A DNA stretch of 47,910 bases from a bacterium (lineage in GTDB: Bacteria; Bacteroidota; Ignavibacteria; UBA10030). How positions within the stretch are numbered: position 1 is the stretch's first letter; each line of letters opens with the position of its first letter. Position numbers and translations under genes: made by a program. Of the stretch, positions 1 to 47,910 are shown piece by piece. Under the pieces are notes generated by a model that was not told the origin of the DNA, made no database searches, and saw only the letters and a list, made by a program, of their open reading frames with translations. The DNA is taken from contig QYQB01000043.1 in the NCBI GenBank assembly GCA_007280275.1, positions 1 through 47,910 of the forward strand. Direction: 5' to 3'.

Positions 1-87
1 CAAGTGATACAGATCGTTAGGCGGGAGCTCTTTTCTGAGTTCTCTCTGTCTGTGCAACTAGTTGGATCCACAACTACGCACGATGAC

Positions 88-171
88 TGGTGGCGGCCGA
101 GCCACCAATCGACACCAGAGGCGTGTGCGAGAAGGTGTACCCCGCGGGTGAAGTGTGTTTCACCTACGCCT
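88..171 (+). ncRNA. Putative structured 5' leader upstream of the FnIII/T9SS gene
   Basis: Hairpin TGGTGGC-GGCCGA-GCCACCA (88-94/101-107), then helix AGGCGT (119-124)/ACGCCT (166-171) enclosing hairpin GGTGAA (147-152)/TTCACC (159-164). No known riboswitch class recognised. Confidence 0.35.
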
Positions 172-240
172 ACGTCGCCGGCGCAATTCACTCGTCACTC
201 TATCTGGATAAATCACAACTATGCTTACTAATCCGATTCG

Positions 241-3200
241 ATGAAGTTCGCTGCAAAAATATTGGCGGTGCAGATCATTTTTGTCGCTGCGGCGTTCGCG
301 CAATCCGCCCCGACGGGTCTTCAATCTACATCCATTACCTATAATAGTGCGACCCTGAGTTGGAATAGTGTGACCGGTGCCAGCTACTATCAAGTTCAAG
401 TCGATCACGATGGATCCTTTTCCACCCCGGATTGGACTAGCGGCAATGTCTCAGCGCTCTCCACCTCCACGACCTCATTGTCTGGAGGGACTAAATACTA
501 CTGGAGAGTTAGGGCAGGTAGTGCTGGCCAATGGTCTTCAGGCGCAGCGAATTTTACGACGATTCCGACTGCACCCACACTCTCGTCGCCTTCGAATAGT
601 GCCACAAGCGTTGCAGTCAGTCCAACACTTGACTGGAATACATCGACCGGCGCCGCAACGTATCGTATGCAGCTGTCAACAGTATCGACCTTCTCATCGA
701 CAGTTGTGGATGATGCAACACTTACGAGCTCTTCTCGCCCAGTCGGACCATTGTCCAACAATGCGACATTCTATTGGCGAGTGAGTGCAACGAATGCGAC
801 AGGAACGAGTTCTTATTCTTCCACGTGGTCGTTTTCAACGGCTCCTGCTGCCCCGACGGGCTTGGTCGTCTCTTCGGTAACCACTTCAAGCGCATCAATA
901 AGTTGGAGCAGCGTCGTCGGTGCAACCTCATACACAATCCAACTTGACACCGACTCTGACTTCAGGTCTCCGCTTCCAGATATTATCCAATCAGGAACAT
1001 CGGTTACGAAGACTTCGCTGTCAGATGGCACGAGATATTATTGGAGGGTAAAGGCTTCGAGCGCCAACGGATCGAGTGGGTGGGTGCAAGGGACATCATT
1101 TGTGACCTTGGTCCCGGCGCCGACCGGCAAGCCGAACGACCTATGGCACTGGCATTTTGGCTCATATGTACTGGGCTGGAGCAGAGTCGATGGTGCAGAC
1201 TCATACTATGTCGAACTCTATACAGACCCGAGTTTCAGCTCTGCATCGCTTGTTGGTGGTGATACCACATCGCGCCATGAAGGGTATACTGTTATAAGAA
1301 ATCTTTCGCCGGGAGTGACGTACTATTGGAGAGTAAGGGGTGTGAACGGTGGTGGCTCTGGACCATGGTCTACTGAAAATGACAGCTTCACGCTTGAGCC
1401 GAACCCGCCAATTCTTCTTTCGCCCTCAAATGGTGCGACAGGCATCTCAACAAGTCCGACCCTGTCGTGGAACGCCTCATCTGGTGCTACGAGCTACACC
1501 CTTCAATACTCCATTTCGTCTGATTTTCCTTCGAATCCACAGAGCGCTACGACAACTGTGAACAGCATTTCGGGGATTTCTCAGAATGTTTCTGGACTAT
1601 CCAACAGCACGAGATACTACTGGCACGTCAAGGCGACGAATTCCGGCGGAACAAGCAATTACTCAAACGCATTTTCCTTCACGACTTCCGGTGCGGTAAA
1701 TCCCCCGTTGGCACCAACGCTTAGTGCGCCATCAAATGGAGTAACCGGCGTCACGGTAACCCAGACCCTCAGTTGGAGCGCATCTTCGACCGCATCCTCC
1801 TATCGCCTGCAGGTCTCGACTTCGTCTGCGATGTCATCACCGGTCGTCGATGATTCGACGCTGACGGGGACCTCGCGGTCTGTTGGACCACTGAGCAACA
1901 ATACTCAATACTATTGGAGAGTAAACGCGAAGAACTCGGGTGGCACAAGCGCATACTCTTCGGTATTCTCTTTCACCACGATAGTGGCTGTTCCTGCAGC
2001 GCCATCGCCTGCCACGCCAGCGAACGGCGCGACCGCCGTTTCAATAAGTCCAACTATCAGTTGGAGCGCTCCGGTTGGTGCAACCAGCTACAGGTTGCAG
2101 GTATCGACTTCTTCGACTTTTTCGACATTTGTTTTTGACCAGAGTACTCTCACTTCTCCGTCATACACTCTCGTTGGTTTGTCAAACAGCATTCAATACT
2201 ACTGGCGCGTGAGTGCATCAAACGCTGGGGGAGCAGGTCCGTTTTCGAGCACATATTCATTCACAACCACTCTGGCTCTGCCCGGCGCGCCGAGTGGCCT
2301 GGTTGCAACTCCGACGTCGAACGGGGCGGTCTTGACCTGGATCGCTGCAAGTGGCGCAAGTTGGTATCTCGTCGAAGTCAATGATCCGAACTTCAGCCTC
2401 ATCTGGAGAGATAGCACTTCGTCACTCAGTTCGAGTGCTCGAAATCTTTCGCCTGCAACAACCTACACGTGGAGAGTGTGGGGTGGAAATGCTGCAGGTC
2501 CAGGAACTTCGGTCGGTGGTTCGTTCAGAACACCGATCGCAGTCCCATCGGCGCCCGGAGATCTGATCGAGACGCCGAACGCGACAGGCGCATCCCTGAG
2601 CTGGGCTCTCGTGAGTGGAGCAACATCCTACGTTGTTGAAGTATACACGGACAATAATCTTACCACCCGAGTCTGGAAGGACAGCTTGACTGCTCCCCCT
2701 GCAACAGTCACAAACCTCTTGAGCAGCAGGAGCTACACGTGGAGGGTTCAGGCAATCAACTCCGGCGGACGGGGTGGATGGACGATGTCCACCTTCACAA
2801 CATCTTCATCTTTGCCAAATCCACCATCCGCACCGACGCTTGCAACGCCGGTAAACGGTGGATCCGATGTCCCAATATCCACGACACTTTCCTGGAGCGC
2901 TTCCTCCGGTGCCACTATATACCGCTTGCAGCTTTCAACATCATCGACGTTCTCGACAACCGTCGTCGATGATTCGTCTCTGAGCGGGATTTCGCGTCTA
3001 GTCGGACCGCTCAGCAACAATACTCAGTATTACTGGAGGGTGTGCGCCTCAAATGCAGGAGGGACGAGCCAGTATTCGCCGACTTGGAGCTTCACGACAA
3101 TCGTAGTCGCTCCGCCCATTCCGACTCTCTCCTCTCCTGCAAATAACGCGGGTGACCAACCTGTCACCCTTACGTTGAATTGGAATGCATCCCAGGGCGC

Positions 3201-6200
3201 CACCAAATACCGTGTGCAGTTATCGACCTCGACAAATTTTGCCACATCACTGGTGGACGACTCCACGGTGACAGGGACTTCGCTCCAGGCGGGTCCGTTG
3301 TCCAACAACACGCAGTATTTCTGGAGAGTGAAGGCTTCCAATGTCGGGGGCTCGAGTGGTTATTCCTCGGTTTTCGCGTTCAAGACGATTGTCTCACCGC
3401 CTGCGGCACCAGTTCTCGTAACGCCTCAAAACAACGCCGGATCTGTTTCCACGAGTCCGACGTTCACCTGGATTGCTCCGGACAGCGCACTGAGTTACAC
3501 GATTCAGGTCTCCACAGTCTCCGATTTCTCAACGTTTATCATAACACAGAGCGGAATCACGGGAGGCTCGTACAGAGCTGCAGCTCTCTCCAATAGCACG
3601 CAGTACTACTGGAGGGTCCGGGCGACTAACGTTGGAGGCACAGGTCTGCATTCTTCCGCGTTTACGTTTACCACAATCGTCGCACTCCCGGGTGCGCCCA
3701 CACTAACATACCCGGCAAACAACACGAGTGGCGTGGAAACGACGCCGACACTCGAATGGGCAGCGTCGGCGGGAGCGACAAGATACCGCCTTCAGCTTTC
3801 AACGTCGTCGACTTTCAACTCGACAATCCTTGATGATTCGACGCTCGTTACGCCATCGCGTCAGGTCGGACCGTTGTCGAATAGCACGACTTACTACTGG
3901 CGGGTGAGTGCAACAAATGCTGGTGGGACGACCGCATACTCTTCTGCTTTCTCATTCACAACGATCGTAGCCGCTCCATCGACGCCCACGCTTTCCTCGC
4001 CAGCAAATGGTTCCACGAATGTGCCGATCAATCCGACGTTGAGTTGGAATACAGCGACAGGTGCAACGACGTACAGATTACAGGTGTCGTCATCGCAGAG
4101 CTTCGCCACTTCAATTGTGGATGAGGCGGCGCTGTCGACGACCTCACGAGAAGTGGGACCGTTGTCGAACAACACGACTTACTACTGGCGGGTGAGTGCA
4201 ACAAATGCTGGTGGGACGACCGCATACTCTTCTGTTTTCTCATTCACAACGATCGTAGCCGCTCCATCGGCGTCCACGCTTTCGTCGCCAGCGAATGGTT
4301 CCACGAATGTGCCGATCGATCCGACGTTAAGTTGGAATGCAGCGACAGGTGCAACTACGTACAGAATACAGGTGTCGGCATCGCAGAGCTTTGCCACCTC
4401 AATTGTGGATGAGGCGGCGCTGACAACGACCTCACGACAGGTCGGACCGTTGTCGAAGAGCACGACCTACTACTGGCGGGTGAGTGCCACGAATGCAGGA
4501 GGGACGAGCCCATTTTCTTCTGTTTGGAGTTTTACGACCATCGGTGATCTTCCAGGCCAGCCGACAAACCTTGGTGCGTCGCCATCGACGGCCGAAGCTT
4601 CGTTGAGTTGGAGAAGTGTCGATGGAGCGTCATCCTACATCGTAGAAGTTTACGCGGACGCTAACTTCACTTCCCTGAAATGGAGTGGTGCGCCGTCGTC
4701 CCCCTCCGTTGTTGCTTCCAACCTCCTGAACGGGACGGCCTACTACTGGAGGGTGCGAGCTGTGAATGAAGTTGGATCGGGTCCTTGGGCAGCATCGAGT
4801 TTCACGACGTCGGTCGCGCCGCCGACTGCTCCTGGCGGCTTGAGTGCTTCGCCAACAACGAACGGTGCAGTACTGAGTTGGGGGAACGTGAGCGAAGCGA
4901 CTTCGTACGTGGTTGAGGTACATGCTGACCCGAGCTTCAATTCACTCAAATGGAGTGGCACGCCGATATCGCCCACAGCAAATGTCAGTGGCTTGTCGGA
5001 AGGGACAACCTACTACTGGAGAGTCAAAGGAGTCAATGTTGGCGGATCAAGCGGTTGGGCGACGTCGAGCTTCACCACGACTACCCAACCGGCAGGAGCA
5101 CCGACGAATCTCAGAGCCACGCCGACAGAGACGGGTGCAGCGTTGAGCTGGGGGAGCGTGAGCGGTGCAATTTCCTATGTCGTCGAAGTTCATGGCGATG
5201 CAAACTTCAGTAATCCAAAGTGGAGCGGCACTCCCACTGCAACATTAGCGACCGCCGCTAACCTCTTGAGCGGAGTGACTTACTACTGGCGCGCGCGAAC
5301 TGTGAGCTCTGGGGGCTCCAGCGGATGGTCAACGTCGAGCTTTACGACACTCACTCCCCCGCCGGGATCGCCGACGAACCTGACCGCATCTCCGGCAACC
5401 TCCAGCGCTACGATGCGTTGGGCGAGCGTGGGTGGGGCGACGTCCTACGTTGTTGAGGTCCACGCCGATGTGAACTTCACCTCGCTCAGATGGAGTGACA
5501 GCCCGGTCGGTACGTCTGCACTCTCTGTAACCCTTACCAGTGGAACAACATACTACTGGCGGGTCAGGGCCGTCAATTCCTCTGGTTCAAGCGGTTGGGC
5601 AACATCAACGTTTACCACGTCGCTTCCAATCCCTCAGGCGCCTACGCTCTCCTCGCCGCCCGATGCAGCAATCAACGCCCCGCGCACGGTCTCCCTGAGT
5701 TGGAACGCCGCTGCGACTGCCACATCCTATCGTATCCAGATCGCGACGTCGGCATCATTCGCAACGAACGTCCTCGATACCGCCAATATCACTGGTCTTG
5801 GGATTGCGGTTACATTGAACGTCAATACGACGTATTACTGGAGAGTGAGCGCGGTCAACGCGAGTGGTGAGGGCGCCTTCTCAGCGACGCGCAGCTTCAC
5901 TGTCGTACGGACGACCGCGGTCGAAGGCACGGGCAACAGTATCCCATCAGAGTTCTCGCTGGGCCAAAATTATCCCAATCCATTCAATCCGGCAACGAAG
6001 ATCGAGTTTTCGCTGCCTGTCTCATCACACGTCCGAATTACCATCTACAATGCTCTGGGCAATCTTGTCGAGATCCTCGCTGATCAGTACTATGCCCCCG
6101 GCCGGTACGTGACGACCTTCGAAGCAGCAGGCTTCCCAAGCGGCGTGTATTTCTCTCGCCTCCAGACCCCCGGTTTCGCCGCGACGAAACGCCTGATGCT

Positions 6201-6210
6201 CGTGAAGTAG
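241..6210 (+). CDS. Giant secreted/surface protein with about 20 fibronectin type III modules and a T9SS type A C-terminal sorting domain
   Basis: 1989-aa ORF; N-terminal signal peptide (MKFAAKILAVQIIFVAAAFAQ); repeated YYWRV..N..G.S.. modules; C-terminus QNYPNPFNPATKIEFSLP...SGVYFSRLQTPGFAATKRLMLVK. Confidence 0.93.
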   Translation: MKFAAKILAVQIIFVAAAFAQSAPTGLQSTSITYNSATLSWNSVTGASYYQVQVDHDGSFSTPDWTSGNVSALSTSTTSLSGGTKYYWRVRAGSAGQWSSGAANFTTIPTAPTLSSPSNSATSVAVSPTLDWNTSTGAATYRMQLSTVSTFSSTVVDDATLTSSSRPVGPLSNNATFYWRVSATNATGTSSYSSTWSFSTAPAAPTGLVVSSVTTSSASISWSSVVGATSYTIQLDTDSDFRSPLPDIIQSGTSVTKTSLSDGTRYYWRVKASSANGSSGWVQGTSFVTLVPAPTGKPNDLWHWHFGSYVLGWSRVDGADSYYVELYTDPSFSSASLVGGDTTSRHEGYTVIRNLSPGVTYYWRVRGVNGGGSGPWSTENDSFTLEPNPPILLSPSNGATGISTSPTLSWNASSGATSYTLQYSISSDFPSNPQSATTTVNSISGISQNVSGLSNSTRYYWHVKATNSGGTSNYSNAFSFTTSGAVNPPLAPTLSAPSNGVTGVTVTQTLSWSASSTASSYRLQVSTSSAMSSPVVDDSTLTGTSRSVGPLSNNTQYYWRVNAKNSGGTSAYSSVFSFTTIVAVPAAPSPATPANGATAVSISPTISWSAPVGATSYRLQVSTSSTFSTFVFDQSTLTSPSYTLVGLSNSIQYYWRVSASNAGGAGPFSSTYSFTTTLALPGAPSGLVATPTSNGAVLTWIAASGASWYLVEVNDPNFSLIWRDSTSSLSSSARNLSPATTYTWRVWGGNAAGPGTSVGGSFRTPIAVPSAPGDLIETPNATGASLSWALVSGATSYVVEVYTDNNLTTRVWKDSLTAPPATVTNLLSSRSYTWRVQAINSGGRGGWTMSTFTTSSSLPNPPSAPTLATPVNGGSDVPISTTLSWSASSGATIYRLQLSTSSTFSTTVVDDSSLSGISRLVGPLSNNTQYYWRVCASNAGGTSQYSPTWSFTTIVVAPPIPTLSSPANNAGDQPVTLTLNWNASQGATKYRVQLSTSTNFATSLVDDSTVTGTSLQAGPLSNNTQYFWRVKASNVGGSSGYSSVFAFKTIVSPPAAPVLVTPQNNAGSVSTSPTFTWIAPDSALSYTIQVSTVSDFSTFIITQSGITGGSYRAAALSNSTQYYWRVRATNVGGTGLHSSAFTFTTIVALPGAPTLTYPANNTSGVETTPTLEWAASAGATRYRLQLSTSSTFNSTILDDSTLVTPSRQVGPLSNSTTYYWRVSATNAGGTTAYSSAFSFTTIVAAPSTPTLSSPANGSTNVPINPTLSWNTATGATTYRLQVSSSQSFATSIVDEAALSTTSREVGPLSNNTTYYWRVSATNAGGTTAYSSVFSFTTIVAAPSASTLSSPANGSTNVPIDPTLSWNAATGATTYRIQVSASQSFATSIVDEAALTTTSRQVGPLSKSTTYYWRVSATNAGGTSPFSSVWSFTTIGDLPGQPTNLGASPSTAEASLSWRSVDGASSYIVEVYADANFTSLKWSGAPSSPSVVASNLLNGTAYYWRVRAVNEVGSGPWAASSFTTSVAPPTAPGGLSASPTTNGAVLSWGNVSEATSYVVEVHADPSFNSLKWSGTPISPTANVSGLSEGTTYYWRVKGVNVGGSSGWATSSFTTTTQPAGAPTNLRATPTETGAALSWGSVSGAISYVVEVHGDANFSNPKWSGTPTATLATAANLLSGVTYYWRARTVSSGGSSGWSTSSFTTLTPPPGSPTNLTASPATSSATMRWASVGGATSYVVEVHADVNFTSLRWSDSPVGTSALSVTLTSGTTYYWRVRAVNSSGSSGWATSTFTTSLPIPQAPTLSSPPDAAINAPRTVSLSWNAAATATSYRIQIATSASFATNVLDTANITGLGIAVTLNVNTTYYWRVSAVNASGEGAFSATRSFTVVRTTAVEGTGNSIPSEFSLGQNYPNPFNPATKIEFSLPVSSHVRITIYNALGNLVEILADQYYAPGRYVTTFEAAGFPSGVYFSRLQTPGFAATKRLMLVK
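3891..4466 (+). repeat. Tandem near-identical 288-bp (96-aa) FnIII module duplication
   Basis: ttactactggcgggtgagtgcaacaaatgctggtgggacgacc recurs at 3891 and 4179 with very few differences over the 288-bp unit. Confidence 0.85.
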
Positions 6211-6252
6211 CAATCAGCATTCAGCTATCAGCGATCAGCCATTCATTCTGAC
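6211..6252. repeat. Degenerate heptad tandem repeat
   Basis: caatcag cattcag ctatcag cgatcag ccattca ttctgac. Confidence 0.7.
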
Positions 6253-6262
6253 TCCTTCCAAC

Positions 6263-6310
6263 ATTCCATTATTCCGTTATTCCATTACTCCACCACTCCA
6301 TTTCTCCATC
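6263..6310. repeat. Degenerate 8-bp tandem repeat
   Basis: attccatt attccgtt attccatt actccacc actccatt tctccatc. Confidence 0.75.
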
Positions 6311-6340
6311 CGCTCATCTACGTATTCCCCATTTCTTATC

Positions 6341-6368
6341 AATCCGAAATCCCCAATCCGAAATTCCA
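6341..6368. repeat. Degenerate heptad tandem repeat
   Basis: aatccga aatcccc aatccga aattcca. Confidence 0.6.
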
Positions 6369-6529
6369 CTCTGCCCCAACCTGAGGCCGCTTCGTCCCAC
6401 TCCCTTGAGATTTCGTGCGTCGTTCCAATGGTCATTCCATGATTCTGGAACCCTGGCCTGGTGATGTCGTCTAAGGGGAAAAGAGTTGTGAGTCCAAACA
6501 TTCCAACCATAACAGAAGGAGCGACTACT

Positions 6530-7549
6530 GTGAAAAGGAAAATAATTCTTGCCATCCTCGCCTTGACTGTGCTGTGTGTGGCCGCTGCTGTTGCTGGTGA
6601 CCTGAACGCGTTGCAGGAAAAGGAGAAGGCCGGCGCAACGAAGAAAGGATGGCTGGGAGTTGCCATTCAGGATATCACATCGCAGATGGAAAAAGCGATG
6701 GATCTCAATTCGAAAGAGGGCGCGCTCGTGAGCAGCGTGGAACAGAAGAGTCCGGCGCAATCTGCAGGGATCAAGGACGGTGACATCATCGTTCAGTTCG
6801 GAGCGAAGAATATCGGGGACTCGAATGATCTGCAGAAAGCTGTTGCCGATACGAAACCCGAGAGCAAGGTAACGGTGGTTGTGATGCGGAAGGGGGAAAA
6901 GAAAACGCTTGATGTCGTCGTAGGGAAACAGCCTTCAAAATCCAAAATTATAGCTGTGAATCCTCGTGGGACTGGAAATTTTAACGTCTTCCTTGGAGCA
7001 CAGAACTACCAGGGGATGAGCCTTCGTGAGCTGAATGAGCAGCTCGGCCAATACTTTGGGGCGACCGATGGAGCGGGCGTCCTGGTGTGGGAAGTTGAGA
7101 AGGGGAGTGCGGCTGAGAAGGCTGGGGTCAAAGCCGGTGACGTGATCTCGGTGGTCGGGAAGAAAAAGATACGCACCTTGCGTGACGTTTCCAGGGCACT
7201 TGGCATCTACGACGAGGGAGAGAAAGCCGAGATTGAGGGCGTGAGAAAGGGAACCCGTCAAACGCTGTCACTCGAGGTCGAAGAAGCCACCGACGAATCA
7301 GGGCTCCAATACCATTTCGAAACGCCCTCATTCCCCAGGCACCGCGGGGGAGTCTTCTTCAATGAGGCTCCGTTTGAGATCCAGGTTCCGGAGATAGACC
7401 TCGAGAGCCTTCGCCCCCATATGGACCAGCTGAAGATCGAATTGGAACAGATGAAGGGCCGATTGCATGACGAGTCAATCCAGCTCCGGGAGAAGATCGA
7501 GAAAGATGTGAAGCCGCATGTGAGGGTGCGGGTACTCCACGGCATTTGA
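6530..7549 (+). CDS. Secreted/periplasmic protein with two PDZ domains
   Basis: GTG start at 6530 gives signal peptide VKRKIILAILALTVLCVAAAVAG; PDZ signatures SPAQSAGIKDGDIIVQFG and SAAEKAGVKAGDVISVVGKKKI; no protease domain seen. Confidence 0.8.
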   Translation: MKRKIILAILALTVLCVAAAVAGDLNALQEKEKAGATKKGWLGVAIQDITSQMEKAMDLNSKEGALVSSVEQKSPAQSAGIKDGDIIVQFGAKNIGDSNDLQKAVADTKPESKVTVVVMRKGEKKTLDVVVGKQPSKSKIIAVNPRGTGNFNVFLGAQNYQGMSLRELNEQLGQYFGATDGAGVLVWEVEKGSAAEKAGVKAGDVISVVGKKKIRTLRDVSRALGIYDEGEKAEIEGVRKGTRQTLSLEVEEATDESGLQYHFETPSFPRHRGGVFFNEAPFEIQVPEIDLESLRPHMDQLKIELEQMKGRLHDESIQLREKIEKDVKPHVRVRVLHGI

Positions 7550-7612
7550 GTTTGTCGCAGACGAGGAGGTTCCCTTCATCTGCCTTACCACCGAGTGATT
7601 CTTGTTCAACTG

Positions 7613-7643
7613 AAAGCCACGGATCTTCTGCGTGGCTTTTTTT
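7613..7643 (+). terminator. Rho-independent terminator
   Basis: aaagccacg-gatcttctg-cgtggcttttttt. Confidence 0.85.
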
Positions 7644-7792
7644 ATTGTGTCGTTGAGGAAGCGACTCCACAGCATCCAATATTCGTAAATCGATAATCTC
7701 CGTTCCGATATTCACGGGGATATCCATTTTGGAACAATGGACGGGAGCAACTGAGCACATCCCTCCGTCGTGTCGGATACAATTCGTCAACG

Positions 7793-7834
7793 GTAAATTC
7801 ACAATTGACAATTCTCCGTTGACAATTGACAATT
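7793..7834. repeat. Degenerate heptad tandem repeat (GACAATT)
   Basis: gtaaatt cacaatt gacaatt ctccgtt gacaatt gacaatt. Confidence 0.75.
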
Positions 7835-7872
7835 ATCTCTTCCCTTGCCAATGAAGCGAAGTTGGCGTACCT

Positions 7873-9303
7873 TTGTGCCCCAAAGGTACCCAAGTGGCGA
7901 TACATTACTCCAAATATGGCCGGGTTTTTGACCTCTTGCCTGAAATGATCCTGATTGTGGACGCCGATCAGGTGATCGTCGACCATAATACTGCTGCCGC
8001 AGAGGGAACAGGATTTGCCTCATCGGATCTCTTGCACAGTTCGCTGGATCTCATACTTCCCGCCGAGCAACGAAGAGTCCTGATGAGCATTCTGAAGACG
8101 AACTTCAGTGATCAGTCTCTCGAGACGAAGTTTATCCGGTTCGATAAGTCCATTCTGGATGTCCAGATCGATTTGAGGAAACTGTACTCTGCCGAACGCT
8201 TTTACTTCGTGCTCATCGCCAAGGATATCACGGAGCAGAAGAAGCGGGAGCTCGACCACCTCAGGTTTTCGAACGTTATTCAGCATACCGTCAATCCCAT
8301 TCAGATCACCGATGCCAGCGGGAAAATGGTATACGTCAATCCCGCATTCGAGACAGCAAGCGGCTACACGAAAGAAGAGCTCTTGGGAAGGAATCCCAGG
8401 ATCCTGAACAGCGGCAGGCATTCGAGGGATTTCTGGAAGTCAGTCTGGGAGTATATCTCGCAGCGGAAGGTGTGGGTTGGCGAAATTGAGAATCGGCGAA
8501 AGGATGGAAGTCCTTTCCACACGGAACTTGTCATATCACCGATCGTGGATGGAAGCGACCACATCGTGGGTTTCATGGGGGCTCACCGGGACATCACCGA
8601 GCAGCGGATTCTCGAGCAGCAACTCGTCCGTTCTCAAAAAATGGAAAGCATAGGAACGCTGGCCGCCGGCATCGCCCACGAGGTGGGAAATCCACTGACC
8701 TCGATCTCATCGCTCGTCCAGGTCATCCAGCGCACGACGGCCGATGAGTTCGCAAAGGACAAGCTGGGCCTCATCAAGGACCAGATCAACCGAATCGCGC
8801 GGATCATCCGTGACCTGGTCGATTTCTCCCGTCCATCTGCGTACGTCATAAAGCCAACGGATGTAAACAAGGTTGTGCGTGAGGCGTTGAACATCGTTCA
8901 GTACGGCAAGAAGGTGAAAGACATCGCCTTTACCCTCGAGCTCGCGGACGACCTGCCCAGCCTCTCGGTCGTTCCGGACCAGCTCGCCCAGGTCTTCATC
9001 AACATCCTGATGAACGCTGTTGATTCCCTCGAAGGAAAACCCGGCTCGATCTGGATCCAGTCCCGGTCGAACGCAGAGCATGTCGAAGTGGTGGTTAAGG
9101 ACACGGGGAAGGGCATTGATCCGGGGGATCGCGAGAAAATCTTCGAGCCGTTCTTCACGACGAAAACTGTTGGACAGGGAACGGGGCTCGGGCTGTGGGT
9201 CAGCTATGGAATCGTAGAGAGCTTCGGCGGCGACATCGAATTGGAAAGTGATTTGGGGAGAGGGAGCACATTCAAGATCAAGCTACCGTTAAAAGGAGAG
9301 TGA
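7873..9303 (+). CDS. PAS-domain sensor histidine kinase
   Basis: Two PAS-like regions (TDASGKMVYVNPAFETASGYTKEELLGRNPRIL), H-box GIAHEVGNPLTSISS, catalytic motifs DTGKGIDPGDREKIFEPFFTTK and GTGLGLWVSYGI. Exact start uncertain. Confidence 0.92.
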   Translation: MCPKGTQVAIHYSKYGRVFDLLPEMILIVDADQVIVDHNTAAAEGTGFASSDLLHSSLDLILPAEQRRVLMSILKTNFSDQSLETKFIRFDKSILDVQIDLRKLYSAERFYFVLIAKDITEQKKRELDHLRFSNVIQHTVNPIQITDASGKMVYVNPAFETASGYTKEELLGRNPRILNSGRHSRDFWKSVWEYISQRKVWVGEIENRRKDGSPFHTELVISPIVDGSDHIVGFMGAHRDITEQRILEQQLVRSQKMESIGTLAAGIAHEVGNPLTSISSLVQVIQRTTADEFAKDKLGLIKDQINRIARIIRDLVDFSRPSAYVIKPTDVNKVVREALNIVQYGKKVKDIAFTLELADDLPSLSVVPDQLAQVFINILMNAVDSLEGKPGSIWIQSRSNAEHVEVVVKDTGKGIDPGDREKIFEPFFTTKTVGQGTGLGLWVSYGIVESFGGDIELESDLGRGSTFKIKLPLKGE

Positions 9304-9311
9304 GAGAGTCG

Positions 9312-10679
9312 ATGGCAGAGCGCATACTTGTTGTTGATGATGAACAGATTATTCGCGAATCGCTCGGATTTGTCCTGAAGAAGGAGGGATACCAGGTTGA
9401 GGAAGCCCCGAACGGGAAGGAAGCTCTGGCAAAACAGGAAGCCCGTCCGTTTGATGTGGTCATCTCCGATATTGAAATGCCGGAGATGCGCGGGATGGAA
9501 TTGCTCGAGCACATTACGAAGCGGACGCCGCAGACGTTCGTCATCATGATCACTGCCTTCGCATCGATCGAAACAGCGGTCGCGTCCTTGCGCAAAGGGG
9601 CGTATGATTACGTTTTAAAACCGATCGACTTTGACGACATCCTGCACCGGCTCCGGAAGCTGCTGGACCATCGTGCCTTGTCGCTCGAGAACTCTTTGCT
9701 CCGCCAGGAGATCAATAGAACGTTTGACTTCGACCAGATTATCGGTCAGAGCCAGAGCATGAAGAGTGTCTTTCAGATCATCAAGACCGTTGCAGAAAGT
9801 GACGGTACTGTCCTGATCACCGGAAAAAGCGGTACCGGAAAAGAACTGGTCGCCAGGGCTCTCCACTACAACAGCAAACGGAAGTTGAAGCGATTCGTGG
9901 CGATCAATTGCGGTGCAATCGTCGAGACCCTCTTCGAAAGCGAGCTCTTTGGACACAAAAAAGGCTCCTTCACCGGTGCGACAACGGACAAGGAAGGGCT
10001 CTTCAAAGTGGCCGATGGCGGGAGCGTCTTCCTCGATGAAGTGAGCGAGATCCCTCTGCACCTTCAGGTCAAGCTCCTTCGGGCCATCGAGCAGAAGGAA
10101 GTCATCCCGGTCGGATACACTGACCCGGTCACGATCGACGTGCGGATCATCGCCGCGACAAACAGGGATCTCCGTCTGGAGGTCGAGAACGGAAAATTCA
10201 GAGAGGATCTGTTCTATCGGCTCAATGTGGTGGAAATCGATCTCCCGTCATTGGCGGGGAGAAAGGAAGATATTCCGCTCCTGTGTCAGCATTTCCTCGA
10301 AGCCTTCAGAAAGCACATGGGTCGACCCATTCAAGGTTTTTCAAACGAAGCCATGAGCGCGATGATGCAGTACCAGTGGAAAGGCGAGGTCCGGGAGCTC
10401 GAGAACGTCATTGAGCGAGCTGTGATATTCTGTGACAAAGAGTTCATCGGACTCGAGCATTTGCCTGACTATTTCCGGCAGATGACCTCGCAGCATTCCT
10501 CGTTGCTCGCGGGCGGGCACCAGATGCTCCGGGATGCGGTCAAGGCATTCGAACGAACCTATATCGAACAGGTGCTCGCACAACACGAGCGCAACAAGGA
10601 AGCAACAGCCCAGGCACTCGGCGTTAGCCTCTCGTCGCTGTACAGGAAGATGGAAGAGCTCGAAATCCCGACGAGGTGA
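9312..10679 (+). CDS. Sigma-54-dependent response regulator (NtrC family: receiver, AAA+, Fis-type HTH)
   Basis: MAERILVVDDEQIIRESL receiver; Walker A GKSGTGKE; GSFTGA loop; C-terminal HTH ATAQALGVSLSSLYRKMEEL. ORF overlaps the HK stop codon, suggesting co-transcription. Confidence 0.95.
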   Translation: MAERILVVDDEQIIRESLGFVLKKEGYQVEEAPNGKEALAKQEARPFDVVISDIEMPEMRGMELLEHITKRTPQTFVIMITAFASIETAVASLRKGAYDYVLKPIDFDDILHRLRKLLDHRALSLENSLLRQEINRTFDFDQIIGQSQSMKSVFQIIKTVAESDGTVLITGKSGTGKELVARALHYNSKRKLKRFVAINCGAIVETLFESELFGHKKGSFTGATTDKEGLFKVADGGSVFLDEVSEIPLHLQVKLLRAIEQKEVIPVGYTDPVTIDVRIIAATNRDLRLEVENGKFREDLFYRLNVVEIDLPSLAGRKEDIPLLCQHFLEAFRKHMGRPIQGFSNEAMSAMMQYQWKGEVRELENVIERAVIFCDKEFIGLEHLPDYFRQMTSQHSSLLAGGHQMLRDAVKAFERTYIEQVLAQHERNKEATAQALGVSLSSLYRKMEELEIPTR

Positions 10680-10867
10680 GGAAAATTCAGCGCGTTGAAA
10701 GGCGCCTAATAGTTGCTCTTTGGCAAGCTTTTAGGCCATTTTTCGACTCTTCTAATCTTTGAGAATCCCATTCCCGCCGCGTTCCCAATAGTGAGCAAAT
10801 GTACATTCCCCTTTCAATTCTGTTGGCCATTTCTGCGAAAAACTCGCACTTCACCTTTTTTTCCGGT

Positions 10868-10883
10868 TGGCACGCTCCTTGCA
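10868..10883 (+). promoter_or_regulatory. Sigma-54 promoter (-24/-12)
   Basis: TGGCACG-ctcc-TTGCA, matching the consensus TGGCACG-N4-TTGCW, 72 bp upstream of the 10955 ATG. Confidence 0.85.
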
Positions 10884-10954
10884 CTTTCGCAACGCAGGAT
10901 AAAGCATCATCCTAGCACCGTGGTTGTTACCCGAATAGTCAACAGGAGGACACA

Positions 10955-11215
10955 ATGGAGCGAGCTAGAATGCAATCGTCAGGATCGTCAGAAGGGCTGG
11001 TTGCGGGTAATCTGAAAGATTCCGTACGCACGTATGAACGTGCATTGATCATCGACTCGTTGCGAGTCAATGGTAATGACAAGCGCAAAGTATCCAAACT
11101 GCTTGGAATCAGTCTCTCGTCGTTGTACCGGAAGCTGCGTGAGCTTTCGATCGAAGATTTGGAAGAAGGTCACGAAGGCGAGCACGCAACTGAGTTCACT
11201 TCTGCCATGAGTTAA
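10955..11215 (+). CDS. Small stand-alone Fis-type HTH protein
   Basis: 86 aa; NDKRKVSKLLGISLSSLYRKLRELSIED resembles the C-terminal HTH of the adjacent NtrC-type regulator; RBS aggagg. Confidence 0.8.
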   Translation: MERARMQSSGSSEGLVAGNLKDSVRTYERALIIDSLRVNGNDKRKVSKLLGISLSSLYRKLRELSIEDLEEGHEGEHATEFTSAMS

Positions 11216-11234
11216 GAGTCAGCTGTTCGATTGA

Positions 11235-11276
11235 GTGATGCGCCGTTGTGCAAGGGGAAAGTTGCAGGCGCATCAC
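11235..11276 (+). other. Strong RNA hairpin downstream of the Fis-type gene
   Basis: GTGATGCGCC (11235-11244)/GGCGCATCAC (11267-11276) with inner TGCAA/TTGCA stem; no U-tract. Confidence 0.7.
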
Positions 11277-11300
11277 GAGTGCAATGGAAGGAGCAGAGCT

Positions 11301-11442
11301 ATGAAACCGGGCTGGTGGGTTTGCCGGAATTCTTGCTGCGATCGCTGTAGGGGGAACCTTGTTGTATCTTCGTCATTTTCGGGGGGATGATCTGGAAGAC
11401 TTTCATTTCGTTGATGACGATAGTGCATTGAAGAACTTTTGA
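11301..11442 (+). pseudogene. Possible small single-TM protein interrupted by a frameshift
   Basis: RBS aaggag then ATG MKPGWWV; removing one base from gggtttgcc would give MKPGWWVAGILAAIAVGGTLLYLRHFRGDDLEDFHFVDDDSALKNF*. Confidence 0.4.
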
Positions 11443-11494
11443 GCGTTCCCGCCTGAGTCGCCAGCAGATGAATTTGATGGCGTGAACTTTATTT

Positions 11495-11581
11495 CTGATT
11501 CCCGGAATTCACCTCGCCCCAGGGAGGGGCGAGGGTTTGAAATCGAGAATCAGTTCGGGCTCCTGCAATCTTGCGCAGGAG
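11495..11581. repeat. Nested and adjacent inverted repeats
   Basis: CTGATTC (11495)/GAATCAG (11547) enclosing CCTCGCCCC/GGGGCGAGG (11512-11534); then CTCCTGC/GCAGGAG (11560-11581). Confidence 0.6.
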
Positions 11582-11621
11582 AGGAGAACATATTCACGAA
11601 GCAGGGGAAGAACAGAAGTCT

Positions 11622-11678
11622 GCCCACAGGTGTGCCACGCATTCGCTTGAGAGCATTGCCGCCTGTGGGCTTTTTTTT
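11622..11678 (+). terminator. Rho-independent terminator
   Basis: GCCCACAGG ... CCTGTGGGC followed by TTTTTTTT. Confidence 0.7.
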
Positions 11679-11821
11679 CCAGATCGCCGGAGGAGCTCTC
11701 GCTTGCGCTATCCCATGTGCACGTGCTCCGGCAATGTTTCTGACCCCGTTCGAATTGGCGATTTTCGATCCTGAATGATGGTATTCGACGAACATTAACC
11801 GGAGTCCCGAAGCGAGGATCT

Positions 11822-12271
11822 ATGGAAGCGAGCAAGAATCAACTGGCAGAGCACATGGCGGACCTTACCTACGAGCTTCTGGAGAACTGCCAGATCAAGA
11901 TCGAGCGTACGGCCCACAAACTCAATCTCACCGTAGCCGAGTTCAAGCTGCTTCGCTCGATTCAAGACGGAGAGAAATTGTCAGCTGGGAGTCTCGCAAA
12001 GCGACTCGGGCTTTCGAGCAGCCGCATCACGAGGATCATCGATGGACTCGTAAAGAAAGAAATGGTCAGGAAGGATGCGGGAGGCAACGATCGCCGCGTG
12101 GTGGATGTTCAACTGACCCCCATCGGAGTGGATACGCGAAACCAGCTCAAGGATATGTACACAAGCGTTCATCGGGATATCATCGATCTCCTGCCTTCCG
12201 ATGCCGGTGAATCAGTCTTGCTCGCCATGGAAAAACTCCGCGAGGCAACACACGAGTGGGTTAAGCAGTAA
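11822..12271 (+). CDS. MarR-family transcriptional regulator
   Basis: 149 aa; wHTH LSAGSLAKRLGLSSSRITRIIDGLVKKEMVRKDAGGNDRRVVDVQLTPIG. Confidence 0.88.
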   Translation: MEASKNQLAEHMADLTYELLENCQIKIERTAHKLNLTVAEFKLLRSIQDGEKLSAGSLAKRLGLSSSRITRIIDGLVKKEMVRKDAGGNDRRVVDVQLTPIGVDTRNQLKDMYTSVHRDIIDLLPSDAGESVLLAMEKLREATHEWVKQ

Positions 12272-12597
12272 GCCGCAGTAAAACCGTTACAAGCGAGAGA
12301 TTCATTTTCCATCCACTTCGATCTGCCTATCTGTCTCATCTTCCCCTTTTCCATTTTCAACAACCTCCAAATGAGTACCGACTTGATTCGAGTTGGACTT
12401 GTCCACTCTTCTTCCGACTGCATGTAATTGCTTTATATCTGACAACTTTTCAGATGTCCTTTTTCTCAATTCTTACCATCGGAATGCCAAAATGCCGTTG
12501 GAGGCAAGTGTAATAATTGAGAATGTGGATCCGCCGGACATTGTCGCAAATCTCTCCACTTTCTGCAATTCTGACATAACATTGTACAAGAAATAGT

Positions 12598-12613
12598 AGG
12601 CACACTTCTTGAA
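12598..12613 (+). promoter_or_regulatory. Weak sigma-54-like candidate
   Basis: AGGCACA-cttc-TTGAA; correct spacing but GA instead of GC at -12. Confidence 0.25.
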
Positions 12614-12649
12614 ATCATTGAACGATCATCGCAGAAGTGGTGCGTCTTT

Positions 12650-12686
12650 GCTGAATTATTCAGCAGGTGCACAAAAGAAATGTGCA
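12650..12686. promoter_or_regulatory. Two adjacent dyads upstream of a cytochrome gene (operator candidates)
   Basis: GCTGAAT-t-ATTCAGC (12650-12664) and TGCACA-aaagaaa-TGTGCA (12668-12686). Confidence 0.45.
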
Positions 12687-12736
12687 ACATGTGTCAATGT
12701 TCCTACCATCCATTTTCAAATTGAAAGGGCTCAATC

Positions 12737-14917
12737 ATGAGGCGTTTGCTTTCTGTCTGTGTTCTGCTGCTTATGGTATGCCTTGCGTTTACAGACGCAT
12801 ATTCTCAAGCAGTGGACCTGAAGGTCGTGGCGATGTCTCCCGGTCTCCGGAGCAGCGGCTATCCGAGCTTCTCGTCTCCAGCTGCAGGTACGCCCAATTA
12901 TGTCTCCACGGGACTCAGGACCGTTGGTAAAGGCATGAAGGTGTACCTGAAGGCCGATACAGTCGGCTCAGGTGCGACAAAAGTAACAACTTATGCATGG
13001 ACATTTGTGTCCAAGCCGCCAGGATCCACGGCAGCGTTCAGCGATGCAGCAAAGGATTCCGTGACATTTATCCCGGACGTTACAGGTCAGTACATCGTTC
13101 AGGTTGCTGTAAACGGCGCCGCGAAGACTCACGTTGACACAATTACGGCCAGCACCTATCGCGGTATCACCACTTTGGTGCAGTCGTGCCCCTGTCATGC
13201 CGGCTCTGCCACCTTCCTGAATTCCTACAGCAACTGGAAGACCACGAAGCACGCAACGATCTTCGCGCGTGGGATGACTGGCCAGCTTGAGAATTCAGAA
13301 GGCACCCATTACAAAGGTGTGTACACGAAAAGTTGCTTCAAATGTCACACGACCGGATGGGAATCTCTGACGAACAACGGAAACTTTGGCTACCTCGCAA
13401 ACACAGGTGCCACAGCCACACCGCCAACGTCGTTTGACTCCACGTGGTACAAAGGTCTTCCTTTGGAAGGCGGCGACTACCTGATTCCGTTCCAGGATTC
13501 CACGCTCTACAAGAAGCTTTCACCTCAAATGCTGGCGGTTGGCAGCATAGGCTGCGAAAGCTGCCACGGCCCGGCAGATGACCATGCGACGACCGCCGAC
13601 AAGAAGAAGATCAGTGTTACGGCTGATGCGGGCGTCTGCAACCAGTGCCACGAATCTCCGAAGGGGCATTCGCTTGGATATTTCTGGAGAGGCTCGACAC
13701 ACTCCACCATGAAGACCAGTGCCGCTGAAGCGAGTCGCAATTCGTGCTGGCCATGTCATAACGGAACGGCGTTCATTTCGTTCACGAATGCATGGGCAGC
13801 CGGACGAAAGACGACATCTGCTGATTCAGCGAAAGTTGATCCAACTTTTCAATCGATATCGTGCTCAGTCTGCCACGATACACATGGCAGTTCGAACGAA
13901 CACCTTCTCCGCTACACAAAGATCGATACACTTATCAACGGGTACAAAGTACCCGCGGGTGTAGGTGGATTTGGTCAAATGTGCATGAACTGTCACCGCG
14001 CGCGTAACAACTCGGTGACCCAAGTGAAGGGTCAGATGGGAAAATTCGGCGACCGGTTCTATCCGCACTATAGTCCTCAAGCTGATATGTACCTCGGAAC
14101 CAATGCTTGGGAATTTGGACTCAAGCTTGAAGGACTGAATACGCACGGCGGACTGAAGAATGGCTGCGTTACATGTCATATGTCCGAACGGATGGTTGTG
14201 CCGAACTACACGAAGGTTCAATCTGATCACGGCATGTCGATGGCGGAGAATGGCGTTGACAAAGTCGAAGGATGCGTCGAGTGTCACGGTGCTATCAAGT
14301 CGTTCAAGGACATCAAAGCGTCATTCGACTACGATGGCGATGGCCAGGTCAAAAGTGCCGTTGAGGAAGTGGCTGGACTAATGGCAAAGCTGAAGGCCAA
14401 GTTACCTGTAGATGCGACAGGTGAGCCGGTCACGATGGCGGCGGATTCGATGCTCGTTAGGAACTTCGCTACCACGAACAAGGTGAGCTACTCCACGCTG
14501 ATCGCGTCGTTGTTCAACTACAATTATGTTTCTCACGACATGAGCCTGGGTATCCACAACACGAAGTACACAGTGGCGATCCTTCGGGCCTCACTCGGAT
14601 TGGTGACCGGCGTCGAAATGGATCCATTGCCGATTCCCAAAACGTTCGAGCTGAGCCAAAACTATCCGAACCCCTTCAATCCGACGACCGAAATCCGCTT
14701 CGACATTCCGAAGTCATCGAGCGTCAAGGTGGTGGTCTATGATATCATGGGCCGGGTGGTCAGGACGCTGGTCGATCAGAAGATGGAAGCCGGTTCACAC
14801 CGGATTTCATGGAATGGTCGCGATCTGGCTGGCAACACTGTCTCCAGCGGGGTTTACTTCTATCACATCAGTGCTGACGGATTCGCAGCCACGAAGAAGA
14901 TGACCTTGATGAAGTAG
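12737..14917 (+). CDS. T9SS-secreted multiheme cytochrome c (8 CxxCH + 1 CxCH)
   Basis: Signal peptide; CPCH, CFKCH, CESCH, CNQCH, CWPCH, CSVCH, CMNCH, CVTCH, CVECH; T9SS CTD LSQNYPNPFNPTTEIRFDIP...SGVYFYHISADGFAATKKMTLMK. Confidence 0.92.
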   Translation: MRRLLSVCVLLLMVCLAFTDAYSQAVDLKVVAMSPGLRSSGYPSFSSPAAGTPNYVSTGLRTVGKGMKVYLKADTVGSGATKVTTYAWTFVSKPPGSTAAFSDAAKDSVTFIPDVTGQYIVQVAVNGAAKTHVDTITASTYRGITTLVQSCPCHAGSATFLNSYSNWKTTKHATIFARGMTGQLENSEGTHYKGVYTKSCFKCHTTGWESLTNNGNFGYLANTGATATPPTSFDSTWYKGLPLEGGDYLIPFQDSTLYKKLSPQMLAVGSIGCESCHGPADDHATTADKKKISVTADAGVCNQCHESPKGHSLGYFWRGSTHSTMKTSAAEASRNSCWPCHNGTAFISFTNAWAAGRKTTSADSAKVDPTFQSISCSVCHDTHGSSNEHLLRYTKIDTLINGYKVPAGVGGFGQMCMNCHRARNNSVTQVKGQMGKFGDRFYPHYSPQADMYLGTNAWEFGLKLEGLNTHGGLKNGCVTCHMSERMVVPNYTKVQSDHGMSMAENGVDKVEGCVECHGAIKSFKDIKASFDYDGDGQVKSAVEEVAGLMAKLKAKLPVDATGEPVTMAADSMLVRNFATTNKVSYSTLIASLFNYNYVSHDMSLGIHNTKYTVAILRASLGLVTGVEMDPLPIPKTFELSQNYPNPFNPTTEIRFDIPKSSSVKVVVYDIMGRVVRTLVDQKMEAGSHRISWNGRDLAGNTVSSGVYFYHISADGFAATKKMTLMK

Positions 14918-14942
14918 CTCTGTTCCAAGCACCAGTCTTAGA

Positions 14943-14977
14943 AAAGAAGCCCTGGCAGATCTGTCAGGGCTTCTTTT
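14943..14977 (+). terminator. Rho-independent terminator
   Basis: aaagaagccctg-gcagatctgt-cagggcttcttttt. Confidence 0.9.
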
Positions 14978-15344
14978 TGTTCTTCAGATCTGCCACCTTG
15001 AACCACGATCCTTCACTGACCCGCATCCAGTCCTGTTTCCTTCGCACTTACACTGGTTTCACGAAACCGTTCTTAGACTTGTAGAAATTTGCAGCGACGC
15101 AGACATAAAGAGAATTCTTACACAATGCTACAAGGATGCGGGCCATGATGTTGTGCATCTCAACACATATGTCCCATTCCCCTTGTTTCATTGGGGAAAA
15201 GCGAACTATTCTTCTTGTCAGAAGTTGGAATGAATGCGAACTCAAGTTGGCAATGATAGGAAACAACAGCCCTTTAATTGCTTGATGTTTGTCAATTTTC
15301 GTCAATTCTGGCACTATCTGGGGGGTTCCAATTTGTAGCCTTTG

Positions 15345-15360
15345 CGGCATAGGAATTGCG
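15345..15360 (+). promoter_or_regulatory. Candidate sigma-54 promoter
   Basis: CGGCATA-ggaa-TTGCG; GG and GC at correct -24/-12 spacing; 134 bp upstream of the 15494 ATG. Confidence 0.55.
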
Positions 15361-15493
15361 GGTTTTCAAGTTCAACAACTTATGGAGCTTTTCACATTGA
15401 TGTCTTATTATCACGTATTCGGCCCCGCAAAACAGAGCTTATTCGGCAACCTGATTTCTCAATGACGCAGTGCACACCTTTGAGGGAGGTACC

Positions 15494-18397
15494 ATGAAGA
15501 GATTTCTACTTGGCTTTATTGTTCTGGCAGCATTGATCTGCATCCTCGCTTTGCCCGTTTTGGCACAGATCCAGACGGCAAAGATCTCCGTGGTTAGTGT
15601 CCCGGATCGTTTCAAGGCTGCAAATAAGAACCAATCAACGACCGGCCTGAAATCAGTTGGCGTTGGAAGCCGTGTTGTGCTGGCCCCCATCGTATTCTCA
15701 GGCAACGGTGGAAAGTACGCAGACACGCTTCTCACGGTCACGAGTGCGACGTGGACTCTGAAGAGCCCGTACGGCGCGACAAAGACTATCCAGGACACGG
15801 CTGCCGGTTTGAATGGCAAGATTGTCTATTTCGTCCCCGACACAGTGGGCGACTGGACCGTGACGATGACGGCAACGACTGCGAAGGGTGCTGCATCGCA
15901 AGTGACAACGACAATCGTAGCAGCCAAGTTCATCGGCGCTGGAATCACGATGCAGGCGAACCAGAACGTTCCGAATGGTTGCGCGTGCCATCTTGTGAAC
16001 ACAACCAATTTTACCGATTGGTCAAAGTCGAACCATGCGACGGCTGTGAAGCGCAAGCTCAACGACGCGGCCGGTCACTTCAGCTTCAGCTGCTTCTCCT
16101 GCCACTCCGCTGGGTATGATGGACTGACCTCCAGCGGCAACAACGGATTTGATGATGTGGCAGCGGCAGAGAAATTCACAACGGTTTCGAAAAATGCTCC
16201 TGGAGTATTTGACTCTCTGACGACCCTTTATCCGAAGTCGATGTCGTTGACCGGGATCCAGTGCGAGAATTGCCATGGTCCAGCGGGTCAGCACACTGCA
16301 GCCTTCCCAGTAGCGGGCAACAACAAGTTGGATGAGACGCTCTCATCAAACGTATGCGCCCCGTGTCACTTCTCCTCTGATCGCCATGGAATCGGATATG
16401 CATGGTCAGCTTCTGCGCACGCCATTTCGACGACAGAAGGAATCCAGACGCAATACACCGATCGTCCGATTTGCGCACGCTGCCATACCGCCCAGGGCTA
16501 CATCAATGAAGTAGTCGGTAGTAAAGCCCAGCCGGTTCCGGCTACTGGCGATCTGGTGTATGCCAATCCAATGCCCATCGGATGCTCTACCTGCCATGAT
16601 CCGCACAATGGCTCAAATGAGATGCAACTGCGTGCAAAGACGATCGGCGATGCTTGCGTCGGTTGCCACATTACGCGCATGAGTAGCCGTGGTTTGCACA
16701 CTGCACATCAAGGTTCGATGTTGATCGGAACAAACACGGCCTCATTCAGTCTGGATGTCGCGAATGCCTACCTGCTCGCTCCGTCAGGCTCGGTCCAGCA
16801 GAACAATGCCGCAGTTGGTACGTGGGGGGGATGGGAACTCCCTGGCTACACATATGAGAACTCCTCGCACAGCGATATCAAGGAGCGATGCGTCGCGTGC
16901 CATATGGCGAGTTCTCCTTCATACCTTGCTGCATCTGCATCGAACTTCACAAAAGCCGACACAATGCTGACCAAACTTGGGCGGCATACGTTCAAGGTCG
17001 CGTATGAGAATATCGTCGGCCAGGACACGACGACGATTCTGAATCCTACCGGCTGCGACGAGTGCCACGGAACGGTGTCCATCGAATTTGTCGAGTCAAC
17101 CCAGGCGAAGACCGATAAACTACTTGCAAGCCTGTATGCTGCGTTGCCAAAACGGGATACGATCATCAGTGCAATCAATCCCACCGGTACGCCGATCCTC
17201 TTCACCGACACAATCACGTGGCAAAACAATTCAAAGCTTCCTCTGACCTCGAAACGCAAGCTTTCGGTCGTTGAGCGCGCGGCTGCCTACAATCTGCAGT
17301 TCGTTCGTAACGATGGTAGCGGTGGCGTGCACAACTACAACTATTCAAAGGGCCTTCTCAACTCCTCGCTCGAGCAGGTGAAGCTCGGCGCCGGAGCGTC
17401 CTCAATCTCCTCGATCAAAGACGTGCCGGTTGATAACGGCAAGAAGGTCCAGGTTGTCTGGTCCGCCTTCCCGGCAGAGACGTATAGCTTCAACCAGGTG
17501 ATCAATTATGGAGTGTGGAGAAAAGATCCGATTCTGCCCAGCCTCAATTCGGTTAAGAAGGCCGGCAGTTTCACGGAAATGATGAGCACAACGAGCCAGG
17601 GCGGCCAGGTTGTTCTGGGCGGCAGCGTTTGGTCATACGTTGGCTCAGTCCCTGCATCTGGAATGGCACAGTATTCATTCCTGGCTTCGACACTCTTCGA
17701 TTCCACGAAAACCTCAGGTCAGCGGTGGACAGTTTTCTATGTTGCCGGCTACACCAAGGACAACCAGGTCATGTTTTCGAGCCAGCCCGACAGCGGATAC
17801 TCGGTGGACAACCTCGCTCCGGCTGTTCCATCAGGCTTGAATGCCTCGTTCTCGAAGAACACCGTTACATTGAAGTGGACGGCGAATGTTGAGAGCGACG
17901 TGTATCAGTACGCGATCTATCGTGGAACAACATCAACCTTCAACCCGGCGGGTACCACGCCTTTGGCGAAGGTTCGTACACCTCTCTATCAGGATCCGGT
18001 TTCTCAGAGCGGTGTGACGTACTACTACAAGGTCTCTGCACTCGATATCGCGGGTAACGAGAGCGGATACACCAGCGTGAGTGTGCTCACAGATGTCCAG
18101 AACGGCAGCGGTCTGCCGACGGAATTCGCGTTGAACCAGAACTTCCCGAATCCGTTCAACCCGACGACAGAAATCGCATTCTCGGTGCCGAAACAAACCC
18201 CTGTCAAGGTCGTGATCTACGGCTTGTCCGGAGAGGTTGTTGCGACAGTCGTGAATCAGACGATGTCTGCCGGCAATTACCGTGTCACGTGGAATGGCAA
18301 AACCGACGACGGTCGTGCTGTGGCAAGCGGTGTCTACTTCTACCATTTGCAGGCGGACGGATTCACTGCAACGAAGAAAATGACATTGCTGAAGTAA
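15494..18397 (+). CDS. T9SS-secreted multiheme cytochrome c (8 CxxCH + 1 CxCH) with FnIII-like domain
   Basis: ATG after gggaggt RBS; signal peptide; CACH, CFSCH, CENCH, CAPCH, CARCH, CSTCH, CVGCH, CVACH, CDECH; CTD LNQNFPNPFNPTTEIAFSVP...KKMTLLK. Confidence 0.93.
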   Translation: MKRFLLGFIVLAALICILALPVLAQIQTAKISVVSVPDRFKAANKNQSTTGLKSVGVGSRVVLAPIVFSGNGGKYADTLLTVTSATWTLKSPYGATKTIQDTAAGLNGKIVYFVPDTVGDWTVTMTATTAKGAASQVTTTIVAAKFIGAGITMQANQNVPNGCACHLVNTTNFTDWSKSNHATAVKRKLNDAAGHFSFSCFSCHSAGYDGLTSSGNNGFDDVAAAEKFTTVSKNAPGVFDSLTTLYPKSMSLTGIQCENCHGPAGQHTAAFPVAGNNKLDETLSSNVCAPCHFSSDRHGIGYAWSASAHAISTTEGIQTQYTDRPICARCHTAQGYINEVVGSKAQPVPATGDLVYANPMPIGCSTCHDPHNGSNEMQLRAKTIGDACVGCHITRMSSRGLHTAHQGSMLIGTNTASFSLDVANAYLLAPSGSVQQNNAAVGTWGGWELPGYTYENSSHSDIKERCVACHMASSPSYLAASASNFTKADTMLTKLGRHTFKVAYENIVGQDTTTILNPTGCDECHGTVSIEFVESTQAKTDKLLASLYAALPKRDTIISAINPTGTPILFTDTITWQNNSKLPLTSKRKLSVVERAAAYNLQFVRNDGSGGVHNYNYSKGLLNSSLEQVKLGAGASSISSIKDVPVDNGKKVQVVWSAFPAETYSFNQVINYGVWRKDPILPSLNSVKKAGSFTEMMSTTSQGGQVVLGGSVWSYVGSVPASGMAQYSFLASTLFDSTKTSGQRWTVFYVAGYTKDNQVMFSSQPDSGYSVDNLAPAVPSGLNASFSKNTVTLKWTANVESDVYQYAIYRGTTSTFNPAGTTPLAKVRTPLYQDPVSQSGVTYYYKVSALDIAGNESGYTSVSVLTDVQNGSGLPTEFALNQNFPNPFNPTTEIAFSVPKQTPVKVVIYGLSGEVVATVVNQTMSAGNYRVTWNGKTDDGRAVASGVYFYHLQADGFTATKKMTLLK

Positions 18398-18410
18398 TTC
18401 GATCACGGAT

Positions 18411-18433
18411 GCCCCGCCCGAACCGGGCGGGGC
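18411..18433 (+). other. GC-rich hairpin between tandem cytochrome genes
   Basis: gccccgccc-gaacc-gggcggggc, no poly-U; may attenuate or stabilise mRNA. Confidence 0.65.
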
Positions 18434-18496
18434 GTCTCTTACTCACAAAGGAATTTTGTGTCGCACCTCAAATCGAATACCCAAGAGGGAGGTTGT

Positions 18497-21388
18497 ATGA
18501 AGAGATTTTTACTCACTGCTACAGTGCTTGTGGTACTGATTTCGGTACTCGCAGGTCTGGCGCTTGCGCAGACAGTGCAGTCTGGAAGGGTTAAAGTGGT
18601 TGCTGTCCCCGACCGTTACAAGGCTGCGAACAAGAATCAATCAACGACTGGGTTGAAGACAGTCGGACAAGGTCAGCGTATTGTCCTTGCGCCGCAAATA
18701 TGGTTGAACCAGGGGACAAAGCAGGCAGACACGCTTGTCCCGGCTCTCTCCGCTACGTGGACCCTCACCAATCCTTACGGAACGGCGAAGACAATTCAGG
18801 ATACGGCGACCGGACTCAATGGTACGTACGTCTATTTTGTCCCCGACACCGTTGGGGACTGGACAGCGTCCTATTCGGCAACCACAAAGTTAGGGTCCGT
18901 GGCAGGCACCGGAAAGATCACCGTCGCAAAGTTTGTTGGCGTGGGAATCTCGATGGTCTCCACTCAGGGCGTGCCGAACGGTTGCGCTTGTCACCTCGTC
19001 GAACCAACGAAATTCTCAGATTGGTCGAAGACCAACCATGCTACCGCAGTGAAGCGCAAACTGAATGACCCGACCGGGCACTTCAGTTTCAGCTGCTTCT
19101 CCTGCCATTCGATAGGTTATGATGGCGTCCCCACCGCCGGCAACAACGGTTTTGACGATGTTGCTGCGGCGGAGAAGTTTGCCACAGTGTCGAGGAATGC
19201 AGTTGGTGTGTTTGACTCGCTGAAGACACTCTATCCAAAGTCGATGGCATTGACCGGAATCCAGTGCGAAAACTGCCACGGCCCCGCAGGACAGCACGTT
19301 GCAGGAATGCCCGTTCCAGGAAACAACAAGCTTGACGAAACATGGTCGCCGGAAGTTTGTGCACCTTGCCATTTCTCAAGCGACCGACATGGTATTGGCT
19401 ATGCCTATACTGCTTCACGTCACTTCACGTCAAGCTCGAACGGGAGCACCCGCGTTAACAACTTCAATCGTCTCTTGTGCGCTCGCTGCCATACCGGCCA
19501 GGGATATGTATATGAGAAGATTCAAGGCAAGATGCAGACTGTTCCCGCCACCGGAGAAGTTGAATACGTTGGTGGCACGTCTATGACCTGCGTAACCTGC
19601 CACGATCCGCACAATGGATCCAACGATAAGCAGCTTCGTGCGAAATCGGTTGGCGAGTCTTGCCTCGGCTGCCACGTTATCCGTTTGGGCACGGGTGGTT
19701 CCTTGCATACATCCCATCAGGGTTCGATGCTACTTGGTGCGAACCTGACACCATTCGGCACGGACGCGCTGAATGCCTACACATCGACGCCTTCAGGGAC
19801 TCCTCAGCAGGTCGTCGCAGCAGTCCAGACGTTGGGTGGATGGCAGTTGCCCGGCTATGTCTATGAGAATTCTTCTCACAGCGATATCAAAGAGATGTGC
19901 GTGAAGTGTCACATGGCAAGTTCACCTTCGTTCCTGGCAGCTTCGGCTTCCAACTTTACGAAGGCAGACACGATGATGACAAAGCTTGGCGGTCACACCT
20001 TCAAAGTTGCATATGACAATATCGTCGGCAAAGACACCACTACGATTCTCAATCCGACGGGGTGCGAAGAGTGCCACGGCGAGGCTTCGATCGAGTTTGT
20101 GGATCTCACCCAGGCAAAGACGAAAACTCTGCTGGCGAACTTGTTCAAAGCGCTGCCAAAGCGAGACTCCGCTGGCGTTACGATAAGCTCAATGAGTGAC
20201 ACGGTTGCCTACCAGAACTGGGCAAAGGCTCCCGCCGCACTGAAGCGCAAACTCACAACGATTGACAAGGCATCTATCTTCAACTACAACTTTGTCAACA
20301 ACGATGGAAGCTTCGGTGTACACAACTTCAACTATGCGAAAGGTCTTTTGACTTCTTCGCTGGAGCAGGTGACGCTCGGTGCCGGTGCATCAAGCATCGC
20401 ATCGATCAAAGATGTACCGCTCGACAACGGCAAAAAGGTCCAGGTTGTGTGGAACGCCTTCCCGTCAGAATATTACAGCTTCAACCAGATTGTCAATTAC
20501 GGTATCTTCAGAAAAGATCCGACGCTCCCGAGTCTCAATTCGATCAAGAAGGTCGGAAGCTTCACGGAACTGATGCAGACGACCAAGGTCGGCGGATCGG
20601 CCCTCATGGCTGGCACAGTGTGGACTTATGTCGGCTCAGTGCCGGCCTCAGGATTGACGCAGTATTCCTACATTGCTCCGACGATCTTCGATTCAACGAA
20701 GACCTCGGGTCAGCGGTGGACGACGTTCTATATCGCTGGCTACACGGGGGCGAGCACGGTTGCGTTCTCAACGCAGGCTGACAGCGGTTACTCAGTTGAC
20801 AACATTGCTCCTGCTTCTCCGAGCGGCACATCAGCCTCGTTCCTGAATAACGTGGTGACGTTGAAGTGGACCGCCAGCCCAGAAGATGATGTGTCCCAGT
20901 ATGCAATCTACAGAGGAACGGCAGCTAATTTCAATCCTGCCGGGACCACACGGTTGGCAACAGTGCGCACGTCACAGTACCAGGATGCAGTGTCGCAGAG
21001 CGGCGTGACATACTACTACAAGATTTCGGCGATTGATTTTGCTGGCAACGAGAGCGGCTGCACCAGCGTTAGCGTGCTCACAGATGTCCAGAACGGCAGC
21101 GGTCTGCCGACGGAATTCGCGTTGAACCAGAACTTCCCGAATCCGTTCAACCCGTCCACAGAGATCGCCTTCGCCGTGCCGAAACAGACTGCGGTCAAGA
21201 TCGTGATCTATGGTCTCTCCGGTGAGGTTGTTGCCACGCTCGTGAATCAAACGATGGCGGCTGGCAACTACCGTGTTACCTGGAACGGCAAGACCGACGA
21301 TGGTCGGGCAGTCGCCAGCGGTGTCTACTTCTACCATCTGCAGTCAGAAGGATTCACTGCAACGAAGAAGATGACATTGTTGAAGTAA
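18497..21388 (+). CDS. T9SS-secreted multiheme cytochrome c, tandem paralogue of the preceding gene (8 CxxCH + 1 CxCH)
   Basis: ATG after gggaggt; CACH, CFSCH, CENCH, CAPCH, CARCH, CVTCH, CLGCH, CVKCH, CEECH; same architecture and T9SS CTD. Confidence 0.93.
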   Translation: MKRFLLTATVLVVLISVLAGLALAQTVQSGRVKVVAVPDRYKAANKNQSTTGLKTVGQGQRIVLAPQIWLNQGTKQADTLVPALSATWTLTNPYGTAKTIQDTATGLNGTYVYFVPDTVGDWTASYSATTKLGSVAGTGKITVAKFVGVGISMVSTQGVPNGCACHLVEPTKFSDWSKTNHATAVKRKLNDPTGHFSFSCFSCHSIGYDGVPTAGNNGFDDVAAAEKFATVSRNAVGVFDSLKTLYPKSMALTGIQCENCHGPAGQHVAGMPVPGNNKLDETWSPEVCAPCHFSSDRHGIGYAYTASRHFTSSSNGSTRVNNFNRLLCARCHTGQGYVYEKIQGKMQTVPATGEVEYVGGTSMTCVTCHDPHNGSNDKQLRAKSVGESCLGCHVIRLGTGGSLHTSHQGSMLLGANLTPFGTDALNAYTSTPSGTPQQVVAAVQTLGGWQLPGYVYENSSHSDIKEMCVKCHMASSPSFLAASASNFTKADTMMTKLGGHTFKVAYDNIVGKDTTTILNPTGCEECHGEASIEFVDLTQAKTKTLLANLFKALPKRDSAGVTISSMSDTVAYQNWAKAPAALKRKLTTIDKASIFNYNFVNNDGSFGVHNFNYAKGLLTSSLEQVTLGAGASSIASIKDVPLDNGKKVQVVWNAFPSEYYSFNQIVNYGIFRKDPTLPSLNSIKKVGSFTELMQTTKVGGSALMAGTVWTYVGSVPASGLTQYSYIAPTIFDSTKTSGQRWTTFYIAGYTGASTVAFSTQADSGYSVDNIAPASPSGTSASFLNNVVTLKWTASPEDDVSQYAIYRGTAANFNPAGTTRLATVRTSQYQDAVSQSGVTYYYKISAIDFAGNESGCTSVSVLTDVQNGSGLPTEFALNQNFPNPFNPSTEIAFAVPKQTAVKIVIYGLSGEVVATLVNQTMAAGNYRVTWNGKTDDGRAVASGVYFYHLQSEGFTATKKMTLLK

Positions 21389-21400
21389 TTCCTGATTTAA

Positions 21401-21452
21401 CAAGGCAGGGTCTCAGACAGGAAAAAGTCCGAGATCCTGCCTTTGTATTTTG
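21401..21452 (+). terminator. Rho-independent-like terminator
   Basis: aaggcagggtctc-agacaggaaaaagtcc-gagatcctgcctttgtatttt. Confidence 0.7.
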
Positions 21453-21694
21453 AACGGGCCCGCGAATTCCTGGCAGATCGACGTTCCATTCAAACCTCAG
21501 GTCTTCTCGTGGGCTTTCTGTTTTTGAGAAAGTGAGAAAGCAGTTATTGGAATTCGGGAAAACGACTAATGACAAAATGATCAAAGGGCACAAAATAGGC
21601 CAAGTGAGGTGCTTCGTTTCCGAAGGCGATGAGAATCTCAACGGTTTCAAGATGGCATACATCTTGTGCGATCTACTCCGGGAAAGTGAGATCT

Positions 21695-22126
21695 ATGGCC
21701 CCAACAGGAACAATAGCTGCAGCGAGCGTCTCTCAGGAGGGACTCTTGCAACGTGACGGAAAGAAGAAGGTTCTTGTCTTCAGTCCCGATGTTGCATTGG
21801 CCGAGAGCCTTTCGCTCTTGTTGGCCGACAAGTACGCGATCGCTTGTGAGACGCGGCTCGACAATCTGAAGGCCACCATCGGTGAAGCATCGCCGGCGTT
21901 GCTGCTGGTAGATCTGTTTGCGTTTCCGTCGGACATCCTTAAAGAAGTTACCGTTCTTCGAACAAGTCGTCTGAAGATTCCCGTTGTCCTCCTTAGGGTA
22001 TATCGCCAGCTTGCTCCTGAGCTCGAAGAGACGATTCGGGACTTGGCAGATTTCGTCTTCTACAAGCCATTCGATGTCAACGCAGTAGCGGATGCTGTTC
22101 ACAAACTTCTGGATGGCCAGTCCTGA
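21695..22126 (+). CDS. Stand-alone receiver-like domain protein
   Basis: KKKVLVFSPDVALAESLSLLLADKY...ALLLVDLFAFPSD...IPVVLLRVY...FVFYKPFDVNAVADAVHKLL: CheY-like order with Asp and Lys-Pro. Confidence 0.6.
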   Translation: MAPTGTIAAASVSQEGLLQRDGKKKVLVFSPDVALAESLSLLLADKYAIACETRLDNLKATIGEASPALLLVDLFAFPSDILKEVTVLRTSRLKIPVVLLRVYRQLAPELEETIRDLADFVFYKPFDVNAVADAVHKLLDGQS

Positions 22127-22187
22127 GTGAATCGCTCCGCGCTCTTTCACTCTAGCCTCCTTGGTTGTCTGAAAGGGGGATTGTGCT

Positions 22188-22547
22188 GTGACAAGCGTTG
22201 CAGATCTGAGCCGGATCAAGCTGGCGATGATTCGACAGCTCGATACCACACTGCGTCAAAACTACCACCAAACTCTAGTTGAGGTCCTGAACGAGCTCCG
22301 GATGAGGAGTGTCGTTTCGCAGCCGGATCCCTCTCCCGACAAAGTCTTCTCTGTTATCCTGCAGACACACGTCCTGACGTACAAGCCTGCTCCTTCCGTG
22401 CAGCGGCTTCGAGAAGCCCTGGAACGTATGGCGCGTGGAAAATTCGGCTTGTGTGTCCGTTGCGGAAGGGAGATTTCGGCGGAAGCGTTGCTTAGCGACC
22501 CGACCTTGCCTAGTTGTTCGCTCTGCCAGCGTAAGGCCAACGGCTAG
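22188..22547 (+). CDS. DksA/TraR-type C4 zinc-finger protein
   Basis: GTG start; C-terminal FGLCVRCGREISAEALLSDPTLPSCSLCQRKANG. Confidence 0.7.
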   Translation: MTSVADLSRIKLAMIRQLDTTLRQNYHQTLVEVLNELRMRSVVSQPDPSPDKVFSVILQTHVLTYKPAPSVQRLREALERMARGKFGLCVRCGREISAEALLSDPTLPSCSLCQRKANG

Positions 22548-22748
22548 ATGTATTGGTGGCATATTATCCGTCTCATTTGACGGATTCTGCCGCCGTAGGC
22601 GCAGTTCCGCGAATCGCCAGCACGTCTCGATTTCCTGTTTCTTTACCCACCCCGAGTTCGGAATCCCAAGCATCCGCCCTGAGCAGGAGAGACTGTTCAA
22701 AAAGGAAATGGTCTGAAAAGAGCCATCAAATGATGAATTCTTGTTTCC

Positions 22749-22793
22749 CCATTCTGAGAACCATTTTGCAGCTGTTCTCGCTGAGGAGAATGG
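22749..22793. promoter_or_regulatory. Nested dyad, candidate enhancer site for the downstream sigma-54 promoter
   Basis: CCATTCT-GAGAAC-N12-GTTCTC-N7-AGAATGG, about 70-115 bp upstream of the -24 element. Confidence 0.5.
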
Positions 22794-22861
22794 ATATCTG
22801 CTCATATATTGAGTTGATTGCCATTTGTTAAGGTTTTTGGACGCTTCTCAATTGTCATTGC

Positions 22862-22877
22862 TGGCACGAGAGTTGCG
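22862..22877 (+). promoter_or_regulatory. Sigma-54 promoter (-24/-12)
   Basis: TGGCACG-agag-TTGCG, 69 bp upstream of the 22946 ATG of the first gene in the cytochrome array. Confidence 0.85.
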
Positions 22878-22945
22878 AGAAATGAGTTGAAATTATATGT
22901 TCCATTCGATTGTTGACAAATTCAGCAGTTCGTGAACTTACGAAA

Positions 22946-25135
22946 ATGAGACCTGATTTGAAGCTTCCTCACCCGATTGTCTGGTTTTTCGTCCTCGTTT
23001 TCTTCTCGTTGCAGGCACTAGCCCAGACCCGAGAAGATTGCCTGACGTGTCACAGCGATTCTTCTCTGGCGATGGAGAAGAAAGGCAAACAAGTCCCTTT
23101 GTTTGTCAACGCGGCTATGCTGGAAAAATCCACCCATCGGAAGTTGGTTTGCGTTGCTTGTCACGCAGGCTTTGATGCTCAGAATGTCCCCCACAAAGAA
23201 AGAATCCAACCCGTCAACTGCCTGACGTGCCATAAGGATGCGCCGCTGAAGCATCGGTTCCATCCGCAGATGAATCTCGCAGGCGGAACGAACGGCAAGT
23301 CGGATGTCTCATGCAAAGAGTGTCATGGCACTCATGCTGTCGTCTCTCCGAAATCTCCCGGTTCAAAGTTCAACTCGGCAAAGCTGAGTGAGTTCTGTGG
23401 GTCGTGTCACAAGGATGTGAAGGAAACGTTTTCACAATCATCCCATGCGCACGCTCAGGTGTCGGGAATTCTGGGCGCACCGACGTGCATTGACTGTCAT
23501 CGAAACCCGATCGTTCACGTCACAGCAAAACAGGATACGACGGAGTTCAAGGTCGCGCAGGACAAACTCTGTCTCTCGTGCCACCTCGATGATCCAAATG
23601 TCCGGGCGCGGATGTCCCCTTCGACAGGATTCATCGGCGCATATGAGGGAAGCGTCCACGGATCAGCGCTGCAGCGTGGTAATGGAAACGCCGCAAACTG
23701 TGTGGATTGCCACGGCAGTCATGAGATGAAGAAGGGGGTGGATCCGACGTCCCGCGTTGCGAAGGCGAATATCCCTCAGACATGTGCCAAGTGCCACTCC
23801 GATGTCGCAAAGGCGTTCAGCTACAGCGTCCACGGTCTTGCCGTCAAGAACGGAAACATGTCGGCCCCCGTGTGCACAGATTGCCATGGTGAGCATAACA
23901 TTCTTAATCACAAGGACCCTCGCTCGCCGGTTGCTGCAGGCAATGTCTCAAGTCAGGTATGCTCCCCCTGCCATAGCTCTGTGAAGCTCAATCAGAAGTA
24001 TGGTCTTGCGAATGACCGTTTCAAGAGCTTCGCTGACAGCTACCACGGGTTGGCCGGCACGGCCGGCTCCGTACAGGTTGCCAACTGCGCCAGTTGTCAT
24101 GGTGTCCATGATATCAAGCCTTCGAGCGATCCAACCTCCCGCATCAGCAAAGCCAATCTCATCAATACTTGCGGGACGTGCCATCCCGGGGCGAACGAGA
24201 ACTTCACAAAGGGTTCCGTCCACGTCATCGCGACTGAGAAGCAAGAAGATGTGCTCTATTATGTCTCCACCACCTATATCATTCTCATCATCGTCCTCAT
24301 CGGTGGTATGCTTCTCCACAACCTGCTCGACTTTGTCAAGAAATCGAAGCGTCAACTCATGTATCGACGCGGCCTGATTCCACGGCCGCCGGTGGCACAC
24401 CGGTTGTACCTGCGGATGTCGCTGAACGAGCGCCTCCAGCACGCGTCCCTGGTGATCAGCTTCTTCACTCTCGTGTTCACCGGCTTTGCTCTGAAATATC
24501 CGGAAGCGTGGTGGGTGACACCGATTCGGAATATCAGTCCTCTGATGTTCGACCTGCGCGGAATTCTGCATCGGATTGCAGGCGTTGTGATGGTTGCGGC
24601 GAGTCTGTTCCATGTTTATTACGTTCTCTTCGTGCCCCGGGGAAAGCAGTTAATTCGTGATCTGCTTCCCAAAATCGAGGACGTGACCGATGCGATCGGT
24701 ATTCTGAAGTACAATCTCGGTTTCTCGCCGGTCAAACCGAAATTCGGGAGGTTCAGCTACATCGAGAAGAGCGAGTATTGGGCGCTGGTATGGGGAACGA
24801 TGGTGATGGCGGCGACCGGAGTCATCCTCTGGTTTGATAACACGTTCCTCGGGCTCCTGACGAAGCTATGGTGGGACGTGGCACGCACCGTCCACTACTA
24901 TGAGGCGTGGCTGGCTACCCTTGCCATTATCGTCTGGCATTTCTATTTCATCATGTTCAATCCCGATATTTATCCTATCAATCTCGCATTCTGGAAGGGG
25001 ACGCTGACAGAGGAAGAGATGGAAGAAGAACATCCGCTTGAGCTGGAAGAGATCCGTCACGCCGAAATGAAGGCGGCCCTGAGGAATCAAACTGAGCCCG
25101 AGAAGGAATCGGCATCTGTAGGGGCCAAAGAATAG
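22946..25135 (+). CDS. Multiheme cytochrome c (13 CxxCH) fused to a C-terminal b561-like membrane domain
   Basis: Signal peptide; 13 CxxCH; C-terminal TM helices with conserved His (RLQHASLVISFF, LHRIAGVVMVAASLFHVYYV, VHYYEAWLATLAIIVWHFYF). Confidence 0.9.
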   Translation: MRPDLKLPHPIVWFFVLVFFSLQALAQTREDCLTCHSDSSLAMEKKGKQVPLFVNAAMLEKSTHRKLVCVACHAGFDAQNVPHKERIQPVNCLTCHKDAPLKHRFHPQMNLAGGTNGKSDVSCKECHGTHAVVSPKSPGSKFNSAKLSEFCGSCHKDVKETFSQSSHAHAQVSGILGAPTCIDCHRNPIVHVTAKQDTTEFKVAQDKLCLSCHLDDPNVRARMSPSTGFIGAYEGSVHGSALQRGNGNAANCVDCHGSHEMKKGVDPTSRVAKANIPQTCAKCHSDVAKAFSYSVHGLAVKNGNMSAPVCTDCHGEHNILNHKDPRSPVAAGNVSSQVCSPCHSSVKLNQKYGLANDRFKSFADSYHGLAGTAGSVQVANCASCHGVHDIKPSSDPTSRISKANLINTCGTCHPGANENFTKGSVHVIATEKQEDVLYYVSTTYIILIIVLIGGMLLHNLLDFVKKSKRQLMYRRGLIPRPPVAHRLYLRMSLNERLQHASLVISFFTLVFTGFALKYPEAWWVTPIRNISPLMFDLRGILHRIAGVVMVAASLFHVYYVLFVPRGKQLIRDLLPKIEDVTDAIGILKYNLGFSPVKPKFGRFSYIEKSEYWALVWGTMVMAATGVILWFDNTFLGLLTKLWWDVARTVHYYEAWLATLAIIVWHFYFIMFNPDIYPINLAFWKGTLTEEEMEEEHPLELEEIRHAEMKAALRNQTEPEKESASVGAKE

Positions 25136-25139
25136 GATC

Positions 25140-27173
25140 ATGAAGCCTCTCGCACGCTTGAAAATTCATAGTACCTTGAAGTGCCATCGGCTCATTGTAC
25201 GATCGTTCTGGCTTATTGTTTTCGCGGGCTTGTGGCTGGCTCCGGCGTTCGGTCAGGAGAACACCGAATGTCTCGGTTGTCACAGCGACAAATCCCTTGA
25301 AGGGACCCGCAAAGGCAAGAAGTTCTCGGTTTTTGTCGATGAGAAGAAGTTCGGCCAGTCGATGCACTCTGCTCTTACGTGCGTTTCATGCCACGCTGAC
25401 CTTGCCGGCAAGGAACTACCTCACGCGGAAGGCCTTCAGAAAGTAGAATGTGGAACCTGCCACTCGGCCGAGCAGGAGCTGCATACAAAATCGCTTCACG
25501 GCAAAGCGATTGCACGAGGCGACGCCCTGGCCCCGCATTGCAACGATTGCCACGGCAACCACAATATACTCTCCTCGAAAGACCAGCGTTCACCGATCTC
25601 GCCGCTCCAGATCCCATTCCTGTGTGGGAAATGCCACCAGGAAGGATCGCTGGTGACCGCTCAGCGCACGATTCACCAGGATCATATTCTGGAGAATTTC
25701 TCTGAGAGTATCCACGGTCAGGCCCTCTTCCAGAAGGGATTGATTGTCGCGCCCAACTGCGCTTCGTGCCATACGCCGCATTCAATTCTTCCTCACACTG
25801 ATCCGGCGTCGTCGATTGCCAGGGGGAACATCTCCAAGACGTGCACGAAATGTCATGCGCAGATCGAGATTGTACACCGCAAGGTCATTCGCGGGGAGCT
25901 CTGGGAAAAACAGGCGCACACGCTGCCCGCGTGTATAGATTGTCATCAACCCCACAAGATACGGAAGGTCTTCTACACGCAGGGGATGGCGGATAAGGAT
26001 TGCCTCCGCTGCCACGAGAACAGGAACCTCAAGTCGTCGAAGGACGGCCGGTCACTCTACGTGCAGGGGGAACAGCTTGGGTTTTCACGACACTCGAAAG
26101 TCTCGTGCAGCCAATGCCATTCCGAAGTCAGCGTTTCGCGCCTTCGTCCATGCGAGACGATCACGAAAAAAGTGGACTGCTCATCCTGTCACGCCGAGCT
26201 CGCGCAGCAGTATCAGGTTAGCACGCATGGGAAGATGGCCGCGAAAAATGACCCCAACGCCCCGACGTGCAAGGAATGTCACGGTACACATCTCGTACTC
26301 GGAAAGCTGAGTCCAAATTCCGCAACCTTCGCAACGAATGTCCCACTCCTGTGTGCGAAGTGCCATCGGGAAGGACAGAAAGCGGCCGTCCGCTACACCG
26401 GCTCCCAGCATGAGATCATCGAGCACTACACCGAAAGCATCCACGGCAAAGGGTTGATGAAGAGCGGGCTGACAGTGACGGCAACGTGCACCAGCTGCCA
26501 CTCTGCCCACAGCGTGTTGCCGAAGAGCGATTCGCTCTCAAGCGTGAATCCAAAGAATGTTCCTCAGACCTGCGGGCGGTGTCATCACGGGATTCAAGAA
26601 CAATTCGAATTGAGCATCCACGCGGTCCTGGTTGGGAAGACCGACAAACCGTTGCCGGTGTGCAACGATTGCCATACAGCGCATACCATCCGGCGTGCGG
26701 ATGAAACAGGATTCAAGCTTCAGATCATGTCTCAATGCGGAAGGTGTCACGAGGCAATCGCAAAGACATACTTCGATACCTACCACGGGAAAGTATCTCA
26801 GCTTGGCTACACTAAAACAGCGAAGTGCTATGATTGTCACGGCGCTCATGACATCCTTCCAATTTCCGACTCCCGCTCGCACCTGAGCAGAGAAAAGGTT
26901 GTCGGCACATGTCAGAAGTGCCATTCCGGAGCCAACCGGCGGTTTGCAGGGTACCTGACGCACGCGACGCATCACGATCCGGAGAAATATCCGTTTCTCT
27001 TCTGGACGTTCTGGGGTATGACTTCGTTGTTGGTCGGCACATTTGTTCTTGGCGGCGTGCATACGCTCCTCTGGTTGCCTCGTGCTCTTCAGATGCAGCG
27101 CCAGCGCCGCAGGGAGTCTGGGCAACAGAACCAGGGAGACAAAGGAGAGCATGGAGACAACAGCAAAGCCTGA
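25140..27173 (+). CDS. Multiheme cytochrome c (19 CxxCH) with C-terminal TM anchor
   Basis: 19 CxxCH counted; signal peptide; C-terminal helix FLFWTFWGMTSLLVGTFVLGGVHTLLWLP. Confidence 0.92.
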   Translation: MKPLARLKIHSTLKCHRLIVRSFWLIVFAGLWLAPAFGQENTECLGCHSDKSLEGTRKGKKFSVFVDEKKFGQSMHSALTCVSCHADLAGKELPHAEGLQKVECGTCHSAEQELHTKSLHGKAIARGDALAPHCNDCHGNHNILSSKDQRSPISPLQIPFLCGKCHQEGSLVTAQRTIHQDHILENFSESIHGQALFQKGLIVAPNCASCHTPHSILPHTDPASSIARGNISKTCTKCHAQIEIVHRKVIRGELWEKQAHTLPACIDCHQPHKIRKVFYTQGMADKDCLRCHENRNLKSSKDGRSLYVQGEQLGFSRHSKVSCSQCHSEVSVSRLRPCETITKKVDCSSCHAELAQQYQVSTHGKMAAKNDPNAPTCKECHGTHLVLGKLSPNSATFATNVPLLCAKCHREGQKAAVRYTGSQHEIIEHYTESIHGKGLMKSGLTVTATCTSCHSAHSVLPKSDSLSSVNPKNVPQTCGRCHHGIQEQFELSIHAVLVGKTDKPLPVCNDCHTAHTIRRADETGFKLQIMSQCGRCHEAIAKTYFDTYHGKVSQLGYTKTAKCYDCHGAHDILPISDSRSHLSREKVVGTCQKCHSGANRRFAGYLTHATHHDPEKYPFLFWTFWGMTSLLVGTFVLGGVHTLLWLPRALQMQRQRRRESGQQNQGDKGEHGDNSKA

Positions 27174-28050
27174 ATCGGCACATGAGGCGCACGGGATCTC
27201 CCTGGCTTCCACAGCCGAAGTTGGCGAGAGACAGTTCCTCCGATTCAAGAGACTGAATCGGATCCTTCATATTATTATGATTGTGAGTTTCATGAGTCTG
27301 GCCCTCACCGGGATGACGTTGAAGTTTGCCTACACCGGATGGGCCGCATTCCTCTCTCGGTTGTTCGGAGGTTACGAATCGGCAGGATATATCCACCGGC
27401 TCGCGGCGGTTGCCATGATTGGGATCTTTATCGCCCACATTGTCGACGTAGTGAGGATGAAGAAACGTCTCTACCCTTCGTGGCGTAGCTTGCTTCTCGG
27501 ACCTGATTCCATGGTGTTCAACAAGAAAGACCTTCAGGATTTGATCGGGAATTTCAAGTGGTTCCTGGGGCGGGGCCCCCGGCCCGAATACGGCCGTTGG
27601 ACATATTGGGAGAAGTTCGACTACTTCGCAGTCTTCTGGGGCATGGCCGTCATCGGATCGACAGGACTCATGCTTTGGTTCCCGGAGTTCTTCACACTGG
27701 TTTTTCCCGGATGGTTTCTTAATGTGGCTGGCATCATTCACAGCGATGAGGCGTTGTTGGCTGTGGGTTTCATTTTTACCGTTCACTTCTTCAATACCCA
27801 CCTCCGGCCTGAGAAATTCCCAATGGATATCGTTGTGTTTACAGGCCGAATGCCCGTCGATGACCTCAAAGACGACAAGCCAGCGGAGTATCGCATGCTT
27901 GTCAAGGAAGGCATGCTGGAAGAGAACCTGGTTGAAGCGTATCCTCCCATCGTGATCCGTGCAATCCGTCTGTTCGGCTGGACAGCGCTCTGCATCGGTT
28001 TCAGTATCGTCGTTTGGATCATTTATGCTATGCTGTTTGCATACCAATAA
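27151..28050 (+). CDS. Membrane cytochrome b (b561/DHCC-like)
   Basis: ATG at 27151 overlaps the previous gene; multi-TM with His ([53 protein letters not shown]); resembles the TM part of the 13-heme protein. Confidence 0.82.
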
Positions 28051-28138
28051 TGAGAAGAAAACCGTTGCAAATGAGGGCTGTTGCTAGTATTATCGATATC
28101 AAATTCTATCGAGGTGCCATGATCGTCCGGATCATATC

Positions 28139-29629
28139 ATGAAGCGAATTTTCCCGTCATCCTTTTACAACCCAGTCACACTCGCCGGTGCTGCGATCGC
28201 TGGAGTAAGTTTCGGTCTTATTCTCTTCTTGATGGTTTTGGAGACCGTGACGAACAACCCGAAGCCCTACATGGGGATCATTGCGTTCGTACTTCTCCCA
28301 TCGATACTGCTCATAGGCCTTTTTATCCTGGTGTTCGGGATATTCCGTGCGAGACGACGCGAGCAAGCTGGTAAACCAGAGATGCGTCTGCCTCAAATTG
28401 ATCTCAACAATCCAAGGCACCGCACAGCGTTTATCTTTTTTTCCTTCGGCACGATTCTTCTTTTATTGCTCTCGGCTTTTGGGAGTTTCAAAGCGTATGA
28501 ACACACCGACTCAGACCAGTTTTGCGGAGAGACCTGCCACAAAGTCATGGCTCCGGAATACACAGCGTATCAATTCTCGCCTCATGCTCGCGTCGGGTGT
28601 GTAAAATGCCACATTGGGCCGGGAACCGGATGGTTTGTCCGTTCGAAGCTCTCCGGTGCATATCAGGTTTATGCAACGTTGTTCAACAAGTATCCGAGAC
28701 CAATCCCGACACCGATCGAAAACCTGCGTCCGGCGCAGGAGACGTGCGAACAATGCCACTGGCCGAAACACTTCTTCCGAGAAAAGCAAATCATCAACAC
28801 CTATTACACATCTGACGAGAAGAATACAAAGTGGATGCTCGACCTCCTCATAAAGATTGGAGGGGGCAACATCGAGGCGGGTCCGACCTCCGGTATCCAC
28901 TGGCATATGAATATCGGGAACCAGGTGACCTATGCCACGACCGACTCGCAACGTCAGATCATCCCGTGGGTTCAGGTGAAGGCCGCCGATGGAAAAGTGG
29001 TGACGTACAAATCGTCGGATAATCCTCTTAGTGATGATGATCTCCAGAAGGCAAAGAAGCGTCGGATGGATTGCATCGACTGCCACAACCGTCCGGCGCA
29101 CATTTATCATCCGCCGGCTCGTTCTGTCAACCACATCATTTCATTGGGATGGATTGATCAGGAACTACCGAGTGTGAAGAGCATAGCGGTGAAAGCGCTT
29201 GAGCTGCCGTACTCAACGAAGCAAGCCGCGCTTGACAGTATTAAGCTCGTGATTCAGGAATTCTACCGCACGACCCACCCGGAGGTGATGGCAAAGAAGA
29301 CCCAACAAGTCGAGAGGGCGATTGAAGAAGTCCAGAAAATCTATAGCCGTAACTACTTCCCTGAGATGCAGGTCAATTGGAAGAAGTTCAACGACAACAT
29401 TGGCCATATGTACTATCCGGGGTGTTTCCGATGCCATGACGGGAAGCACGTCTCCGAAGATGGAAAAGTTCTGTCGAGAGACTGCAATGTTTGCCACACG
29501 ATTCTTGCCCAGCAATTTGAAAAGGACAAGCTGCGAATGTCGTTGGGGGGCGTAGAATACAAGCATCCTGTCGATATCGGCGATTCGTGGAAAGAAATGA
29601 ATTGCAGTGATTGTCACAATGGCCGATGA
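28139..29629 (+). CDS. NapC/NirT-like membrane-anchored multiheme cytochrome (1 CX3CH + 6 CxxCH)
   Basis: N-terminal TMs; FCGETCHKVMAPEYTAYQFSPHARVGCVKCHIGPGTGWF typical of the family; CEQCH, CIDCH, CFRCH, CNVCH, CSDCH. Confidence 0.88.
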   Translation: MKRIFPSSFYNPVTLAGAAIAGVSFGLILFLMVLETVTNNPKPYMGIIAFVLLPSILLIGLFILVFGIFRARRREQAGKPEMRLPQIDLNNPRHRTAFIFFSFGTILLLLLSAFGSFKAYEHTDSDQFCGETCHKVMAPEYTAYQFSPHARVGCVKCHIGPGTGWFVRSKLSGAYQVYATLFNKYPRPIPTPIENLRPAQETCEQCHWPKHFFREKQIINTYYTSDEKNTKWMLDLLIKIGGGNIEAGPTSGIHWHMNIGNQVTYATTDSQRQIIPWVQVKAADGKVVTYKSSDNPLSDDDLQKAKKRRMDCIDCHNRPAHIYHPPARSVNHIISLGWIDQELPSVKSIAVKALELPYSTKQAALDSIKLVIQEFYRTTHPEVMAKKTQQVERAIEEVQKIYSRNYFPEMQVNWKKFNDNIGHMYYPGCFRCHDGKHVSEDGKVLSRDCNVCHTILAQQFEKDKLRMSLGGVEYKHPVDIGDSWKEMNCSDCHNGR

Positions 29630-29692
29630 TGCCATTGTTCCTAGTCAAGAGACTCCGATGAACAACATTGTTTTGCGGCCCTGGGAGGGTGA

Positions 29693-30433
29693 ATGAAAAT
29701 GTTTCTGCAAAAAATGCCGGATGCTCTCAAACGAGTCCTCGCGGTGTTTGTGCTGGTGGCTGCGGCGGCAGTGCTCGTGCGCGTCGTCCTTCCTGCCTCC
29801 TTGACGGATTCGCGACTGCATATCAAGTCCACGGTCGAGCGCGAGATGGCGCACCCGGTACGGTACGCCGGTTCTGAGGCCTGCGCTGATTGCCACGAGG
29901 AATACAAGGTCAAGCAAGGGGGGTATCACAAGAATCTCTCCTGCGAGACGTGTCATGGCGCCGCGAAGGAACACTCTGAGAATCCGTCCGAGCTCAAGCC
30001 CAAGCTGCCAAGAATGAGGGAATTCTGCGCCGGCTGCCACACGTACAACCCATCCAGACCATCGGGATTTCCTCAAGTCAACCCGGCGGCGCACAATCCG
30101 CTCAAGGTATGCGTTGAATGCCATAACCCGCATGACCCGAAGCCCACAAGGACCCCGCAGGAATGTTCGGCGTGCCATGCAGAGATTGCTCGGACAAAAG
30201 AACTTTCCCCGCACGCCCAGCTGGAATGCACTAACTGTCACACTGTTCCACAGGAACACAAACTGGCACCACGGTCGGTAAGGGCAGGAATTCCATCGGA
30301 GCGCTCGTTCTGCGGCAAGTGCCATAGTAAAGATTCGGGAAGAAAAGAAGCCCCGAAGGTAGATTTCCTCACTCACGGTGAGAAGTACTTGTGCTGGCAG
30401 TGCCACTATCCACATATGCCGGAGGTGCAATAG
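29693..30433 (+). CDS. Octaheme cytochrome c (8 CxxCH)
   Basis: N-terminal TM/signal; CADCH, CETCH, CAGCH, CVECH, CSACH, CTNCH, CGKCH, CWQCH. Confidence 0.88.
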   Translation: MKMFLQKMPDALKRVLAVFVLVAAAAVLVRVVLPASLTDSRLHIKSTVEREMAHPVRYAGSEACADCHEEYKVKQGGYHKNLSCETCHGAAKEHSENPSELKPKLPRMREFCAGCHTYNPSRPSGFPQVNPAAHNPLKVCVECHNPHDPKPTRTPQECSACHAEIARTKELSPHAQLECTNCHTVPQEHKLAPRSVRAGIPSERSFCGKCHSKDSGRKEAPKVDFLTHGEKYLCWQCHYPHMPEVQ

Positions 30434-30434
30434 C

Positions 30435-31175
30435 ATGGAGCGAAGAAGATTTCTGTCCAAGTTCATGTCGATCGCTGCCTCGGCTACTGTCGTCAGTGGA
30501 TTTTTCAAGCGTGCGGTTGCCCGCACAGACGGGTACGATCCGAAGGGCCATTACTATGGAATGGGAATCCAGATCGACAAATGCATTGGCTGCGGAAAAT
30601 GTGTGGAGGCGTGCAAAGAAGAAAACAACGTCCCCAAAGAACCATTTTTCTTCCGCACGTGGGTCGAGCGATATGTGATTAAGAAAGATGGAGAAACGTC
30701 CGTTCAGAACACCGATATGAGAATCGAACGGTCGAACGAAGTGTTCACTGAGAGAGACATCCTCAGAAGCTTTTTTGTACCCAAACTGTGCAATCAGTGT
30801 GACAATCCTCCGTGTGTTCAAGTCTGCCCCGTTGGGGCAACATTCAAGACCGAGGATGGGGTGATTCTCGTTGACGATGAACGATGCGTCGGGTGCCGGT
30901 ATTGTATCCAGGCCTGTCCCTACGGAGCCCGCTATCTTCATCCGGAGAGGGAAACTGCGGACAAGTGTACATTTTGCTATCACAGGATCACAAAAGGAAT
31001 GCTGCCTGCATGCGTCGAAGTATGCCCCAGCCAGGCGAGAATTTTCGGTGATGTGAAAAGCAGCGCAAGTCCCCTCGGGCGGTTCAAGCGGATGAACAAA
31101 CTCCATGTACTGAAGCCGTCCTTGAATACGGAGCCCAAAGTCTCTTATTCTGGTCTTGATGGAGAAGTGCGATGA
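30435..31175 (+). CDS. 4Fe-4S ferredoxin-type electron-transfer subunit (NrfC/DmsB/HybA-like)
   Basis: CIGCGKCVEACKEEN, CNQCDNPPCVQVCPVGA, CVGCRYCIQACPYGAR, CTFCYHRITKGMLPACVEVCPSQAR; RRRF-type N-terminus (possible Tat). Confidence 0.92.
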   Translation: MERRRFLSKFMSIAASATVVSGFFKRAVARTDGYDPKGHYYGMGIQIDKCIGCGKCVEACKEENNVPKEPFFFRTWVERYVIKKDGETSVQNTDMRIERSNEVFTERDILRSFFVPKLCNQCDNPPCVQVCPVGATFKTEDGVILVDDERCVGCRYCIQACPYGARYLHPERETADKCTFCYHRITKGMLPACVEVCPSQARIFGDVKSSASPLGRFKRMNKLHVLKPSLNTEPKVSYSGLDGEVR

Positions 31176-32407
31176 ACAGTCCACTCACCGAAAAGCTGTT
31201 CGACCTGCTCAAGCAGGTGACCGGGTACATCTATCCGAATGAGATAGAAGTCCATTGGGGCATTCTGGTTGTTGTGTATCCGTATCTTACCGGATTGGTC
31301 GCCGGTGCATTTATTCTCGCCTCGCTCGTGAAGGTCTTCAATGTGAAAGAGGTTCAGCCCGCCTATCGGTTGGCAATGCTTACGGCGCTCTCGTTTCTTC
31401 TTATCGCTCCGCTGCCATTGCTGCTGCATCTTGGCCATCCGGTACGATCATATGAGATCTTTCTCAATCCGAACTTCACGTCGGCGATGGCCATGTTCGG
31501 CTTTGTCTATGCCTGGTATCTCATGGTCGTTCTGATCCTGGAGATCTGGTTTACCTATCGCAAGGATCTCATTGTATGGTCCCAGGGAGAAACAGGGTTG
31601 ATGCGATGGGTGCACAGGGCTGTCGCGTTGTACTCGACCGACATCAGCGACAAGGCCGTGGAGTTTGACAAGAAAATGGTGAAAGGCATTACGATCATCG
31701 GAATACCGTCGGCCTTCCTTCTGCATGGGTATGTGGGGTTCATTTTTGGCTCCATTAAGGCGAATCCCTGGTGGAGCAGCGTCCTGATGCCGATTGTGTT
31801 CCTGTTCTCAGCTATTGTCTCCGGCATTGCGCTTGTCCTCTTCCTCTATATGGTGATTACCCCGCTCCGGAAGGAAAAGATCGACATCAAGTGTGTGGAT
31901 AAAATGGCGTCGTTTCTTTTCTATGCGGTTATTGTTGACTTCTCGCTCGAATTTCTTGATTTTATCCACCGGCTCTATGAGAGCGAAGAGTCAATCAACA
32001 TCCTGTCAGATCTTGTCATGAACAAGCTGTTTATCAGCCTCGGCGTTCTTCAGGTCCTTCTGGGCATGTTGCTGCCCCTCGGAATGATGGTCGCCATCCG
32101 GCTCTTCAAATTTGAGGAGGAATTGAGGAAACTTCTGTACTTTGTCTCAGCGATTCTGATCCAGATTGGGATATTCGCAACGAGATGGAATGTCGTGATC
32201 GGGGGCCAGATGTTTTCCAAGAGTTTCAGAGGCCTGACCGCGTACAAGATGGATATTGGCGGGATGGAAGGATTCCTGATGACGCTCGTTCTTCTCTCGT
32301 TGCCGTTCATTGTTCTTTCCATCCTTATCAAAGTGCTGCCGCCTTGGGAAAAACCGGCGAAGGGGACTACTGAAGGTGGCACAATGGAACGCTCAGTGAT
32401 CGGCTGA
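31172..32407 (+). CDS. NrfD/PsrC-family integral membrane quinone-interacting subunit
   Basis: Multi-TM ORF overlapping the Fe-S subunit stop; HWGILVVVYPYLTGLVAGAFILASL, LLHLGHPVRSYEIFLNPNFTSAMAMFG. Confidence 0.9.
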   Translation: MNSPLTEKLFDLLKQVTGYIYPNEIEVHWGILVVVYPYLTGLVAGAFILASLVKVFNVKEVQPAYRLAMLTALSFLLIAPLPLLLHLGHPVRSYEIFLNPNFTSAMAMFGFVYAWYLMVVLILEIWFTYRKDLIVWSQGETGLMRWVHRAVALYSTDISDKAVEFDKKMVKGITIIGIPSAFLLHGYVGFIFGSIKANPWWSSVLMPIVFLFSAIVSGIALVLFLYMVITPLRKEKIDIKCVDKMASFLFYAVIVDFSLEFLDFIHRLYESEESINILSDLVMNKLFISLGVLQVLLGMLLPLGMMVAIRLFKFEEELRKLLYFVSAILIQIGIFATRWNVVIGGQMFSKSFRGLTAYKMDIGGMEGFLMTLVLLSLPFIVLSILIKVLPPWEKPAKGTTEGGTMERSVIG

Positions 32408-32498
32408 ACGGTGCGTGTGGGCAGGGCGGTTCCCAAAGACCAGTGCCGGTACCTTAGACAATATAAACTGTAGACTCTACAAGCGCAGGGCGTAGATT

Positions 32499-32957
32499 AT
32501 GACAAGCGAAGTCGGACCAAACGGTGAGCAAGAAACCAGGAGGGGCTTCCTGAGGTATCTCCTTGGGGGCGGTCTGGTTGCATCGCTCGCTGCAGTTCTG
32601 TATCCGATTATGGCGTACCTGAAGCCGCCTCAGCAAGCAGAGGTAGAAGTGACGAGCGTGAAGGCCGGCAAGGTCAGTGCCATGGAGAAAGAGAGCGGCA
32701 TCATCGTTCGGTTCGGGAACAAGCCGGTGATCCTTGTTCGGAATGCAGCCGGTGAATTTCGCGCCTTTTCCGCCACGTGCACACACCTTGATTGCACGGT
32801 GCAATTTCGCAAAGACATGGGTCTTATCTGGTGCGCATGTCATAACGGCCGGTACGATCTGAACGGACGCAACGTGGCGGGTCCGCCGCCGCGTCCGCTT
32901 GACGAATACAGGGTCATCATCCAAGGTGAAGACATCTCAATCTCGAAGAAAGCATGA
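32499..32957 (+). CDS. Rieske [2Fe-2S] protein
   Basis: CTHLDCTV...[25 protein letters not shown] anchor [25 protein letters not shown]. Confidence 0.92.
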
Positions 32958-34033
32958 ACACTTTCTGGTCAAGACTCTACTCCTGGGCTGACGAGCGTGT
33001 CAAGCTTGGCGGCCTTGTTGAATACATGGGGAAGAAGTACGTGCCCGTGAATCGACATTCAATATGGTACTACTTCGGTGGCGTGTCGCTCTTCCTGTTC
33101 ATTATTCAGGTGGTGACGGGCATCCTCCTGTTATTGTACTATAAAAGTGGAGAGCTGCTTGCCTTCGAGAGCATCCAATTTATTATGGCAAAGGTTCGGT
33201 TCGGGTGGCTCATCCGGTCTCTCCACAGCTGGACTGCGAACCTCTTTGTTCTGACTGCGATGATTCACATGTTCAGCGTCTTCTTCGGGAAGGCGTACCG
33301 AAAACCGCGGGGAATCACATGGATCACGGGAATGGTGATGTTCTTTCTCGCTCTCGGTTTTGGTTTCAGCGGGTATCTTCTTCCCTGGAATGAACTCGCG
33401 TTTTTTGCCACGAAGGTAGGAACCGACATCGCCGGCGCTGTACCCATTGTCGGCAAGCCGATGATGGTTTTCCTGCGCGGCGGTGAAGATGTGACCGGCG
33501 CAACGCTCTCCCGCTTTTTTGGATTCCACGTGGCGCTCTTGCCGGGGATATTTACCGTGTTTCTGGGCATACACCTCCTTCTGGTTCAGCGACAGGGGAT
33601 GAGTGAACCGCTATCGCATGGAGATTCGCCGGATACCGAACGCAAGACGATGCCATTCTTCCCGAACTTTCTGCTGCGGGATATGCTCTTCTGGCTGATG
33701 GTGCTCAATCTTCTGGCGATTCTGGCTGTCTTCTTCCCATGGGAGCTTGGAAAGAAAGCCGATGCGTTTGCCTCCGCTCCTGCTGGCATCAAGCCCGAGT
33801 GGTACTTCCTGTTCATGTTTCAGACCTTGAAGTACATCCCGGGGAAAATCCTCTTCATCGATGGCGAAGTGCTCGGCATTCTTGTTTTCGGACTGGCCGG
33901 ATTCCTGTGGTTGATGGTTCCGTTCTGGGACAGAAAAAGCTCGCGGGGAGAGACCAACCGTCTCATCAATTATGTTGGGATCTTCGTGGTCTTCTACATG
34001 ATCATTCTCACAATCGTAGGGTGGATCGTATGA
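32954..34033 (+). CDS. bc-complex cytochrome b subunit
   Basis: [90 protein letters not shown]; overlaps the Rieske stop. Confidence 0.93.
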
Positions 34034-35502
34034 ACAGAACCACCCGAATTATGTTCGGTCTTCTCATGCTTGCTTTCTCATCTGCGGGGTTTGCTGGTGC
34101 CGATGACAAATGCCTGACGTGCCATGAATCGATTGGCGGGAAAGCAGTGGATCTTTTCAAGCGCGATGTGCATCACGCGAAGGGAATTTCGTGCGCCGGC
34201 TGTCACGGCGGGAATGCGCAGTCCGATGACATGGAGAAGGCGATGGACCCGAAGGCTGGCTACATCGGCGTGCCCAAGGGGGATGACATCTCCAGGGTCT
34301 GCGCTAAATGCCACGGCGACAGCGGACGGATGAAGCAATACAGTTCTCACTTGCCCACCAACCAAATCGAGAATCTACGGGCCAGCGTTCACGGAAAGCT
34401 CTCAACCAACGGCAAGGAGCGCATTGTTCAATGCACTACCTGCCACGACGCCCATGGAATCGTGCCGGTCAAGAATCCCGGTTCACCGGTCTATCCGTTG
34501 AACATTGTCAAGAAGTGCACGCAGTGCCACGCGAACGCGGCCTTGATGCGGACCTACAACCCATCGCTTCCCGTCGACCAGCTCGACAAGTACCGGACGA
34601 GCGTCCATGGGATGCGGAATGCGAAGGGGGACGCGAAGGTTGCAGAATGCGCAAGCTGCCACGGCAGTCACGATATTCTCTCGGTGAAAGACACGAAGTC
34701 TTCCGTCTACCCCACGAACATCCCTTCGACATGCGCTCATTGCCACAGCAAGGCGGAGTACATGAAGGAGTACAAGATTCCGACGGATCAATTCGACAAG
34801 TTCTCAAGGAGTGTCCACGGAGTCGCTTTGCTGCAGAAACATGATCTTGGAGCGCCTGCGTGCAACAGCTGCCATGGGAACCATGCAGCAACACCGCCGG
34901 GCGTCCAGTCGGTTTCGAAAGTGTGCGGAACCTGCCACGCGTTGAATGCCGATCTGTTCTCCTCGAGTCCTCACAAGAAAGCGTTCGATGACCGGAAGCT
35001 CCCGGAGTGCGAGACATGCCATGGCAACCACGAAATCATTGTTGCAACGAACAAGCTGCTCGGAGTGACCTCCGAGGCGGTCTGCAGCCGTTGCCACAAC
35101 GAGAGCCAGAATGTCAAAGGATTCGCCACTGCAAAAGCGATGAGAGGATTGATCGACAGTCTCGAATCCCGGGAAAAACGGGCCATCGCTCTTGTGAATG
35201 AAGCGGAGCAGAAGGGGATGGAAATTTCAGAAGCGAAGTACAAGTTGCGGGACGCTCATCAAGCGCGGCTTGAGTCGAGGACGATGGTGCACTCCTTTAA
35301 CGAAGCCCGTTTCCAGGACGTTGTCAACAAGGGTATCGTTGTCTCGGCTTCGGTCAGCGAAGAAGCAACGCAGGCGCTGGACGAGTACGTATTTCGCAGA
35401 GTCGGATTGGGGCTTGCCACACTGGCGATCACCGTCCTTGCGATCTCTCTGTACGTCTACATTCGAAGACTTGAACGACATCAAGCCATGGGAGGAAAGT
35501 GA
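34030..35502 (+). CDS. Multiheme cytochrome c (11 CxxCH) with C-terminal TM anchor
   Basis: ATG overlaps the cytochrome b stop; 11 CxxCH; C-terminal helix [25 protein letters not shown]. Confidence 0.9.
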
Positions 35503-35544
35503 CTCCCTTTGTTCCACATCGATAACTAATCCAGGAGGATCTCT

Positions 35545-36078
35545 ATGGTAACCCGTTTTCTCACCCTGCTGTTGATTGTGATCGTGGCCGTTGGGTTTAC
35601 ATCACAGGCTCAGAACAAGTACATCGGCGTCAAGATGTGCTCCATGTGTCACAAAGCGGACAAATCAGGAAATCAGTTTGGCGTGTGGCAGAAGACCAAA
35701 CACGCTGAAGCATACAAGACCCTGACCGGTGCGAAGGCTGCTGAGATTGCAAAAGGAAAAGGCATCAAGAACGCAGCGGAAGCTCAGGAATGTCTCGCAT
35801 GCCATGGTGCTGTTGATGCGAAGCTCGCCGAGAAGACCTTCGATGTGAAAGACGGCGTGCAGTGCGAAGTATGCCACGGTCCGGGATCTGCCTATAAGAA
35901 CATGGCTGTCATGAAAGACAAGGCCAAGGCGATCGCCGCCGGTTTGCACGAGTTCAAAGACATGGCAGCCGTCGAGACTTTCTGCAAGACCTGCCACAAC
36001 GAAAAGAGCCCGACCCACAAAGCCTTCAAGTTCGAGGAGATGTGGGGAAAGATCAAGCACCCGGTGAAGAAGGGCTAG
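35545..36078 (+). CDS. Tetraheme cytochrome c (c554-like)
   Basis: RBS aggagg; signal peptide; CSMCH...W..TKHAEAYKTL, CLACH, CEVCHGPGS, CKTCH. Confidence 0.88.
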   Translation: MVTRFLTLLLIVIVAVGFTSQAQNKYIGVKMCSMCHKADKSGNQFGVWQKTKHAEAYKTLTGAKAAEIAKGKGIKNAAEAQECLACHGAVDAKLAEKTFDVKDGVQCEVCHGPGSAYKNMAVMKDKAKAIAAGLHEFKDMAAVETFCKTCHNEKSPTHKAFKFEEMWGKIKHPVKKG

Positions 36079-36126
36079 CAATTTCGCAGTGTGCTTGGAT
36101 TGGTGCTTCACGACGGTACAATGGAA

Positions 36127-36157
36127 GCGGCGCTGTGGCGCAAAGCGCAGCGCCGTT
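36127..36157 (+). terminator. Hairpin, terminator-like
   Basis: cggcgctgtggcgcaaagcgcagcgccgtttat. Confidence 0.5.
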
Positions 36158-36191
36158 TATCCCCTCTGTTCTCTCGTAAGGGGAAGTTCCA

Positions 36192-36593
36192 ATGGACAGG
36201 AATGCGGTTCAGAAATCCTTCGAAGTGTGGCTGTTCGTTGCAGTCGCCGCATCAATGAACGGCATGTTCCGGAGTCTGTTTCTCGTGCCGAGGATAGGAG
36301 AGTATACTTCACACGTGCTGAGCGTGCTGATGTTGATGATTGTCGTTCTCCTCTCCTCATCTGTATTGGTGAACAGGCTCCTGAAGGAGTACGCCAACAG
36401 CGATTTGTTCCTGATCGGATCCCTGTGGGCGGTACTGACGTTGAGTGTCGACTTTGTCTTTGAGCTCTATGTTCTTGAAATACCCTGGAGAGCGATTCTA
36501 TCCGACTACAATGTGTCTTCCGGACGGATCTGGATCCTGGTGCTGACCACGGAGATCATCGGACCTTGGTTTATGGCTTCGAACAATCGTTGA
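36192..36593 (+). CDS. Small multi-TM membrane protein of unknown function
   Basis: 133 aa with several hydrophobic segments; same strand as flanking cytochrome genes. Confidence 0.6.
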   Translation: MDRNAVQKSFEVWLFVAVAASMNGMFRSLFLVPRIGEYTSHVLSVLMLMIVVLLSSSVLVNRLLKEYANSDLFLIGSLWAVLTLSVDFVFELYVLEIPWRAILSDYNVSSGRIWILVLTTEIIGPWFMASNNR

Positions 36594-36708
36594 CCAGAGG
36601 GCAGACGCTCGTTTTCAGCACGAATGTATTGACACCACTGTTTTCAGCGACCTTGTTATTTGAACTTGTGACGTTGTTTTGATCAACCATACTCTTACTA
36701 GAGCGATT

Positions 36709-38022
36709 ATGAAGAAACTCCTGGTTGTCGCCTGTCTCATCTTCCTTTCGGTCTCCGGTACTCTTGCACAACGGTTGCAGGCCCGGTTTGTCACCTCCGC
36801 ATATGCCTGGGAGAGACAGGACACGATTGGAACCTCCTCGCAGCATCTTTTCGGCTATCAGACGATACAGCTTTCCATCGCCGGTGAAAAGCTCTCGTTC
36901 AATACCTACCTTCAGGGCTTCAATGATTTTGCCGGCCCCCTCAAGAATGAGGGAATCCTGAGAGTCTATAACCTCTATTTCAAAGCCTCGAATATCGCTC
37001 AGCTTGCAGATGTGAGCCTGGGGCGTCAGGCGGTCTTCGCGGGCGTGGGCACCGGGACGATCGATGGAGGGCTTGTGTCGCTCAAGTTCCTTGATTCCCG
37101 GCTGAAAGTCGTCGGATACTACGGCACGCTCCCGTCAGAGCGCTACAAGATGGCGTTGATCAGCAATGCCGGCGACAACTACATGACAGGCGGCCAAATG
37201 GTTGCCTCGCCCGCCGACTTTGCCCAGATCTCGGTGAGCTATATGCAGAAGCATCTCAGGCCCGAGACATACATCGGCATCCGCCGGGATTCGCTCTTCA
37301 ATCCGTACCCGATCGAGATCAAGCCCTCGGCAGCGGCAGAAGAATACATCAGCGGCGATGTCAATCTCGAATACAACGACGTCATTTCGGGATATGGCCG
37401 GTATGATTATGATCTCCTTTCGGAGAAAAACTCCCGGATGCAGCTCTTCACGAGGGTGAAGCCGTTCGGCTCCCTGAACGTCAAAGCGCTCGAACCATTG
37501 AGCCTGACAGGAGAGTACGTCCAGCGCGATCCGCGGTTGCTCTATAATTCGATTTTCTCAGTCTTCACATTCAACTCCCTGAAGGAATATGAGGTGGGAG
37601 TTGAGTATGCGATCGGCACAGCCTGGCAGGTGTTCGCGAAGTATGGAGCGGTCTCCTACAACGACGCAACGCAGAACCAAATTACAGTCGGCGTGAATGG
37701 CGAACATGTCTCATTAAGCGTCACGAGAGATAACGGGGATGGCGGAGAACTGAGCGCTGCGTCCTTGAACCTTGGATATCCGCTGCTCGAGAACAAGCTG
37801 ACACCGACACTTCTCCTTGGCTATGCGCATTACAAACTGAGCGAGTACTCCTCAAAGCTGGATGATGCACTCAGCGTTGCTGTGGGGGCTGTCTATCGCC
37901 CCTCCCGGCTCTTCAGTGTCGATGCACAGGCGCAGTGGATCCAGAACAAGATCTACAGCAGCGACATGCGTTTCTTTGTGAGGGTAAACTATCTTCTCAG
38001 CCACCAACTTGAAATCTTCTAG
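36709..38022 (+). CDS. Predicted outer-membrane beta-barrel/porin
   Basis: Signal peptide MKKLLVVACLIFLSVSGTLAQ; alternating amphipathic strands; C-terminal aromatic (HQLEIF); 7 bp upstream of the next multiheme gene. Confidence 0.75.
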   Translation: MKKLLVVACLIFLSVSGTLAQRLQARFVTSAYAWERQDTIGTSSQHLFGYQTIQLSIAGEKLSFNTYLQGFNDFAGPLKNEGILRVYNLYFKASNIAQLADVSLGRQAVFAGVGTGTIDGGLVSLKFLDSRLKVVGYYGTLPSERYKMALISNAGDNYMTGGQMVASPADFAQISVSYMQKHLRPETYIGIRRDSLFNPYPIEIKPSAAAEEYISGDVNLEYNDVISGYGRYDYDLLSEKNSRMQLFTRVKPFGSLNVKALEPLSLTGEYVQRDPRLLYNSIFSVFTFNSLKEYEVGVEYAIGTAWQVFAKYGAVSYNDATQNQITVGVNGEHVSLSVTRDNGDGGELSAASLNLGYPLLENKLTPTLLLGYAHYKLSEYSSKLDDALSVAVGAVYRPSRLFSVDAQAQWIQNKIYSSDMRFFVRVNYLLSHQLEIF

Positions 38023-38029
38023 AAACCTT

Positions 38030-39262
38030 ATGCCAAACCCCACATCACACAGTATCGTTCGGCGGGTCCCCAACGGGTTCTTTTCTGTCGCTGTCTGCGT
38101 GCTGGCCCTGACACTGGTGGCGTTTTCCAGTGTCAACGCCCAGTCCAAGGACCGACCGACCACAATCAAATTCTCTCACCGCTTTCACGTCAGGGATGCG
38201 GGTGCTGCCTGTGCGGATTGCCATACGGCCGCGCCAACAAGCAAACTCGCTTCGGACACGCTGCTCGCAACGCACGAAAACTGCAAGTCGTGTCACGAAG
38301 AGCAACTGAGCTCGAAGTGCGCTTTCTGCCATACGAGCGAGGACCCGACGACGTACACGACCACCCCGTTGCCCAAGCGCAACCTTGTGTTCTCGCACCA
38401 GCAACACGTCGAGGCGCAAAAGGTCGAGTGTGAAAAATGCCACACTGGTGTGGACAAGGCGGAAATCGGTGTCTCGGTTGGGATCCCACCGATGCCAACG
38501 TGCAACACCTGCCATAACGACATCAAGGCATCGAATGCGTGTGAAGGATGCCACGTGGACATGGCTGCACTCCGGCCCAGAGAGCACGATCGCACAGAAT
38601 TCGTCCGTGAGCACAAAATGGCTGCCCGCATTTCGACGGCGACATGCGCATCATGCCATACGCAGGAATCGTGTGCGGACTGTCATAACGGTTCGGATCT
38701 TCTGAAGGTCAGTGTCCCCGGGAAGGATCTCATGTCACTCCGCTCGCCGCGGCTCACTGCCAACGATCGCGGTCAAGGGATGCGAACGGCGAAGGTACAC
38801 GATCTGAACTTCAAGTTTACCCACGGTCTCGCGGTTGAAGGCAAAACTTCCGACTGCCAGACGTGTCATAACAAGCAAACCTTCTGTGCAACGTGTCACG
38901 CAGCAGGAGGGAATGTCAACCAGGGAAAATTCCAGCCAGAGTCTCACCGAAAGTCGGGGTTTGTGACGATTGGAGTCGGATCCGGCGGTGGTGTGCATGC
39001 TAAACTGGCCAGAAGGGATATCGAAAGCTGTGCATCCTGCCACGACACGCAGGGCGCTGATCCGGCTTGCATCACGTGTCATATGGATTCGGATGGAATC
39101 AAAGGGACGAACGCCAGGACGCATGAACGGGGCTTCATGGCCGGAAACCATGGCACCTGGCATACGGATCCCGGTGCGACGTGCTATGTCTGTCATACGG
39201 ATGCCAATGCGCGTGCCGGGGGAATTAAAGGACAGAAGTTCTGTGGCTATTGTCATAAATGA
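38030..39262 (+). CDS. Periplasmic multiheme cytochrome c (14 CxxCH)
   Basis: 14 CxxCH counted; N-terminal signal; no other TM; adjacent to beta-barrel gene. Confidence 0.9.
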   Translation: MPNPTSHSIVRRVPNGFFSVAVCVLALTLVAFSSVNAQSKDRPTTIKFSHRFHVRDAGAACADCHTAAPTSKLASDTLLATHENCKSCHEEQLSSKCAFCHTSEDPTTYTTTPLPKRNLVFSHQQHVEAQKVECEKCHTGVDKAEIGVSVGIPPMPTCNTCHNDIKASNACEGCHVDMAALRPREHDRTEFVREHKMAARISTATCASCHTQESCADCHNGSDLLKVSVPGKDLMSLRSPRLTANDRGQGMRTAKVHDLNFKFTHGLAVEGKTSDCQTCHNKQTFCATCHAAGGNVNQGKFQPESHRKSGFVTIGVGSGGGVHAKLARRDIESCASCHDTQGADPACITCHMDSDGIKGTNARTHERGFMAGNHGTWHTDPGATCYVCHTDANARAGGIKGQKFCGYCHK

Positions 39263-39272
39263 GCGGAAACCT

Positions 39273-40358
39273 ATGAGAACATATCATATCCCTACGATCG
39301 TACTACTGACGGCGCTGGTCGTCATTGCGTCACTGCTGAATTCCTGCAGTGATCTCAAGAGTGTGCAGGACCTGCCGACGGCATCTTCCGGCGCGCTCCA
39401 GGTCCATGATGCCGGCTGGCTTGATACGGCGGCGTCCAATTTCCACGGAACGATCCTGAAACAGGCGCAGTATAATCTTAGTGAATGTGCGACCTGCCAT
39501 TCGAAGCAGTTCACCGGAGGGACAAGCGGCGTGGCATGCTCCAAGTGCCACCAGTACTATCCGCATCCGGCCGGATTCAGCGCCTCGACCAGCCACCCGC
39601 AATACCTTTACAATCAGAACTATCCTCTGGGCCAGTGCAAAGCATGTCATGGCGCCACATATGCCGGAGGCGGCAACGCAAACCTCTCCTGCATGAAATC
39701 GGGATGCCATGTCGATGCGAACAATGTTTCAAAATCACCTGAGGCTTGCAACGCCTGTCATGGCAACTTCAAGGCCGCTGCAAATGACTTGCCCTCCGCA
39801 GCTCCGCCGAAGGACATTCTGGGGAACACTGCGACGACCGCACGCGGTGTCGGCGCTCACCAGATACACTTGGTCAGCGGAGCCGTCGGCAAGACGGTAA
39901 AATGTCAAGAATGTCATACGATCCCAACGCAACTCTCCTCACCTGGACACCTTGGAACGCTGCCGGCAGAAGTTGTGTTCAATGATACGCTTGCGCGGTT
40001 GACGACTGGCGGCGGAACCTCTGTGCCCAAACCCTCCTACGATCCATCAACGCTCAAGTGCAGCAATACCTTTTGTCACGGCAACTGGAAGGTAAGGAAA
40101 GCTACGTCCACCTCCCAGTTTGTCTTCGCGGACTCAGTTATGGTCGGTGCCAATGATTCTCCAGCCTGGACGGGTGGATCGGCAGCGGCCACGTGCGGTA
40201 CCTGCCACGGAATACCGCCGAAGGGTCACCTCGCACTCGCTGTTTCCTCCTGCGGGACATGTCACGTCGGTGTTGTTGACAACAACGGGCACATCGTCGA
40301 CAAGACGAAACACGGCAACGGGAAAATCAACGTGTTCGGTCAGGAATACGCATTCTGA
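39273..40358 (+). CDS. Multiheme cytochrome lipoprotein with CX4CH motifs (7 CxxCH + 2 CX4CH)
   Basis: Lipobox LLNSC; CATCH, CSKCH, CKACH, CMKSGCH, CNACH, CQECH, CSNTFCHGNW...CGTCHGIPPKGH, CGTCH. Pattern resembles the Geobacter CX4CH...CxxCH domain family. Confidence 0.88.
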   Translation: MRTYHIPTIVLLTALVVIASLLNSCSDLKSVQDLPTASSGALQVHDAGWLDTAASNFHGTILKQAQYNLSECATCHSKQFTGGTSGVACSKCHQYYPHPAGFSASTSHPQYLYNQNYPLGQCKACHGATYAGGGNANLSCMKSGCHVDANNVSKSPEACNACHGNFKAAANDLPSAAPPKDILGNTATTARGVGAHQIHLVSGAVGKTVKCQECHTIPTQLSSPGHLGTLPAEVVFNDTLARLTTGGGTSVPKPSYDPSTLKCSNTFCHGNWKVRKATSTSQFVFADSVMVGANDSPAWTGGSAAATCGTCHGIPPKGHLALAVSSCGTCHVGVVDNNGHIVDKTKHGNGKINVFGQEYAF

Positions 40359-40424
40359 CGCGTTGAGAGGTTCTCGGTAAAGTATTTATGTAACCATTAA
40401 CGGGAAGGGAGTGGCTGAGGGAAT

Positions 40425-42719
40425 ATGGTGGGGACTCTTATTGTCTGGATAGCATGTGCCGCAGCCTCGTTGTCGGCTTATGCGTACTACCGAAGTACTA
40501 TAACGGAGAAGAAATTCCTGGCCCTCGCGCGCAACAGCTACGGGGTCATGGCAGTGGGCGTTCTGGCCGCATCGGTCGCCCTGATGGTGTACATCCTGCG
40601 TCACCATTTCGAGTACGACTATGTTTGGGCGTACAGCTCCAGGTCACTTCCGCTTGAACTGCTGATCACGACCTTCTGGGCCGGCCAGGAAGGAAGCTTC
40701 CTCCTCTGGGCGCTTTGTGGATCGATCATCGGGATCATTCTGATGGTCTATACGCGGCGGAAGGAGATCGAAGCGGAGACGATGACGATCTTTGCAATCG
40801 TCCAGGCATTCCTCCTGTTGTTGTTGGTCGTGAAGTCGCCCTTCCGGTTTGTCTGGGACGCACACGCGGGTGAGGCGCCAGTAGGCATAGTTCCACCGGA
40901 CGGACGCGGACTGAATCCCTTGCTGCAAAACTTCTGGATGATCATTCATCCGCCTATCCTGTTTGCCGGTTTCGCGATGATGGCGGTTCCCTTTGTGTTC
41001 GCCATGGCTGCTCTCTGGCGCAAAACCTATCTTGATTGGATTCCCAGCGCCTTGCCCTGGGTCATCGCGGGGACTATCGCCCTCGGCATGGGGATCATGT
41101 TGGGCGGATACTGGGCCTACGGTGTTCTCGGTTGGGGAGGCTGGTGGGGATGGGACCCTGTTGAAAACTCCTCTCTTATTCCATGGATCATCGGTGTGAT
41201 CCTTATCCATACGATGCTCGTGCAACGCAAAACAGGCGGGCTTGCGAAGACGAACTTCTTCCTTGGAATCTGCACCTACGTGCTGGTCGTCTACAGCACA
41301 TTCCTGACGCGCAGCGGCATCCTTGGCTCTTCTTCAGTTCACTCGTTCGTCGATCCGGGAGCACTGGCGTATACGCTTCTCGTCATTTGGATCGGTGGGT
41401 CGCTCGTCATCGGATTCGGCATGCTGATCAGACGCTGGGGCGATCTCAAAGCGTTTTCCAACCGTTCTCCGCTCTTCACAAGAGAGTCCCTTCTCGCGAT
41501 CAGTTCGGTCGTCATGGGGGCGAGTACGCTGGTGATCTTGTTTGGGACAAGCTGGCCGATAGTTTCTCACGCATCCCTCGAGCCGGCATTTTATGACAAG
41601 ACCAACCTCCCGATTGCCATCGCCCTGGGGTTCCTGCTTGCACTCAGCTTGCTTGTCCAATGGAAAGAAGAATCCTCACGCCAGATTCTCCGGAATGCGG
41701 CGGTCTCGTTTCTGGCCGCACTTGCAGTGACGGTAGTTCTCGTGATCTCCGGCCTTGACGATATTCTGATCGGGTTGTTCGCTTTCACATCTCTCTTCGC
41801 CTTTTTTGTCAACGTTATCCGTCTCTACCGTCTCGCGAAAGAGAACGTGCGCTACACGGGGGGAGCCATGGCCCACATCGGGCTTGCGGTTCTCTTCCTC
41901 GGAATCATCGGATCAGGACGATATGGAGAAAAGAAGACCGCATCGCTTCCGATCAACGAACCCAAGGAGGTCCTTGGGTACCAACTGACGTACACAGGGT
42001 CGAGCCCAACGCCGGATGGGAAGTGGAAGTTTTCCGTCGCCGTGGCCAGGGATGGCTCTCGATTCATCCTGGACCCGGTCATGTTTGAGAGTGAGTACAA
42101 CAACAGTTTGATGCGAAATCCGGATTACGCATCGTTCCTCACGCGGGATTTCTACATCGAACCGGTATCGCTCGAGGAAGTCGAACCTGCGGCAGCAACA
42201 GGGGGTGGAAATGTCCTGCAGCTGAAAAATGGGGAGACCAAGACCATCGGCGACGCGACGGTCAAGTTCGTTCGGTTCGACATGGCGCACAAGGGAATGG
42301 AATCGATGGCTGCAAGCGCCGGGTTTACCGTGGGTGCAGTGCTCGAGGTGAAGCACGGTACCTCGACGGAACAACTCACACCTGTTACGGTATACAAAGA
42401 CTCCCTGCCCCCTCAGATGCGGATTGCCCGGACCAAAGATGGGGCGATCGGTTTCGAACTCCTCAGAATGAACGTTGATTCTCAGACAAAGGCCTCGGCC
42501 ATTGAACTGATTGTGACGGGTTTGGGAGCTCACGCTCCTGTAGCATCTCAGAAATCGCAGCTCCTGGTCATCGAAGCGAGCGTCAAGCCGTTTATGAGCC
42601 TGGTGTGGGCCGGGGCCGCGCTGATGATGCTGGGGTTGGGCATCTCTCTTTCTACGAAATTCAACGGCAATGCGCTCAGGCAATCGGATGCTGAAAGGAA
42701 TAAACGCGGGATTTCATGA
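40425..42719 (+). CDS. ccmF: Cytochrome c-type biogenesis protein, CcmF/NrfE family
   Basis: Multi-TM; WWD motif GVLGWGGWWGWDPVENSSLIPWI; TFLTRSGILGSSSVHSF. Confidence 0.93.
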   Translation: MVGTLIVWIACAAASLSAYAYYRSTITEKKFLALARNSYGVMAVGVLAASVALMVYILRHHFEYDYVWAYSSRSLPLELLITTFWAGQEGSFLLWALCGSIIGIILMVYTRRKEIEAETMTIFAIVQAFLLLLLVVKSPFRFVWDAHAGEAPVGIVPPDGRGLNPLLQNFWMIIHPPILFAGFAMMAVPFVFAMAALWRKTYLDWIPSALPWVIAGTIALGMGIMLGGYWAYGVLGWGGWWGWDPVENSSLIPWIIGVILIHTMLVQRKTGGLAKTNFFLGICTYVLVVYSTFLTRSGILGSSSVHSFVDPGALAYTLLVIWIGGSLVIGFGMLIRRWGDLKAFSNRSPLFTRESLLAISSVVMGASTLVILFGTSWPIVSHASLEPAFYDKTNLPIAIALGFLLALSLLVQWKEESSRQILRNAAVSFLAALAVTVVLVISGLDDILIGLFAFTSLFAFFVNVIRLYRLAKENVRYTGGAMAHIGLAVLFLGIIGSGRYGEKKTASLPINEPKEVLGYQLTYTGSSPTPDGKWKFSVAVARDGSRFILDPVMFESEYNNSLMRNPDYASFLTRDFYIEPVSLEEVEPAAATGGGNVLQLKNGETKTIGDATVKFVRFDMAHKGMESMAASAGFTVGAVLEVKHGTSTEQLTPVTVYKDSLPPQMRIARTKDGAIGFELLRMNVDSQTKASAIELIVTGLGAHAPVASQKSQLLVIEASVKPFMSLVWAGAALMMLGLGISLSTKFNGNALRQSDAERNKRGIS

Positions 42720-42770
42720 AAAGGAAAAGAGGTATCTGCTGAACGAAAGATAGTAACAAGACGTTTTCCT

Positions 42771-42930
42771 AACCACCGATGGCACACAGATGGTCACCGA
42801 TAAGAACAAGAAGATAGACCTCTTGTACGAAGAAATAACTTATGAAGTCATTGGTGCCGCGGCTGCAAAAGATTCGGCGCATTCTATGATTCAACATCAG
42901 TGTAGATCGGTGTGTCTTCGGTGGTAGATC
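42771..42930. mobile_element. Decayed GxxExxY-type element inside an imperfect inverted repeat
   Basis: Left arm AACCACCGATGGCACACAGATGGTCACCGATAAG (42771-) vs right arm ATCAGTGTAGATCGGTGTGTCTTCGGTGGT (to ~42930). ORF 42790-42927 encodes MVTDKNKKIDLLYEEITYEVIGAAAAKDSAHSMIQHQCRSVCLRW*. Confidence 0.55.
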
Positions 42931-43017
42931 AACCGAGTAGTTTTGGAAAATGATTGAATCCAGAGATTTCAGGAAAAGCAGGCAGCGAACAACGCTTCTG
43001 TCCTCTGAAAACGACAC

Positions 43018-43053
43018 AATGCCCGCAGCCTTGACCTGGTCGCGGGCATTTTC
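43018..43053. terminator. Terminator-like hairpin
   Basis: aatgcccgc-agccttgacctggtc-gcgggcatttt. Confidence 0.7.
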
Positions 43054-43102
43054 ATTTCATCAGGAGGGGAGGATTGTTCAGCCGCTCTCACTGTGCGGGA
43101 TA

Positions 43103-43810
43103 TCAGGCAGGGTCTTTCCCGAGTGATGGCACTTCGGGGATCGCGAAGAGTTTCAGGCCTCGCAGCTCTTCGTTGTACATCTCGTCCCGGAAATTCATGA
43201 GTCTTCGGAGAATATCCGACATCCTGTCGACGTTGATTTGAATCTCTTTCAGCTGCACATTGAGTTGATGGTCGATTTTCTCCGGCGCAGAGTGTACCTT
43301 GTTCAGCGTCAAATCGATGATGGCCATCGGATTGTTCAACTCGTGATGTACTGTGCGAATAATTGTCGTAATGGCGTCAATACGTTGGCGGGCAATCTCA
43401 TTCCGTCCTGCTTCTTTCTGGTACTCCCGTTTTTCCAACCCGGCGAGGATTGCTTTCTCCAGGACGTAGGGGTTGGCGAGCTCCTCTTTTGTGAGGTAGT
43501 CATCTGCACCGAGCTTGAAAACGTCGTGGACAATCCGGTAGTCCTGGCTGGCGGAAATCACGATAACGACAGTTTCCTGATCGCGGGTCCGAAGAGCTCT
43601 CAGGAAGTCACCTCCCGTGATGCCCGGAAGGTAGAAATCCAGAAGAATGACGTCGAATGCCCGGACCTTCTTTAGGGATTCCAGAGCGTCTTCTGCTGAG
43701 TTGACGATCTTGACCTGGTAGTTGTATTCCAGTGAGCGCTTGAGAATGTGGTGAAACGACTGTGCAACTGCAGGCTCGTCTTCAACTATCAAGATATTCC
43801 GTGTTACCAT
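43103..43810 (-). CDS. Receiver domain fused to a histidine-kinase DHp-like segment, lacking a catalytic ATPase domain
   Basis: Start MVTRNILIVEDEP with ggaggg RBS; receiver VILLDFYLPGITGGDF; H-box-like TVHHELNNPMAIIDLTLNKV; ends before any HATPase motif. Confidence 0.82.
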   Translation of the reverse strand: MVTRNILIVEDEPAVAQSFHHILKRSLEYNYQVKIVNSAEDALESLKKVRAFDVILLDFYLPGITGGDFLRALRTRDQETVVIVISASQDYRIVHDVFKLGADDYLTKEELANPYVLEKAILAGLEKREYQKEAGRNEIARQRIDAITTIIRTVHHELNNPMAIIDLTLNKVHSAPEKIDHQLNVQLKEIQINVDRMSDILRRLMNFRDEMYNEELRGLKLFAIPEVPSLGKDPA

Positions 43811-44333
43811 ACAACCCTCCAGGAGAATGATCGGCCCTGATCCATACGGAAGCTGAACTCCTGAATACTGCAATCTTCCGGATTCTGGGGAAGGGATACG
43901 TTTCTCAAAGATAGCAGTATCTTCTGAAAGATGCATGACTCGAAAGAAGTTCCTTCTGCCGTTGAATCTTTGCTCTTTGCGCGACTTGGACGGCTTTGTT
44001 CCAGTGTTTCATGCTGAGATCGTTGCAAGACCACCGGTATGGACAGAGTCGGAATTATGGGAAGGATTCGGAGTACAACAGCCTCAACTCGCGCTTGGAA
44101 TCTTTCCACGTTTGGGAAGCGGAGATTGCGCCTTCGCAAGCATGGGAAAGCAATTCGTCTTACGACGTGGAAATCCCCGGATGCCAGCGTGAGGTTCGTG
44201 ATGGTTGATCGGCACGATTTTTGACCCTCGGCAAGGACGAACACGTGAAGGCGACTCGCATCCGGTGTGCGCAAAGAGAATGCAATAACTCTGAATCATT
44301 CCAAACCATCAACAACCTTCCAAAAGGAAAGCT

Positions 44334-45464
44334 ATGAATATCGGCATTCTCAAAGAAGAAGCCACCATTGAGCGGCGCGTGGCTCTCTCGCCAGCTGGTG
44401 TCGAGGATTTGGCATCTCAGGGACACATCGTCTATGTGCTTCACCAAGATGGAGCGCGGGCAATTTTCCGGGACGAAGACTATCAAATTGCGGGTGCGAC
44501 CATCTCCTACAGCCCGGAGGAGATCATCAATCGTTCCGATCTCGTGCTCAAGGTCTCACCCCCGACCGAAGTCGAACTCCAGATGCTGAGAGAGGGACAG
44601 ACGCTGTTTTCCAGCCTCCACCTGGCGGTATCCCGGCGCAAGGTGCTCGAGAAACTGCTCGAAACCAAAGTGACGGCTGTCGCATTCGAACTCATCGAGA
44701 ACGACAGGGGGGACCTAGCTGTACTGCAGATGATGAGCGAGATCGCCGGACAGATAGCCATCCAGGCCGGGGCTCATTTCCTCCAGGCCGGACAAGGTGG
44801 ACGCGGCACGTTGCTTGGCAGTTTGCCGGGAATCCCGCCCGCGAATGTCGTTATTCTCGGCGCGGGGACGGTCGGAAGGACAGCGGCCCGTATTGCGATC
44901 GGTATGGGCGCGAATGTGACCGTGCTCGACAAGGACCTGACGCGCCTGAGGGAGCTCGAGCATCTGTTCCAGTGGAAGATCAGCACGAGCATCGCGACGA
45001 GCTATCATATCTCCCGATCGGTACGATTTGCCGACGTGGTGATCGGCGCCGTCTTGCTGAAAGGCGAAAAGGCTCCGCACCTCATTACCGAGGCAATGGT
45101 CAAAGAGATGAAACCGGGTTCGGTCATCATCGATGCTTCAATCGACCAGGGAGGATGCGTCGAGACCAGTCGTCCCACCACTATCGATGACCCGGTGTTT
45201 GTCATGCATGGTGTGACCCACTATTGTGTACCGAACATGCCTGCGGTCGTAGCCAGAACCGCTACCATGGCGATGACCAACGCAACGATGCCGTACATTC
45301 AGGAGGTTTGCGGGGAAGGCATCGCCAGTGCACTGAGGAAGAACCCTGGACTGGGAAAGGGCGTCTGCACGTATCAGGGGATTTGCACGAATGAGGTTAT
45401 CGCGCGAATCTTCGATTTCAAATCACAGCCAATCGATGAGCTCATCAAGATCGCTGTACCATAG
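44334..45464 (+). CDS. ald: Alanine dehydrogenase family protein
   Basis: MNIGILKEEATIERRVALSPAGV; nucleotide binding VVILGAGTVGRTAARIAIGMGANVTVLD; VIIDASIDQGGCVETSRPTT; HYCVPNMPAVVARTAT. Confidence 0.87.
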   Translation: MNIGILKEEATIERRVALSPAGVEDLASQGHIVYVLHQDGARAIFRDEDYQIAGATISYSPEEIINRSDLVLKVSPPTEVELQMLREGQTLFSSLHLAVSRRKVLEKLLETKVTAVAFELIENDRGDLAVLQMMSEIAGQIAIQAGAHFLQAGQGGRGTLLGSLPGIPPANVVILGAGTVGRTAARIAIGMGANVTVLDKDLTRLRELEHLFQWKISTSIATSYHISRSVRFADVVIGAVLLKGEKAPHLITEAMVKEMKPGSVIIDASIDQGGCVETSRPTTIDDPVFVMHGVTHYCVPNMPAVVARTATMAMTNATMPYIQEVCGEGIASALRKNPGLGKGVCTYQGICTNEVIARIFDFKSQPIDELIKIAVP

Positions 45465-45476
45465 ACCAAGACATGA

Positions 45477-46805
45477 GTGAGCGTTATGAACTGGTTAGAT
45501 CAATATAAGAAAAAGGCTGTACCACTCGAAGAAGCAGTCTCCGTCGTGAAATCGGGAGACCGGATTTTTATCAGCGGAAACGCTGCGACCCCAACGTTGT
45601 TGGCGAACGGCCTGGCCAACAGAAAAGATGAGCTGCAAGACGTTGAAGTGAACCATATCCTCGTCTTGGGTGAAGATCCTCTTTCCAAACCGGGGATGCA
45701 GAATCATTTCCGCCACAATTCGCTTTTCGTTGGTGCTGCTGATCGTCAGGCCATCGAGGACGGACTCTCGGACTATGTCCCCGTCCACCTCTCGGATATC
45801 CCTGGACTTTTCACAGATCAAATAATTCCGATCGATGTTGCGCTTGTTCATCTATCCCAGCCCGATGATCATGGGTTTATGAGCTTTGGCGTTGAATGCG
45901 CTGCTTCCAAGGCTGCTGCGGAGAGCGCAAAGCTTGTCGTTGCCCAGGTGAATGAGCGGATGCCGCGGACGCTGGGGGATGTATTCATCCATGTCTCACG
46001 TGTTCACAAGGTCGTTGAGTGTTCAGAGCCGCTGAAGACGCTCAAGGAAGGGGTCTCGACTGATCTTGAGCGGAGGATAGCGTCTCACATCGCGAACCTC
46101 GTTGAAGACGGGGCAACGCTGCAACTAGGCATTGGAGGTATCCCGGACGCGGTCTTCGCGCTGCTTGAGGGAAGAAAAGATCTCGGAATTCACACCGAGA
46201 TGGTATCGGACGGTGTGGTGAAGGCGATCGAGCGGGGAATCATCACGAACCAGAAGAAGACGCTTCATCCGGGCAAGGTGGTGGCTACCTTTGTGCTGGG
46301 ATCGGAAAGCCTGTACGAATACGTTCACAACAACCCGCTGTTTGAGATGCATCCCTGCAACTATACGAACAATCCGTTCATTGTGTCCCAAAACGCGAAG
46401 ATGGTGGCCATCAACTCTGCAATCGAGGTCGACATTACAGGACAAGTGTGTTCGGATTCCATAGGGAGCCGAATTTACAGCGGCTTCGGCGGCCAGGTCG
46501 ATTTCATCCGGGGGGCAGCGTACTCGAAAGGGGGAAAGCCGATCATCGCTCTCTCCTCAACGGCCAAGGGAGGAGAGCTCAGCCGCATCGTGCCTCAGCT
46601 CAAGCAAGGGGCAGGTGTGGTTACCTCACGCGCCGACGTTCACTATGTCGTGACCGAATTTGGGGCCGCATTGCTGCACGGGCGGAACCTCCGGCAGCGG
46701 GCTGAGGCCCTCATCGCGATAGCGCATCCGAAGTTCCACGATGAACTTGAGCGAGCGCTCCGAAAACCTGAGCGCCGGGAAACCCGGACCGACGTGCGTG
46801 TCTAG
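45477..46805 (+). CDS. Acetyl-CoA hydrolase/transferase family (4-hydroxybutyrate CoA-transferase-like)
   Basis: LQLGIGGIPDAVFALLEGRKDLGIHTEMVSDGV; QVCSDSIGSRIYSGFGGQVDFIRGAAYSKGGKPIIAL; YVVTEFGAALLHGRNLRQRAEALIAIAHPKF. Confidence 0.9.
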   Translation: MSVMNWLDQYKKKAVPLEEAVSVVKSGDRIFISGNAATPTLLANGLANRKDELQDVEVNHILVLGEDPLSKPGMQNHFRHNSLFVGAADRQAIEDGLSDYVPVHLSDIPGLFTDQIIPIDVALVHLSQPDDHGFMSFGVECAASKAAAESAKLVVAQVNERMPRTLGDVFIHVSRVHKVVECSEPLKTLKEGVSTDLERRIASHIANLVEDGATLQLGIGGIPDAVFALLEGRKDLGIHTEMVSDGVVKAIERGIITNQKKTLHPGKVVATFVLGSESLYEYVHNNPLFEMHPCNYTNNPFIVSQNAKMVAINSAIEVDITGQVCSDSIGSRIYSGFGGQVDFIRGAAYSKGGKPIIALSSTAKGGELSRIVPQLKQGAGVVTSRADVHYVVTEFGAALLHGRNLRQRAEALIAIAHPKFHDELERALRKPERRETRTDVRV

Positions 46806-46824
46806 CGATCGTGTTGCTCAAAAT

Positions 46825-46868
46825 ACAAAGGCCGGGGGACGCTTGACGTCCTGCCGGCCTTCTTTGTA
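46825..46868. terminator. Bidirectional terminator between convergent genes
   Basis: ACAAAGGCCGG..GGAC..GTCC..CCGGCCTTCTTTGT. Confidence 0.8.
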
Positions 46869-46895
46869 TCCCCATTCCTTCTTTTCTCGCTGCTC

Positions 46896-47627
46896 TCAGC
46901 GGAGAGTCTGCTCCCAGTAGACGGTATTCGTTTTCTGGTTGATGAGCATGACCTGTTTCGGAACGACTGCAAACCGCGCTCCCTTTCTGATCTCCCCTTG
47001 TCCCATGTCAATTTTAAACCGGACCTTGAAGAACATGTTCGCGTCGTCGTTCTTTGCAGACCGTGCAATGTCGCGTGCCACCTGCCATCTGAAATATGGA
47101 TTGAATTTCAAATGAATCGAGGAAGCCCGATACCCCTTCTTGATTGTGTCTGCAAGCCCGACGTAGGCGTTGGCGAAGATCTCGGTTGAGACTGACGGCA
47201 AATTGTAAGGGGCCTCGATCGTCGATCGGCAGGCGATGTTATAGACCTGATTGTCGGCATCGTATTGCTCCATATCGGCCTTGAGAATCACGCCGATCAC
47301 ACGCTGATCAAACTTCTTGTCCTTGATGAACTTTGTGACCTTCGCGAAGTATTGCTGCCTGGCATCCACAGTGCGTTTTTCGAATTCTGCTGTCGTTTCA
47401 AATTCGGTTTTCTTGCCGACGGTTTTCGTGTAATTGTCGGTTTCATCCTTCAAAAAAGTCCAAGCTTCTTTTAGGATTGTGGTAAAATCGGCGGCGGAAA
47501 GGTTGTCCTCCGGCAACGGAGTCGCCGGCGTTGCCTGCGTCGATTGGGATGACAGAAGGGATGGAATCAAGACAAGCGCCAAAAGAAGCGCGAAGTGGCG
47601 AATCACATCCCCGAGAAAGGTTCTCAT
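46896..47627 (-). CDS. Secreted/periplasmic protein of unknown function
   Basis: 243 aa; signal peptide HFALLLALVLIPSLLSSQS; no recognised domain. Confidence 0.75.
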   Translation of the reverse strand: MRTFLGDVIRHFALLLALVLIPSLLSSQSTQATPATPLPEDNLSAADFTTILKEAWTFLKDETDNYTKTVGKKTEFETTAEFEKRTVDARQQYFAKVTKFIKDKKFDQRVIGVILKADMEQYDADNQVYNIACRSTIEAPYNLPSVSTEIFANAYVGLADTIKKGYRASSIHLKFNPYFRWQVARDIARSAKNDDANMFFKVRFKIDMGQGEIRKGARFAVVPKQVMLINQKTNTVYWEQTLR

Positions 47628-47910
47628 AGTTCCCCCTTATTGCTTTGGTGGTTCAGGACATTCAGCGATGACATGATGCGATGTGCGGTGTCGCCAGTAC
47701 TCTTCCTGCACTCCCGGACTCAGGTGCTTCCCTCTAAACTGCTGCAGAAATGCAGACCAGGGAATCGCTGCCCGCATCGCTCCAGGGCTTCCACGTTGGA
47801 CAGGGAGCCAATGACGTAGCGATGAATGGCCCTCTGCCAGCGGTTAATCCTCAAATATACACTATTTCCTGTAATTTGCATGGTATTTTTTGCCCCCTGA
47901 GATCGGGATC

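Follow-up and report, generated by a model that had tools for sequence, protein, structure and literature searches.

Three genes (P1, P2 and P3) in a 47,910-nucleotide stretch of DNA, here called the window, probably encode Gram-negative relatives of the cell-surface reductase OcwA that are exported by the type IX secretion system (T9SS) and act as terminal reductases in an extracellular electron-transfer pathway. The DNA derives from an uncultured Ignavibacteria-related bacterium whose genome comprises 3.7 Mb in 338 contigs (84% complete). Ignavibacteria and their relatives have been reported from anodes and iron-rich environments, and the known cargo of the T9SS includes enzymes, adhesins and gliding proteins. 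The cytochrome family and the secretion system are each already known separately, and what appears new is their pairing. In the open-access literature searched, no earlier report of a multiheme cytochrome exported by the T9SS was found, and "type IX secretion" never occurred there together with "multiheme" or "multi-heme"; most subscription papers lay outside this scope, and an earlier description is possible. A Melioribacter multi-omics study, checked for expression of family members, did not cover multiheme cytochromes. Domains, architecture, homology, synteny, promoter-like elements and T9SS genes were read from sequence and comparison, which confirmed the observation behind the original prediction for this DNA but supported its interpretation only in part.

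Cytochrome family and domain architecture

Eight CxxCH motifs and one CxCH were counted in each of the three translations, as had been predicted and far above chance (at most 0.02 CxxCH on average, and a maximum of 1, in shuffled P1-P3). The three reading frames were found where they had been placed, but their products, described at the time as giant, are better called large (Table 1). The predicted N-terminal Ig-like region was recovered as an Ig/PKD-like domain on the strength of a weak match to PF22352, a match of the family profile to the PKD domain of KIAA0319L, and a beta-rich AlphaFold model. Signal peptides were read directly from the N-termini of P1-P3, and the model of P1 (mean pLDDT 83.6) has a helix at residues 2-21. 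P2 and P3 likely start at ATG 15494 and ATG 18497, each with a signal peptide after it, the listed GTG starts lying slightly upstream. These two are tandem copies with 70% identity; P1 shares about 26% identity with them, rising to about 60% in the tail, and forms a distinct subfamily in the tree. At the window edge (241-6210), a 1989-aa protein with about ten fibronectin-III/Ig-like domains carries its own TIGR04183 tail (32 bits) and is another predicted T9SS cargo.

A profile of 58 family members, searched against the PDB, matched OcwA best (6i5b, 8e-37), colinearly with the OcwA hemes, followed by a Carboxydothermus ferrireducens cytochrome (6qvm, 3e-27), NrfA (2e-12), and then the octaheme nitrite reductase 8rv0, MccA and c554. 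By this profile evidence, P1-P3 are OcwA-type nonahemes of the NrfA/c554 superfamily. OcwA, from Thermincola potens, is a nonaheme protein that works at the cell surface as a terminal reductase (Costa et al. 2019, PMC6703420). Six of its hemes (1, 3, 4, 6, 7 and 8) have bis-His ligation, heme 9 has His/Met ligation, and the open hemes 2 and 5 each have a His above them; its substrates include iron oxides, shuttles, nitrite and hydroxylamine. Across 167 members, the nine motif His are accompanied by nine other invariant or near-invariant His (172, 283, 311, 322, 383, 444, 470, 498 and 607 in P1 numbering), a number that fits seven distal ligands plus two active-site His. H311 (kept in 144/167) and H444 (166/167) align with the pockets of OcwA hemes 2 and 5, and P1-P3 perhaps have two equivalent open hemes. 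The invariant H470 has an aligned His in NrfA but none in OcwA, and heme 9 of this family may therefore be bis-His.

Sequence profiles identified the family; Foldseek on the P1 model, tried for the same purpose, matched sensibly only the Ig-like and C-terminal domains. The fold of the heme domain was thus not confirmed structurally, as Foldseek matched beta domains and its top AlkC matches, with TM-scores near 0.1, are noise. The proteins had been described as unlike MtrC/OmcA lipoproteins and OmcS-type filaments. This description was right, but the OcwA-type identity had been missed: P1-P3 have no lipobox and no match to the OmcA/MtrC decaheme model TIGR03507 (PF22113 matched partially, over CxxCH stretches of P1 and P3 only), and no OmcS, OmcE or OmcZ chain appeared among the PDB matches of two family profiles.

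Predicted type IX export and the spacing of heme site 1

The predicted export of P1-P3 by the T9SS is well supported at the level of sequence, because the tails score over the cut-off, the C-terminal fold is of cargo type, and SprA, PorU and PorV are encoded in the genome. The sorting domain, predicted as PNPFNP-type, exceeded the curated TIGR04183 cut-off of 23 bits in all three proteins (45.3 for P1, 36.8 for P2 and 34.7 for P3), and PF18962 was over its own cut-off in P1 only. In Foldseek, the C-terminal fold of the P1 model matched PorU (6za2), PorZ (5m11), the RemZ/RemA C-terminal domain (CTD) in T9SS translocon structures (8gl8/8gl6) and the mirolase CTD (8qb1). About 100 TIGR04183 matches were found genome-wide, together with SprA (present in each of the 13 genomes searched, with full-length copies in several), PorU (823 bits) and about 14 PorV-family proteins over the cut-off.

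Nearly all members from Bacteroidota, Ignavibacteriota, KSB1, Calditrichota, Kryptoniota and Fidelibacterota have a T9SS tail. The exceptions are five rows sampled from the window's phylum and a single named row from Ignavibacteriota; contig ends or stops visibly shorten several of these. The culturable Stygiobacter electus has a tailed homologue with CX2CH (locus L092). No member from Acidobacteriota, Chloroflexota, Verrucomicrobiota, Myxococcota, Planctomycetota, Sumerlaeota or Geomonas has one. As the tail is found in T9SS-bearing phyla and absent elsewhere, the heme domain looks like a unit that many lineages share and the tail like a local delivery solution. Eight members from Verrucomicrobia and similar lineages (L078, L083, L084, L099, L104, L128, L136 and L137) share a ...FFRV/FYRV... 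C-terminus in place of the tail, possibly another surface-anchoring signal. In several phyla, genes for a second kind of multiheme protein, with 7-9 CxxCH and a T9SS-like tail, adjoin the family genes (L072:12636-14528, L073:12494-14248, L074:7520-10555, L080:13266-16349 and L097:9156-10733).

The CxCH of P1-P3 is homologous to an ordinary CxxCH of most relatives. Among the 167 members, this site is CX2CH in 134, CX1CH in 24, CX3CH in 5, CX4CH in 3 and CX5CH in 1, and its Cys pair, motif His and distal His are retained in 167/167. Truncated rows left aside, the other eight sites combined have a single CX4CH, a single CX1CH and one lost site. The site-1 columns were left out when the tree was built, and on this tree the spacing changed at least 13 times; well-supported branches force seven changes for CX1CH (gains or losses), and a single CX1CH clade was rejected (p-AU 3.6e-7). 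Relatives with neither CX1CH nor CX2CH might be taken to have lost heme 1, a reading we rejected given that CX3CH or CX4CH is present. Members with CX4CH at site 1 (L094, L139 and L114, of Sumerlaeota) have no T9SS tail, and in one protein (L193:1000-3216) two motifs are contracted, site 1 being CFCH and site 9 CTCH. With spacings that run from CX1CH to CX5CH at a single homologous position, the family offers a natural experiment on the flexibility of heme attachment.

Putative electron-transfer locus and its regulation

Downstream of P1-P3 lies a run of cytochrome, membrane and iron-sulfur genes (Table 1), beginning with a fusion protein that we take to be CbcL-like from its architecture. L070 and L097 preserve the order of the CbcL-like, 19-heme, b561 and NrfH-like block, and the family genes also adjoin a porin, 14-heme cytochrome and lipoprotein set in L074 (Calditrichota), L076 (KSB1) and L101, loci with this set being known here from Calditrichota, KSB1 and BMS3Abin03. 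The model of the porin matched beta-barrels with modest scores. Two NrfE/CcmF-like heme lyase genes are present in the genome, one of them in the window; a role of the latter as a lyase dedicated to CXCH was considered and set aside. The first heme site of the NapC/NrfH-like protein is CX3CH (CGxxCH) in 11/11 homologues seen, across phyla. Porin-cytochrome complexes have already been reported in Ignavibacteria (PMC7399161). The T9SS-dependent extracellular electron-transfer pathway that had been proposed appears plausible and is strengthened by the porin-cytochrome-lipoprotein set and by synteny, but a lipoprotein outer cytochrome of a known kind coexists with P1-P3.

Table 1. Features of the window, with positions counted from its first nucleotide
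Feature	Position	Strand	Details
PAS sensor histidine kinase	7873..9303	+	Syntenic in L070, L097
NtrC-type sigma-54 activator	9300..10679	+	Response regulator; syntenic in L070, L097
Sigma-54-type element	10868..10883	+	Perfect -24/-12, TGGCAC-N5-TTGCA; counterparts L070 (7509), L097 (5120)
Fis/HTH_8-like ORF	10955..11215	+	86 aa; by eye resembles C-terminal DNA-binding part of adjacent NtrC-type protein; behind 10868 element
MarR-family regulator	11822..12271	+
P1, OcwA-type nonaheme cytochrome	12737..14917	+	726 aa; signal peptide, Ig/PKD-like domain, 9-heme domain, T9SS type A tail
P1 heme site 1	13187..13198	+	Contracted CPCH, aa 151-154
P1 T9SS sorting domain	14663..14902	+	TIGR04183
P2, OcwA-type nonaheme cytochrome	15494..18397	+	967 aa; extra region (FN3-like by eye) before T9SS tail
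P2 heme site 1	15980..15991	+	Contracted CACH, aa 163-166
P2 T9SS sorting domain	18143..18382	+	TIGR04183
P3, tandem paralogue of P2	18497..21388	+	963 aa
P3 heme site 1	18983..18994	+	Contracted CACH, aa 163 onward
P3 T9SS sorting domain	21134..21373	+	TIGR04183
Sigma-54-type element	22862..22877	+	Just before CbcL-like gene; counterparts L070 (13859), L097 (10931, as TGGCAT)
CbcL-like fusion	22910..25135	+	13 CxxCH and cytochrome b561 domain; likely start ATG 22946
19-CxxCH cytochrome	25140..27173	+	C-terminal hydrophobic helix
Cytochrome b561	27151..28050	+
NapC/NrfH-like cytochrome	28139..29629	+	6 CxxCH and one CX3CH
8-CxxCH cytochrome	29693..30433	+
4Fe-4S subunit	30378..31175	+	Real start probably inside
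NrfD-family membrane subunit	31172..32407	+
Rieske protein	32499..32957	+
Cytochrome b	32954..34033	+
11-CxxCH cytochrome	34030..35502	+	C-terminal hydrophobic helix
c554-like cytochrome	35545..36078	+	4 hemes
Outer-membrane beta-barrel	36709..38022	+	Porin of putative porin-cytochrome complex; model has signal helix and about 24 strands
14-CxxCH periplasmic cytochrome	38009..39262	+	Putative porin-cytochrome complex
Lipoprotein cytochrome	39264..40358	+	LLNSC; 7 CxxCH and 2 CX4CH; GSu_C4xC__C2xCH domain
CcmF/NrfE-family heme lyase	40425..42719	+

The kinase and NtrC-type activator upstream of P1, an RpoN gene in the host genome, and the conserved elements at 10868 and 22862 suggest that the locus is under sigma-54 control. 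With up to two mismatches, the sigma-54 motif occurs 34 times in the whole window against 26 expected, which is not a significant enrichment, and the argument therefore relies on the sites that match exactly and on how they are conserved. Within 500 nt upstream of family genes, sigma-54-type elements were found on the coding strand in 24/162 cases and on the other strand in 0/162, the expectation being 0.26 from shuffles and about 1 from local background. Directly upstream of P1-P3 themselves, only a weak match for P1 (12598) and none for P2 or P3 was detected. An Rfam scan returned no RNA family, and a sigma-70 scan no signal worth noting above shuffles.

Proposed pathway, alternatives and known systems

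From these features we infer heme loading of P1-P3 including the CXCH site, nine hemes, a surface location, partner contacts, and a direction of electron flow to an acceptor. P1-P3 would be exported to the periplasm by Sec and loaded with heme there, heme 1 being held by the contracted CXCH site, after which the T9SS would read the C-terminal type A tail and carry them across the outer membrane, an assumption being that the nine-heme domain is transported folded and fully heme-loaded. The T9SS normally removes the type A tail and then attaches or releases the protein. Quinol electrons would enter via the CbcL-like, NrfD/FeS, Rieske/b and NrfH-like modules and pass through periplasmic multihemes and the porin-cytochrome-lipoprotein conduit to P1-P3, which outside the cell would serve as terminal reductases, perhaps through two open hemes. 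Minerals, electrodes, shuttles or small oxyanions may each be the acceptor; OcwA serves several.

An alternative is that the same proteins, exported in the same way, reduce or detoxify a soluble compound outside the cell, such as nitrite, hydroxylamine, or a sulfur, arsenic or selenium oxyanion, rather than respire a mineral or electrode. Homology to NrfA, 8rv0 and MccA, retention of the active-site His H311 and H444, and the reduction of nitrite and hydroxylamine by OcwA (PMC6703420) all speak for this role. Nevertheless, such enzymes have no need to be placed outside the outer membrane, OcwA acts slowly on nitrite (PMC6703420), and the neighbouring porin-cytochrome-lipoprotein set and CbcL-like protein are typical of extracellular electron transfer; we consider a soluble-acceptor role unlikely and retain extracellular electron transfer as the preferred reading. 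Less probable still is that the tailed proteins are stranded in the periplasm by a T9SS that is incomplete without a GldLM motor. GldM (TIGR03517, PF12081) and GldL (TIGR03513) did go undetected in the host genome with the curated models, as they did (PF12081, TIGR03513) in 12-15 relatives, but the controls for these searches were silent or uninformative, which leaves absence unproven, and the core components SprA, PorU and PorV, on whose presence the original prediction depended, were found. With so much invested in SprA (13/13 genomes), PorU, about 14 PorV-family members and about 100 tailed proteins, the system is unlikely to be dead, and divergent GldL/GldM are the simpler reading.

The number of hemes is open to a similar challenge, in that site 1 may have decayed, leaving eight hemes and two Cys that form a disulfide or do nothing. 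The canonical motif is indeed altered and the site unusually tolerant of spacing, but decay would remove ligands, whereas here only the spacing changes: the Cys, motif His and distal His were never lost among the 167 members despite at least 13 changes in spacing, and CX3CH and CX4CH, both accepted heme motifs, occur at the same position. This pattern argues that heme 1 would still be attached at CxCH, and we give decay of the site only a minor chance. Moreover, a passage in PMC7096707 cites as functional a contracted CKCH in the tetraheme KsTH of the anammox organism Kuenenia (Ferousi et al. 2019), and nine hemes per chain are for this reason a better count than eight. Based on the same passage, we rejected the notion that CXCH would be an unprecedented heme motif.

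If the preferred reading of P1-P3 as T9SS-exported terminal reductases is right, the placement of respiratory cytochromes outside the cell by Ignavibacteria and their relatives, by what may be an undescribed route, becomes testable, and the question is raised of whether the T9SS can move a protein bearing nine covalent hemes. We see about an even chance that the locus represents a branch of extracellular electron transfer that is based on the T9SS and general to Bacteroidota/Ignavibacteria, KSB1, Calditrichota and relatives, with OcwA-type nine-heme cargo fed by a porin-cytochrome conduit, sigma-54 control, and one heme site that binds heme with 1-5 residues between its Cys.

Among known systems, P1-P3 most resemble OcwA, with which they share nine heme sites in the same order, His aligned with the places of its open hemes 2 and 5, a C-terminal helical segment with DGS.GVHN and, as a prediction for P1-P3, location at the cell surface. 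OcwA differs in its Gram-positive host, in having neither a T9SS tail nor an N-terminal Ig/PKD domain described, in its CxxCH rather than contracted CxCH at site 1, and in its His/Met heme 9, where the P1-P3 family has an invariant His (P1 H470) and putatively bis-His ligation. Passages in Gavrilov et al. 2021 (PMC7829351) group OcwA with Gram-negative nonahemes and tie OmhA to ferrihydrite reduction at the cell surface; these passages make no mention of T9SS tails. The distant homologue from C. ferrireducens, 6QVM, is probably OmhA, which differs from P1-P3 in its eleven hemes, Gram-positive host and lack of a T9SS. The porin, periplasmic multiheme and lipoprotein multiheme at 36709-40358 resemble the Geobacter-type OmbB-OmaB-OmcB complex; in contrast to its components, P1-P3 are additional to the conduit, are not lipoproteins and belong to another cytochrome family. 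KsTH is likewise a multiheme cytochrome that binds heme at a CXCH motif, but it is a small anammox protein, whereas the contraction in P1-P3 affects one homologous site of a nine-heme family whose relatives range from CX2CH to CX5CH.
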